Assembly: GCA_009746045.1 (NCBI GenBank)
Contig: RPFO01000790.1
Coordinates: forward strand, 1 to 64,000
Reading direction: 5' to 3'
DNA: 64,000 nt
From: Mesostigma viride
Taxonomy: Eukaryota; Streptophyta; Mesostigmatophyceae; Mesostigmatales; Mesostigmataceae
The position numbers and the translations under genes were made by a program. The notes under the pieces were generated by a model. That model was not told the origin of the DNA and made no database searches. It saw only the letters and a program-made list of their open reading frames with translations. Positions 1-64,000 of the stretch are shown here, piece by piece; the first letter of the stretch is position 1; each line of letters starts with the position of its first letter.

Positions 1-856
1 GGGATCAACTGAAGACACTCTCAAGCCACACTCACTGATCAGCTTCCTGCAGCGTGAGTCTCCAGATGATTGGCTCGACCTAGTCCTTCCAGGCCCTTCA
101 GAATAACCAGGAATTGTTTGATGCAGCTCCAGCTTCCAGATGGCAGGCCCTCAACACAGTAAGGCTCATCCTGCTTCCACACCCTCCTGGCCACTTCTGG
201 ATCAGATTTTAAAAAATGCCCTCTTGAAGTCCAGCAGCACTGATGACATAGCTGCTCCCCTGTTCAGCAACCCCACGTAAGACATAGCAAAATTCTCCAT
301 GTGTCGTGTAGCATCCCTGGCGTGTATAGCTCCTCTCCTGGCAGACTCCCCGTGCCGTGATACTCATTCAGGAGCCTGACATGGGCACTGATACCTCATC
401 CACAACCTTCCTCTTCAGCACCAAATCTCAAAGCAAGCTTCCTTGATGCTGGGGACGTCTGTCTGTTGGTGCAGCACACTCAAACTGCAACCACTCCTCC
501 AATGCCTTGGAGAAGGCGAGCTTCCAAGCCTCAAACAAAGTAGGCGAGCTCATCTCTTGGAACCAGCTGGTCATATGTCAAAGGAGAGTGATGTGGCAAG
601 GCAGCTCCTGTGAGTTATGCCCAATACTGCTGGGGTGCACACCAGCTGGAATCACCAAACTGGCCGCTGGGGGCACCTCCCTTCATCCCATTTTACACCC
701 TTGACCGGCTTGGCCCTGCACCTGACTGGAAATGTTGTCCTGAAATTTCTAGGGGAATCATCCCCAAGCCATCCTTCTCAGAGCTGTAGCTCTGATAGAA
801 ATCCCCAGATGCCCAGAAAATTCTGACCCAAAATCACAGGGCCATCATTAGTCCCT
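1..856 (-). pseudogene. Copia-like element B: protease tail and N-terminal reverse transcriptase, decayed
   Basis: Reading right to left, the segment starts with the protease C-terminal motif ILGQNFLG (about 800-856), then the NFRTT linker and the N-terminal part of a Copia-type RT (RVT_2 family). It is nearly collinear with the intact RT of element D at 55690-56463, but several one- or two-base indels break the frame, so it is a pseudogene. It is the continuation of element B, whose protease ends at 10224. The two parts were separated when element A (857-10223) inserted, and the frame can be followed across the junction from VLEE to the G-T-N-D-G-P residues. The element continues beyond base 1. 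Catalytic RT residues lie outside the window. Confidence 0.8.
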
Positions 857-1311
857 AGTTTAGATGAGATGCTTAGGCTGACACACGGATTTCCGGCCTG
901 CGCGCCGCGTATTGCCTACCGCGGCTGAGCGGGACACCTCAGTACAGTACGGCAGGGTGTACGGTACTGAGGTGTCATGTGGACCGATGTGCGGTTAGTG
1001 CCAGACTGTTCCTAGGTGCTAGCTCGACCCGCCAGGTCCGGTGTAGCCGGGCCTGACGGGCCGAGTCTTAGCTGGTGCTAGTGACGTGGTCGCATGGCAT
1101 TGCAGTGTACAGTTGTCCACTGGTCGTGTGCTGCAGGTAGCACCGCCATAGGCATATAGGCGTAGCACTGGGGAGTGCCACAGCACCCGAGTCTGCCCAG
1201 TTCCATTCTGAGCCCTCAGCTTTCCTTGCTCTCTCATTGTATTATTGTAATACAATCATCATTCGCTCTCAGCTTTCGCAGTTGTTCGTCGTCCCTAGTC
1301 TCCATCCAACT
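857..1311 (+). repeat. 5' LTR of element A
   Basis: This 455 bp sequence is repeated at 8880-10223. Its ends form an imperfect inverted repeat, AGTTTAGATG at the start and CATCCAACT at the end, rather than the usual TG...CA. Bases 1142-1146 (ACCGC) are the uninterrupted version of the site into which the 882 bp palindrome inserted in the 3' LTR. Confidence 0.88.
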
Positions 1312-1329
1312 TGGACTGAAAAGTTCGAT
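1312..1329 (+). promoter_or_regulatory. Primer-binding site of element A
   Basis: Directly after the LTR end AACT comes TGGACTGAAAAGTTCG. A primer-binding site that starts with TGG, complementary to a tRNA CCA end, immediately next to the LTR is the expected position. The primer tRNA was not identified. Confidence 0.5.
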
Positions 1330-1356
1330 ATTTTTTTTACAAGCAAAAAAAAAGAT

Positions 1357-2884
1357 ATGGCTTCCAACAACGGCAACAACGGCAACAACAACAAGGGGAA
1401 GGCGCCTGCCAGGCGCACCTCACCCCGCCTTTCGCCGGAGGGCACGCCCTCCACCACCGATGCGAGGGTGACGCCCAACGTCCCTTCCGCACGGTGGTCG
1501 CTGACCAACCCAGGCGTCGGGGCCCGCAGGTGGGGCCCGGCGCCCGGGGGATGGCGAGCGGGCGGCCGTTTGCCACTGGCGGTTCGTCCGCCATGGCACC
1601 TGGGGGGCAGGTCCCCCGGGCACGACGTTCCCCGTCGCAGGTGACGGGGGTCGTGAGCGGAGTGATTCCTCCGAGGAGGATGGCGAGGTGCCGCCTGCGA
1701 GGCCTCGGCCTTCGCTTGAGCTTTCGTCGCAGACACCTGCGACGTCTGGCAACCTTTCCGTGGGCCGACAGATGGCCACCATGGACATTGACCGGTATGG
1801 GGAACATGTTCCGCCCCCGGTCATGTTCGGGCGCCCACCCCATTTTCTCCCCCTTGGGGAGGACGACATCCCGGCGTTCATTGCGGTGAACGGCCGGATC
1901 TTGCCCAACGTTTTCAGTTGCTTCCAGATGAGCAGATACACGCGATAGAGGTTCATCGGGTGCACGCTGATCGAGGGGCGTCTTAGGATGCAGATCCCAC
2001 TGGTTCAGGTGGCGGTTTGCTCTGTTTCGCCAATCGGCCGAGGCACAACCCCGGCACTGTTGATCAGTGGGCGTCCAGGCAGCGCCAGAGAGAGGCGCTG
2101 CGCGTGGTCTCCAGACCAGAGATCGCGCTGACTCCGTTGCCGTGGCCCCAAGTCACGCCAGTTGGCTGGGGCCCGGATAGGCGTGAGGCGGCTGCGATGC
2201 CGCCTGCGACGGGGCGGGGCGGCAGACGCCCCAACACGCCCATGGGTGGTGAAGCCACCCAGGACCCTCTGGCAGGTCAGAGGGTCCAACCTCAGCCGCA
2301 GGCTCCCCCGCCCAGCGTGGGGGGCCAGGTGGCTGAGGAGGCCACCGGGGTCGCAGGGACCCCGGCGGCGACACAAGCGCCCGGGGTCGCAGGGACCCCG
2401 GCAGCGACGCCGGCGCCTCCGGCGCTGGCGGGGGATGCAGCCCCCATGGAGGGTGTCACGGGCACCTCCAGCGGCTCTGGGGGGCAGGCCCCCTCTAGTC
2501 CGCAACAAGGACAAGTCCCTGGCAGGGCCGGAGGGGCCCAGGGTCCCACCGCAGCTGGGCAGCAACCAGCACTGCTGGAGGGCGACCTGCAAGGTCGCGA
2601 CTTCATCACCCTGGGATGAGGCCGTGTGGCGTGCCATACAGACAGCCACAGCCTCCTTCCGTGGGCTGGCCGACAGGAGCCAGCAGATGCACGTCGCGGA
2701 GGCGGGCAGCCTGGTGTGTGCAATCATCACGCACATCCTGGGCCTGCCCAACCTCCAAGAGGGCACACGTAGGGTGTGCGACGACCTGCTGCCTGCCCTG
2801 CAGGCTCTCCTCTCAGGGAGGAGGGTGCAGGGCAGCAGGGTGCGTCTGGTGCGTTTGCTGGAGCTCCTACAAACGCCATCCTGA
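1357..2884 (+). pseudogene. Element A upstream ORF (ORF0-like), frameshifted
   Basis: The leader starts at ATG 1357 with an Asn/Gly-rich stretch (MASNNGNNGNNN), then passes through several frames. A Ser/Glu-rich part followed by DIDRYGEHVPPP lies around 1660-1920. Two further open frames, 2017-2619 and about 2616-2884, join to give a Pro/Ala/Gln-rich region and then a helical segment (LLEGDLQGRDF... and DEAVWRAIQTATASF). A separate ORF at the same place exists in element B (20379-21299) and perhaps C. I see no known domain and cannot say whether it is a separate protein or an N-terminal Gag extension. Confidence 0.45.
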
Positions 2885-3048
2885 GAGGGGCGGGTAGGTG
2901 GCTAACTCTGCCTACCTGGTTGCATCATGATCTTACTAACCCTACTGACGATGAAGTGTCCCTCTCTCCCACCTTCCATGATTGGGAGGAGGCCCGCAGC
3001 AGGAGGCGGGAAGTGACACACACTCACACCCCCACCAGCCCCACCCCT

Positions 3049-4011
3049 ATGTTGTCTAACCCTCCTACACAGCCCATGTTTGCCCATCCTGCTCAGCTCA
3101 CTCAAGTAGCACTTCCCTCTCAGCAGGTCTCTCCTGTGAATGCTGCAGCAGCAACACCATCTTCTCCCTCTCCCCCTGCATCCCCCTCTAGGTTGCCCAC
3201 TTACAATGAAAACCGTCCTGTGGATAGGATTAATGTCAGGGGGCTGCCTGAGGGGTATACTAGGGAGCAGGGGAATCATGCACTTCTCTCTCTGCAGCTG
3301 GCTAGGGAGGAACTGAATGTCAAGAATTGGTTTGGATCTCTCATGCAGGGGGATTTTTACCATCAGTCCTCTTCTCAGATTCAGAATCTCATTCTTGTCT
3401 TCCAGCGTAGGTATCCCAAGTGGCAGGACACGCAGGCTAGGGCAGTTTGGGAGGCTTTCATGAAGGAGCTAACTGACCTCCTCTCCACCCCCTCATCTGT
3501 GGACATCTATGGGGCATTCAGGTGGGTAGAGGAATACAGGGTCACATCAGTGGACTATGTGGCTGAGACAAAGAAATATGAGCTAGCCATCAAAGCACGT
3601 CCTGATGTCCAGCAGCTAGATCACAAGTTCTTGCTGCGTTCCTTCCTTGAGAAACTCAAACTTGACAAAAACACCTACGCCATGCTTGCAACAGGAATGG
3701 CAAAGTACTGGGAGGACATGAAGGAGGCATTGGATTATATCAAGCTGGCCTTGGCTCCCCTTAGCCAGGGGGCCATGGGCACCTCTGTAAAGAGGGTCAG
3801 GGGGGAAGAGAGGGAGGAGGAGGATAGGGAGAGGGAAGACAGGAGCAAGAGACCTGTCACTATGGCAGAAGTCAAGTCCCTGCTGGGACAAATGTTTAAG
3901 GGCAAGGGCAAGGGCAAGGGCAAGGGCAAGGGCAGGGGCTGGGGCAAGGGCAAGGGTAAGGGGCAGTCTCCCTCCAAGGGGGGCAGCTCCAGCAACAACA
4001 ACAACAACAGT

Positions 4012-4076
<65 letters not shown>

Positions 4077-5688
4077 GAAGCAGGACAAGGAGGACAAGTC
4101 TTCTCAGCGGTGCACCCGCTGTGGCATGAAGTACCACCTGCGGCCCACCTGCCGCAAGAACGTGGACGAGCTGGGGCATTTGGACGTCCTGTGCCACAAG
4201 TGCCACGGGCCGCCCCACGGTGACCCCAAGGACTGCAAGCGGCCTCCTTACGGCAAGAAGTGTGAGTCTCCCTCTCATGCTGGCTTGAGTGTGCCTGCTT
4301 CACCTCTTTCTGCATGCCCCACTGTCAGAGCAGTGAGCAGTTCTGGAAAGGTGCTACAGCTGGTTTCAGAAGATTATGTCTCTAAACCAACCTTCACATC
4401 TATGGTTCCCAAGGTGTGCAGAGTGTCCCCAGCAGAGGATGCTCAGATCAGTTTTCAGGAGCTTGCTTTGCAGTTGCATTTCCTTTATGGGCATGAAGTG
4501 AGTGCAGAGGTGGTGGCAGCAGCAATAGGGGGGGCAGCACTCAGACGTGCATGCCAGGTGGTCAGATCCCACTGCCAGCATTGTCAGTTCAATGCACCCA
4601 AACCCCCTAAGTGGCATGTAGCTACCCCACCTAAGAGCAAGGGCAGGGTGGTAGGAGATGTCTTTCATATCAAAGGACAATCTTACTTGGCACTTAAAGA
4701 TGCATGGTCAAGGTACACAACCATTGAACCATTACCTGGAATGGACAAGACACAGTTGCTCAGGGCTCTCTTGATTGCTCAGGCCAGGTACTACCCTGTG
4801 GAGGCATTGTTACTGGATCAGCAGTTCACATGTCTTGCCAATGAACCAGGGTGTGAGGCTATTGATCTGGCTGGGCTAGAAGATCATGAGAGGCAAGGCA
4901 TTATTGAAAGGGCCATCAGGTCCATTAAAACCCTTGTAGCCAAAGAAGATGGCAATCTGCTGGCTGACAGTGGGTCCTATGCTGACAGAGCTCTGTGGTC
5001 CACCAGGTTGTGCCAAGTCCTCAACAGGAGGCCACTCATGAAAACCCCACAAGGGGTGGTCATTACACCAGATGGATTGCATGCAGGCATTTATCCACCT
5101 GAGGTACTAGCCCTCTACAACGCACAGCGAGCACAGACAGCTAGCAGGTTAGCTGTCAAGGATGCAAAGCATCCACGTCCCACCTTCAGAGAAGGGGATC
5201 AGGTCCTATTCTACAAGGAGTCGGGACTAGGCAAGGTGGGTACCTGGCATGGGCCAGCCACCATCCTAAAGTTTAACACCACTGGCAGGACAGTGTTAGT
5301 TAAACACAATGACACGGGAAAAATTCACAGGTGTTCACCTCACAGGATGAAATTGTATTTTCCAACTGTGTCAGACGTGGCAGAGGAGGAAGAGCTGTTG
5401 GCCGACAGCCCTGTACAGTTGCCTGGCATCCCAGCGTTGCCCAGTGAGTGGTTGTTTGGAACACCCACTGGTGAGTGTGAGAGCCACACCCACTGTGACA
5501 CCCAGGTCACCCTTGATGATTGCAGGCAGTCACTGCAGGATTGGCCCCCTGCAGCAGAGGGTCACATTGGCAAAACAGGTGATCAGCAACCTATCACCTA
5601 CTTCAAGTGTGAACATAGCTCAGCCACTAGCTGCACCTTCCAAACGCAGCCTAGCAGACGCTGTTCGCATTTTACAAGCAGCTCATAG
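3049..5688 (+). CDS. Element A Gag-integrase polyprotein
   Basis: The open frame extends from about 2887; the first ATG is at 3049. The N-terminal half is Gag: a helical capsid-like part, a Lys-Gly repeat (3898-3960), a poly-Asn tract encoded by (AAC)n (about 3994-4074) and two zinc knuckles, CTRCGMKYHLRPTC and CHKCHGPPHGDPKDC. The integrase follows with an HHCC-type finger (HFLYGH...CQHCQ, about 4477-4590) and the catalytic triad D (GDVFHIKG), D (LLLDQQF) and E (HERQGIIERA, about 4885-4915). The C-terminal part has a Copia-like barrel (WHGPATIL). There is no room for a protease between zinc knuckles and integrase; the protease lies downstream in another frame. The frame ends at a stop at 5686-5688. 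Confidence 0.82.
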
Positions 5689-5990
5689 AGCCAAAGCTCA
5701 AACTGCTGCAGGATCAGCTAAGGTGGGGAAGGTTGGGCAGAATGACAATAGCCCATTTATGGTTGCAGTGGACACACAAGCCCAGGTCAGCATTATCAGT
5801 GCCCTGGCTGTGCCCCATTTGCCTTTGGAACCTTCACCCTGGCACCATGTGGCTGATTTCTCAGGGCAGTCATCCCTCAAGGTATTAGGTCAGGTCATGT
5901 TGACTATACTCGGTATCCCCACTCCTTTTCAGGTCTTGGAAGGTAATAAAAATTGCTTGTTGGGGATCCTTTTCTCTGTTACCCTGGTGT
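5655..5990 (+). pseudogene. Element A retropepsin-like protease, frameshifted
   Basis: In the frame after the Gag-integrase stop, SLADAVRILQAAHRAKAQ precedes MVAVDTQAQVSIIS, a retropepsin active-site strand with DTQ where DTG or DSG is usual. Then come a flap-like FSGQSSLKVLGQV and the C-terminal ...LLG. The same block occurs in elements B and C, always downstream of integrase. A one-base shift at the GGGG run near 5963-5966 moves the frame into the following RT segment. This is probably an indel. Confidence 0.65.
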
Positions 5991-6396
5991 CCTCATCTCC
6001 AGTGATAGACTATCCATCCAGGACATGGGTGGTGTTGATCTGAATCATTTCAAAATTTCTCTTGAAAAACTTCTTAACACCAACATTGCTTCTGTAAAAT
6101 TTGCTACACCCAAGTATGCCCCAGGGCAAGAACCCTGTGTGGCAGACCTGGTTCACAACCAAAAACTTCATCCCAACTCATTTGGATTGGGCAAGCATGA
6201 TGTGGCTAAAATGTCTCCTCTTTCTTATGAACAGATAGAGCAAGACTGTCGCACACACATAGGATTCCTAAAATGGGTGGAGGCCTTTAACAAGGCCAGG
6301 GAAGAATGGGTAGTGCCAGATCCTCTTAGTCCTTCTCATACTCCCCTGTCACACCTATTGACAAAAAGCCTGCAGGGTGCAAGCACTTGCGCCTGA
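5953..6396 (+). pseudogene. Element A protease end and RT N-terminal segment
   Basis: After the one-base shift at about 5965 the frame gives GDPFLCYPG, equivalent to the LLGQNFLC motif in C. It continues through NHFKISLEKLLN, the RT-proximal linker (ADLVHNQKLHPNS, compare SLVIPAVLHPSS in D) and the EAFNKAREEW segment of RVT_2 proteins. It ends at a stop at 6394-6396, and the RT resumes in another frame at 6458. Confidence 0.65.
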
Positions 6397-6457
6397 AGTT
6401 TGTGTGTAAACATAAGCCAGCAGCAGATGGGTCAGTCATTTTCATGCTAGACCTTGT

Positions 6458-7762
6458 GTGACAGAGTTCAAGGGCACCACTGATCTGACAGAGGCAGAGT
6501 TGTACACGCCAGGCATTCAGCAAACATCCCTAAAAATCTTGCTGTCTGTCTTTGTGGGTCATCTCAATGATGGGGATGATTATGTATGTAAGGCTACAGA
6601 CATTAAAAGGGCTTTCCTGAAAGGCTCACCTGAGATAGCACAACAAGTGTGGCATGGTCAGGTGTATGTAGTCTCCACTCCCAGAGTTTGGGCAAAACAC
6701 ATCCCTCAGCAGTACCTGAAAGCTAACATAGGTGTTGAAGGGCTGCAATCAGCTCCTCGCATTTTCAGGATGTCAGCTCAGGCTGTGTTTGAAAAGCTAG
6801 GGGCTAGATATGATGACATAGACCCTTGCTTCTTTGTGGTCCCACACCCTCATGGCATTCTCACCTTTGTGTGGCATGGGGATGATCAGCTGATTGCTGG
6901 GCCAAGGCGTGCTGTGGATGATTTTATTCAACAAGTGTCACAGCATTTTGAGATTGGCAAGCAAGTAGAGCTGGGCACCACTGCCATAAAATTTTGTGGC
7001 ACAATGTTACAACTCCAGCAGCATCAAAACCAGTGGGTGTGTGCACTCTACTCTCCCAATGATTACATGCACAGCTGCTTGGAGGTTTTGCAAACAAAAA
7101 TCAAACCTGGAGCCTGTCCTACCATTAGAGGCAAGCTGGGGTGGTTGTGCTCAACGTGTGCACCTCACCTGGCTGTGGTTAGCAGAGTTGATGATGATGT
7201 CTTGATGCAAGTAGGTCACAAAGCCATCACCAAAACTCTCCAGGAAGGCCCTCCCCTTATCTTGCACTCCTTGGATCTCCACAAAACCATTCACATCCAA
7301 GCTATGATGGATAGTTCCATGGAGTCCAGGCAGATTACCAAGTTGCAGGCAAGGGAGTCAGGCTTGTATTTTGTGCAGAATGATGATGCACCCTTGTCTC
7401 TCATTTCATGGTACAGCCGGTTGCATAGACGCAAGGCTGTCAGCAGCAATGCTGCTGAGTGCAGGGCAGTGGTGTCAGCAGTGCTTCATGCCAGGTACTT
7501 GAATCATGTGCTGGTTTGGTTGCAGATGCAAGCAGGCAGCAATGCTGGGGTGGTGGCACACTTGCTCACTGACAGTCAGTCAGTCCTCAGTTTCCTTGCT
7601 AACCCCTATGCTGTCCACACTGATCTTGACTGGGTGGTCCTGAAACAGGAGTCCACCTACTGGGAGTCCACCCGTCACGTGGAGGACAAACACAACGCTG
7701 CTGATGCACTCACTAAAGTGCCTCAGCAGGCAGCTGAACAATACAGCTGTTGTACCACTTGA
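6458..7762 (+). pseudogene. Element A Copia-type reverse transcriptase-RNase H
   Basis: This 434-residue frame carries ELYTPG, the first catalytic aspartate in DIKRAFLKG, the palm motif as WHGDDQLIAG (Copia usually has YVDD), and then RNase H with AMMDSSMESRQITK, SSNAAECRAV, LLTDSQSV and the C-terminal NAADALTK. The arrangement is that of RVT_2 plus the Ty1/copia RNase H. It lacks its own N-terminus, which lies in another frame at 5953-6396, so the copy is unlikely to be active. The stop is at 7760-7762 and the 3' UTR follows. Confidence 0.85.
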
Positions 7763-8879
7763 TGAACCCCTATGGCAAGCAGGCAACCCTGCCCCATAGG
7801 GGGGACGCCTAGCAGGGTCCTGTTCACCAGGGCCGCCTAGGTCACCCAGTACCCCTTGGGCAGGTCCAAGGGGTAGGTTGTGGCTTCCAGCAAGGGGGGT
7901 TGGTTGGAGTCTGTTTTTCATACATCTGCGTGCCCTATGCCCAATAAAATCTGTTTTGATTTTTTCAACACCATGGAATTTCGTTATGCACACCTTCATA
8001 GGTGGGCATGGGATGTATCTCACACCTTTTTCACTAGGGCGTATGCCTTGGTGGATTGGCCTTGAGCTCAGTGGCTCAGGTGCCCCCATTCAAGTGGAGG
8101 GTCAAAGCTCCCTTGACAGGTGGTTACCCAGGACCCCAGTTCACTGTGGATATCCTGGGCCACCTGGCCTTACTGTTCAGTGGCAGTAAAGGCATGGGTG
8201 CTGTCATGTTGTCTAGTACAACGTGCTCAGCACAGGTGCAGGATGAAATATTCCTGTCACCTGTCACCAGGACTTCAGTCACCCATGTGCAGGGCAGGGG
8301 TGGCTGGTCTCACACGTTGTGCAGGTGCAACGTGGCCAGGTCCAGGATGTCATAGTCCTGTCACCTGTCACTCGGACTTCAGCCCCCTCTGTGCAGGGCA
8401 GGGGTGGCTGGTCCTCACATGTTGTGCAGGTACAACATGGACAGTGCAGGGTGCAATAAACCTGTCCACTGTCACTCCTCAGGTTGCAGGTAACCTGAGC
8501 TCAGTTGACCCAGCCTGGCTGGGTATTTTCTCTCTGAGTGGGCGATGATGATGGAACAACATGGAACCTCTTAAACGGTTACCTTGGCATTTTTTTTACA
8601 ATGGCTCTCTTGGCTGGTGATGCACTCCCTGGATAGGCAGACAGGCATAGCTATCTCCCTTGTGAGCTCGCGAGGAGGAGGAACTCCCCGGGCATGTTGA
8701 GCTAAACGTGATGCCATCACAAGTATTGCACGAGTTCTGGGGCCCATCTTTTTCAGTCCAGATGTTGCAGTATGGGTGTCAGTTGCTCAGCACCTCAGTC
8801 AGCTTGGAGTCAGTCTCCTAGCTGGGCAGGGTCAGGCTTGAAGTCGCTAGCCTTCAACCTGAAAGGAAAACATAATGGG
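7763..8879 (+). other. Element A 3' UTR with tandem repeats and polypurine tract
   Basis: No coding sequence is visible. Between about 8256 and 8470 a unit of about 115 bp occurs about twice, recognisable from GTGCAGGGCAGGGGTGGCTG at both copies, followed by short inverted motifs (GTTGTGCAGGTGCAACGTGG). The purine-rich GAAAGGAAAACATAATGGG at 8861-8879 lies directly before the 3' LTR and is the likely polypurine tract. Confidence 0.6.
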
Positions 8880-9168
8880 AGTTAGATGAGATGCTTAGGC
8901 TGACACACGGATTTCCGGCCTGCGCGCCGCGTATTGCCTACCGCGGCTGAGCGGGACACCTCAGTACAGTACGGCAGGGTGTACGGTACTGAGGTGTCAT
9001 GTGGACCGATGTGCGGTTAGTGCCAGACTGTGCCTAGACTCTAGCTCGACCCGCCAGACCCGGGTTATCCGGTTCTGGACGGGCCGAGTGTAGTTGATGC
9101 TAGTGACGTGGTCGCATGGCATTGCAGTGTACAGTTGTCCACTGGTTGTGTGCTGCAGGGAGCACCGC

Positions 9169-9374
9169 AGTTACGTTAAATAGTGCCGGAACCTTTTGCC
9201 GCCTGAGGCAAATCGGGCCGGAACACTATTTTGCCCGGAATAACCACTTCCGAGCACCCAAGTTAATTCGGCCGAATTAACTTGGGTGCTCGGAAGTGGT
9301 TATTCCGGGCAAAATAGTGTTCCGGCCCGATTTGCCTCAGGCGGCAAAAGGTTCCGGCACTATTTAACGTAACT
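9169..9374. repeat. 206 bp perfect palindrome, copy 1
   Basis: Two 103 bp arms meet between 9271 and 9272 (TTCGG|CCGAA) with no loop and no mismatch that I can find. Each arm contains a further small inverted motif (GCCGCCTGAGGC). Diagnostic bases are GTGCCGG and CGGGCCGG. Confidence 0.92.
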
Positions 9375-9506
9375 AAAACCTGGCCTCGTGGAGGGGGGAC
9401 GAAGAGCCCGAGACATCCGCCTAGGCCGCTGAGCACGCACCACTAAATGCGCCGGAGCTGCCTCAGTGAGGATTCGAACCCCTGACCTCCAAGTTGCACA
9501 GGTTTT
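9375..9506 (-). repeat. 132 bp spacer 1 (reverse complement of spacer 2)
   Basis: It is identical to spacer 2 in opposite orientation. Read on the minus strand it contains GGTTCGAATCC, the consensus tRNA T-loop/B-box, preceded by GGAGGTCAGG. Its ends, AAAACCTG and CAGGTTTT, are themselves inverted. Confidence 0.8.
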
Positions 9507-9712
9507 AGTTACGTTAAATAGTGCCGGAACCTTTTGCCGCCTGAGGCAAATCGGGCCGGAACACTATTTTGCCCGGAATAACCACTTCCGAGCACCCAAG
9601 TTAATTCGGCCGAATTAACTTGGGTGCTCGGAAGTGGTTATTCCGGGCAAAATAGTGTTACGGACCGATTTGCCTCAGGCGGCAAAAGGTTCCGGCACTA
9701 TTTAACGTAACT
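9507..9712. repeat. 206 bp palindrome, copy 2 (mosaic)
   Basis: This is the central copy. The left arm is of copy 1 type, while the inner part of the right arm (GTTACGGACCG) is of copy 3 type. This gives two mismatched pairs and looks like a recombinant or gene-converted palindrome. Confidence 0.88.
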
Positions 9713-9844
9713 AAAACCTGTGCAACTTGGAGGTCAGGGGTTCGAATCCTCACTGAGGCAGCTCCGGCGCATTTAGTGGTGCGTGCTCAGCGGCCTAGGC
9801 GGATGTCTCGGGCTCTTCGTCCCCCCTCCACGAGGCCAGGTTTT
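9713..9844 (+). repeat. 132 bp spacer 2 with a tRNA-like T-arm
   Basis: GGAGGTCAGG followed by GGTTCGAATCC at about 9735-9755 fits the variable loop and T-arm of a tRNA; ACTGAGGCA then resembles an acceptor 3' strand. A weak A-box-like stretch (GTGCTCAGCGGCCTAGGCGG) follows about 30 bp downstream, which is the reverse of normal order. The T-stem has a mismatch and I could not fold a full cloverleaf, so this is a tRNA-derived or permuted-tRNA-like fragment at best. Confidence 0.4.
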
Positions 9845-10050
9845 AGTTACGTTAAATAGTGACGGAACCTTTTGCCGCCTGAGGCAAATCGGTCCGTAAC
9901 ACTATTTTGCCCGGAATAACCACTTCCGAGCACCCAAGTTAATTCGGCCGAATTAACTTGGGTGCTCGGAAGTGGTTATTCCGGGCAAAATAGTGTTACG
10001 GACCGATTTGCCTCAGGCGGCAAAAGGTTCCGTCACTATTTAACGTAACT
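9845..10050. repeat. 206 bp perfect palindrome, copy 3
   Basis: It has perfect 103 bp arms like copy 1, with the variant bases GTGACGG and CGGTCCGT in both arms. The compensating changes on both arms mean the palindromes are being homogenised arm to arm. Confidence 0.9.
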
Positions 10051-10223
10051 ACCGCCATAGGCATATAGGCGTAGCACTGGGGAGTGCCGCAGCACCCGAG
10101 TTTGCCCAGACGTTCCATTCTGAGCCCTCAGCTTCCTTTGCTCTCTCATTGTATTATTGTAATACAATCATCATTCGCTTTCAGCTTCAGCAGTTGTTCG
10201 TCGTCCCTAGTCTCCATCCAACT

Positions 10224-10871
10224 CCTCTAGGACAAGGAAGGTCACATCCACACCCATGACAGGGGCAGTAACCTCTCCCAACACCCTTAGATGCGTCCTA
10301 CCACTGAAATCAGACACCCAGGGGCAACTTGGTTCTCCGACCAGCAGTTCTCCTGTATGCTGAGGTCCCATGACAGAAACCTGTGCATTGGTATCTATCT
10401 CCATGGCAGCTACCTCAGGTTCATCCAACTGGACAAGCTTGGACACCTTAGGCTCCTTCTTGGCTCTTTGCAAAGCCTGTACAATATCTGATAGACGCAC
10501 ACCCCTAGGCCTGGTGTCGGGCCGTTCCGGAGGTGCAGCCTGTCCGCCTGCTTGCCCAACCACCGTATGTGAAGGTACCCCAGGGGCCGGGCCAGGGTCA
10601 CCCTGAGGGCTCGATACAGCTGTAGCACCCTGATCAGGAAGCTCCACGTCACCCCCGCCTTGTACACCAGCGGGCACCTGGAAGAGGTCTCCTTGATTAC
10701 CTCCCCGGGGACGGATCTTTGACCAGGACAGACGGTGCACTGCTTGGGAACCATCAATGGCCACCCAGCACTTATGGCCAGCGGCTTCTACTCGGGTCAC
10801 CACCCCATCATGCCAGCTGCCACGTTTCCCTGGAAAGCTTGGTTCCTTCCACACAACAACCTGTTGTCCGT
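10224..10871 (-). pseudogene. Element B integrase C-terminus and protease
   Basis: On the minus strand, GQQVVVWKEPSFPGKRGSW is the integrase C-terminal barrel (compare GQKVLAWKEPSLYGKRGSW in element C). A Pro/Gly-rich linker and SDIVQALQRAKKEPKVSKL follow. Then comes the retropepsin-like MEIDTNAQVSVMG, the flap region FSGRTHLRVLGEV and FLVLEE at the left end, where element A is inserted. The right end abuts the LTR of the non-autonomous element at 10872, and the integrase core resumes at 17966. The active site reads DTN. Confidence 0.75.
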
Positions 10872-11570
10872 AGTTAAAGCGCAATGTGTAGGGATAGATA
10901 GATTCCAATGCGCGCGGATAGATTCATCATGAGAATGGTTGGAATGGAGCTTGGTTAAAAATATAGGCTTACAGCACTCGTGCACGTGAGTGCTTAGACA
11001 CAAGTTTGCCAAGTCAAGGCAACACCAGTGAGGCGGGCTCGCAAGAGATCTAACCAGTTGGCACTGGCCTATTCTTTATATACTTGTGCACTGTGCTTTG
11101 CTAGGCCTGAGCAGCCTCGTAGGCCTGCTCAGTATTAACACCCCCGGTACAGTATTAACAACCTGTACAGCGTCCAGATCCTATACAGTAGGTCTGCCAT
11201 ACAGGCACAGTGACCACAGAGTACAGTCCACAGTGATTATTGCGTCTGCACCCAATAGTCCAGGACTAAGCCTGCGGTACCAACAGACCACAGGTTAAGG
11301 TTCCTATTTCCTGCGTACGACGTATTAATCCAATACCGTCGTAGGTTCAGCACCTAATTCCTGTCAGCCCAGGAATTACTGTCGACCCCATATGTCGTCG
11401 GCACATATTCACGCACGACTTAGAAGAACAGCCGGCTCGCGCTCGCGCACGACCGGGAAGTCGGAACACCATAACTTTCTTGATACTTGTCGGAATGAAC
11501 TCGTTCCGGTGCCGCTGGAATCGCAGAGATATGCCGAATCAGGATCACGCCACTGCGCTTGGCGTTAACT
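10872..11570 (-). repeat. 3' LTR of the non-autonomous element
   Basis: This 699 bp LTR is the twin of 17267-17965. Read on the minus strand it starts AGTTAACGCC and ends TTTAACT. A TATA-box-like TATATAAAG lies on the minus strand around 11070-11080. The adjacent AAGAAAAGAAAGGATTGG (minus strand, just right of 11570) is the likely polypurine tract. Confidence 0.88.
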
Positions 11571-12330
11571 CCAATCCTTTCTTTTCTTGAGCTGTAGCAG
11601 CTCACACAAGTCTACATACAAACACACACAATGGGTACTGGACATCCTCCCCGACTACAAGTCACAACCCACTGGGCATGACAGTCAGCTTGGATTCCTG
11701 GACATCCTCCCCGACTACAAGTCACAACCCACTGGGCATGACAGTCAGCTTGGATTCCTTATTATATGTACATAGCACCCATACTGGTTCAGGAGCACAA
11801 ACAAATTACAATGAGTCCCTATCCCTTCCTGGGAGGCTCGTTGTGTTACCCATGTACAAGAGGTTGGCCAACTGTGGCAGCCCATAGGTGTTCAGTGAAG
11901 AACTTGAGAAGTATGTACAACCTTCAGGACCTTAGGCGAAACCCCACAGATCACCCACAACAGCTCATCAGAAAACATTGCTGACCCCCAGACGGGAGTC
12001 GGCGCCGGTCTGCTGCCCCTTATCGAACCAGACACAACATCTACGCGAAGCACATGCAAAACCACAAGCTCCTATATACTCATTCCAACCGTGGAAAATC
12101 AGGGGACCTGTCGCCACCTCACCAGCATGGTGGATGGGTCAGCCAGTCCGTGAAACTCCGCCTTAAGACGGCACCAGGGAATCGAACCCCGCCCACAAAC
12201 CACAAATCTGGGGAAACCTCAGACTGAGATGAAAACCCCAGATAGACATCTCTCCATCAGAGACAATGTCAGACATTCCCACACCAGAGACATGTCTCAC
12301 CCCTCAAGGTGTGCTCAGGATTATGTACAA
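11571..12330 (-). other. 3' UTR of the non-autonomous element
   Basis: It is collinear with the 3' UTR of element D (53983-54727). A 60 bp segment is tandemly duplicated (about 11639-11698 and 11699-11758) and single in D. It contains the conserved T-arm-like motif AATCGAACCCC at 12180-12190. No gene is visible. Confidence 0.6.
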
Positions 12331-12840
12331 TCAAGCTCCCAGCCTGATATCCAGAGACTTAAGCTCCAGCACTAACTCCTTTATGTACAAGCTGGACTGG
12401 ATCCCCTCACATATGGCCCTGCACTCTGCCACATCCGAACTGATACAGACCCTCTTCTGCAGTCTGCTGTACCAGCTGAACAAACTTGCCCTGCTCTGAT
12501 AGAAAGCAAACAGAGCAGCAGATCTCCCCCTGACCTTAGTGACCTGGCGAGCATCCATGGAACTGTCAACAAAGATCTCCAAGGTGTTAGGCTGGGCAAA
12601 GTCAATCCCAGACAAAATCAGATCAGGGGTACTCTCCACCAACTGGGCTATGACGATCGAGGCTTCTCATCCTTAGCACCTCATCAGGCATTCTGCTGTG
12701 CATCATCAATGATAGGGCCCACAGGTGGCAGCTAACAAACCACGCCCACATGCCTCTCAACTTGGGACATGTCGTGATAAGCACTAACATCTCTAGTGGC
12801 AAGGACCAAGGGATACATATCTGAAGCAAATCCAGCAAAC
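12331..12840 (-). pseudogene. Copia-like RT end and RNase H fragment in the non-autonomous element
   Basis: Minus-strand matches to element D include LRGMWAWF, MVHSRMPDEVL-like residues, FVDSSMDARQVTKVRGRSAA, SWYSRLQKRVCISSDVAE and the Glu-Cys-Arg-Ala-Ile RNase H motif. The frame is broken around 12640, and the C-terminal part beyond LVLEL is missing. It is a relic of the autonomous ancestor. Confidence 0.75.
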
Positions 12841-14465
12841 AACGTAATGTTATTCTTAGGCTAGATCGTCCAGATCCCCTCTCGTCGGTCCTTCAGCCTG
12901 CCACATATGCCCTTATCCAGAGCACAGATCAACCCTCACATACAAACTGTACATGTCAGGCTGAAACTCATTCAGGAACAACCATACTGATAACCATGAA
13001 GCAACCATCATTGCAGGGTACACATAAGCATCAGATGATAGAGGCACTGAGAAGAAAACCCCACCCAGGCTGAATAAGGCACCACACCGTGGAGCCAACC
13101 TTGGGCTACCTCGTGCACAGATCCATATCACATCTGACAGTGTAACACCCCGAGGTCAAACATCAGTAAGGTTTTTCAGTCCCTGAAACATGTCCTCAGA
13201 CCAGCCAACTCCCATATCACCCTGGGAGAAACCAAATCCATGGTTTTACAGCAAAACAGTCGTGGACAGAGTAAATCATCCCAAGACCAGCCAACTCCAT
13301 AATGAGGAGACAACCAAACTATGTGGTTTCACAGCATCACATCTGGGATCAATCATAACTTCCAGGCCAGCCAACTCCAAACTAGGAGAAACCAAATCCT
13401 ATGGTTTTATAGCAACACACCTGGGAACCATCACAACTTCCATATGCTGATTGTCATACAGCAATCAATCTGAACATGCACAGGCCAGGGACAGGGTCAA
13501 CTGGAATCACACATCCATCATCAGCAACTCACGTATGCAGATGCTGATCTGTATATACCCTCCACAGTCGGCCTTCAGCATTCAGCAGGTTTCAGATTGC
13601 TCTTGAAGCATCCTCTGCAGGCTCCATAGTCCCGGACCTTGTAGACTGGAAATTTTCTTCAGGAAGCTTGTGCCAACCCTTCAAACATAATCTGGTTTCT
13701 GCTCCATCTGGTAGCCAACTTTAAACATGCTGCACTGTTCAAACTTTTTTTTTTTCTTTTTGAGGACATAATACTTCCCCAAAGCAGCATGGTTGCTACA
13801 AGAAACCATATATGTAAGCAACTGCCAAAACGGGAGACCAATATAAATCTGGCACTCAGCCATGTATGTATCCCCTGGCAACACTCAGGTAGTGACCTCG
13901 TGCCACTCTGACAGCCTGAACTCAACAGGAAAATCTGGATCCACTTGACAATATTATTATAGCCCCCTCAGGACACTGGTCTGCATCTCTGGAAACTGGA
14001 ATCTCTGGAACTCTGGAACTCTTGAATTCTGGAAATCTGGAAATCTGGATTTCTGGTTCATCGATCACCTTCAAGCTCGACAGGTATCACTGGGCAGCTG
14101 AAGCTGACAGCATCTCAGGTTCACTTGCAGACACAGAACTCTGGACCCAGCAACACTCCAACGTACCACATTGGAGAATCCAGGATTAGGAACCCCCTTG
14201 CAACAGACCCTGCAGGTCTTGTACATAGTATGGGGGAACACTATTATGGATAAACTGTAAATACAGGAGTGATATTGCAGAATATACCATGAACACTGCT
14301 TGGATCGATGAGGAGCAATGCTGCCAACGGTTATATTTTCTGGCAACCTGCCAGTGCATATCGGGTATCATCAGTTTTCCATTAACACTGGAAAGTTAGG
14401 GTTTATTAACCAACTGTTAATTTTCCCCTAAGGCATGTTGAGGCCCTTTCCACGTGTGTCCCAAC
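12841..14465. other. Non-coding interior with tandem repeats
   Basis: No gene is supported. Three imperfect copies of a roughly 85 bp unit occur at about 13190-13445, each with CCAGCCAACTCC followed by GAGAAACCAAATCC or similar and GGTTTTA-CAGCA. A CTGGAAA/CTGGAAT-type simple repeat lies at about 13980-14060. Confidence 0.5.
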
Positions 14466-14870
14466 ACAAAGCTAGACACCCAGGGGCAACCTGGTTCACC
14501 GACCAGCAGTTCTCCTGTATGCTGACCAAGATCCCATGTCATGAGACCTGAGCATTGGTATCCACTTTAATGTTAGCAGCCTCAGGACGTAGCACCTGGA
14601 TGAGCATGCTAGCCATCTTGGCACCGTCTTGTGCTTTGCCTAGCCAAGACCACAACATTAAAATCTCTCTGGGAATCCTCCCAACGCAGTTATAGGCGCA
14701 CACCCGATCAGGCCTGGTGTTTGGCCGATCAATCCAGGGGTGCAGCCTGCCTGTCTGCTTGCCCAACCACCGTATATGAAGGTACCCCAGGGGCCTGGCC
14801 AGGGTCACCCTGGGGCCTCGATACAGCTGTAGCAAACTGATCCTCTGCATTACACCTGCAGCTGGCAAAG
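14466..14870 (-). pseudogene. Protease-region fragment in the non-autonomous element
   Basis: This segment is homologous to element B at about 10305-10630. On the minus strand it retains KVDTNAQVS, the same DTN active-site variant, and the linker that follows integrase in B. It is frameshifted and truncated. Confidence 0.6.
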
Positions 14871-17266
14871 CTCAGGTACCCAGGTATAACTGACTCCCAT
14901 CAGCTTACCTGTCCTTGAATGGCTGATCACAGAACAGGCATATTATTGCTAAGGTGATGTTTCCAAAACCACTCAAAGCATTTATGGCCAACTGGTTTCC
15001 ACCTGGCTCACCACGCCAAGCCCAGCTGCCTAAACCTTGAAAATCAGATGCAAATGCTTGACTTCAGATTGTTGGCACAAATCAAAACATCAAACCGAAC
15101 ACTTGTTAGACCCTTCCCACACTTCAATCCAGAAGAGGTACTTCCTGGGTCTCGATCACTAATTACACACCAGCACATGGTGGTAACGGCCAACCGCGAG
15201 GCCCTTATCCACACCCTTATACAACTGTAATAAGGGTGCCCTTCCCTGTCATGCACTAGACCAGGGGCATTCTGCACAATGCTGTGAGTTGCCCACCCTC
15301 ACACATCAATACAGAGATCACATGGGAGCTCAACCTGACCCTGTGCAAACAGGCCAGTCACCAACAACCGTCAAATTATTGCAGTAATTTTGGAAACACA
15401 TTCAGCATCTGATCCCCCAGTGTGTTCATGCTTCAAGGAATAGCAACACCATGCTAGACCGAGCCTGGGGCTGTCCCTCACATATCCCTTAACAGGAATG
15501 ATGTACTCAACACCCGCTCGGGGACACACTCAACATACAAGCGGTGGAGAAAACGGCATGTTACTTGGCCCTCAAGCCCCTTCACACGCAGAACAGCACA
15601 ACTGTGCTTCGGCTACTGCATACATGACCCAGAAACAGCACGTCTTCAGCGAGACCTCCGGCTATGGGAACCCTTCAGCTCTCGCCTTATACGCTATCTG
15701 GCTACCCCCGACCAACAAAACCATCCCTGCCTGCCAGCCGCTGACTCAGGAAATGCTGACCTTGTAGGAGCTGCCTGCCAGTCACGTACACGCGCGCCAA
15801 CTAATAATGGACGCACCATCCATTAATTCCTTGCAAACTCCACGAGTTCTGCAATCACGGCCTAAATGCCATGATTCTCATAGCGCCATACCACATATAG
15901 CAGTGGAATGCTGAGAGCAAATATGCAATTAACTGCAACCTGCAGCCATCATTTGCCATCGCTCTACATACTCTAGATCTGCCGCCTGCGACATACCCGG
16001 TCGCTCGCGACATACCCAGTCGCCTGCGGCACACCCAGTCGCTCGCGACATACCCAGTCGCCTGCGACTCGCGCCAGCATACTCGCGTCTCGCCCGGTCG
16101 CCTGTGACATTCTAGTCGCCCCGCGATACTCCGCCTGGCCATCCGCTCTTCTTGCTGCCGTCTCTCGCCGCAGTCGATGCCCGACGTCCTCGCGTCGCAG
16201 CAATGCAATCATCACGTCGCGCAGCACTGCCATTATTAATTACAACAACACCGCCGACCTTGCCGCTTGTCGACACCGTCACCCGCGACTCGGAAAATTG
16301 ACCAGGAACAACTTCTCCTCGCTGCTCCCCAGATGCCGACGCTCTCTCGTCGCATTCGACACAACTTCACCCTCTAGCTGCCGACACGCCCACACCAGCG
16401 CCGTTCACAATCGCTCATCAAGCGGTATAAAGAGAACTCGACAGCAATCTGCAGCTTTGCAATATAAATCTGGAAAGATTGACGATGGATAACTCCACAC
16501 CGCTCAAACTGCAACCTTGCAGATGACGCCTCGCGTAGCTCCTCGAGCTCGCGACCAGCACAGCTCGCAGCTATGTCGACTACATGCGCGAAAACTCGCC
16601 AGCATACTCGACAGTCAACACCAGCCGAGCTTGTCGTAGCCAACACTGCAGCAACATGCTTGACCGCCACCCATGGCAGCGAAACGCCTTCGCTTGACGA
16701 CAAATCTCGAACGCTTGAAACTCGTAGCTTCACTCAGCTGCAAAGCATAGCCATGCCGCAAATTAAACCGGAACGCAACCAATGATCTCGACTCGATCCA
16801 TGCCGAACCGCATGCGCAGTTGACTCTTGATAAATCTGGATAACTCGATCCATTAAAACACAGCAACCCACAAGGATCACTAAAAGCCGATTCCGCAACA
16901 TCTTGTCATCAGGAAATGCGAAACAGCCAGGAGCGCTCGTCAACACGTAGCAGGCCAGCAACGAAACTCATTCGTCGCCAATAACGTGCCCGCAATCTGG
17001 ATAGCTCAGGAAACCTTCACGCAGCCAATCCAGCTAGTCCTGGCGTACAAACGCCCACCAACAACCTGCAAGATAAACTTAGCCTCGGCCGTCGTTGGGA
17101 ACTCAACCATTCCCGGAACGCATCATAAACCGATAATCTGCTACGCCCTTCTATCCGCTAGCCTCGATTCCGTGAGTATCCGCAGCAGTCCAGCGCAGGA
17201 TTAAACTCGACGATGAAGCCCAGGCAGTAAACCGCCTTGATGGAACCGGAACATCGTTGTAATTTG
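14871..17266. other. 5' part of the non-autonomous element, no coding support
   Basis: I see no recognisable protein. A short tandem array around 15985-16110 alternates CATACCCAGTCGCCTGCG-like and CTCGCGACATACCC-like units. Next to the LTR the minus-strand sequence AACTCAAATTACAAC (about 17256-17270) equals the priming region of element B. Confidence 0.45.
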
Positions 17267-17965
17267 AGTTAAAGCGCAATGTGTAGGGATAGATAGATTC
17301 CAATGCGCGCGGATAGATTCATCATGAGAATGGTTGGAATGGAGCTTGGTTAAAAATATAGGCTTACAGCACTCGTGCACGTGAGTGCTTAGACACAAGT
17401 TTGCCAAGTCAAGGCAACACCAGTGAGGCGGGCTCGCAAGAGATCTAACCAGTTGGCACTGGCCTATTCTTTATATACTTGTGCACTGTGCTTTGCTAGG
17501 CCTGAGCAGCCTCGTAGGCCTGCTCAGTATTAACACCCCCGGTACAGTATTAACAACCTGTACAGCGTCCAGATCCTATACAGTAGGTCTGCCATACAGG
17601 CACAGTGACCACAGAGTACAGTCCACAGTGATTATTGCGTCTGCACCCAATAGTCCAGGACTAAGCCTGCGGTACCAACAGACCACAGGTTAAGGTTCCT
17701 ATTTCCTGCGTACGACGTATTAATCCAATACCGTCGTAGGTTCAGCACCTAATTCCTGTCAGCCCAGGAATTACTGTCGACCCCATATGTCGTCGGCACA
17801 TATTCACGCACGACTTAGAAGAACAGCCGGCTCGCGCTCGCGCACGACCGGGAAGTCGGAACACCATAACTTTCTTGATACTTGTCGGAATGAACTCGTT
17901 CCGGTGCCGCTGGAATCGCAGAGATATGCCGAATCAGGATCACGCCACTGCGCTTGGCGTTAACT
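17267..17965 (-). repeat. 5' LTR of the non-autonomous element
   Basis: This 699 bp sequence appears identical to 10872-11570. Its right end abuts the integrase of element B in mid-gene, so it is an insertion boundary and not the LTR of B. Confidence 0.88.
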
Positions 17966-19055
17966 CAACGTTAGGCTCTAGGACACTCCAGCCCTTGTCT
18001 TTCTGCCTCAGCTTGAGGAACTTGGCCTCTAGCTTCTCCTTCCATGCCTGCTCAGCATCAGCTGGCAGCATCCTGGTATGCAGCATAAGAGGATTGATGG
18101 CAATGTCACCAAAGAACATGGGAGTCCTCAGGTTCAGCCTATCCTCCACAGAACGTAGCCATGCAGATGTCACAATGGCAGATGACGTCCTTGGAATCCT
18201 CTCCACCAGCAGCACAGTCTTGATCTCTTGGATGGCTCTCTCCACCACCCCTTGCTGGCCGTGGCTCTCCCTGGGTGTAATCAGCAACTCTGGAAACTCT
18301 GGCAGGTTCTCACAGCACTCAAACTGAATGTCACACTGCAACAACTCCAACCCAGGGTACCTGCTCCTTGTCAACTTCAGAGCAGCAATCAATGTAGGCT
18401 TCTCCATGTCAGGCAGGATCTCTAGGGTCTTGTACTTGGTATATCTGTCCACTGCCACCAGCAGCTTCAAACCCCTGATTCTCTGAATATCTACCTGCAC
18501 ATGGCCTGGCTGCAAAATAGGAGTCCTGGCATGAGACTGCTTGGGCTTTCTAGCAACTAGCCTGCACTTGCAAGCTTGAGCAACCTGTTGGCAGATGGAG
18601 TACAACTCACTTCCTCCCAGCCGTCTAGCAACTTGCAAAGACTGAGCTGCATGGCCAAACATGGTATGCAACCTTGAGGCAATGTCATACAAGAGAGAAA
18701 ACCTTTTATTGTCATTATTAGCACTCAAGGTATGTACAGATCCCTTATGTACAGGAGGCACCAGGGTCGTGCCTGTCAGACTGTCTCCAGCCCTATCCTC
18801 ATCCTGACCATCCTGTGCCAGTCCTGCACGGTCAGAATGCTTCTGAGATCCACCTGGGTCCACATCACCAGGTCCTACCTCAGGCTCAGCACCGCCATGG
18901 CGGGCACGTTGGCGAGTAACCACTGCAGCTACAGCTGGCATACTCTCTGTGGTAACCAAGCTTGCCCCATCGTGTCCAATAGGCTCTTTCACTAGAGCAT
19001 GGGGCTGCCCCTCACTGCTGTCACTAGCAGCTTCATTACACACCCCTGGGGGCAC
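17966..19055 (-). pseudogene. Element B integrase core (5' part)
   Basis: The frame opens at 19055. A low-complexity N-terminus precedes LHTMFGHAA...CQQVAQACKCRL (HHCC-like finger). Next come the catalytic DIQRIRG, the second D in LLQCDIQFE and the glutamate in ESHGQQGVVERAIQEIK, then the C-terminal PLMLHTRMLPAD and VLEPNV, where the LTR of the non-autonomous element interrupts at 17965. The rest is at 10224-10871. There is no protease between gag (ending 19089) and this integrase. Confidence 0.82.
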
Positions 19056-19088
19056 CCTCCAGGGTTCAGGGATGTGTGCAGGCTCAAG

Positions 19089-20276
19089 TCAATGATCAGC
19101 AGCCTTGCCCTTGCCCTTGTCCTGGGATGGACCAGCCTTGTCCTTGCTGCCACCCTGAGCTGGCTTGCTCTGACCTTCCTGCCTCAGGTACGAGGGACAC
19201 TCATTCCTGAAGTGACCCTTCCCCTGGCAGAAATAACATTCCACCTGACTGATGTCCCGTGAGGTCCCACTGCTGGGCCCAGCCTTGGGAGGACCACCCA
19301 CCCTCTTGAAGTCAAACTGGGACTGTGGATGTCCCGACTTCGGCGGGGTCCCCCGTCCAGCCCTTCTGTCACGCCCCCTCCTGGACCTTCCTCGACCCCT
19401 TGAAGAGGTCTCAGGCCCTCTCGAGGGCGCTGGGCCCCCGTGGCCCGATCCCCTCATGGACTTAACCGTGGGTTCAGCGGCCTCCTCATCACCCTGACGA
19501 GGGCGCTTACCACCCACGTACTTGCCGCTGAAACACTCATACAACTGGTCCGTCATGGCTGCCCAGCCATGGACCTGTCGCATGTGGATGGTCACATTAT
19601 CCATGGTGACCGGATCCAGCTGCAGCGACTTGAGAAAGTCGCCCATGGCCATCCGATCTGCGACGAAGAAGCCCTTGGCCATGGCGTCCTCCCTCAGCTT
19701 GACGAAGTCTTCAAAGGCGTGGACCACTAGCTGCCCCTTGATGGGCTTGTAGTCCAGGTATTCTTGCTTCAGGTGGGACCCATCTATGGTCCTCTTGTCA
19801 CTCAGGAACGACCTGAGTCGCGTCATAAACGCCGCCCAGGTGTCCCCCGCCGCGTGTCGCTCCCGAACAAACTTGAACAGCCGCCTCGCCGACTGCCTTA
19901 TGTAGGCACTAGACGCCAGGATGCGAAGCTTGTCACCGTTGTATATCTCCGTGTACAAGTTCATGTCCTCTAACATCCTCTCAGCATCCCGGGGCTGCCA
20001 ATTGTCCTTGATGGACTGAAACTGGCCTAGCACCGCGTACCCCTCAGCAACGGTTGGTCGCTTAGGCGCCGCTTGATCTGCGGCTGGCGCGTGCTGACCG
20101 CCCTGCGATCCTTGGCTCTGATTATCTGGCACCTCAGCCTGGTCTCCCAGCGCCTGGCCGTCCCCGCGTCCATCGCGTCCACCGCGTCCATCGCGTCCAT
20201 CTCGTCCATCCAGCCCAGCGCCGCGCCGCGCGTAGCCCAGAAAGCCCGCTTGTTGGTTGATAGCTCCATCCTCCAT
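19089..20276 (-). CDS. Element B Gag
   Basis: This 395-residue ORF has a Gly/Asp/Arg repeat near the N-terminus (GRDGRDGRGGRDGRGDG). A helical capsid-like region follows (PTVAEGYAVLGQFQSIKDNW to LYECFSGKYVGG), then a basic Arg/Gly-rich part and one CCHC zinc knuckle, CYFCQGKGHFRNEC, near residue 350. The C-terminus is Lys/Gln-rich. The ORF is intact. The integrase ORF starts 34 bases downstream in the same orientation. The fragment at 41308-41535 is a diverged copy of its zinc-knuckle-proximal region. Confidence 0.82.
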   Translation of the reverse strand: MEDGAINQQAGFLGYARRGAGLDGRDGRDGRGGRDGRGDGQALGDQAEVPDNQSQGSQGGQHAPAADQAAPKRPTVAEGYAVLGQFQSIKDNWQPRDAERMLEDMNLYTEIYNGDKLRILASSAYIRQSARRLFKFVRERHAAGDTWAAFMTRLRSFLSDKRTIDGSHLKQEYLDYKPIKGQLVVHAFEDFVKLREDAMAKGFFVADRMAMGDFLKSLQLDPVTMDNVTIHMRQVHGWAAMTDQLYECFSGKYVGGKRPRQGDEEAAEPTVKSMRGSGHGGPAPSRGPETSSRGRGRSRRGRDRRAGRGTPPKSGHPQSQFDFKRVGGPPKAGPSSGTSRDISQVECYFCQGKGHFRNECPSYLRQEGQSKPAQGGSKDKAGPSQDKGKGKAADH

Positions 20277-20378
20277 GATGGCCTCTGTTCAGATCTGCTA
20301 CAGCCAGCCAAGTGGCCAAGCAGCAATTAAAGCAATATAAGCTACTGAACAAGAAAGGAAAGTGCCAAGTGTTACCAC

Positions 20379-21299
20379 TCAGGCAAGACCACCACGGCTG
20401 GCCCCAGGCGCGTCCTGGTTCTCCTTGTCGCTGTCGTCGTCGCTGTCGCTCACCACAATCAGCTCTGGTACCCTGCTACCTGCTGCGCCGTCGTCGACCC
20501 GCTGTCGGCCCGCGATGACTGAATCGTCACCGTTGGTATAGTAGACAGGTGACAACCCGTCGTTGGCACCCTGCGGATTGTAGCTTGGCACCTCGTGGTC
20601 GCCAAGTGTCTCGTCGCCTAGCCCAGCGACACCCCCTGCTCCCTCCTCAAGGTCACTATCGTACCCAAGAGGTGCAAACTCTTCCCAACGCGTCACACGA
20701 ACGCGAAGGGGCGGGGGCAGCTCCTGAAAAGGAACTCTTACTCGCTCCGGAAACCTGCCGACTCTTGTCGCGCGCTGTCCTCCGGTGATGGCTTCCGCTG
20801 TCGCCCCGACCTCTGCAAGCCGCCTGTAGTGCTCCGCTCCGCGTCGTTCACGCCTAACTGGCCCCGCTGCAACACCCTCGTCGCCGATGCCGCCTGCGAA
20901 AGCACGTGGTACTCCCGCGCCCGCTACTGTCGGTACAAACTCGTGTCGCCCTGCGCCAGCTGCTTCCGCAACCTCGCCTCGCCTTGCCGCCAACTCCGTC
21001 CGCACTCGCTCAGCTACTGCTGTAATCACCGTCTGGATGCCGACCAACCCGTGAAGCTCCTGCTCGAGGTCGTCGATGCTCCGGTGCTCCGGAATGACGA
21101 TGGTTTGTACGTGTCGCAGAATTCGCTCCCAATCTTCGACCTGGTCGTCGACGAATTGCACGAAGCTGCGATTTACAGGCGGACGATCTGCAAGCAATAA
21201 AGATAGATCCCGAACGACACGGCGTAATTCAGGAGAAATCGAACCCCCAGCAGACTGCCGAAACCGGAAATCCTGCTGCCGTTGTTCCTCCTGCACCAT
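20379..21299 (-). CDS. Element B ORF0, unknown protein
   Basis: An intact 306-residue ORF lies between the 5' LTR and gag. The N-terminal half is predicted helical (VRDLSLLLADRPPVNRSF, then SIDDLEQELHGLVGIQTVI). The C-terminal half is acidic and ends in SDSDDDSDKENQDAPG. I do not recognise the family. A helix with similar spacing (EVTTAIEELDNAISSLTGYQ) is found in the equivalent place in element C at about 63300. It may be a Gag extension or an accessory protein. Confidence 0.55.
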   Translation of the reverse strand: MVQEEQRQQDFRFRQSAGGSISPELRRVVRDLSLLLADRPPVNRSFVQFVDDQVEDWERILRHVQTIVIPEHRSIDDLEQELHGLVGIQTVITAVAERVRTELAARRGEVAEAAGAGRHEFVPTVAGAGVPRAFAGGIGDEGVAAGPVRRERRGAEHYRRLAEVGATAEAITGGQRATRVGRFPERVRVPFQELPPPLRVRVTRWEEFAPLGYDSDLEEGAGGVAGLGDETLGDHEVPSYNPQGANDGLSPVYYTNGDDSVIAGRQRVDDGAAGSRVPELIVVSDSDDDSDKENQDAPGASRGGLA

Positions 21300-21392
21300 T
21301 CACCACCGGACGAGCTCCTCTCGTCGTCAACGCTGCACACCGCAACCGGCAACGACCCTCCTGGCCGTTCCGCTGAGACTGGTTGTAATTTG

Positions 21393-22089
21393 AGTTAACG
21401 TTCTTCGCACACGCAATGTGAAGGATATGGTTGCAATGCAGCAATGTGTGAATATGGTTGGAAACGGAGCTTTGTTAAAATCGGATAATGTTTACAGCGC
21501 TCACACACTTGAGGCTTGTACACGCGCTTGCCAAGTCAAGGCACAACACGTGAGGCGGGCTCGCAAGAGATGCCCATTTGGCACTGGCCTATTGTTTATA
21601 TACTTGTGCACTGTGCTTGCTAGTCCTGAGCAGCCTAGGAGGCCTGCTCAGTAATAACACCCCCGGTACAGTATTCACTACCTGTACAGCGCCCAACTCC
21701 TATACAGTAGGTCTGCAATACAGGCACAGTGACTACAGAGCACAGTCCACAGTGACTATTGCATCTGCACCTAGAAGTCCAGGACTAAGCCTGCGGTACC
21801 AACAGACCACAGGTTAAGGTTCCTATTTCCTGCGTACGACGTATCAATCCAATACCGTCGTAGGTACAGCACCTAATTCCTGTCAGCCCAGGAGTTACTG
21901 TCGACCCCATATGTCGTCGGCAAATATTCACGTCCGACTTAGAAGAACAGCCGGCTCGCGCTCGCGCGCGACCGGGAAGTCGGAACGCCATAACTTTCTT
22001 GATACTTGTCGGAATGAACTCGTTCCGGTGCAGCTGGAATCGCAGAGATATGCCGAATCAGGATCACGCCAATGCGCTTGGCGTTAACT
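21393..22089 (-). repeat. 5' LTR of element B
   Basis: This 697 bp LTR is clearly related to 10872-11570, 17267-17965 and 53289-53982 but with many substitutions. Minus-strand ends are AGTTAACGCC and GTTAACT. The following CAAATTACAACC is the probable priming region. It interrupts a LINE endonuclease gene at 22090. Confidence 0.85.
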
Positions 22090-23432
22090 CCCGGTGGTAG
22101 CGTGGCGTTGGCGTCCAGCAGCAGAGCGAGGTAGTTGCGACCAGGGATGCCGTTCGCCAGGTTCTCCAGCGCAGCAAAGAAGTCCTTGCGATCTTGTTCT
22201 GGGTGGCCGGAGTGGGGTGCGTAACCGACGCCCACCGTCAGGGCGTAGGTCGAGTGGCCCTCCATCGAATGAAAAGTGGCCACAAGGAGCCGAGCGTTGA
22301 CCAGCTGGGGTTCGCCCATGTGGCATACGGCGAGCGGGAAGCAGAGGAGACCGACGCCCCTGTTCCCGGTGCCGTCGCTGCCGCCGTAGTAGAACCGCCA
22401 GCCGTTGATGTCGTCAGCAGCAAGGGCAGTTGATCCGCGGGCCGATGCAGTGCGCCTGTGTTCTTGGATTCCCATGATGGCGATATTATTGTCGATGCAG
22501 AAACCAATAAGATTGGAGACTCGATGGCACTGACAGTCGTCACTGCGCAGGCAGTGACAGCGGTCAGCGTCGGGCTGGAGCGTGCGGGCGTTGAAGGTGG
22601 CGATGACCAATTAAGGGCTCGCGTTGACCGAAAAGGGGGGTGCAGGCGGGGGTGGGGGCGGAGATGGAGCAGGGTGGTGATGGGGTACGTGGGGGTGGAG
22701 GTGGTGGGGTAGGGGGGGCGGGTTGGGGACTTATGCTTTCAATCACCGTTTCGATTCTTCCTGCCAACGCGTCGAGGCGACGCCAACGGTTGGCTCGGGT
22801 GGCCAGGTAGAATGAGTCTGCGTCTGCACGCATAAGATATGCGTGCAGTCTGAGGAGGTTTCGGAGGCGGCCGCGCGAGGCGGGGCGAACCTGGCTCACT
22901 GCCGACCCGTTGCTCTCTCTCCGACAGCCCGAGGGCTGCGAAGGCAAAGGGGCGGGAAGGGGAGTTAGGCAGATCCCACTGCTAGAGCCGCGGAGCCGCG
23001 GAGCCGCGGGGCCGCGAGCGTCGTCATTGATAGGAGAGAAGGGTTCGCAGCGCGGGCTCCGGCTCAGGTGCAAAGCGAACGAATTTATTAGGGGGACGGC
23101 CAAGCCTGGCAGCCATACCTGAGCTGAAGTTGCCCCGGCGGATCCCCACACGTGCTGGGGAGCAGGTGACCGTCGATGCCGGTGGCGATGGCGGTGACGG
23201 CGGGGGCCGAGCTGCCAGGGGGCTGGGGCGCTGGCACGGCGGTATCCATGGGGGTCGCTGTCATTGGAGGAAGGTCCTGGCCGTTAATGCGGACGATGAA
23301 GACGCCATTGAAGAGGCGGGCATAGATGCTGCACCGTAGTTGCGGGTTGGCCTGCTTGGCTGCTCGAGCCTCGTGGACCTCCGGCCGGTTCAGGGCGGCA
23401 GCACGGGCCATCATTGGGAGATCATGGAGCAC
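22090..23432 (-). pseudogene. LINE copy: ORF1 end and AP-type endonuclease, cut by element B
   Basis: On the minus strand, PEVHEARAAKQ...ARLFNGVFIV (about 23432-23300) resembles the C-terminus of an algal LINE ORF1. From 22610 ORF2 begins MVIATFNARTL, then IQEHRR, WRFYYGGSDGTGNRGVGLL, VGYAPHSGHPEQDRKDFF and LLLDANATLPPG. These are the conserved blocks of the exonuclease-endonuclease-phosphatase nuclease of LINEs. The ORF is interrupted at DANATLPPG by the LTR of element B. The remaining endonuclease and RT would lie beyond the left window edge. The homologous plus-strand copy is at 41740-44400. Confidence 0.78.
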
Positions 23433-24840
23433 CTATTCCCTTGCAATTGATGGATGGAGGTAGGCGAAGCCGCGAGACCTTACTAAGTTAACTCTAAGCT
23501 AATCTAGAAAATCCTATCTACTCGACTCAGCAAAGCGCCCCTTCCTCCTGAGGGGGGGGGGGGCTTGCCCACAGGGGCTGGCGTGTGAGCCTGGACAATC
23601 GTCTGCCACCTCTTCTTGTTCTGCATAGCAGTCCAAGCATGAGAGAGGGAGGAAATGCGGTGTTCAAACTTAGCTGGGACCACTAGGTCGGCCAGCAACT
23701 GCTGTGTACAGTTCACGGCAGGTTTACCCATCTTTCTAGGAATGTCCTAGGGGCCGGGCCAGGTCAGGATGTGATGCCCTGGTTGGCCAAGCCGCTGGGG
23801 GCCGGCCAGACCGAGGTCGGTGTCTACTACCTGACTCGTGCGAGCAAGATGTCCCTACGAATGCTATCCTGTGCTGTATAATCTCGTCCGAAATGCAAGG
23901 CATACCCATGTACAAACCACTAGACACTCCCGGCCAGTTAGGCTCGAAACACACGCCCTGATCATGCATGCTGTTTCCGGCCCCACCGTCTAGGTCATCT
24001 AGTCGCTCTACACGTAAGCCAGCCATAATTTCAATGCACAAGGCTACACATTTCCATCACCATTCATCTTCATCATCCTGAACAACTCGAAAACGCGGAC
24101 AAGATAACGGCAGGCTCGAGCTACCATGGTCCGGATTCTCCCGATTTCTGGCCTGCGCTGGTTGTCTCCTTGATACAAAGACTCTAAAGACCTATGTGTG
24201 GAAGACCCTACGTTCAGGACCTGTCGAAGCATCCTGGTAACCGTGCCGTTCAGCCGGGTGGCCAGCGTGTCCGTGAGCGTCCATGCCTCGTGAGCACCAT
24301 GAGGACCAGGACCTTGAAGAGCACTCGCTTGCGGTCCTCGCCGAGGTCCTTCGAGTGCCAGTAGGGGGTGAGCGAACGGAGCCCGGCCCAGGCCAGGCCG
24401 ATGAGGGTGTCCACATCATCGGCGGTGTCGGGGAGCATGCTCCCCAGCAGTTTGAAGCGATCACAGAACAGGACCTCCGTCCCGTCTAGCAGCCGTGGCT
24501 TCGGCGGGCAACTGGTAGCCCCAATCACCATCGCCTCAGTTTTGACACTCATCTCCAACCCCACCGCCCGCGCCTTCAAGCCCAGACAGTCCAGCCAGGT
24601 CTGAATGTGCTCGGGGCGCCCGATGAGGGCCGTATCATCCGCGTAAATCAGGTCGGACAGGCGGTAACCAGGGCAACCGCCGCTGTGTTCGCGCTCGTTA
24701 AGGATGTCCAAGCCAGGCTCGAAACCCTTAAGAGCAGTCACGCGCGCACGTGCCTGGCGCATGACGTGATCCACGACAATAATGAACAGATATGGGGAAA
24801 GGACACAACCTTGCCACACCCCGTGGTGAACTGCCTCCAT
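23415..24840 (-). pseudogene. LINE RT C-terminal half and 3' UTR
   Basis: GVWQGCVLSPYLFIIVVDH and LIYADDTALIG (RT motifs with YADD) are readable in one frame from 24840 to 24250. They are followed by thumb residues (LLGSMLPDTADDVDTL) and, in other frames, the LINE C-terminal domain (SLYQGD..., YMGMPCISDEI, RIAFVG). The end (LLADLVVPAKFEHRISSL) and the 3' UTR to about 23415 match the plus-strand LINE at 44073-44400. It is 5'-truncated at 24840 and frameshifted, so dead. Confidence 0.8.
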
Positions 24841-25270
24841 TAATTAATTAATTAATAGACACTGCCTCCATATTACACACAAACCAGGAGGCTGCCCGGG
24901 CCTGAGCCCATCCTGTCTAGGGTAGCGCATGTCCATTAATTAATTAACACGTGACAGCGTCACGTGAGCAGAAGTCCTCAGTACAGTAAAGTGGGATGGC
25001 ACAGGGTAGCACATGTCCATGCCTATAGCCTATCACGGAAAGTCCTCGGATGGCGCCCCGGCCGCGCGCGGCCTGGGACACGCCATGTGAGGACAAAACG
25101 CCCGGGCTGTGCGGGCTTGGTGCCAGCTAGCCTATCTGATGTGTCTCCCTGATCTGTGTGGGCCAGGTGCCCGGCTAGGCCCAGGCGCCTGTGCCTAATA
25201 ATGTGGGAAACAAATGGTAAATCAGCGTACAAATCCTCATTGCTAATGTGCAAACATTGCTTCATGGATT
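24841..25270 (-). mobile_element. 5'-truncated LINE (second family) with TTAA tail
   Basis: The minus-strand C-terminal domain (ISNEDLYADLPFVSHIIRHRR, split by its context, then GLAGHLAHTDQ and PAQPGRFVLTWRVPGRA) is followed by the 3' UTR and the tail (TTAA)n at 24841-24856. Compared with the copy at 35925-38241 the 3' UTR lacks about 230 bp. A 68 bp insertion is nested at 24935. Confidence 0.75.
24935..25002 (-). mobile_element. 68 bp ultra-short LINE 3' end insertion
   Basis: Flanks AGGGTAGC(G/A)CATGTCC at 24919-24934 and 25003-25018 form a 16 bp direct repeat with one difference. The insert carries the LINE tail (ATTAATTAATTAA) and the CACGTGAC...GTCACGTGAG end shared with 32501 and 35925. 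It is a severely 5'-truncated copy. Confidence 0.75.
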
Positions 25271-25639
25271 TGCTGATCCCTGCCGTTTTACCAACCCATT
25301 AAGGATACGAGCGGCGCAATATCTTATTATCATAATTCTGGCAAACCCTTCCGTAGGGGTTTTGCTGGTGACGCGATCAGTGCCCCTAGGCAGGATGTTT
25401 GACATAATGCAAGACGAGCACCACAAATGGCCTATTATGAGACCTGAGCAGGTCATATTGCTGAACAGCCCCAAAAGATTCGAGCCCTCAACAACCCTTC
25501 TAGATATGCCAGAGAGCACCAAACAATTACATCCCATTTCGTTAACACCAATTGAATGTAGCCATCACCAGGCAACGCCGAGACCCTGGAAACCCTCTTT
25601 TGCAACCCAATGACTGTCAAAGCCGGATTGTGCAGTGCA
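25271..25639. other. Intergenic, nothing recognised
   Basis: This stretch lies between the LINE fragment and the stop codon of the minus-strand host gene. It presumably includes that gene's 3' UTR. I see no clear signal. Confidence 0.3.
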
Positions 25640-27366
25640 TCAGCGATATGACTGCAGCTTCCGCGCAAGCTGTCGCCTCGTCACCATGCCAGGTATGGTC
25701 TCGTGGGCCCCCTGACCCGCCGCGGTGCCCGCTGGCAGATTGGACACAGAGGGGGGCCCGCTTACCGCCACTGCTGCCTTGCGCTTCCTGGAGGATGATG
25801 TCCCTGCCGCGCCCTCCGCCGCCCCCTCTCCCCCGCTGCTGGCATTGTTGGTCACCCCTGATGTCCCGCTGTTGATAACTGATGCACCACCCGCACCACT
25901 GGTGTCGCCGATCAGCGAGGGGTGTAGCGGCGGGATCTCCTCAGCCAGCGCCTTGAGGAACTCGCTGCCGGCGACGTCCCTGCTGTACTGCTGGCTCTCC
26001 ACCGCCTTCATCACACGCTCCATGCGGGCCAGCGCCGCCTCCAGCCGCGCGCGCAGGGGGGGCATGCAGTCGAGACTGGCTGCTGTACGGGTCAGCACCG
26101 AGGGCGAGCACACCGGGACGCTGACCGAGGGCTCCCCTGCTGCTGCTGATGATGATGGCTGCCCTGGCTCTTGTTCCGGTCCGGAATCGGGGCCTGGTGT
26201 GCCGGATGTGTGCTGGCTGGGAGAGCCTGCTGCCACGGCGCTGGTTTGGAGGGCGTCATGACGGCTGGGATTGCCAACGGGAGGATTCGGGACACTCGAG
26301 GGTGGCTCCTCTGGGGGCGTTTCTCGTAATGAGTGCAGGTGCTGCCGGAACTGCTCCACCAGCATGCTGGGTATCGTGGCGCGCTGCTCCGCCGTGATCG
26401 CCGACAGCGACGCGATCTCTTCCTCCAGCGCAACCGTTTCCGGGTCGCGGGCGGCGGGCGCTGGCTCGTCCGTGCCGCTAGGCACGGCAGCGGGCTCTGG
26501 GGTCCCGAAGGGTGACATAACAGGATACATTCGTGCCGGGAAGAGTCAGGCACAAGATAGTGACGATGCCATTGTGAGCGCTGGAACGCAAGTCTGCCAT
26601 TGATATCCCGGGCATGCCTTGTACTACACTCTCTCGAGTAAATAACCAACGCTTTAATGCTCGAAAATAAGCAGCAGTTTTAAAACATCAACTGCCAGGT
26701 TTCAAGTTCTAAAATTGCTTACCCGACCTCGTGAGAGGCCCCAAGGACTGGCAAACATTTTGTAGAACAGTCAATGCCCAAGCCCGGACATACCTGAATC
26801 ATTGCGAGAGGACGGCTGCTCTGCTACCCGGATATTTTGGCGTAACGCACTGATCACACGCTCTCCCATTTCCTGCAATCTCTGTTGCTTGGCAGCTGCT
26901 TGTCGGGCTTTTGCAGAGTCTACCGGCATTGGCACCGACTCGCAATATTGCGCAAGCGCAGTGCTCATACAGCTGCATATTTGCTCAAGATCTTCCTGCC
27001 TGCATACTTCAATCATGATTTTCAGCTTGGCTCCCTTGAACTGAAAATGGTGACTGTTTTAAAATTCCCCTTACATGGCAGGGCTGACTCATGTTGCCCC
27101 CATATCACCGCGTTGTTTATTTCATTCCCGCGCATGTCCCGCGCGCTTTGGCATATGGATGCGTGCGCGCGCATCTGACATTCAAGCCCAGCTTTCTGCC
27201 CCCGCCAATTTTCCGAAACATTGTTGCACAGGCACAGGCACAGGCACAGCGCAAGTACGGTCATTTGTACTTGACAAAATGCGGCCGATACTGGGTGCCA
27301 CTCCACAGCCGCCACGCTGCGCGATATGACCTCAGTCATGCTCGCATGCACCGTATCTAACCGCAT
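25640..27366 (-). CDS. Three-exon host gene, function unknown (about 399 aa)
   Basis: The proposed exons are 27366-27271, 27040-26794 and 26496-25640. Junctions are GT-AG (GTACAA...TTTTCAG; GTATGT...ACCCCAG) and phases match (0, then 1), giving one 1,200-base frame with ATG at 27366 and TGA at 25642-25640. The N-terminal third is helical and Cys-containing (MTEVISRSVAAVEWHPVSA, KIMIEVCRQEDLEQICSCM, RLQEMGERVISALRQNI). The middle is Pro/Ser-rich with a helix (LEEEIASLSAITAEQRATI). A further helix (LEAALARMERVMKAVESQQ) precedes a Lys/Arg patch (SSSRKRKAA). This suggests a nuclear protein with coiled coils, but I do not recognise the family. Intron choice is inference from splice sites and frame. 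Confidence 0.6.
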
Positions 27367-27457
27367 GGCATATTGGTAATTTTCCGGTGAAATGGGTGTT
27401 AGTTTATTTCCATATCAAGTAACGTGCGTGTTTGCAACTTGCCCGTTGAAACTCTAC

Positions 27458-27650
27458 GGCGGAGCCAATTTTCGGAAGAACCTCACCCTTATGCTTGCAA
27501 ATTCGGGACAAATTCGGTGGATGTATGTATGTATGGATGGATGGATTGACGGATTTTCATCCCCTATTCCTATGTTTTCTCACGTGTACGGCCTTATAAG
27601 CTTCGCCAATTCTGGCGAACCTAACGGTTCTTCCGAAAATTGGCTCCGCC
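27458..27650. mobile_element. 193 bp MITE with 25 bp perfect terminal inverted repeats
   Basis: GGCGGAGCCAATTTTCGGAA (plus GAACC) at 27458-27482 is repeated exactly as its reverse complement at 27626-27650. There is no ORF. The centre holds a short ATGTATGTATGGATGGATGG repeat. I could not define a TSD, so the superfamily is open. Confidence 0.75.
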
Positions 27651-28954
27651 AGATAACAGTTATTAAGGTGACCCAGGTATGCCAAAAATAGCCTGAAATG
27701 CCTAGTTGTGCCTAAATTGGGGTGCCCGCATTAATAAGGCGCGCCCTGCGACCATGGTAGCCATTGTACTGAAGACCCTAAATGTATATCGTCATCCGGC
27801 ATAGTGGTAATTTGGCCGCGTATGCTTCCGGCCGTTTCCGTTGTTGCCCATGTGCGGCGTGGGCAACAACAACAACAAGAATGCTCATCTCTCCCACCCA
27901 TTTACTCTCCCAACGTTTTACGACCGTCAGATGGGTGAATCTGACGGACGGACGGACAGGTACACCCGAGAACCGCACAGATGTAGCCGAAATCCGCACA
28001 GATGTAGCCGAAATCCGCACAGATGTAGCCGAAAAACCGCACAGATGTATCCGACAAACCACATAGACGCGACGCGAGGGATTGGGGCCGTCGGATGGTG
28101 GAGGCGTTGTCCCCAACCCGAGGGGCGACGGGTTGACAAGGGTAAAGGTGGCGCAAGCCACCGGCGGTGGGTGGGGGCGGCCAAGCGCCTGTGGCGCGGT
28201 GGAACAACAGCTGGGCCAGGGCTGGGCCAGGATCTAAACGTGTGCTGGGCCAGGAACTAACAGTGGCCTGACAGTGGCGAGTGGCGACTGTCCTCAGCCC
28301 GGAAGTCGCATCAGGCCACGTGCTTGAACCTGGGACAACGTGCTTCTTGGAAGTTCTTGGAAGCCTGGGACACCTCGCCCTCCGCGAGTCCGTCCTCGGA
28401 CAGCTTGGCCAACCCGTCAGCGCTCATAGTTGACTCGACTGAACTGCTGCCCATGTGCGGCGTTGAGTTGAGTTGAGTTTAGGCCACGCCGCACATGGGA
28501 ACGCGTGGGCAACAAGCCAACAACAACAACAACAACGACTGAACTGACAAGAGCTCACATTAAATTTGATTACAGGTAGGCGTGGGACACAACAACAACA
28601 ACAACAACAACAACAACAGGTAGGCGATAGCGTGCAGTGTGCAGAATCCCAGTGCGTGCCAGAATAAATCGTGGCTACCGTCCTTCCACAGCGTTGCAGC
28701 AAACACTGCAGTGACTGCACCGACAATTCGGCTTAAACTTTCGCACGTGGAAAGTGGTCGCTATCAGTGTTCCTTGGAAATATTCTTGACTTAATGGTAA
28801 TAAATTGCAGCTTCTGATACCCGAAGACATGGCAAAGTTACATTGTATATCACACGCTTAAGGCATCGATAATTTCGAGTTGAGCTTGTAGCGGCATCCG
28901 AACCAGCGAGGATTATTGCTTATTGGCGGTCTAGTTTCAGTTTCCTTTTTTAAA
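27651..28954. other. Intergenic region with tandem and foldback repeats, upstream of SWEET
   Basis: Four near-identical copies of an approximately 21 bp unit containing CGCACAGATGTAGCC lie at about 27973-28055. A 17 bp segment CCCATGTGCGGCG occurs at 27848 and again at 28452, the latter facing CGCCGCACATGGG at 28487 to form a foldback. Two (AAC)n runs lie at about 28520-28543 and 28590-28618. No coding sequence is supported. The last part should hold the SWEET promoter; no TATA box stands out. Confidence 0.5.
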
Positions 28955-31555
28955 ATGTCGAAGGAGGACTTTTTGTTGACCAATGTTGTGCCGATTCTCG
29001 GAATATGCTTAGCAAATTTAATGTACCTAAGCTCCCTACCAGCCATATTGAGTGCTAGGAAAGCAAATGAACTCGGCGAATTGAATCCGACGCCTTACCC
29101 GTTCATATGGGGAAATGCCACTGCCTGGATGGTACGTTATTACAGCTCAATATTTTTCAGTGTGATGCTGTGATGAGCTTTGAAAAGTATGTAGTGGGTA
29201 CGCCTCCTTGATTGCTTTATCTTTCCCCCTCGAGATTTGGCAAGTGCTAAATGCCTCATTTTGCCTACAATTAGGGTAAACCGGAAACAAGTTGACAGAG
29301 CGTTTGGGTTCATTAATGCCTCTGTTGATTCGCAGATCTACGGTTTTCTTGCGTCGGATCCGTACGTCTTCCTCGCCAATGGATCTGGTGTTTTTCTGGG
29401 AATGTTCTTCGTCTTATCGTCGCAAGCTTTAGCACCGCCGCCAACGCGACATACTATCGAAAGGCTCGTCTTTTTTGTGCTGACGGTGCTCGTCTCCATG
29501 GGGGTGACTGCTGCGTACGTAGTCCACGGTAAGGACAGCTTGCCTCTTCTACTTTTGGAAGTGAGCACTACTTCTGTTTTTTATGCAGCAGTCAGTGCTC
29601 TACTGGACGATGTAACGCCATTTCAACCGGTCGACGTAACGGAATGCGATACGATGATGCACTCTTTTGATACTGACGGAAGGCTCCTGAAAAGGTTAAC
29701 ATGCCCAGGATTGATAACAGATTGAGTGTCCTCAGTATAAGCTACGAATCGCGAAGGGGAACTTTTCCTCAGGGGGTAGGCAAGCATCAGACCCTCTCAA
29801 ATTGGACTTTTGGAAAGGTTTTTGAATGTCGATCGTTATCTTAAAACAAATGGAAAAGAAGTCAAGGTTAGGTTTCAATCATACGCAGTAGTAAGTTTCA
29901 GTCATTTGCAGTGTTAAAAATGTTTCGTACGCCAGGCCTATATACTTTTGTGTCATGAGCGGTGATGGCTCAAAGTTCTTAGTTATGCAAAGCTCCTTTC
30001 ACTAAATGAGCTGAGTTGTTTGCGATTCTGTGCCATGCTATTGCCATTATATTGCGCTTTTCTTCTCCTCCTCGGGATCACTATTTTAATTCCCCTGGCT
30101 TTGTTCTTGATTGGAACCACACGCGCCTGGCACTACTTGAAACCGGCAGGCGACATGGACGTGCGCGCTAGCGTTGTGGGCACGGCGGCGGCCACAATGA
30201 ACGTGATCATGTTCAGCAACCCGCTGGCCATTATGGTCACCGTATGCAAGACCAAGAACCCAAGCGCGCTCTCCATCCCGCTCTGCATCACCTCCACGGT
30301 GGGTCCAAAAGTCGGCTCCTTGAGCTGACCCTGCGGGGAGTAGGGTTTGCTTCTGGGGAGCATCTTGAGTATGGACTTTGAATGGCATGTTTTACATTTT
30401 CAGTGGGTTCAGGTATGAGGCTTCAGTTTGTTTGTTTTTTCACTCAGGTTTCAAGTAGTTGAAGTTGTTTGGCATATCTATGTGCTGGGGGGAGGCAAAT
30501 TGTTCCAAGTAGGAACAAAGTTTTGCATGTATCGTTGTGCACTAAGTAGGTTGGTCAATGCCAAGTTTTCTTCTTACAGAAAGAGTTCCATGATGGTGGT
30601 AGATAACAGGGTTGGGCGTAAAGGGGGTCAGGGAGTTGACATAACGTAAACATATAAAATGGCTAAAAGGATGACGTAAAACGTAAAATCGACGTTAAGT
30701 TTTATGTGCGTGACGTAAAGACGTAAAACCGCACAAGAGCTCATGATTTTCCACCATTTCCATGGCAAAACCCTGCAAAAGCTAGACTCTGCTGTCCGTG
30801 CACCACCTGGCGCCGCGCCGACGCGGCGCGACGCGGCGCCATTAGGCCTACAAGAGCTCACTAGAGCCCCTTCACCTTGCAACTATCTGCCGACATTCCC
30901 ACACGGGTTTACGTTACGCCCACTTTACGTTGCGTATTTACGCGTAAAATGACGTAGAAAGGCAACGTAAAGGACGACGTACGTAAAGGCATTACGTGCC
31001 ATTTTTTGCCACTTAAAGCGTAGCGTCGTAAAACACACGTAATTACGTGTTCAGGTAACACTTTTACGCCCAGCGCTGGTAGATAACTACACAGTCTGAA
31101 TCTTTGCACATGGATGAACTTTTTGAAAGTTTGACAGGTAGCTGTTGGCAGGGAATGGAAATATTTGGGCCATGAGGACGACACAGCTTGCTGGCTGGGT
31201 TCAGCATTTTGTAGGCCTGATGTATCGGACGTTTTTCTGTCCTTGAACACGTGGCCACTTTGGTTTTCTCTGGCAGTGCTGCGCTTCGTTGTGGTCTACG
31301 TACGCCATCGCGGTGGCGGACATCTTCATATTTATAGCCAACTTCCCGGGGGTGGTGGTCGGCATCATCCAGGTGATCGTCATCGCCATCTACCGCCGGA
31401 GTGGGGACGGCATGGCCGGCTCCAAGTCTCAGGTGGCCTACAGCTTGCCGCATGACATCGAAGTGCCACCGGCTGAGGACGATCTGGGTGGCACGCATGG
31501 CACGCCCCATGCCGGGGTGATCATGGCACCGATCTCGGGCAGGTCAACCATGTAG
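28955..31555 (+). CDS. SWEET: SWEET (MtN3/saliva) sugar transporter, four exons, 265 aa
   Basis: Exons are 28955-29131, 29336-29528, 30150-30298 and 31277-31555. All introns are GT-AG (GTACGT...TTCGCAG; GTAAGG...CCGGCAG; GTGGGT...TGGCAG) and phases join into a 265-residue frame ending TAG 31553-31555. Exon 1 has the first helix (VVPILGICLANLMYLSSLP) and PYPFIWGNATAWM. Exon 2 adds IYGFLASDPYVFLANGSG, helix 3 and helix 4. Exon 3 opens the second MtN3 repeat (SVVGTAAATMNVIMFSNPLA, then KNPSALSIPLCI). Exon 4 completes it (ADIFIFIANFPGVVVGIIQ) with a hydrophilic tail. Two three-helix repeats joined by a linker helix and this length are typical of eukaryotic SWEETs, which passively transport sugars. 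Substrate and membrane cannot be read from sequence. A hAT MITE lies in intron 3. Confidence 0.88.
30607..31078. mobile_element. 472 bp hAT-type MITE in SWEET intron 3
   Basis: An exact 8 bp direct repeat GTAGATAA flanks it (30599-30606 and 31079-31086). The ends are CAGGGTTGGGCGTAAA and, inverted, CAGCGCTGGGCGTAAA. The 8 bp TSD and CAG ends are diagnostic of hAT. The interior is rich in ACGTAAA/TTTACGT motifs in both orientations, typical subterminal repeats, with a GC-rich centre. There is no transposase. It lies wholly in the intron, so the SWEET ORF is not affected. Confidence 0.9.
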
Positions 31556-32309
31556 GCTGTCTGCATGATGACACACTGGGGCATGCCTTCATTCCATTGA
31601 TTTTGTCCTGGTTGGGCTGCTACCAGTTGTATCGCATGCATGCTGCCAGCTCTTGGTTTGAAGCTGGCTTGGCTGACATTCGCCACTCATATGTGTTATG
31701 CGACTTGATGTGATCCCCGGTGTCATGCTGCTGTATGACACCATATTCGGCCTGGCGGCCTCGCCATCGCCGCGGTTACCTCGCTGCAGAGCCTGTTGTT
31801 CTTTATGCCCGTTCGAACGGCCTTAGTTGACTCGCGACCCTGACAGACAGGCCTAAGTAAGGCAGTTTGACTTAGCTTGTCCAGGAATTTCCCTGGAACG
31901 TCTTGTGCTTTTTATTAGGAGACAACCAGCAAAAACTTGGGGTTGAACAGCTTGAAAACGTAGACCTGGGCCAATTAGAAAACTCTGAGCTGTTTTGTGC
32001 TAGCCACACCACTGGTCAACTTATTGTGAAAGTGATGGGCCAATGACATGGATGCACCCTCAGCTGAAAGTGTCCAAGGCCTGGTAAAATTCGCTTCTTG
32101 TCCTCAATGGTCAGAGGACGGGGGCCAAAGTTAATTAAGAGGTACCTTGAAATTAAGTAAGAGGGATGCCTCTGTCAAGATTTATTAAGTAAGTAAGTAA
32201 GTAAGTACTTGTGTGTCATGCCCATGGGCATGCCACGGAGTACTATGCTAATCTCATTAGAAAAATAATTACACGAAAGTTACAAATATCGTCTGCATCA
32301 TGCCCCAAC
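31556..32309. other. SWEET 3' flank and a shared short repeat
   Basis: No gene is visible. Bases 32129-32190 (TTAATTAAGAGGTACC... GATGCCTCTGTCAAGAT) recur with changes at 52817-52870, so they are a fragment of a dispersed repeat. (GTAA)n follows at 32187-32208. Confidence 0.45.
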
Positions 32310-32487
32310 CATATATAGTCAAGCTGGACGGCGCGGTCACCAACATGCTACGGGCAATTTTCCGTGTGGGATACGCTGCTCATGTCCGCAAGGAGGACTT
32401 GTACCTCGGCATGCCACTTATCACCAGCACCATCAAGCAGCGGCGCCTGCTGCTAGTATAGGGCACTTAGCTCGCACCAACCAGGTA
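32310..32487 (+). pseudogene. LINE C-terminal domain fragment
   Basis: The plus strand reads VTNMLRAIFRVGYAAHVRKE, then DLYLGMPLITSTIKQRRLL, followed by stops. This is the conserved LINE C-terminal module seen also at 36300-36560 (SNEDLYADLPYVSHIIRHRR). Its 3' part was displaced by the LINE insertion at 32501. Confidence 0.6.
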
Positions 32488-32500
32488 GACAGTTAGGATT

Positions 32501-32932
32501 AATTAATTAATTAATAGACACGTGACTGCGTCACGTGAGCATAAGTCCTCAGTGGGAGGGGAACATGGGATGGAATGGATGGTGTAAGCTATCTAGGTCC
32601 TAGTTACAGGGTTGTGGGCACCGCGGCCCGAATCGCTATGAATGCCATACGCGGTCACACGCGGAGCCCCCACAGACTTGGGGGTGGTCTCCTTCATTAC
32701 TACTTGCCATCTATCCTTGCGTACCACCATATTACAGACAAACCAGGAGGCTGCCCGGGCGTGAGCCCGTCGCGTCTAGTGTAGCACATGTCCATGCCGA
32801 GTCTATCACGAAAAGTCCACGGGTGGCGACCCTGCCGCGCGCGGCCTGGGGCACGCCAGGTGAGGACATATCGCCCAGGCTGGGCGGGTTCGGTGCCAGC
32901 TAGTCTATCTGATGTGTCTACCTGATCTGTGC
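32501..32932 (-). mobile_element. 432 bp 5'-truncated LINE with 13 bp TSD
   Basis: The exact repeat GACAGTTAGGATT at 32488-32500 and 32933-32945 flanks it. The insert starts with the (AATT)n tail and shares the full 3' UTR and the end of the ORF (PAQPGRYVLTWRAPGRARQG on the minus strand) with the longer copy at 35925-38241. Confidence 0.88.
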
Positions 32933-32945
32933 GACAGTTAGGATT

Positions 32946-34600
32946 TTGTAGATAAAACCAAAATAAACGAGCCACGAGCCACAAGGTAGCCATGGCTGAC
33001 GGCGGAGCTCATAACTTTCACGTTTGGGCACCAAATTCGGCCGTGAACCTCACAATTGCTTTGTCTTTCTAAGACGCACCCGCTGATATATTTTCTCGAC
33101 ACTAAAACGCAATCTTATGACGAGCAAACGCTCGACTACGCAGCGCAGCCTGGCGGCTGCGATGAGCCAAGAAAATTCCCCTACAGCTCCGGCTGTGATT
33201 CCGCCCGGCCTGCCAGGCAGCGAGGCCACTACTCAAGCGTTAGTAGTGCTGTCGCGTTCGCGTGCCATTATATCCTAGACTATCACTTGGAAGGCATGTC
33301 CATAGCAATATAGTACTCATGTGTGTGATCCACTATATGTTAGGTGTGAAAATGATAGGTGTGGTCCTTGACGGCACCACCACCTTCATGACAGGCAGCG
33401 CAGCCAGCCGATTATGAAGATTGCAATAATGCTTTGTGATGAAAGCAATGCCCAAACCATTCATTCCATAACATTTGACAAATTATAATGAATGCCGAGT
33501 TGTGCTGCCGCAACGGTAAGAGTAACTATCCTTGAGACCCATCGAAATCACCACAGACCGACCATGACGCCACTGTGGCACAACAGTGTTTACTTACGCC
33601 ATAATCTATATCAACTACATGACTCTGAGCTCATGTCCCAGTTACTGGCACACTGGCCAACGAAGAACCGGCCCTTTCCCGGGACTGTTCCCGGGTCAGC
33701 AGAACGTTTCTCATGCACAATGCAACAACATCCCAAACTGATCAAACCACTGTCAATCCTGTTGCAACCCTCGTCATGGCTGAATGACATGCAACCACTC
33801 ACGGGGGCTGCCCCGGGCTGTTCGAGAAGTTTAACCCCATGAAGACAACGAACTAGTTGTGAGGGAGAGAAACGAGCGAACAACGACCTGGTCCAGGTGG
33901 CACCATGGCCGCTGCCCTGCTCCTAAGTACCTCAGAAAATTCCCGGCATCCATGCTCTGTCGCATTTGCAAGCAAGCCGCCTGACGTGCAGTCAGTAGAC
34001 TGCCGGCAAAATGCTGAGCAAGTCTGTTAGACAGCGTCGTGCGAGCCAACACACCGCACAGTACGATCTGCGTATCTAGCTTTTTTGTCAGATGGACTGA
34101 ACATCACCCGTCTGGACAACACAAAAGATTCGTAACTGCCGCACCGGAATATTGCTGGCAAGCCACCAAGGCTTTGCGCCCCAAAGTCTTGCGCCTGAAC
34201 CTAAGCCATGCAGGTCACCTAAGACTGTCACTCTAGAAATCCAGGCCTTTCCGGCGCGGCGCTCCACACCTGCCCAAAGGAACAAAGCCTGCGGCCTACT
34301 GAATCGGAACCAACCAAATTTCGGTAACGATTCCGATTACGGCAACCGCGTAACTTCTTGAGTGCACGGACGTAAATGATCACGGACGTGACAGTGCACT
34401 CGGCTCCTGCGGCCTCGCCCTCGGCGCATCTCCAGATCCCAAACGCAACCGCGCCCAGCAGAATCGTGCCCAACAGAACCGCTCTTAATTCGGCCCCAAC
34501 CTTTCAAGGTCCGGACGATCACGACTGGACCAACATGTCCCCGAGCACTGCCATGCACTGCCTCTTCTTTGGGGACTAGTAACACCTCGCTTTACGACCT
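32946..34600. other. No gene supported
   Basis: Only short unsupported frames occur. A Kozak-like ATG at 32992 opens 26 codons (MADGGAHNFHVWAP...) before a stop; it could be a first exon, but I found no following exon. Confidence 0.3.
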
Positions 34601-34739
34601 GTGCCTCCATCTCCACGACATCAACCGCCTCGTCCATCCCGACGGCACCTGGGTCAGCGGACCCAGCTTTCTGTTCGGGTGCATGCGCCCGCCCCCAACT
34701 CCAGCACATCATTCTCAACTCCCTTAATTCTCATGCGCT

Positions 34740-35695
34740 CTGATGGCGAGATCTGGGCTCCATCCCACACTCCGTTCCCTCCTTACGGAAGCCCTCCAGC
34801 AGCACGTGACTCCCCTCAATGCTGCAGATGTGGCAGCGATGGGCAGGCTGCACGCTGGCCGTGCTGAGCTCGATCCCTCACCTTTCCACCACCGTCACCT
34901 CCAGTGCCTCCACCCTCCTTGCCTCCACCTCCACTGCCGCCTCCACCTCCACCGCCGACATCAAAGCCCGGCCAGCTCCTCGACATCGACAAACGCCTCC
35001 ACGACAACGCCATTGCCATCGCCATCGCCATCGAGTGCCTGCATGCAAAACACCGCATGCCTCACCGCCCATGCAGGCGGTGAAGGACATCGCCGCCCAG
35101 CCGGCATCTGCTGGCCCGGCCAGCGATGCTCCTCCCACCCAGACCTGGGCGGACATGCTGAAGCACGATCCACACCACCTCCACCACCTCATCATCGCGG
35201 CGCAGCTCAAGCAACACACGCTCAACCTCCGCGAGGAGGCCGACCTCACCAAGCGCAGCCACAATGTCATCGATTCTCAAGCACTTCGACCAGCCGGCAG
35301 GTGAGAAGTTACTCCTTGGAGTCTCTTGCCATAGCGTTTAAGCGCAACATTCTTACCCCCATGCAACTCACTGGTGACCTGCGGATGTCGGCTGACCGCC
35401 TTCCACGTGCGCGGGGTAAGGCAGCCTGGCCCGGCTCCCCTGCTCCTCACCTTTAAGTACATGGCAGATAAGCTGTTGTTTCTTAAATGCCGCAAGAAGC
35501 TAGCTCTCGGGGACTTCCTACATGTTGGACGATGACTTGACCCTGGCACAGCAACAGTGGCGACGGGTGCTATGGCCGACTTACCTCCAGCTCCGGCAGA
35601 GCGCAGGGGGGAAAACGGTATACACTGCATGGAGGGGGGACGTATCCACGTCGACCTCAAGCCCTGGCAGGCGCCCCCTGCCACCCTAGCAACCC
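34740..35695 (+). pseudogene. LINE ORF1 fragment
   Basis: After a His/Pro/Ser-rich N-terminus, frames read PTQTWADMLKHDPHHLHHL and REEADLTKRSHNVI (35140-35275), a typical LINE ORF1 helix-to-RNA-binding transition. Further frames read KYMADKLLFLKCRKKLALGD and LDDDLTLAQQQWRRVLWP (about 35455-35600), the conserved ORF1 C-terminus. Several frameshifts make it a pseudogene. No ORF2 follows; a minus-strand LINE starts at 35925. Confidence 0.55.
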
Positions 35696-35924
35696 CAGTC
35701 TAGTAGGGAATGTTGCAGTTGTGTAGATTAGTCAGGCTTAGCTCAGCACTAATTGGCACAGGCCTTCGCGCATGTGCGCCCATAATGGCCCCCTCTATGG
35801 ATGTTGCCTTATGTAAGAATTTAGCCACGCTCTGCCTATAATACGACTCCCCATGGATGATGTCACGCTCTGCCTATGCTGAGTCTGAGTCACTCTCTGC
35901 TGAGAAGCCATGCCCTAGACTTTG

Positions 35925-38241
35925 ATTAATTAATTAATTAATTAGTTAATTAATTAATTAATAGACACGTGACTGCATGCGTCTGACGTGAGCATATGTC
36001 CTCAGTGGGAGGGGAACATGGGATGGAATGGATGGTGTAAGCTATCTAGGTCCTAGTTACAGGTTTGTGGGCACCGCGGCCCGAATCGCTATGAATGCCA
36101 TACATACGCGGTCACACGCAGAGCCCCCACAGACTTGGGGGTGGTCTCCTTCATTACTACTTGCCATCTATCCTTGCGTACCATCTGCCTCCATATTACA
36201 GACAAACCAGGAGGCTGCCCGGGCGTGAGCCCGTCGCGTCTAGTGTAGCACATGTCCATGCCGAGTCTATCACGAAAAGTCCACGGGTGGCGACCCTGCC
36301 GCGCGCGGCCTGGGGCACGCCAGGTGAGGACATATCGCCCAGGCTGGGCGGGTTTGGTGCCAGCTAGTCTATCTGATGTGTCTACCTGATCTGTGCGGGC
36401 CAGGTGCCCGGCTAGGCCCAGGCGCCTGTGCCTAATAATGTGGGAAACATAGGGCAAATCAGCGTACAAATCCTCATTACTAATGTGCAAACCAAAGGGG
36501 ATATTATTAAGGGCCTTGCGCAGCATCTTGGTGATGCTGCCGGCAAGTCGTTGCTCCAGCTCCTGCGTCAGTGTCCAGGTCTCGGCGCCGTAGGTCATGC
36601 AGGATCGTCAGAATGACGACCTTGAAGAGGTCACGCTTGACGATCCGGGGTAGGGCGGCCGGGTTGCTCCACCAGTGGCGGTGGTCATGGAGGTGCGCCC
36701 ACGCCATGCCGATCCGTGTCGTCAGGTCGTCCTCGCAGTTGGGAAGCCAACGTACTGCCGAGCATGCAGCTTGAAGCGGCCTGAAGTAGGGTAGGGGACC
36801 TCGGTGTCGTCTAAGAGGCGGAGTGTGGGTGGGGGCCCTGCCATGCCGAGGGCCAGGGCCTCCATTTTGGGGCTGATTTCTAGACCAACCGCCCGAGCCT
36901 CGAGCGCCAGGGAGTCCAGCCAAAGTTGGGCAGACAGTCTCCGGCTTCTCGATGAGCGTGATGTCGTCGGCATAAATGAGGTCAGCTAGTAAATTCTTCT
37001 TGTTTGTCGGCCCCCCTTCTCCAAGCTCGTTCGTGATCGCTAGGCCGGGGGCACGGCCTGCAATGCTAGCAAAGCGAGCACGTGCCTGGCGCATAACATA
37101 ATCCACTACAACAATAAACAGGTACGGCGACAGGACGCAATCCTGCCAGACGCCAGTCTGCAGTGGGCATGGCGGGGTAATGCCGTGTTGAGTGCGCACC
37201 GAAGTGGTCGACCCCTCAAACAGCGTGCGGATGACGGTAATCAGGGGAGTGGGGACGCAAGCGCGAGCAAGTACAGCCCATAGAGCGTCCCAGAGGACAG
37301 AATCAATAGCCTTGATGAAGTCGACGAAGATCAGGATGGCGGGAAACTCACCAGGCTGCATGCACGAGAGCAATTTCCTCGAAGAGGCGACGCGCGACGA
37401 AGATGGCCATGACGGTGTTGCGCCCAGGATGAAAGCCCATTCGACTTTCCCCTAGGTGACAGTCGAGAGCAGAACGAAGGCGGTTGAGGATCATGCGCAT
37501 GAACAACTTGAGTGCGGCGCTCTGGATGCAGACTCCTCGGTAGTTGGCGGGGTCGTCAGGGGAACCTTTGTTTTTGTACAGCATAATACGGTAGCTGTGC
37601 TGCATCCACTCAGGAATCGGCGGCGCGTCGGCAATTGCAGGATCCGGTTGCAGACGTCAAGCAGGAGCCCCGTGAGCGCCGTCAGCTTAATCACTGGGCC
37701 GGCGGGGAGCTGGTCAGGTCCAATGGCGGCGTAGAAGCGGAGTTGCTTGGCGGCGGTGCTCAGCTCGAGCTCGGTGAACGGCGGTAGCTTGTTGGGGTCG
37801 GCCAGGGGTTCCGTCAGGGCTGGGTACGTGTAGTCCTGCTCAGTGGCGGGCGGCGTGGGCGGCGCAGGGACGTCCGCAGGCGCTACTGCCAGGCGCGCGG
37901 CCGCCAAAGGGCCAAGCGGCGGAGGTGGCGGGGGGGCGCCGAGCAGCCAGGACTGGGAGGAATACTACTCAGTGGTCGAGCTGCTGCTGCGGTGAGCCAG
38001 AGAGCGTCCGCTGCGCCGGCTGCGGGCCGCTGGGCGTGGCGCAGGCGGGTCGAGACCCGCTAGGCGTACTTGCCGTGCTGGTCCTTGAGGTGGGAGAAGT
38101 ACTCGCGGACATGGAGGTCCTCCTGCTCCTTGGTCGCCTGCCGGATGGCCGAGTGGTAATCGGCTTTGAGGCGGGCGGGGTCGCGGTTGTCGCGCAGGGC
38201 TTGCCGGGCCTGGATGACGGCGGGGAGCCGGTGCAGGCTGG
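35925..38241 (-). mobile_element. 5'-truncated LINE, 2.3 kb, with 9 bp TSD
   Basis: TAGACTTTG is duplicated at 35916-35924 and 38242-38250. On the minus strand the copy reads LRDNRDPARLKADYHSAIR and FYAAIGPDQLPAGPV. It continues through RT motifs (IMLYKNKGSPDDPANYRGV, MGFHPGRNTVMAIFVARRL, LIFVDFIKAIDSV, GVWQDCVLSPYLF, LIYADDITLI), the TYGAETWTLT and RRLGLAGHLARTDQ C-terminal domain, a 3' UTR and the (TTAA)n tail at 35925-35961. Frameshifts occur in the RT. It is the best representative of the TTAA-tailed LINE family here. Confidence 0.85.
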
Positions 38242-39180
38242 TAGACTTTGTATAGCCATGATGATCTTGATCACCCCATGCTGGCCAGGCCCATGAGCTC
38301 TGATACATCATGGATTCATGGTAATACGCCATGCAGGTGCCCTTGGTGCACCTAGAGCAGGTGTAGTTTACACCCTACCCTAATTGCAGGAAGTCAGTAG
38401 CCCAGAATGTATTAAAAGCCATATGCCCCTTTGTCCGACACTTTTTGCAGGCTTTTGGGCCAAAAGCCTGCAAAAAGTCCAAAATTTAGGACCCTGGGGA
38501 CTGTGTATTCAATCATGTAAACAATATTATTTGACCCTGGCATTTGTGCCATGCTGAGAAATACTATAGTTTTTTAATTTCTATCGAAGACCTAGGTTCA
38601 AATAACGACGTTTAGTACCAAAAGGTTCTGGCCCTGCCCCATGGCAGACATCGAACGAAAAAAATGGCCCAAAATTGAAAGTAGGACTTTTTAGGACCAC
38701 CATGTAAATCACACATCACCACGCCACCCACACAGTCTTACCAATCCTCAGGGCCCCACGGGACCCTACGCGGCCTTGGGGAGGTGGGGCAGCGTATATG
38801 ACAAGGCCGTAGCGTGCTGTGGCTGCACGTATATATACGCGTGCCTAACGGTGTCACAGATGGGGCAGATCATGCAATATAAGGTTGCATGCATGGTTGC
38901 TGAGGTTGCCTGGCTTGAACATGACCCACCCCTTACGGCAAACTCTCTCTAAGCATATACCATAGCTTGTTTAATGTCACGGGCATGCTGGCCACCACCC
39001 AGGAAGGAGAGGACACCACATTTGTATGGCAACTTACACAGGATAGTAGCAGCCAGATGAAGTTGTTAAAGAGCACTATCCAGCATGCCACACATTGCAT
39101 GCATTCTAGGGGGGGGGGGCGAGCTGTAAAAGCATCACATATAAGCAGCACAAGCACAGCCATATTATGCCCAGTCAGGG
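38242..39180. other. Intergenic, with a 37 bp hairpin
   Basis: The only clear structure is a perfect hairpin at 38441-38477, with 18 bp arms (CTTTTTGCAGGCTTTTGG) around a single G. Its role is unknown. No coding sequence is supported. Confidence 0.4.
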
Positions 39181-39475
39181 ATCGATATGTGCTACATGTA
39201 CTCCCAACGGAGTTATATGTTCTTAATTTATTAATTAACCAGGTAGACACCTCCCGTGGCCCCTCTGCAGGGCTGCGCCCCGCCCAGCCGGGCAGGCACC
39301 TCCTCACGTGGGCCGGGCCCAGCCAGGTTAAACGCCTCAAGGCCCGCACCTAGCTTCAAAGAGCAGCTCGTAGAGGACATGGGGGGCCTAGGCCTCTCCG
39401 TGATTTGGAAACAGATGATGGACAGCCGTGCCGGGCCCATGGCCGGGTCTCAGATATCCTGCTAGGCACTGCAGA
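39180..39475 (+). pseudogene. LINE 3' fragment
   Basis: INQVDTSRGPSAGLRPAQPG, then RHLLTWAGP and LGLSVIWKQMMD, correspond to DQVDTSDRLAGTKPAQPGR, VLTWRAPG and PGLSVIWRQMVR of the minus-strand LINE at 36089-36598. An adjacent segment (GTGCTACATG-ACTCCCAACGGAG) matches the 3' UTR of the other LINE family at 44370. It is a mosaic of LINE ends. Confidence 0.55.
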
Positions 39476-39599
39476 TGATGTCCAATGCAAACTGTCAACC
39501 GTACGCTGGATGAGGCCCTACTGGCCCCGCTACTGCTGTGTCTGACGGACTGGGCTCTCACACTCGCCTTCTCCTGCCCCGACCAGAAGGCTTCCTCCG

Positions 39600-40240
39600 T
39601 TTTCAAGCGCCTGCAAGAAACTGATCAAGCAGCCCTTCATGACTGACTCGTACAAGGAGGAGCGCAAGCGCGCGATGGAGCGGGTTGAGATGTACCCTGG
39701 TGAGACGGGGATTAATTACTGGACGCGCGGGGAAGTTCTCCGCAAGCGCCTGTCCGACCTCGGCATTCTGCTCACTGAGGAGGCCTGGAAGGGGTACATG
39801 CTGGCAGGCATGCCGCATCCCTACCGACAGGCCATGGCTGCAGGCCGCCGGGATCGACGGGATGACCACACAGGAGGTAAAGAACCTGGTACTGGAAATC
39901 GACGATTATCTTGAGCACTGACAAGCGGACTCCCACGAAGGCTCCCCAGGGTGCCACAAGCGGCAAGCCACAGCCACCTGCCGACCCCTCTGCACTTGAT
40001 CCCCCAGGCCAGGTGTACGCAACGACGGCAGGGGGAACGACGAGGAAGCGGTGCTCCTTCTGCAGGAGGCCCGGGCACGGCCCTGACAAGTGCTACCGCA
40101 AGCACCCGGAGCTGCGACCAACCAAGGGAGGCGAGCAGGCCCATGCGACCGACACCCAGCATGAGGCCAGCACGCTACCCCCAGCTAGGATTCTGCTTTG
40201 CCACCGGAATGACGGACGACCTGAAGACAGTGCTCTGAGA
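39600..40240 (+). pseudogene. Gag fragment of another Copia-type retrotransposon
   Basis: The frame from about 39639 (EERKRAMERVEMYPGETG, WTRGEVLRKRLSDLGILLTE, GYMLAGMPHPYRQAMAA) shows the helical pattern of UBN2-type Copia Gag. One frameshift later come VLEIDDYLEH and a CCHC knuckle CSFCRRPGHGPDKC (about 40050-40095). It is unlike the Gag proteins of elements A-C, so it marks a further family. No LTRs were found. Confidence 0.55.
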
Positions 40241-41307
40241 CCTACCACTGTCACATGTTTCTTTGTGAAACCAGCGCTTCAATACCCCAGTTTTTGTTAC
40301 ATGAGTATCTCTTGCAGGTGGGACTGCATTCTATCTGGGCCCGGGGTGGTCCTGTACCCCACTAGCCGGTAGTTTTGTACTACGGACCCACCGAGTTTTC
40401 GCTCTCGGCCTCCGGGGTGTGTGTTTAGAGTATCTAGTTTTGCCCTCCGGCTTGGTCACAGGGGTGTGTCACGGAAATGTGCCCATATTCTGTTCGTAGG
40501 CAAATTTAACGTAACATTGGCCAAGTCCGTGAACAAAGCTATCAGGGCTGCGTTGCACCCACCTTCCGTTTATATTTGTGAATTATTGGCTGTACGGTAT
40601 AATTAACCGAGACAAGTATAGGCCGTTTCAGCATTTAAGCCACGGAAATTTACTTTACCGTTGGCCCAGTTGTACGACGTTGACATTTTTTCCTAGTTCG
40701 ACGTTGAGATCTGTACTTGGCCCATAGTGTTTTCCCCTGTAAGGCCTGTCATGCGTTGCGCCGTTTGCGTGTGGTGACTTTCCAGAATTTTCACCAAGTC
40801 CCAATGTGGCGTACAGGTTTGGCGCCGCGCCGCACCTGTAAAAGTTGAGCGCAGTGGACTGCTTGCTAAGAAAGAAGTCAGTTACAAGTGATAGAGTACT
40901 AGCAACGCCACCGCATGTGTTGTTTAGCATGCATGCATGCACATGTATGAACCTTGTGTGCATCCGATGCTGTAGAATGCGCCGTCACTCATCCGACGGC
41001 ACATACTGCATGTTTGTGACTTTGCCCAAAGGCACACGTAGCATATGAGGGAAAAGACGACCCTGATCCTTTACCTAAGCCTCAAGCAAGTTATGGTGGC
41101 TGGCTTACACATGGCCGCTGCCCATTAATATTCTGGCAATGAACAAACGGATTTAACATATTCAAATTCGTCTGCATTATTAGCCGAACATGCTTGTGTA
41201 GCTTGTCTGGGTGAAAGATCAAAAGTTTTCCTCCAGTACCTGTGCACAAGGTTTGGTTGAATTGTGGAGACTATTGCTACCCCAGCTCCTTAGTATTTTG
41301 ACACCGT
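40241..41307. other. No gene supported
   Basis: Bases 40370-40460 may belong to the degraded retroelement to the left, but nothing confirms it. No ORF, RNA gene or clear repeat is seen. Confidence 0.3.
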
Positions 41308-41535
41308 CCTCGACCCCTTGAAGGGTTCTCAGGCCCACTTGATGACGCTGGACCCCCGTGGCCTGATCCCCTCATGAGTTAGCCTCGGGCCGCGGCCCGA
41401 GGCTAACTTCATGGACTTGACTGCAGGTTCAGCTGCATGGCTCCTCATCACCCTGACGAGGGCGCTTGCCTGGAGCCAGGCACCCACATACTTGCCACTG
41501 AAGCACTCGTGTATACAGCTGATCAGTCATGGCCG
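41308..41535 (-). pseudogene. Element B-type gag fragment
   Basis: This is collinear with 19385-19560 in the gag of element B (shared runs such as CATCACCCTGACGAGGGCGC). It is diverged and frameshifted and is interrupted by a 32 bp palindrome at 41377. Confidence 0.75.
41377..41408. mobile_element. 32 bp palindromic insertion with 5 bp TSD
   Basis: A perfect palindrome has 16 bp arms (AGTTAGCCTCGGGCCG and its complement). It is flanked by TCATG at 41372-41376 and 41409-41413. The homologous gag sequence at 19453-19462 has one TCATG and no insert, so this is an insertion. Its ends AGTTA...TAACT match those of the 882 bp palindrome. Confidence 0.85.
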
Positions 41536-41739
41536 TCCACCCATCATCCATCCCCTTCGTTCCATCCCCATGCACCCCCACCTCCCGCTGCATCCACCCC
41601 CATCACCCGTCGCCGTTCTTAATTCCCTGTTGGGCTAGCAGGCATCCTTGGCCCTTGCAACTCTCAACGCACGTACATTGCTAGCAGATGGCGACCATAG
41701 CTACCGGGTACATAGAGGAGCTTGTTGCCTTTTGCATGG

Positions 41740-44480
41740 CCCAATGATCATGTGTCTATATTCTAGGCGTGCAGGAGCATCGTCGCACGGTGCCATTTGG
41801 CACGGTGAGCACTGATTGCCTGGCAGGCGGTTGGCGTTTTTACTTCCCTGGCAGTGGTACGCCAGGCCAATGTGGTGTTGGCCTTTTGTGTTCGCCGCTG
41901 GCAGTTGCCAGCCTTAGCACACTTAAGTTTTTAACCCCACGCCTTATGGTGGCACATTTCACCTCTGAGCCGAGGGGCGCTCTAAACACCACCTCACGGT
42001 TGGGATGGGCTACGCACCCCATAGTGGTCTACCTGAGTTGGAACGCCAGAAGTAATTCTTCGAGGACTTGCATAGCCTTGAGGGGGCCACCCCGACCCGC
42101 CACTTTTCGGTTATGCTGCTCGACGCCAACGCCACGCTCCCTGTGGGCACTGCTGGCAGTCGCTTTGCGCCTGCCAGCACGGCTGCTAACGACAACACTC
42201 CCCTGTTTTCTGCCTTTTTGCGGGATAGCGGGATGGTTGCTGTCAACTGCCACTTCCAACGTCCCTCACAGGACTTGGTCACTTTTCGCGGCCCTAACGG
42301 CCGTCAGGCCTGTCTGGACTACGTGGTGGTACGGCAGCCCAGGTGCACTTCGGTTCTGGACACCCGAGTGTTCGACACGCCCACGGTGTGCTCTGACCAC
42401 CGGTTGGTGCGCGCGACCATTCGGCTCCGGTCCCATGTCCCCGAGCGCCACGCCCCATGCAGTGGCCCGCCCCGACTGGTCTGCTCTACGCCCGGTCCGA
42501 GGGGATCCTGAGGACTGGACGGACGCCGAGCGCGAGCGGAACCGGTGGGCGACTGGAGTATCTGTCGGCCCTGGACGCCCGGGCGGACGTCGACGTGCTG
42601 GTCGACACGGGTGCTCCCAACGCCGCCATTTTTGCGGGCTTTGCGGCCCGCGCCCCGTTGCTGGCGGCCCGCGGCACCTGCCGGTCATGCCCCGCCGCCG
42701 CCCCGGCCCGCTCTACCGCCAGGACCCCAAGGTCTTGGCAGCCCGGCACCGCCTCAAGCATAACCGGGACCCGCTGCAGTAACCGGTGCTCAAGGCCGCC
42801 CTTGTGGAGGCCTACGAGCACGCTCAGGACGGAGAGGCGGCCCAGTGCATCGCCGATGCCAACTAGGCCTGCCAAGCTCGCATCCAGGGCAAGGACATGT
42901 GGTACCATCTCGACCGGCTCGGTGGCCGGCGGCAGCGCACCCCGGTGGAGCACACGGGGGATGGCACGGCGCCGGTCAGCCTTGACCGCTGGTTGGCCCA
43001 CAATGTTTTCTTGACAGCTGGGGCTCGCGCCACCCCCCTGCCGCTTCACCCCGAGACGGCCGCCCACCTAGCTCGGTGTTGCAGGACCCCCCCTGCCGCC
43101 GGCGCCCCCCTCCTCGGCCGCGGACTACTGTACCAAGTCCCCGCCTTGCAGGAGGGCTGCCTTCAGGCACCAACGACGTCGTCCACCCCTTCACTTTGAA
43201 GGAATTGGACGGCGCCCTTGCTCGCCTGCGGTACGCCGCGGCGGTCGGTGCCGACCACCTTTTGGCTGAGCTGCTGAAGACCCCTGACCCGGCGGTGAGG
43301 GATCTTCTGCTGGCGTTCTGCAACCGTGTCCTGCTCTCTGATGAGCCTCTGCCTGCTGAGTGGCATGCAGACGGCCATCCGCGTCATGCTGTACAAGAAG
43401 GGCTCTGCTGCTGACCCCGGTAACTACCAGGGTGTCTGCCTCCAGAGCGCCGCGCTGAAGGTCTTCATGCGCATGATGCTGCACAGGCTCCGCGCCGCGC
43501 TGGACCCACACTTGGGTGAGTCTCAGATGGGTTTTCGCCGTGGTCGTAACACTGTCATGGCTGTATTTGTCGCGCGCCGGTTGATGCAGGAGGTGCGTCG
43601 CCTTTGCCCTGATGGTCTGCCGCTGGTCTTCATTTTTGTCGACTATATCAAGGCCTTTGACACGGTCGATCCTCTGGGAGGCTCTTTGGGCCATCCTAGC
43701 TCTGGATCGGGTACCACCAGCGTTTATTGCTGCCATTCGTCGACTGTATGGGGGCAGTAGTCACTGCGGACTGCGGAAGGCACCACCCCACCATCCCCCC
43801 TTCACCATGGGGTGTGGCAAGGTTACGTGTCCTGTCCCCATATCTCAAGATTATAAGCGTAGGACATTAGAGTCTTTGTATCAGGGTATGCCCCGTATTT
43901 CGGACGAGATTAGGCAGCGTAGGATAGCATTTGTAGGACATCTTGATCGCACCAGCCATGGGTCGACACCGCCCTTGGTCTGGCCGGCCCCCAGCGGCTT
44001 AGCCAACCCAGGCGGCATATCCTGGCCTGGCCTGGCCCCAAGGACATTCCCAGGAAGCTAGGTAAGCCTGCCATGAACTACATCCAGATGTTGCTGGCCG
44101 ACCTAGTGGTCCCAGCCCAGTTTGAACACCGCATCCACGTACTTCCTCTCCCTTCTTTGGACTGCCATGCAGAACAACAAGAAGAGGTGGCAGAAGATTG
44201 TCCAGGCTCACAAGCCAGCCCCTGTGGGCAAGCCACCCCCCCCGAAGAGGAGGAGTCGTTTTGATGAGGAGCGTAGACATTAGGATTTTCTAGACTAGAT
44301 AGCTTAGAGTTAGGTTGGGTCGATTACGCGGCTTCTCCCACCTCCACCCACCCAACATGGAATATGTGCTACATGACCTCCCAACGGAGGCATGTTATGT
44401 ATGTGTAATTTTTAGGTTAATCACCTTGTTGGAATACTGGCCTGGGATGGGTTTTATCCTTTTCTGCCAGTTTGGCTGAG
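41740..44480 (+). pseudogene. LINE ORF2 copy, internally deleted
   Basis: The endonuclease begins around 41760 (VQEHRRT, GWRFYFPGSG, GVGLLCSPLAVA). After a frameshift it continues with MLLDANATLPVG, ACLDYVVVRQ and the catalytic SDHRLVRATI (about 42390-42415). The RT follows: LRYAAAVGADHLLAELL, VMLYKKGSAADPGNYQGVC, MGFRRGRNTVMAVFVARRL and FIFVDYIKAFDTV (43640-43670). After GVWQG-like residues at about 43810 the sequence jumps to the C-terminal domain (LESLYQGMPRISDEIRQRR, IAFVGHLDRT), so the YADD-containing palm is deleted. The 3' UTR is shared with 23415-23540. It cannot encode active RT. Confidence 0.8.
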
Positions 44481-44495
44481 GTTTGTGCACGTGCA

Positions 44496-44572
44496 TTCCA
44501 TCCCATGTTCCCCTCCCACTGAGGACTTATGCTCACGTGACGCAGTCGCGTGTCTATTAATTAATTAATGAA
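44496..44572 (+). mobile_element. 77 bp ultra-short LINE insertion with 13 bp TSD
   Basis: TTGTGCACGTGCA at 44483-44495 is repeated at 44573-44585. The insert contains CCATCCCATGTTCCCCTCCC, the CACGTGAC motif and the TTAATTAATTAAT tail, which is the 3' end of the 32501/35925 family. Confidence 0.88.
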
Positions 44573-44585
44573 TTGTGCACGTGCA

Positions 44586-44977
44586 GTGTTGTACTGAGTG
44601 CTATTACCTCTGGTGGATATACGCCTGCCTGCAGGCCTGCTGGGATTACCTCACCCCACTTGGCATGCAGGACAGGTCTCATGTTTAGGGTTGTGCACAT
44701 TTCATGACACCATAGACTGTGCTCTGTCATGTAATATACCCCTGAGGTAGCATCCTTCGAGGGACTATTTTTGGCTAGTCGTTGAAATCCTGCTATTTTT
44801 CTAAAAATTTTCACGTTTTCTGGGACTTGGGCGATTTACGACGTTGTGTGCATGAAAAATTTTTGCAAGCATTTCCCCTCCAAAATTGGACACTAGCATA
44901 AAATTGGAGCTGTTTTGGTAATGTGTCATGCTTTAGTAATGTGTGCATGTTTAAGACTTATTTAATTTATTTCATAA
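44586..44977. other. Intergenic, nothing recognised
   Basis: AT-rich sequence with no supported feature. Confidence 0.3.
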
Positions 44978-45690
44978 TCATATAAAAAGGTCATTGTAAT
45001 TCATAAAATAATCATGTGGAGTCAATTTAGTTATATCACAAGGACATGCGTTAAAACACCGCAATATTTGAGACACGCAATACCCAAAAAATCTAACCAC
45101 TTGAAGTACTGTACGTTGCCCACGCAGCGGTGGCAGGGGATGGAAATGCAGATACTCGAACTCAAACTCGGCGGAAAGATCAGCAATGTCGAGCTGATCC
45201 CCGGGGAAATCCCCGTGGAAAAAGTCAGCAGACAATGCGTACGCACCCGTTTGTAACATGTGCAACAAGGTCAAGGTAAGGCAAGGCCAGGGGCCGATTA
45301 CATCCATGTACTGCTCGTACCACGATATCGCGTGCCTGATGATATTAGCCCTATTCGGCAATTGCGGGTGGCAGCTGGGCAGCCCCTGTGGGTGGAGATG
45401 GGCGGGTGTACGGTTGGTTAGATGACGGCATGGTACAACAGTGGTGATCTCCCCACGCCGGTAGCGTTCGGTGATGGTGGCCTCGTGGAGGTTAAGCGCC
45501 CTCCTGGAATGAAATGAGCGAGGTATAGAGGACAGCAAACACATAAAAATTCTGGGCGCCGTTCCCTGCATGTATCGCATGGGTCCAGGTATACCGTTTT
45601 CTGGAGCAATCGCTGCATTGGTAGCACCTACAGTAGTGCCTTGGTCAGGCAGGACATTTTTGTTGGATGCAGCCATCGCGTTTGGGGCGT
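44978..45690 (-). pseudogene. Fragment related to the C-terminal domain of the HUH-like gene
   Basis: On the minus strand NIIRHAISWYEQYMDVIG, LTLLHMLQTGAYALSADFF and SAEFEFEYL align with NLLERAAVYWYKHHNDIS, RTLAHMFKTGRFSLDAKFL and SAFEIMVEP at 50300-50500. An upstream exon-like part (MAASNKNVLPDQGTT, about 45678) is separated by what may be an intron ending CATTTCATTCCAG at about 45500. No HUH motif is seen here. It could be a diverged relative of the gene at 48263-52501 in inverted orientation. Function is unknown. Confidence 0.45.
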
Positions 45691-45916
45691 GAAGACAACA
45701 CGGATGGTCAGCTGCTGGGTGCAAACAGCAGCTGCACGTGTGAACTTCTATGTGCGACATGAAGCGTGCACGTGTGCTAGTCACGATGTTTCAACGTGTA
45801 CTTCAAGATAAAATGGACGCGTTTGCGCGAGGCCGCGTGCTAGATACGATCGATCGTGATCGGGTACGGGGTTTCTTGGCATCGTAACCGGTACGAAAGG
45901 ATATATCCTGTCCACG

Positions 45917-46141
45917 TCAGTACGCAACGATGAACAAAAATATCTTTAAAAGGCATAAAATCGTATTCGGCAACAGTAGCATTCCATACGTGAAGCTGAA
46001 ACACAGGTGCGATCCATCACGTGCGCTGGCAAAACCGCGCCCTTCGTAAACAGCGCGTCCGTGGAAACATGACGCCGTTTGCAATCGTGCAGTAACTTTA
46101 GTACATCTTTTAACGTAACCAAGTAGGACTACAGCAACCAT
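45917..46141. repeat. Repeat block shared with 47980-48171
   Basis: GCGCTGGCAAAACCG... GTAAACAGCGCGTCCGTG and CAATCGTGCAGTAAC here correspond to GCGCTGGCAAAACCG... GTAAAAAGCGCGTGCGTG and AATCGTACGGTAACC at 48066-48145, in the same orientation. The second copy lies directly upstream of the HUH-like gene, so the block may be its 5' region. Confidence 0.55.
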
Positions 46142-46329
46142 GCAATTCGTACCTTGTACGTACGGAATATTTAACGTGGTTCAGTTTTGTCCTTTTCTTC
46201 ACGCGGTGGGGAAATCTTTTGCAGATTTGTTTGTCCGAAAGCAAGTTTACACAGTGTCCTCTGGCCACACGTCCCCTTGCATGTCTTGCCGAACCGGCAC
46301 ATCTGGCAAACAAGCACGTCAGCATGCAG

Positions 46330-47870
46330 GCAGGCGTCAGAGTTCCATTATACGCAATACGCGGTAATACGCGCGGGGTCCGTATAATGTATAATACGGT
46401 ATAATACGGCATTATACGAAATTATACGCGAATACTGGATTTCATCGTTTTTGGGGTTGTTTCATGCATTTTGATATCATTTCAAGCAGTCCACATGTTT
46501 CTGACACTAAATTACACATGATACATGGGTTGCCTCTGCTCAGTGCTCAGTGCTTGGGAACACTGGACGTGTAAACCGGGGTTCACGAGGAGCTAGATTA
46601 CCTATGCATTATACCCTAAAAAACAACGCCAAATGAAATGGAAGGATGAAAAAAGCAAAAGAAGTAAGATGGCTATGCTTCCATGCAAGCAGGTCCTGGG
46701 CATCTCCATGTTTCTTGTATGCATGAGGAGCACACAAGAAGAAGGCTGATTTTGGCGAGCAAAACAAGAAATAGTGGCTAGATCTGGCCAGAAAACCACT
46801 TGTTTCGCCGAAACAAGAAACACGGAGATATTTTTAGCAAGAAAAAACATCGCGTTATCAAGCTTATCATATTTATCAACAATGCCAATCACTACGTCAC
46901 TGCTTTCGATGAAGCAGAAGCTAATAGCAGACAAACCTGGTCCAAAATCTGCATGTCGTAGTGGTATTCCCCAACAACCATCACAAGCCAATAATGCGTA
47001 GAGGCATTAAAGCAACCAAAAGACAAGCAGAAAACCTCCATTACAGGTCTACGATTATTTTACAATCCACCCAACAACTTGATACAGTACAATGAACACG
47101 TGAACAGGATAGCACGTACCAGATCAAAACCGCATATTACCTTTCTTGACGGAGCCAGCATGCCCACCTGATGGACGTAGCTGCAAGCCTTTCCTGGCGG
47201 TCGTCGCTTATAAATCATGTAAGGAATAAGGTGAAACATCTATCCGCGTTCAAATGTAGGGGCATTTCCCGCCTATCAACAGTTAGCACATGCACGGTCG
47301 CCACCTGGTTGCTGAAACGAGGTTGCCACATCGAGCAGAAGGTCGAGACACATCTGCGCACATCCAAACGTTGCCTGGCCAAGGATATAAGCTTTTCAAG
47401 ACCTAAGGATCATGCCTACAAAATTTCAGTTGAAAATGTAAAGCGGCCATGCTCTCGTACCAGTCAGTTTTCTGTATGACTTCAATATTCGGTGCATGGC
47501 TGCCCGAGAGGCAAGGGCAGAGACCTAAACAGCATGGAGGGTTGCCAACTTGCCATGCTACAGTGTAGCTTGCTTGTAAGATCCTTGTTTCTCACGGTCG
47601 CCAAATGTCAACCAGTGGATGATGTTTTCCGTAGTGATTCTAACTTCCCTTCCTTCCCGCCTTGGTTCCCGCACGAAAAATTTGGCTGCCGGACCTCGGA
47701 TGAGCGTGAAAACCCCATTCTACGCGCGCTTATACGTGTTATTCGCCGTATTATACGTAAAAGTACGCAAATCGTATAAAACGGATAAGATTATCCGCTC
47801 GACCTTGTATAACGCTTATTATACCGTATTATACCGTATAATACGCCGTATAATGTTGGTAAGTTGTCCC
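46330..47870. mobile_element. Possible DNA element bounded by inverted TATAATACGG arrays
   Basis: The left end (CCATTATACGCAATACGCGG, then repeated GTATAATACGG) faces an inverted array at the right end (CCGTATTATACCGTATAATACG...GTATAATGTTGG). The interior of about 1.4 kb has no recognised protein. I could not find a TSD, so the boundaries and class are provisional. Confidence 0.4.
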
Positions 47871-47979
47871 GCCTTATGAGGATCGAGGAAGGCGACGAAT
47901 CCCAATGGGTACAGCTATGACGTTTAAGCACCTTGCAGCGGCTGTGGCCCATAGCGACCTGTAATGCCAGGGAAAATCA

Positions 47980-48171
47980 GGACATGACAGAGAAACGGCA
48001 TAAAATGTTATACTGCTCTAGTTGCGTCATATACGGGAAGCTCATACACGCGTAAGTCTCATGATATGCGCTGGCAAAACCGTTCTCTTTGTAAAAAGCG
48101 CGTGCGTGCAAAAACAACGCGGTTTGAAATCGTACGGTAACCACCAGGTAAGTATTTTGCAAGCTTGGCAT
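47980..48171. repeat. Second copy of the 5' repeat block
   Basis: It matches 45917-46141. It ends with a plausible donor, CAGGTAAGTATT at about 48147, just upstream of the ATG at 48263, consistent with a 5' UTR exon of the HUH-like gene. Confidence 0.45.
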
Positions 48172-48878
48172 TTTCACGCGGTTGAGTTCGGCATATCTGA
48201 TCTGATCTGGCGAACTGGCACGTGACAGCGCCTGCTTTGGGTTGAGTGGTCCGCTTTGGGGGATGGAGGAAGACGATGCCAAAAGGGTTAAGCTAAGACG
48301 CCTTTCCAAACAAGCTACGGCGGCTGTTTCCCGGTGGCGAAGTGAAGCTGCCAAAGATAAAAAGGACATGAGCGAGTTTCGAAAACTGGCCTCGCGAGGC
48401 CTCTTTCGGAATCTGGTAGACTCTGTAAATGACAAACGTGTCAAATTAGCAGACGCCATCAAGGAAAGGGGCGTGCAGCTGGAGAAAGTAGCAAACAGTG
48501 TGGAGCATCAAAGCAATGTTGTAAAGGACGCCAAACAGGCCTACCAGAATTATAAAAACAGAATCCAGGAGGAGTGTGACAAAAAGATTCGCAAGGGATA
48601 CAGTGACCTTCTGGAGGAGCATCTGAACACCTTGGAGAGATCGATGCCAGAAAGGAGACCTCTTGGGACAAGGAGGTGCCCAAGAGGACAGCAGAGGTCT
48701 TGTCGGTGCTGGAAACCGTTTGCCCCCTGCTCGGAGATGCTGTTTCGAGGGCATCCGCTACGACCACTGCATCAGAGCTGGCTGAATCCCAAGATGACGA
48801 TGATTACCTTGATGCATTCTGCTTATGTAGGACTGCCATTGAGTCTCAGAATTCTGATGCTGTAACACCCATTTCCAA

Positions 48879-49057
48879 TTAATTATTTAATTAAACACGT
48901 GCTCCCGTTGGGGAGTCACGGAGCACCGAAGTGCTTTTAATTATTTAATAATTTAAAAACACCTGTGCGTACACTACAGGAGAAAGGGCAGAGACCCCCA
49001 GTCTCCTTCATGCCATCGGCATGCCACAGCTGCATTCGGGCGCGCTAGCTATAAAAA
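48879..49057 (-). mobile_element. 179 bp SINE-like insertion with 12 bp TSD
   Basis: ACCCATTTCCAA at 48867-48878 is repeated at 49058-49069. The insert starts with TTAATTATTTAATTAAACAC, similar to the (TTAA)n-ACACGTG 3' end of the LINE family at 35925, and contains a foldback (GCTCC...GGAGC). Removing it and one repeat joins ...VTPIS to KELEEG in one frame. It was probably moved by the LINE machinery. Confidence 0.8.
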
Positions 49058-49494
49058 ACCCATTTCCAAGGAGCTCGAAGAGGGGGCCCCTGTCAGTGGC
49101 AAAAATGGCAAAGGGAAAGACCCGGCTACGTCCACTAAGAGGAAGCTGTACACCTCCAACAGCGACGATGAGCGGCCCAACAAGCAGCCCGCCACCTCCG
49201 ACGCCGCCGTCGCCCCCTCCACCGGAGGACGACCTGCCTCCCCAGCCGGAGAACCATCCCCCGCCTGAGGAGGAGGGGCGGACGCTGCGTCGTCGTAACA
49301 AAGTAGTGTATGATGACGACGAGGAAGACATTGACGATGTGCCAGATGATACCCCTCATGTCTCCCGTGCCCCATCTGTGCATGTGACCTTTGAAGGAGA
49401 AGAGGCAGTCGCTGAAGCCGCCAACCCCTTGACCTGTGCGTGCTGCACGCCCCTTGGACCGCTAAGACGAGGCGTGGGCTGAGCAAGCACGTGA

Positions 49495-49556
49495 ATGCTC
49501 AGATCAGAAAACAGTAAGTGCTTTCATGCTCAGATCAGAAAACAGTAAGTGCTTTC
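49495..49556 (+). repeat. 31 bp tandem duplication containing a 5' splice site
   Basis: The 31 bp unit ATGCTCAGATCAGAAAACAG (followed by TAAGTGCTTTC) is present twice without a spacer, at 49495-49525 and 49526-49556. Each copy carries the donor ACA|GTAAGTG. The likely acceptor is TTTTTTTGTGCAAAG ending at about 49674. Confidence 0.65.
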
Positions 49557-50628
49557 AACTTGTCTGTTTCCTCAGAATTTCTTTTATCACCAAATTTCTG
49601 TCAAGGATTGTGCCATCCACGTATAAATCACTCATACTTTCTGGGTTGTACTGTGTGTGTTTTTTTGTGCAAAGAGCGCGCCCTTCGAGAGGCGCTGGAT
49701 GCAGATGAAGCGCCAGACGCACCGGTTGAAGACGATCCGGCTTTGGATGCGGCACCGGATGAAGACGTAGGGGAGGACTTTGTTCCCCTGAAGCCCAAGA
49801 AGAAGCGCAAGGCTACGACCGTGCTGAAAAATTTCGTTAATTGTGCACATGACCGTGTCCGTCGGAAGCCGTCATTTGACAGATGAGGAAATCGGCATTA
49901 TAACAGCATTCCATGAAAAGAATTGTTAAAAGGGCCTGTCAATCATTGAGGAAGGCCAACTAGAAGATCACAAACACGCCCATATGTTAATGGAAATTCA
50001 GGCCACGTCCACGCGGGCGTACAAGTTGGAACTTAAGGCCGCACTTGGGTGATGCAACCCAGTGGATGATGCAGGCAACTTTGACAAAACCAAACCAAGT
50101 ATCACAATTTGGGAGGTGAAGAGCAGCAGCCACAAGATCAACTATTCGGGGATGATAGGCTACCTGCTCAAATCTGAGAACGAGCAAAGCTTCGAAATAT
50201 TGTACCAGCATGACATCGAGATGAATGAAAGGGAAGAGGGTAGAATAGAGTACATGCTCCACGGATCGCCCACTTTGAAGGGCAGGATGTGTCTGACAGC
50301 CTTCAACCTGCTAGAACGGGCTGCGGTGTATTGGTACAAACATCACAATGACATCAGCCGCGAGCCTAGCTTGATCAGGACATTGGCGCACATGTTCAAA
50401 ACAGGTCGCTTCTCTCTAGACGCAAAATTCCTAGTTGGAAGGGGTCTGGACTATCCCCGTGCCCAATCAGCATTCGAAATCATGGTAGAGCCCAAGTTGG
50501 GTGACCACTCACTGTATGTGATTGCACGAGCCCTAGAGCGCGCGCTGTTTAATCCGCGCGAGCGCTACTTTGAGACAGATCAGTTGGCCCCCGTGTTTCC
50601 CAACGCACGTGCTGGGCTGCGGCAAGAA

Positions 50629-52289
50629 CCGTGTTGGTCTGTACGGCAGTACGGGGTATTCGGTAAAACCCGCGCGTACTGCAAAAGTACGGGTATTTTC
50701 AGGAGGGGTAAAAAATACGGGAAAAAATACGCAGTACGGCAGTACGGGTATTTTTCAAGTTGTAGTTAAGAAGTACGGGGTATTTTTGAGGTGAATGCTG
50801 AAAAGTACGGGGTATTCCAAGGATGTGTGACCCTGCATCCAACAAATGTTACTACTATTATATAATTATTCTATGCTATTCATCAATGAACATATAGTGG
50901 CAGTGACTTGCCACCTGCCACACTTGGATTTACATTGCAATACATCCTTCAAGTACATGTGTTTATTGTGGTCATGCAAATTATTGACCATTTAACACCG
51001 GTCTCTTTTATTAATATAATACCCTTTTATTATAATGCATCAGCCTTTACAAAATTTGCATGAATGCCATCAACTCAATATAATGCATTATTGAATATGG
51101 TATAATGCACCCAGATCTCTGCCTAGTTGATGCAGTGGATGTGATAGCACTACAGTCGGCAGCTTTGCTGCACAATGACAACAAGTGCATGCCATGAATC
51201 CCTGAAATTCGAAAAATAAAATGGCAATCAACCCATGCAGAATGAACCACACAATAAACTGCCAAGGAAATGCCCGAAAAAGTAAATACGAAGTGGCAAG
51301 TAGCCCAGAAAACACACCGTCAACTGCCAGGGCATTCCTGAGAAAAGTATATGGCAAACTGCAGTTATCTGGGCATGCCCAGATAACGCTGTCAACTGCC
51401 AAGGATATGCCTGGAAAAGCAATGTGGAATCGTCTTCTGCACTGCCTTGCCAGAGCCACAAGGGCCAGCACCCGGGGCAGCGGCAGGCAGAAGGGCCTTG
51501 GCAACGCGGGCACCGAGCGCTGCCCTCAGCTCTCTCCTTTCCAACGGGGCTGCCTCAGCCGCCTGAAGCCTCCCGATCAGGCCTTCTACATTCCCGGAGT
51601 CCTTGCAAAACGCGGCTCCCTTGTTGGGGATGTGGCCGAGATGGCCGACAGCGCGATCCTTGCTAAAGCTGCCAGGCCTGCCGAACTTGTAATCGCACAG
51701 CTTGCACGCCCACCTCTGGCCGACTACCACCTCTTCCCCATGAACGGTCTTTTCTACCTTGTCAATCAGATGCATGGAGGTATTGATACTCCTATACTTT
51801 TCTGTCGTTTGGGGCTCTACGCAGCGCCATGGTCGCATCTTAGGAGGTGATTGCCTGGTGCACAATGCATGAACCGTCGCACCACCCTCCATTTTCATCG
51901 TCCATTTTCCTCGTCCATTTTCCGCGTCCTTCTACTTTAATTGCGTCCTTCTAGAACTGCACGCTTATGATTCTGCCAGGCTGTCCCCTTACAGCTTTTC
52001 TCCCACGCAATAAAAAATCCTGTCAAAAAGGAAAAAGGTGCACTGTTTCGCGCGTAGTAACTAGGGAGTAGCTATGCACTCGCTGCAATTTCTGCTATCT
52101 CAGCACCGCGGACAGGTTCCTGGGCCTCAATCTCGCGTGACACCTGCCCCCCCGCCCTCCGCGACCTCCGAAATCGGCTAAGTCCAAAGTGAAAAACAGC
52201 AAAAATCGTACGGCGTACGCGGTCGAAAGCGTCGGTACCGTACAATACGGCGTACTTTCATACCCGAGTTGCCGTACGGACCAACACTG
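50629..52289 (-). mobile_element. 1,661 bp non-autonomous hAT element
   Basis: The exact 8 bp repeat GGCAAGAA flanks it (50621-50628 and 52290-52297). The ends are CCGTGTTGGTCTGTACGGCA and, inverted, CAGTGTTGGTCCGTACGGCA, followed by many TACGG/CCGTA repeats. Inside, on the minus strand, lies a BED-type zinc finger. Removal leaves CAA GAA CGG GCT, which joins the two parts of the HUH-like gene without a frame change. Confidence 0.92.
51413..51898 (-). pseudogene. hAT transposase N-terminal remnant with BED zinc finger
   Basis: The minus-strand frame reads WACKLCDYKFGRPGSFSKDR, then AVGHLGHIPNKGAAFCKD. Cys-x2-Cys followed by HLxxIxxKGxxxC is the usual BED-finger layout at the N-terminus of hAT transposases, used for DNA binding. 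Downstream are helices (NVEGLIGRLQAAE) and an Ala-rich stretch. The catalytic RNase H-like domain and the hATC dimerisation domain are absent, so the element needs a partner. Confidence 0.65.
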
Positions 52290-52501
52290 GGCAAGAACGG
52301 GCTGCCGAGAGGGAGGCCATGGCAATTGACATGGACGCCATCCTCGATGAGGTGCGACGCCCTCCCGTACGTAACAACAATGACTTGGATGATGAGTCCC
52401 TCATTGAGAAAGTGTTACAAGACCGCGCTAACAAGGCACGGCAGAAACGCCCTATTCGGGTGGACAGCGATAGCGAGTCTTATGAGTCTGAACTGGAGTA
52501 G

Positions 52502-53288
52502 AAAACCCAGCACATGTGAATGCAGGCCACAATGCGTGCCATGAGATGATGTGATTTCATGAGGTCCATGTGAAAGCAGATATGCATGTCTAGATATGGT
52601 GTGTTTTGAAGAGGCATACGCCTTCAGCACCAAAGCTTTACCTGGGTGATTTATAATGGCTGTGTAACCTATTTATTAAATGAAAAACCACTTTTTTGAT
52701 TTAATCCTAAAAACGAGAAACGAGAAAAATACGCGTCGAGCCAATCGTAGAAAACCAGCGAAATTCCGAGCCGTTGAAAATTTGCCCCGTTTCTCAAATT
52801 CTCAATTTCTCAGAGATTAATTAAGAGGTAGGTTAAAATTAAATAAGAGGCATGCCTCTATCAAGATATATTATCGGAGGCGAGTTTCTATTGGCGTAAA
52901 TGTGTAGTATTGTACGACAAGATGTCAAGGGTGACAGAAAAAACTGAAGTCGCGGAAATGTTGCAAAGTTCACGAGTCTCGGTTCTTTACGTGCCGGTGC
53001 TGGACTGATAGCTCTGGCATTTCAGCAACCGTAGCTCGAGTTACGGTCCGAGGACGTTTAGCTGTACGAGTAACTATTTCAAGTTTGCTTCGTAAGACTA
53101 GGGTTAGTTCTAAGTGCGTGTCCTTGGTCGATCGAAAGGCGACAGCGAATGCGCGTCGCGTCTTTCATGTTGGACGAAGGCAAGACGGCGCGAGCACAGG
53201 CACCACAAAAAAAGCCACTGGCGGTGGTTGGCAGGTGCGGGAGTGCGGGGCGATGGCGACAGGGCCACAGATTCAGGGATTCTAACAC
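52502..53288. other. Flank between the HUH-like gene and element D
   Basis: The 3' flank includes a fragment (52817-52870) shared with 32129-32190. No gene is supported. Confidence 0.4.
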
Positions 53289-53982
53289 AGTTAACGTTCT
53301 TAGCAAACGCAATGTGAAGGATATGGTTGCAATGCAGCAATGTGTGAATATGGTTGGAAACGGAGCTTTGTTAAAATTGGATAATGTTACAGCGCTCACA
53401 CACTTGAGGCTTGTACACGCGCTTGCCAAGTCAAGGCAAAACACGTGAGGCGGGCTCGCAAGAGATGCCCAATTGGCACTGGCCTATTGTTTATATACTT
53501 GTGCACTGTGCTTGCTAGTCCTGAGCAGCCTAAGAGGCCTGCTCAGTAATAACACCCCCGGTACAGTATTCACTACCTGTACAGCGCCCAGTTCCTATAC
53601 AGTAGGTCTGCCATCCAGGCACAGTGACCACAGAGTACAGTCACCACAGTGATTATTGCATCTGCACCTAGAAGTCCAGGACTAGGCCTGCGGTACCACC
53701 AGACCACAGGTTAAGGTTCCTATTTCCTGCGTACGACGCATTAACCCAATACCGTCGTAGGTTCAGCACCTAATTCCTGTCAGCCCAGGAATTACTGTCG
53801 ACCCCATATGTCGTCGGCAAATATTCACGTCCGACTTAGAAGAACAGCCGGCTCGCGCGACCGGGAAGTCGGAACGCCATAACTTTCTTGATACTTGTCG
53901 GAATGAACTCGTTCCGGTGCCGCTGGAATCGCAGAGATATGCCGATTCAATCAGGATCACGCCAATGCGCTTGGCATTAACT
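53289..53982 (-). repeat. 3' LTR of element D
   Basis: This 694 bp LTR belongs to the same family as 10872-11570 and 21393-22089. Minus-strand ends are AGTTAATGCC and GTTAACT. It is preceded (minus strand) by the polypurine tract AAGAAAAGAAAGGATTGG. Left flank AACAC; the partner flank is outside the window. Confidence 0.85.
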
Positions 53983-54730
53983 CCAATCCTTTCTTTTCTT
54001 GAGCTGTAGCAGCTCACACAAGTCTACATACAAACACACACAATGGGTACTGGACATCCTCCCTCGACTACAAGTCACAACCCGCTGGGCATGACAGTCA
54101 GCTTGGATTCCTTATTATATGTACATAGCACCCATACTGGCTCAGGAGCACAAACAAATTACAATGAGTCCCTATCCCTTCACGGGAGGCTCGTTGTGTT
54201 ACCCATGTACAAGAGGTTGGCCAACTGTGGCAGCCCATAGGTGTTCAGTTAAGAACTTGAGAAGTATGTACAACCTTCAGGACCTTAGGCGAAACCCCAC
54301 AGATCACCCACAACAGCTCATCAGAAAACATTGCTGACCCCCAGACGGGAGTCGGCGCCGGTCTGCTGCCCCTTATCGAACCAGACACAACATCTACGCG
54401 AAGCACATGCAAAACACAAGCTCCCATACTCGTTCCAACCGTGGAAAATCAGGGGACCTGTCGCCACCTCACCAGCATGGTGGATGGGTCAGCCAGTCCG
54501 TGAAACTCCGCCTTAAGACGGCACCAGGGAATCGAACCCCGCCCACAAACCACAGATCTGGGGAAACCTCAGACTGAGATGAAAACCCCAGATAGACATC
54601 TCTCCATCAGAGACAATGTCAGACATTCCCACACCAGAGACATGTCTCACCCCTCAAGGTGTGCTCAGGATTATGTACAATCAAGCTCCCAGCCTGATAT
54701 CCAGAGACTTAAGCACCCAGCTCTCAGCTT
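53983..54730 (-). other. 3' UTR of element D
   Basis: It is collinear with 11571-12330. It contains the T-arm-like AATCGAACCCC motif at about 54530-54540, just left of GCCC. No ORF is supported. Confidence 0.6.
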
Positions 54731-56468
54731 TTAGACAGATAGACCGACTTGACAGTCAGCATTCATGAGCTTCCTCAGTACATTGTACTGGGCTGGGGCC
54801 TTGTGTGGCAGCTTTGTCAATGCATCAGCAGGGTTCTCCTCGCCAGGGATATGCTTCAAGTCAACCAAACTGGCCAACTCCTTCAGCAACAAATAATCCA
54901 GGTCCCGGCTTCTGGCCAGCTGCTTGTGAACAAACTGGACCATACCCATGCTGTCTGTTAGCAACAACGTCTCCATCTGCAAGGTCCAAGGGGTCACTGA
55001 AGCCAGCTCCAGCATTAACTCCTTTATGTACAGGCTGGACTGGATCCCCTCGCATATGGCCCTGCATTCTGCCACATCTGAACTGATACAGACCCTCTTC
55101 TGCAGTCTACTGTACCAGCTGAACAAACTTGCCCTGCTCTGATAAAAAGCAAACAGAGCAGCAGATCTCCCCCTGACCTTGGTAACCTGGCGAGCATCCA
55201 TGGAACTGTCAACAAAGATCTCCAAGGTGATAGGCTGGGCAAAGTCAATCCCAGACAAAATCAGATCAGGGGTACTCTCCACCAACCGGGCTATGACTCG
55301 AGGCTTCTCATCCTCAAGCACCTCATCAGGCATTCTGCTATGGACCATCAAAGACGGACCACAGATGCTGGCAAACCAGGCCCACATGCCTCTCAACTCA
55401 GGTCCTGCAGCCTGGGTGATCTTCTCTGGCAAGGCCTTCACAATGGTCTGTTTATAATCTCCTCCAGCCTGAAGCCTGATACTCCACTCCCCGTCCCTCC
55501 TGAACAGGGTAGCCTGCATTCCACAGAACACTACAGGCTTGTTGGGCTCCTGCCACAGCTCCTTGCCCAGTGAAAACTTGCCACTGATGACAGGGATAAA
55601 CTTCTTCAGCCAGGTCGTGGGGGCTAGCAAATGCAGATCATCTCCATGCAAACTAGCATACACTGGCAGACCCTCCCATTGGGCCAGCAGCAAACAGGGA
55701 TCAACTGAAGACACTCTCAAGCCACACTCACTGATCAGAGCTTCCTGCAGCGTGAGTCTCCAGATGATTGGGCTCGACCTGAGTCCTTCCAGGCCCTTCA
55801 GAATAACCAGGAATTGTTGATGCATCTCCAGCTTCCAGATGGCAGGCACCTCAACACAGTAAGGCTCATCCTGCTTCCACACCCTCCTGGCCACTTCTGG
55901 ATCAGATTTTAAAAATGCCCTCTTGAAGTCCAGCAGCACTGATGACATAGCTGCTCCCCTGTTAAGCAACCCCACGTAGAGACATAGCAAAATTCTCCAT
56001 GTGTCGTGTAGCATCCCTGGCGTGTACAGCTCCTCTCCTGGCAGACTCCCCGTGCCGTGATACTCATTCAGGACAGGCCTGACATGGGGCACTGATACCT
56101 CATCCACAACCTTCCTCTTCAGCACAAATCTCAAAGCAAGCTTCCTTGATGCTGGGGGACGTCTGTCTGTTGGTGCAGCACACTCAAACTGCAACCACTC
56201 CTCCAATGCCTTGGAGAAGGCGAGCTTCCAAGCCTCAAACAAAGTAGGCGAGCTCATCTCTTGGACCAGCTGGTCATATGTCAAAGGAGAGTGTGCAGCA
56301 AGGCTCCTGTGAGTTATGCCAATACTGCTGGGGTGCAACACAGCTGGAATCACCAAACTGGCTGCTGGGGGCACCTCCCCTTCATCCCATTTTACACCCT
56401 TGACCGGCTTGACCCTGCACCTGATTGGAAATGTTGTCCTGAAATTTTCTAGGGGAATCATCCCCCAG
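54731..56468 (-). CDS. Element D Copia-type reverse transcriptase-RNase H, intact frame
   Basis: The frame is open from the insertion point at 56468 to the stop at 54731, about 578 codons. It shows LENFRTTFPI, LVIPAVLHPSSIG, EAWKLAFSKALEEW, RPVLNEYHGTG, ELYTPGMLHDTWRILLCLYV, the catalytic VLLDFKRAFLKSD, EGLRSSPIIWRLTLQ and LHGDDLHLLAP (HGDD in place of YVDD). RNase H follows with IFVDSSMDARQVTK, SSDVAECRAI, LLTDSMGM and the C-terminal IPGEENPADALTKLP. The upstream gag, integrase and protease lie beyond element C, which inserted at 56469. The LTR of C supplies an in-frame ATG (56503), making a 590-codon fusion frame. Confidence 0.88.
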
Positions 56469-57085
56469 AGTTGTAAGCGTGAGAATGCCACGAATTCCGC
56501 CATGGTTCTTGCAGGAAGTTGCCTTTATTAATAACAAGGAAACACAGACGTAAGTCACGTCACTTCCAAGACTGCACGCAGCACAGGCGACAGGGTCGCA
56601 GTGCCCAGAGAACGTGCACGCAAGAACTAGCGTCCCGGTGCGACCAAGTCACACATATAGGTTGTTAGGGACGCGTCCAAGTAATCAGCTGCACTGTCAC
56701 AGCCGAACTGTCAATCAATTGATTACACAGACTCTGGCACGCCTTTGGCGCGCAGATCTATCAATTGTCCATACGGCTAGTCCTGTGGACCTATCCGTAC
56801 ACTACTCAGCATCAATTGTCTCATAGGTCCTGGCGCGCTACAGTGCGCCTACCTATCAATTGACCATCAAGTCCTGTACAAGTCCTGTCAACGTCCTGCG
56901 GACTATCAAAGTGACACTTGTACATCCTGTGTCCGTACGCGCCCACAGTGGCGCGCCGGGTACTGTCGGCACAGCCTAGGAAACGTCATAACTTTTACGT
57001 TCCTTTACCAAATGAGGCGTTCAAGGTGCCGTTGGAAAGAGCGTAACAATCTCTATCTATCTAACGTAAATCCTTTACGTTAACT
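56469..57085 (-). repeat. 3' LTR of element C
   Basis: This 617 bp sequence is repeated from 63652 to the window end. Minus-strand ends are AGTTAACGTAAAGG and TTACAACT. The preceding AAGAAAAGAAGGGATTGG on the minus strand is the polypurine tract, close to that of the B/D family. It is inserted between the protease and RT of element D. Confidence 0.88.
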
Positions 57086-58035
57086 CCAATCCCTTCTTTT
57101 CTTTAGGGATCACATCCCCTGCCAGGGACCCTTGAAGTAGCTTGAAATGTCCTTCACTCCAGCTTGAAGCTTGAACAGATGTCTTTAATGGCCATTGCCA
57201 TTCCCCCAGCCTTTTCTTTTAAGGAACTGGAAAAGAAACAGATCTGCCACAGGGAAAAACCATTCCATGAGAAATGGATAAAAACCTATGGAAGTGGCAT
57301 TACAGAGTACCACCAGATATTAGAAGCACACAAAATTAAATACATACAGGTTAATTCTATGAGGTCTTCTCCAGGAATTAATCCCATCACCTCGGTAGAG
57401 CCTCCAGTACAATGACCTTCTGGCGGTGAGTTACATTAATCCCAGATCGTATCCCATAAAACCCAGTACATATTCAATTTAAGTACAATAAATCCATGAC
57501 AATTAAAATACCACTTGACAAAGTAAGGCGTATTACAATAGTTTGCCTGTCATTCTCTCAACAGGGGTCTATTGGCGCCCGTCTTACGGCGCCCGTCTAC
57601 TTGCCAGATGGTAAACTGCCACAGCAAACAAATGACAAAATGAAACACATAGGCAACAATTAAATCCTGCCCTGGGGAACTAGGGAAGTCTGAACAGGCA
57701 AACACCTGAACAGGCCAGCTTGTAGAAACATAATACCAGGGAATCGAACCCCGCCCTATAAACCCCAGAATAAAGGTTCCCAGACCATTGTGAGAAGTAT
57801 GTACAAATATACATTTCTTTTAAAATAGAATACATGGTCTGTAATGGACCTGTCAACCTTGTGTAGTCAACAGCATGAACCCCAGCCAAAACCTGGCTGT
57901 ATCCTGAATAAAATCAGAGTGAGTGTACCATGGTCCATGAGCCTTAGTACAGACTAAAATACAGGTATTATGCCAGTCACAATGCTGACACTACCACACA
58001 ATCTGCTCTCCAATGCCCTATAACCATGCACCAGC
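57086..58035 (-). other. 3' UTR of element C
   Basis: No coding support. The motif AATCGAACCCC at about 57742-57752, with flanking CCAGGG and GCCC, is the same as in the 3' UTRs at 12180 and 54531, although surrounding sequence is different. Confidence 0.5.
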
Positions 58036-59850
58036 TTAGACAGCTTGCTGAGATGGGTCCATCAGAGACTGAAGAACCTTGTATTGCACTGCTGCCTTCT
58101 GCACTAGCTTGGTCAAAGCATCAGCAGGATTGTCAACCCCAGGGATATGCTCAATATTGGCCAAGGAGGACAACTCCTTAAGAAGGAGATAATCCAAGTC
58201 CCTACTTCTGGCCATCTGCCTGTGCACAAACTGCACCATCCCCATGGAGTCTGTTTTTAGAAGAGTGGTAACCTGAAGTGGCCAAGGAGTGTTAGAAGTC
58301 ATCTGATGAAGCAACTCCTTCAGATAAAGGCTTGTGTGAATGCCTTCACAAATAGCCCTGCATTCTGCCACATCACTGCTGACAGCCACCCGTTTGTGCA
58401 GGCGACTAAACCAGCTCACCAAACTCCCCAGGCCTTCCTGTCTGAGCACAAAGAGCCCTGCAGCCCTGCCCCTGACCTTGGAGACCTGCCTGCTGTCCAT
58501 TGAGCTATCCACATACAGCTCCATGCAAATGGGTTGTGATAAATCCACTGCAGACAACAGAATGCCAGATGAAGCCCTGACCTGATCAGCCACCTTGGCA
58601 GACCCTAGCTCCACCAGCATGTCATCAGGCAACCTGGCTATGACCATAAGGTCTGGCCTGGAAATGCCTGCCACCCAAGCAACCATGCCCCTCACCATGG
58701 GACACAGTGCCTGTGTGATGACTGGAGGAAGCTTGCTAATGAGGGTCTCTTGATAATCATTGCCCCCCACCAGCAGCATACGCCACTCCCCCCCTTCTTC
58801 ACCAGTGTGGCCTCCATGCCCACAAACAGCAGAGGCTCATTCTCCACCTGCCATTGCTCCCTACCCAGAGGAAACTTGGACTTAATGATGGAGATCAGCT
58901 CCTTAAGCCACGACGTGGGAGCTATCAGATGTAGGTCATCCCCGTGCAGCGAAGCATACACTGGCAGGCCTTCCCATTGCCCCAGAAACAGACAGGGGTC
59001 TACAGGAGAGACCTTCAAGTTGCAATGCTCCTTCAGGAAACGGTTGAGAGTCTCCCTCCAGATTATTGGACTTGACCTCAGGCCCTCCAGGCCCTTGAGG
59101 ATTTTAAGGAACTCCGTGTGATGTCCCTTTTCCATACAGCAGGCACCCTGACATAGAAAGGCGTCTTGCCCTCCCACTTTTCCTGTGCCACATCTGCATC
59201 ACCCTCCAGAAATGCCCTCTTGAAGTCTACCACCACTGAGCCATAGTCCAAGCCCTTGTTGAGAAGGCCTAGAAATACACACAGCAGCAGCCTCCAAGTA
59301 TCATGCAACATGCCAGGGGTATACAACTCCTCAGCAGTGCACTCACCAGTACCCTTGAACTCATTCAGCACTGGCCTGACATGTGGTACCTTGACCCCGT
59401 CCACCTCCTTCATCTTGATGACAAACTTGAGCTTGAGTAGACGTCGTGCAGGAGGCAGGTCATTGACAGGTTCCACGCATTTCTTGGAGATCCAGTCCTC
59501 CCCAGATTTAATCAGACCCAGTGTGACCTGGGGACACATAATGGGAGAGGACATGAGCTTCACCAGGCCTTGGTAGTTGATAGGGCTGTGTCCAGCAAGT
59601 GAGTGAGGACCAATGCCCAAACTGCTTGGATGACTAGCAGCTGGCAATATGAGGTCATCAACCAAGGGCTCCTGCCCCTGGCACACTTGCACACGCTTAA
59701 CCGACCTGGTTACTGCACGTGATAGGTGAGTGGTCCTGAAATTAATCAGTGGGACCTGACCAGCCCCTTCCTTAGTCAGGAGAGAGGACGTGATCACTAC
59801 CCATCCTGGCATAGGAAATTCTGCCCCAGAAGAGCAGGTCCTTGATAGCC
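58036..59850 (-). pseudogene. Element C reverse transcriptase-RNase H, frameshifted
   Basis: Three overlapping frames (59863-59078, 59177-58692, 58779-58036) together give VPLINFRTTHLSR, DLILPAASHPSSLG, RPVLNEFKGTG, ELYTPGMLHDTWRLLL, VVVDFKRAFLEGD, SLHGDDLHLIAP, YVDSSMDSRQVSK, SSDVAECRAI, LLKTDSMGM and IPGVDNPADALTKL. Two indels inside RT, near 59110 and 58740, break the protein. Domain content and the HGDD motif match elements A and D. Confidence 0.85.
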
Positions 59851-61470
59851 CTCCAAGACACAAAAAGCAGTGTCCTGTCCAAGGATAGGAATGAATACCT
59901 CACCCAGTACCTTCACGTGTACCCCGCCACTGAAGTCAGACACAAACTGATAGCTGGGTTCAGACATGCTGTACCCTGCTGCAGCCCTGGTCCCAATGAT
60001 GGAAACCTGAGAATTAGTGTCTACCTCTAAGGCAGTGTCCAGCCCCAGATTGCCATGCCACCTGAGCTTGGCTACCTTGGGCTGCTTCTTGGCTCTTTGT
60101 AGAGCCCCAATCAATCCAGCCAAACTTGTCCCCCTGGGCTTGGTTAGTGCCTTGGGCTTGACAGTTGACTCCCCAGCTGTTGACCTTGCAGCCTGTTCAA
60201 CAAGTACCTCTGCAACCTGGCCAGGGCTGACAGATTCCCCTGCAACAGATGTGGTCGTTGCGTCAGTGATGTCACCTGGGACCTGAAAATCCTGCAGATC
60301 CTGTGAGCCTTGTGCCTGACTGCCCTCATTCATCAGGTTAGGCTTGACATATGACCAACTCAGCCGGTGTACATGCTTTGGTTCGTCCTCCATGCTGACC
60401 AAGCATGCGTGGCTAGCTTCATCAACCTGGGTAACCACCCCAGGACTCCAGCTACCACGTTTGCCATAAAGGCTAGGTTCCTTCCAAGCTAGGACCTTCT
60501 GACCCACTTGTGGCTCCAGCATCTTCCAACCCCGGTCCTTCTCCCTCAGCTTGGCAAAGGTGACATGTGCAGCATGTTTCCAGCCCTCCAGCACATGTGG
60601 TGGGCACAGGCCATGATATAGACCCATTGGGCTGACAGCAACTCCATCATAGTAGAAGTTAACCCTGCTGTTCAGCTGCTGCTCCACGTTCCTCAGCCAT
60701 GCACTCCTGACAAGTGCAGGTGCAGACAAGGGTACCCAGTCTTCAGAGATGATCAATTTCTTGACCTCCTGGATTGCCCTCTCGATAGCACCCTGCTGCC
60801 CATGAGCCTCCCTAGGTGTAACCAGCAACTCAGGAAGGGTAGGATCACCCTTGAGATGCTGAAACTGCATGTCCACCTGGATCCTTGTGGTAGGAAACTT
60901 GGCTCTTACATTCTGCAGGGCAGCCAGCAAGTACCTGTTCTTCATAGAAGGTAAATGCTCCAGCACCTTGTATTTTGTGTACCTGTCCACGCACACCAAC
61001 AGTTGCATGCCCCTGATGTGTTGGATATCACACTGCAGATCACCAATGCTCTGAGGTAGAGCTTTGGCATGTGATTTCCTGGGCTTGTTGGAGGACAACT
61101 GGCACTTACACCGTGAGGCAGCTTGCTGACACGCCTTAAGAAGGGGTGCCCTGCCCATACGGAAGGCAAAGTTGTTTGACAGAGAAGTGGCATGCCCAAA
61201 CATGTTGTGGATTCGGGCACCCAACTCCTGGTACACAGAGGAAGCAGTCCCTGGCACAGTCAGGACTGTGCTGTCAGGTTGTCCAGCATCACCATGCTGA
61301 CTTCCATCCTGTTCTGACTCAGAGCCTGAGTCACCCTGCTCATGCCCAACACCTGGACCGCCAGCAGGGACCACATGCATACCACCAGAGGCCTTCACAC
61401 CCCTCTGTGGTTGTACATTGGTTTCTCTCAAAATGAGAGGTCCACCCTCGTGCCCAGCACGAGGATGCAT
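59797..61470 (-). CDS. Element C integrase-protease polyprotein (557 aa)
   Basis: One open frame carries integrase first: the HHCC-like finger (RIHNMFGHATS...CQQAASRCKCQL), the catalytic CDIQHIRG, VDMQFQHL and EAHGQQGAIERAIQEVK, then the C-terminal barrel (VLAWKEPSLYGKRGSW). A linker rich in Gln/Val/Ser follows, then SLAGLIGALQRAKKQPKVAK. The protease is last: ALEVDTNSQVSIIG, the flap-like FSGGVHVKVLGEV and the C-terminal ALLGQNFL. This single uninterrupted ORF is direct proof that the protease lies after integrase. DTN replaces DTG. It ends TAG at 59799-59797, and RT continues in the -1 frame. Confidence 0.85.
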   Translation of the reverse strand: MHPRAGHEGGPLILRETNVQPQRGVKASGGMHVVPAGGPGVGHEQGDSGSESEQDGSQHGDAGQPDSTVLTVPGTASSVYQELGARIHNMFGHATSLSNNFAFRMGRAPLLKACQQAASRCKCQLSSNKPRKSHAKALPQSIGDLQCDIQHIRGMQLLVCVDRYTKYKVLEHLPSMKNRYLLAALQNVRAKFPTTRIQVDMQFQHLKGDPTLPELLVTPREAHGQQGAIERAIQEVKKLIISEDWVPLSAPALVRSAWLRNVEQQLNSRVNFYYDGVAVSPMGLYHGLCPPHVLEGWKHAAHVTFAKLREKDRGWKMLEPQVGQKVLAWKEPSLYGKRGSWSPGVVTQVDEASHACLVSMEDEPKHVHRLSWSYVKPNLMNEGSQAQGSQDLQDFQVPGDITDATTTSVAGESVSPGQVAEVLVEQAARSTAGESTVKPKALTKPRGTSLAGLIGALQRAKKQPKVAKLRWHGNLGLDTALEVDTNSQVSIIGTRAAAGYSMSEPSYQFVSDFSGGVHVKVLGEVFIPILGQDTAFCVLEGYQGPALLGQNFLCQDG

Positions 61471-61648
61471 GGGTCAGACATTCTTACAGCTGCACAGCTG
61501 TCAAGGACGTCTTCATAGGAACCTGTACCTCTCCAGGTGACCTGGGGCCACCTGAACCTGGAGATCACCCTCTTGTTGCCCAGATATAAAATCTGCATTG
61601 GAGCACCTGGCCTCCCCCTTGGGTGAATTAAGGTGTGTAGGGGTTGCC

Positions 61649-62065
61649 TCAGACAGTCACTGCTCCTTGTTGTCTTCTTGCTGACTGCCCTTTGAAGGCT
61701 GGCCTGCCTGGGACTTGTTGTTGTTCTTTTTTGTTGTTGTTATTCTTGTTGCTGCCCTGGCCCTGGGACTTCTTGAAGCTGGGACACTCCTTCTTGATGT
61801 GCCCCCACCCCTTGCACAGGTAGCATTGTATCTTGGACTTGCCCTGGCCACTGCCCCCGTTGTCAGACGCGTTGCCCTGCTTGGGCTGACCACCCACCCG
61901 CCTGAACACCGACTTGGAGTGTGACCTCCTGTCAGAATCAGGTGAATGATCTCCCTTGCGCTTGTTATGGTTGCCCCTACGCCCTCCTTGGCTTCGGTCA
62001 GCCTCAGACGTCTTGGAGCCACCCTGGGTACGCCCACCTGCCTGGGTAGCCTTCACTGCTGGCAC
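61649..62065 (-). pseudogene. Element C Gag, nucleocapsid part
   Basis: The frame has a basic Lys/Arg/Ser-rich region (RRGNHNKRKGDHSPDSDRRS) and one CCHC knuckle, CYLCKGWGHIKKEC, followed by an Asn/Lys/Gln-rich tail (NKNNNNKKEQQQ). It is separated from the capsid part (62685-62269) by a frameshifted stretch at 62066-62268. Confidence 0.75.
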
Positions 62066-62268
62066 TCCACCCTCAAACAGCTCCTCTGCCTCGAGTGCTT
62101 GTTAATGATGACCTTGTAGGCCTTCAGGGTGAGTGTGGGGCACACATGACCTTTAAGGAGCCACGTGTCGCCTTATCCAGCCCAGAAACCTTGAGCCAGT
62201 TGGTTAGGGCTATGTTATCAGCGACATTAAAGCCGTGAGCCCTGCCCTCCTCAACCATCTTACAATAG

Positions 62269-62685
62269 TTAAGGAAAGTTCTGGATCAGGTCCCCCTTGA
62301 CCTCCCACCCTTGATACTTGTCCTGCCAATGGATGCCGACCTTCTTGCGTTGGTCTTCCAGCAGCTCCTTCAGCTCAGCTACGTACAGTGCCCAGGCCTT
62401 ATTGGCCTTCTTGCACTCCCTGGTTAGGTCCTTAATCTGGTCAGTACACTTGCCAAAAGTGCTACTGCCTATCCAGATTTGATAGTAATTTGTACCACCG
62501 TACAAGCTAGGGAACCCTTCCAATCCTTCCACAAACTCTTCAGCCTGCTTAGGCTTGGAGTCTGAGGTTACAGGCTGCAGCTGATTGACAATTAAAAGAC
62601 CCTGTGTGGTAAGATCAAAGCCATGAACAGCTTGTGCATTATTATTATTGTGAGGAAGGTTGGTAATCTCTCCGGTAAGCCCCAC
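62269..62685 (-). pseudogene. Element C Gag, capsid-like part
   Basis: This 138-codon frame (MGLTGEITNLPHNNNNAQAV, LYGGTNYYQIWIGSSTFGK, KANKAWALYVAELKELLEDQ) is helical. The W-x-LYV-x-EL-x-LL-x-DQR segment resembles WAAFMTRLRSFLSDKR in element B Gag and WEAFMKELTDLLSTPS in element A. It breaks off at about 62269. Confidence 0.65.
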
Positions 62686-62899
62686 GTCATCTACGTGAGC
62701 GGTTCCACTACCAGCACCACCATTATTCCCACTGGCTGGACCTTTGCTACGGCGCCCTCAGCCATCCTGCACTACAAGCTATTCAAAGAACACCTTAGCA
62801 AAGCAGCAGAAAATATGTACAAAATTTTGTCGCACTGCCGCCTGCGCCGGTGTCGCCGCCGCCCCGCGAATTGCCGCCGAAAATTCGACAAAATGTCGA

Positions 62900-63560
62900 C
62901 GAGCACTGGAAAAAAATTGGCCGACTAGTAGTCAAGGCCCCGGAAATCGCAGTACTCGTAGGAACTCAGGATCCTCCATATCCGGCGTGTGTGCCGGACC
63001 TGCACCGGTATGTATTAAAACCGGTGTGCTCCCGTCGCGAAGTTGCGCGCGCCGACGCGCGACGAGGCGCAGAGGATGAGTAAAAATGGATAACAATTCC
63101 CACCCTGCGGGAATCCACTCTCGCAGAGGCGAGAAAAGCCACCAGGTTAATAGAACCTGGCGTTCGCGACTGCGTACGCCGCGTGTGAGCAGCGACAGCA
63201 ACGCGAGATCCTGAAAAAATTTGTCGACACCGCCGGCGCGCCCCCCGTGCGTAGCGATGCCCAGTTTTGCAAGTTTCTCTGGTAACCGGTGAGCGAAGAG
63301 ATGGCGTTGTCCAGCTCCTCGATGGCAGTGGTGACCTCGTTCACCGACCGCAAACCTCCCCGCACCTGGACCGTAAATGCGATAAAATGTTGCGAATCTG
63401 GTCCAACATGCGCGTATAGCCGGCACCAGTGCTGGCAAATCGGGGTCCTCGGGGTTATCCCCGAGCAATGGAAGCTGCGCGCTGCCGACGATGAAGTTCG
63501 TCGAGCGAGATCGTGACTTCGTCGAGCAATTGCTGCCACGACGGCGCAGTCGGTCTTGAC
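62900..63560 (-). pseudogene. Element C leader ORF (ORF0-like)
   Basis: Two overlapping frames (63539-63147 and 63468-62932) lie between the LTR and gag. FTVQVRGGLRSVNEVTTAIE, then ELDNAISSLTGYQRNLQNW, is helical and recalls SIDDLEQELHGLVGIQTVI in ORF0 of element B. No known domain is seen. Confidence 0.4.
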
Positions 63561-63651
63561 GAAGGACCAGCCGGCGGAGCGGCTATTTCCTCATCGCGGG
63601 AATCCGGAATTCTTCAGAATTTGGCATCTTTTTAACGAGGCGTGTAATACG

Positions 63652-64000
63652 AGTTGTAAGGTGAGAATGCCACGAATTCCGCCATGGTTCTTGCAGGAAG
63701 TTGCCTTTATTAATAACAGGAAACACAGACGTAAGTCACGTCACTTCCAAGACTGCACGCAGCACAGACGACAGGGTCGCAGTGCCAAGAGAACGTGCAC
63801 GCAAGAACTAGCGTCCCGGTGCGACCAAGTCACACATATAGGTTGTAGGGACGCGTCCAAGTATTCAGCTGCACTGTCACAGCTGAACTGTCAATCAATT
63901 GATTACACAGACTCTGGCACGCCTTTGGCGCGCAGATCTATCAATTGTCCATACGGCTAGTCCTGTGGACCTATCCGTACACTACTCAGCATCAATTGTC
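63652..64000 (-). repeat. 5' LTR of element C, cut by the window end
   Basis: It matches 56469-56820 with few differences. On the minus strand it ends TTACAACT, followed by CGTATTACACGCC, the probable priming region, comparable with CAAATTACAACC in element B. Confidence 0.88.

Follow-up and report, generated by a model that had tools for sequence, protein, structure and literature searches.

Galileo and Tm1 are reportedly foldback/MITE DNA transposons with long inverted repeats and a foldback structure. AAV-type termini carry a palindrome with smaller hairpins at both ends, and their dimers share a central palindrome, features which recur in the element described here in its terminal palindromes with smaller hairpins and its central palindrome. 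Large perfect palindromes are normally unstable in genomes. Other related systems are of the LTR type. TRIMp3 elements (Helenus, Ajax, Cassandra), as far as the available part of PMC10886601 describes them, resemble the present element in being short and non-autonomous, in containing pol III-type sequence, in the 5-bp TSD of fungal and plant Helenus and in their presumed mobilisation by LTR retrotransposons. Arrays of the biv-TRIM type likewise show a repeat-internal-repeat plan of variable length without an unambiguous canonical PBS, and TRIM terminal repeats can differ after recombination (available part of PMC6934838). Plant retrozymes are also small, non-autonomous and LTR-type, according to the portion of PMC11722881 available.

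Architecture of the palindrome and its target site

The window, that is the whole stretch of 64,000 nucleotides of Mesostigma viride DNA analysed, contains an 882-bp palindrome composed of three copies of a 206-bp loopless palindrome (P, with an arm of 103 bp) and two spacers in the order P-S-P-s-P. The features of the palindrome and of its host, the Copia-like element A, are as follows.

857-1311, plus strand: 5' LTR of element A, AGTTTAGATG...CCATCCAACT
1142-1146, no strand: empty target site ACCGC in the 5' LTR of element A
8880-10223, plus strand: 3' LTR of element A, AGTTAGATG...CCATCCAACT, broken by the palindrome, then CCTCT
9164-9168, no strand: left TSD copy ACCGC (empty site at 1142-1146)
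9169-9374, no strand: P1, terminal palindrome, 206 bp, outer end AGTTACG
9375-9506, plus strand: spacer S, 132 bp, AAAACCTG...CAGGTTTT, with its B box on the minus strand
9507-9712, no strand: P2, middle palindrome, 206 bp, arm haplotypes CGG/CTT at sites 18/49/53
9713-9844, minus strand: spacer s, inverted exact copy of S
9845-10050, no strand: P3, terminal palindrome, 206 bp, haplotype ATT/ATT, outer end CGTAACT
10051-10055, no strand: right TSD copy ACCGC

The initial annotation had described three 206-bp palindromes and two mutually inverted 132-bp spacers forming one palindrome with about eight mismatched pairs and flanks of ACCGC, and this architecture was found to be exact to the base. 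Mismatches were counted in 8 of the 441 pairs (element positions 18, 49, 53, 154, 158, 189, 387 and 391), the spacers are exact reverse complements (0/132 differences), and of the individual palindromes P1 and P3 contain no mismatched pair (0/103 each) and P2 contains two. An inverted repeat of 441 bp without a spacer is far above chance expectation. No second copy of the palindrome was detected in the window with BLAST, the best matches being of 12-14 bp.

Within the 5' LTR of element A, the flanks of the palindrome were found to be continuous over a single ACCGC (1101-1146 corresponding to 9123-9168, and 1142-1190 to 10051-10099). This alignment agrees with the earlier proposals that the site is empty in this LTR and that the palindrome was inserted after element A, whose other LTR has the site empty. 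A second contig (C197), which is probably the other haplotype or a redundant contig, matches the window at 99.6% over 9.9 kb (L036) and 98.6% over 9.7 kb (L037) and also carries the insertion, with 0/882 differences. On this contig element A has CCTCT at both outer flanks as a 5-bp TSD, while in the window its outer flanks are unmatched (TCCCT on the left versus CCTCT on the right). The LTRs of element A have the ends AGTTAG...CCATCCAACT (final letters CAACT); TGGACTG, which is PBS-like, follows the 5' LTR, and the 3' LTR is preceded by a purine-rich tract, GAAAGGAAAACATAATGGG. A match to a Copia-type reverse transcriptase scored 29.6 bits, just below the Pfam cut-off of 31.6, and the Copia-like ORF had two relatives at E <= 1e-20, both from Prorocentrum lima in EukProt (72% and 64% identity over half of the query).

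Further observations were made on LTR elements. One stretch of the 5' LTR of element A on C197 was 100% identical to the 3' LTR of the window, the window 5' LTR being about 94% identical, which suggests gene conversion between the LTRs of element A (C197 compared with window positions 1-19589). Contig C113 (L028, L038) harbours another copy of element A with two more insertions of family 1, the family of the window palindrome, at different sites, one of them in an LTR. A second LTR family in the window (element B) has LTR ends AGTTAA...TTAACT (AGTTAAAG...GCGTTAACT); its two 699-bp LTRs (10872-11570 and 17267-17965) are 100% identical, making the element with this LTR pair very young, and no matching TSD was found for it in the window. 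Two 1.4-kb stretches (54777-56128 and 58073-59425) with 67% identity are possibly related regions of two retroelements.

Genomic copies and families of the element

The 103-bp arm and S were searched against the genome (439.9 Mb, 2243 contigs), with the best 40 of 492 and the best 40 of 1140 first-look candidates scored, respectively, these totals not being confirmed copy numbers. All scored candidates were 100% identical in both searches, and the samples are biased toward young copies. The loci surrounding the arm hits were retrieved, as were 30 loci around S hits. A perfect 5-bp TSD beside the ends AGTTA...TAACT was found in 30 of the 31 full-length family-1 copies examined (20/20 arm-found and 10/11 S-found), the exception being L050. 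This count leaves out the window insertion itself (L026), repeat loci of one place, loci on contig C1103 that duplicate those on C1447, and L048, whose array runs to the edge of the retrieved piece. L042 and L043 have common flanks and may be one duplicated site; their TSD, GCACC, recurs at L020. A further complete copy (L010, TSD GCCAT) has lost most of one arm. TSDs were also present at single P-S-P units (L018, L031, L068), which show the TRIM feature of two terminal repeats around a short internal domain at a size of at most about 1.3 kb; terminal inverted repeats with a TSD of fixed length, a MITE/foldback feature, are present as well. The mean spacer difference between family-1 elements is 2.7/132, old-type spacers included, and the family is therefore young.

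These copies bear out the earlier claim of a mobile element, and the check suggested for it, a search for other genomic copies with 5-bp TSDs of their own, was positive for family 1 as above, for family 2 (8/8) and for family 3 (2/2). The statement that the palindrome carries no gene was upheld for proteins, but pol III-type A and B boxes are present. The palindrome is a recently active gene-less mobile element. If a LINE had copied a SINE-like element and twin priming had produced the palindrome, the A and B boxes at the P/S junction would be accounted for, but the SINE features of a TSD variable in length and a 3' tail are absent, with a 5-bp TSD in 30/31 copies and both ends precise and identical; this explanation is disfavoured and very improbable.

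At least three families with the same plan and 5-bp TSDs exist. Family 2, first seen in L025 as a copy located in a tandem repeat with TCCAT flanks, has a P of 212 bp and an S of 198 bp, giving a total of 1032 bp. Its TSD was found at all eight retrieved loci (L071 repeats the L025 site, and the TSD GTGGT occurs twice), and seven of these have the spacer order +-, where '+' denotes an S with its B box pointing left, away from the P on its right; the remaining one (L077) is a rearranged copy of 720 bp. Family 3 has a P of 206 bp with 0 mismatches and an S of 236 bp, as identified in the left half of L060, and its two pure loci are perfect 1090-bp palindromes (0/545 mismatched pairs) with the TSDs ACAGG and CTGTC. 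L060 itself is a chimera of family 3 (left half) and family 1 (right half) whose junction lies close to the midpoint of the middle P; as a whole, the chimera has its own TSD, GGAGG.

Over the aligned bases of gapped alignments, arm identities between families were 79.6% (families 1 and 2), 80.2% (1 and 3) and 91.4% (2 and 3), compared to highest shuffled values of 76.2, 79.3 and 80.5. For the spacers the corresponding identities were 84.7%, 77.1% and 74.3%, with highest shuffled values of 82.5, 82.3 and 79.3. Since the arms exceed their shuffles and the spacers are little or no better than theirs, the arms are related between families and the spacers mostly not.

Palindromes are prone to assembly error, and an inverted duplication stemming from the assembler, or from template switches during sequencing, could be suspected. 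Against such an artefact stand the many loci with different TSDs, the empty-site comparison, the occurrence of three families and varied arrays, and the presence of the same copy on two contigs, making this explanation extremely improbable.

Some loci showed further rearrangement. On contig C1447, and again on C1103, two large arrays of family 1 (L050 and L052) are separated by about 3 kb; one of them lacks a TSD and is bounded by inverted flanks (ccacacgc ... gcgtgtgg), and the whole looks like a larger rearrangement. L020, L023, L024 and L038 have lost part of the middle P (one arm or its centre), as expected of hairpin-prone DNA. The family-1 element at L022:763-6349, with ACATC on both flanks, is interrupted by two inserts, namely a piece containing a YADD-bearing LINE-like ORF (no Pfam match) and ending in (TTAA)n, and a TTAA-flanked transposon with an 817-aa ORF matching Pfam PF20700 and a PHD finger, both at TTAA or nearby inside P's. 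A search with an exact 20-base pattern gave 0 matches in viral_contigs and two in bacterial genomes, the latter being taken as chance.

Spacer order, conserved motifs and arm haplotypes

Intact family-1 P's between two spacers were found to be divergent (+P-) in 23 cases, convergent in 2 and same-direction in 20. Among the 41 listed hits for each of the other families, those adjacent within 600 bp were divergent in 11 cases with 0 convergent and 0 same-direction (family 2), and divergent in 9 with 0 convergent and 3 same-direction (family 3). Exceptions in family 1 are L055 (--) and the disrupted L022 (-...+), with convergent junctions occurring within the large arrays of L025, L046 and L048. 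The whole-palindrome order is common and not obligatory; single units, ++-, +--, ++--- and larger arrays also have TSDs. Descent from a few master copies could contribute in part to the orientation bias, as copies of one master are not independent, yet the three families agree. An origin of the whole-element palindrome as an accident of palindromic P's flipping spacers is unlikely, because divergent order prevails in three families. Two mechanisms were considered and rejected for the order of the spacers: random spacer inversion via recombination between palindromic P's, as the main source, would give equal divergent and convergent numbers, and rolling-hairpin replication alone needs a strict + - + - order, with same-direction runs being common.

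Several motifs are shared by the three families, and their positions around the middle P of the window are listed below.

9470-9480, minus strand: mirror B box
9530-9539, minus strand: mirror A-box-like motif, pointing left out of P2
9680-9689, plus strand: A-box-like CGGCAAAAGG (TGGCAAAAAGG in families 2 and 3), pointing right out of P2, placed by alignment
9739-9749, plus strand: B box GGTTCGAATCC, the same in three families
9841-9844, plus strand: TTTT at the far end of s, candidate pol III terminator, also in families 2 and 3

Common to all three are the ends AGTTA...TAACT, the block AACCTTTTTGCC, which read outward is the A-box-like TGGCAAAAAGG (CGGCAAAAGG in family 1), and AACCACT, which in every arm occupies the loop of a small hairpin predicted there; two smaller hairpins are predicted per arm. 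The B box starts 27, 19 and 26 bases from the P boundary in families 1, 2 and 3, respectively, and the far end of the spacer on the B-box strand is GTTTT in 3/3 families. The A-box-like sequences and the B box are presumably pol III promoter motifs and, together with TTTT, form an apparent pol III promoter facing away from the middle P. The spacers gave better folds than shuffled sequences did (z -2.4 and -3.1). Covariance models matched the P/S junction of family 2 below cut-off (mascRNA 21.7 bits, cut-off 42.5; tRNA 17.4 bits, cut-off 29), while family 1 gave only a match to the tmRNA family (11.7 bits, cut-off 84) and no match to the tRNA family of Rfam. ARAGORN detected no tRNA in the window, nor was any Rfam family, hammerhead or other self-cleaving ribozymes included, found there at gathering score; matches of P to miRNA families fell below gathering scores and were dismissed as reflecting hairpin shape only. 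By eye, the P/S junction showed no TGG-type PBS (S starts AAAACCT/AAAACGT, or AAAACCT/AAGACCT on the other strand), and no PPT was seen before the 3' repeat, with spacers ending in GGTTTT, CGTTTT or GGTCTT on either strand.

The arms carry linked variants at sites 18/49/53 (CGG, CTT or ATT), with the arms of a terminal P usually of one type and those of a middle P often of two. Mean arm mismatches were 1.96 for middle P's (n=27) versus 0.44 for terminal P's (n=43; p=6e-6) in arm-found copies, and 1.32 (n=19) versus 0.52 (n=23; p=0.013) in S-found copies. Across 236 arms, with counts inflated by linked sites, common variants were present on both arms in 89/109 cases for terminal and 60/119 for middle P's, and rare variants in 7/19 and 2/29, respectively. 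Terminal P's within one element may differ, as in the window (three outer-arm sites, CGG versus ATT) and in L018 (three), with the TSD intact. The P centre of family 2 is asymmetric; its polarity is fixed at most loci, where one terminal P mirrors the other, while the terminal P's of L075 are symmetric. In L076, also of family 2, both spacers share a deletion of one base and the three P's all carry a P-centre variant; the two spacers of L072 are of different types. Within one element, the left half resembles the right half slightly more than random halves resemble each other, both in family 1 (p=0.06, 10 elements; p=0.005 with L009, L013 and L029 excluded post hoc) and in family 2 (p=0.009, 7 elements).

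These data also bear on whether the palindrome is a canonical TRIMp3 like Helenus, in which P would be an ordinary LTR, palindromic by chance, and the inverted spacers would result from later recombination. Its size, direct terminal repeats, 5-bp TSD and pol III-like boxes are compatible with this, and tandem LTR-internal-LTR arrays, differing terminal repeats and the lack of a clear PBS are known for TRIMs from the available part of PMC6934838. Secondary inversion, however, predicts equal numbers of convergent and divergent junctions, compared to the 2 and 43 observed over three families; furthermore, neither PBS nor PPT was found by eye, and an element with an intact TSD may have unlike terminal P's. 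This interpretation is therefore considered quite unlikely.

Proposed mechanism and relation to known systems

Usual LTR ends are TG...CA. The ends of P (AGTTA...TAACT) and the 5-bp TSD match the end letters and TSD length of element A (TSD on C197), from which we infer that an LTR integrase acts in trans. The favoured reading, at roughly even confidence, is that the palindrome is a non-autonomous TRIM-like element consisting of two half-units joined head to head and moved by a Copia-like integrase. P would serve as an LTR-like terminal repeat that is itself palindromic, and S as a short internal domain. Transcription would start from a putative pol III-type promoter spanning each P/S junction, with the A box situated in the arm, the B box in S and TTTT at the distal end of S, and would run away from the middle P; a half-unit of arm-S-terminal P would be copied, presumably by reverse transcription, with the same or different copies as sources. 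Two such half-units would then be joined head to head at their promoter ends to give P-S-P-s-P with a mosaic middle P, while terminal P's would be kept or rebuilt symmetric, perhaps via fold-back copying. The Copia-like integrase of the same genome may recognise the AGTTA...TAACT ends and leave the 5-bp TSD.

The half-unit model fits the prevalence of divergent spacers, the mosaicism of middle P's, the existence of a chimera such as L060 and the changes common to the parts of L076; the sequences of L060, L076 and L072 are also consistent with half-units behaving as modules. It leaves unexplained how the P centre enters the copied molecule. A pol III transcript from just upstream of the A box could not be the sole template, because the middle of P is missing from such a transcript, and a whole-element RNA copy started at the A/B boxes was rejected, its expected transcript lacking the P centre. 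The idea that each terminal P is rebuilt from a single arm suits families 1 and 3 and conflicts with the fixed P-centre polarity of family 2, which argues against plain fold-back rebuilding of this kind; it is retained only as a candidate. Ordinary LTR replication would not give the differing terminal P's of the window and L018.

A foldback/MITE DNA transposon is a serious rival, although a somewhat unlikely one. Here the whole P-S-P-s-P would be moved as DNA by an unseen DDE transposase acting on AGTTA terminal inverted repeats with a 5-bp TSD, array variants would arise via unequal crossing-over, and the A/B boxes would be incidental or have another use. Terminal inverted repeats, fixed TSD length, absence of coding capacity and copies of many lengths are consistent with this, as are near-identical +- copies at different sites, including the two perfect 1090-bp palindromes, which could represent a master moved as DNA. 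By itself, however, it leaves the conserved promoter motifs and the divergent order in three families unexplained, and the end letters and TSD length are shared with the host LTR element A. Among the best 40 scored candidates of each search no coding element bearing such arms was seen, which counts weakly against the rival, and no mobilising protein for the palindromes was found there either.

Returning to the TRIM-like reading, its half-units might even define a distinct class of non-autonomous retroelement, with pol III-driven half-units, head-to-head joining via self-complementary promoter palindromes and a borrowed Copia-type integrase. This extension is doubtful; were it true, the genomic palindrome would be the direct product of a replication cycle.

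Large perfect palindromes are a common form of young repeat here, in at least three families, and ordinary repeat finders could overlook such P-S-P-s-P elements or split them wrongly. The arm haplotypes and chimeras provide natural markers for the formation of inverted dimers during transposition and offer a test of the ability of an LTR integrase to mobilise a palindromic parasite of pol III type. The palindromes may also supply DNA that forms cruciforms and, possibly, long hairpin RNA that could enter silencing pathways.

No paper in the literature searched was recognised as describing the P-S-P-s-P architecture. The present palindromes differ from AAV-type termini in that no Rep-like gene was seen and the TSD is fixed at 5 bp, and from Galileo and Tm1 in having a TSD of 5 bp, palindromic modules that are repeated, and boxes of pol III type, with no transposase partner found among the scored candidates. 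Unlike retrozymes, as covered by the available part of PMC11722881, the window has no hammerhead at the Rfam cut-off and the order of units is inverted rather than direct. The arrays in the accessible part of PMC6934838 have a tandem order, in contrast to the inverted halves around a palindromic repeat seen here. In TRIMp3, to the extent described in that part of PMC10886601, the small-RNA-like sequence is part of the LTR and the two LTRs enclose PBS and PPT, whereas the elements of this study have a palindromic terminal repeat, boxes across the P/S junction and, usually, two inverted halves. As several tested TRIM features (PBS and PPT, as judged by eye, and identical terminal repeats) are lacking, the palindrome is not filed as a TRIM proper and is provisionally regarded as a variant of the non-autonomous LTR-type elements.
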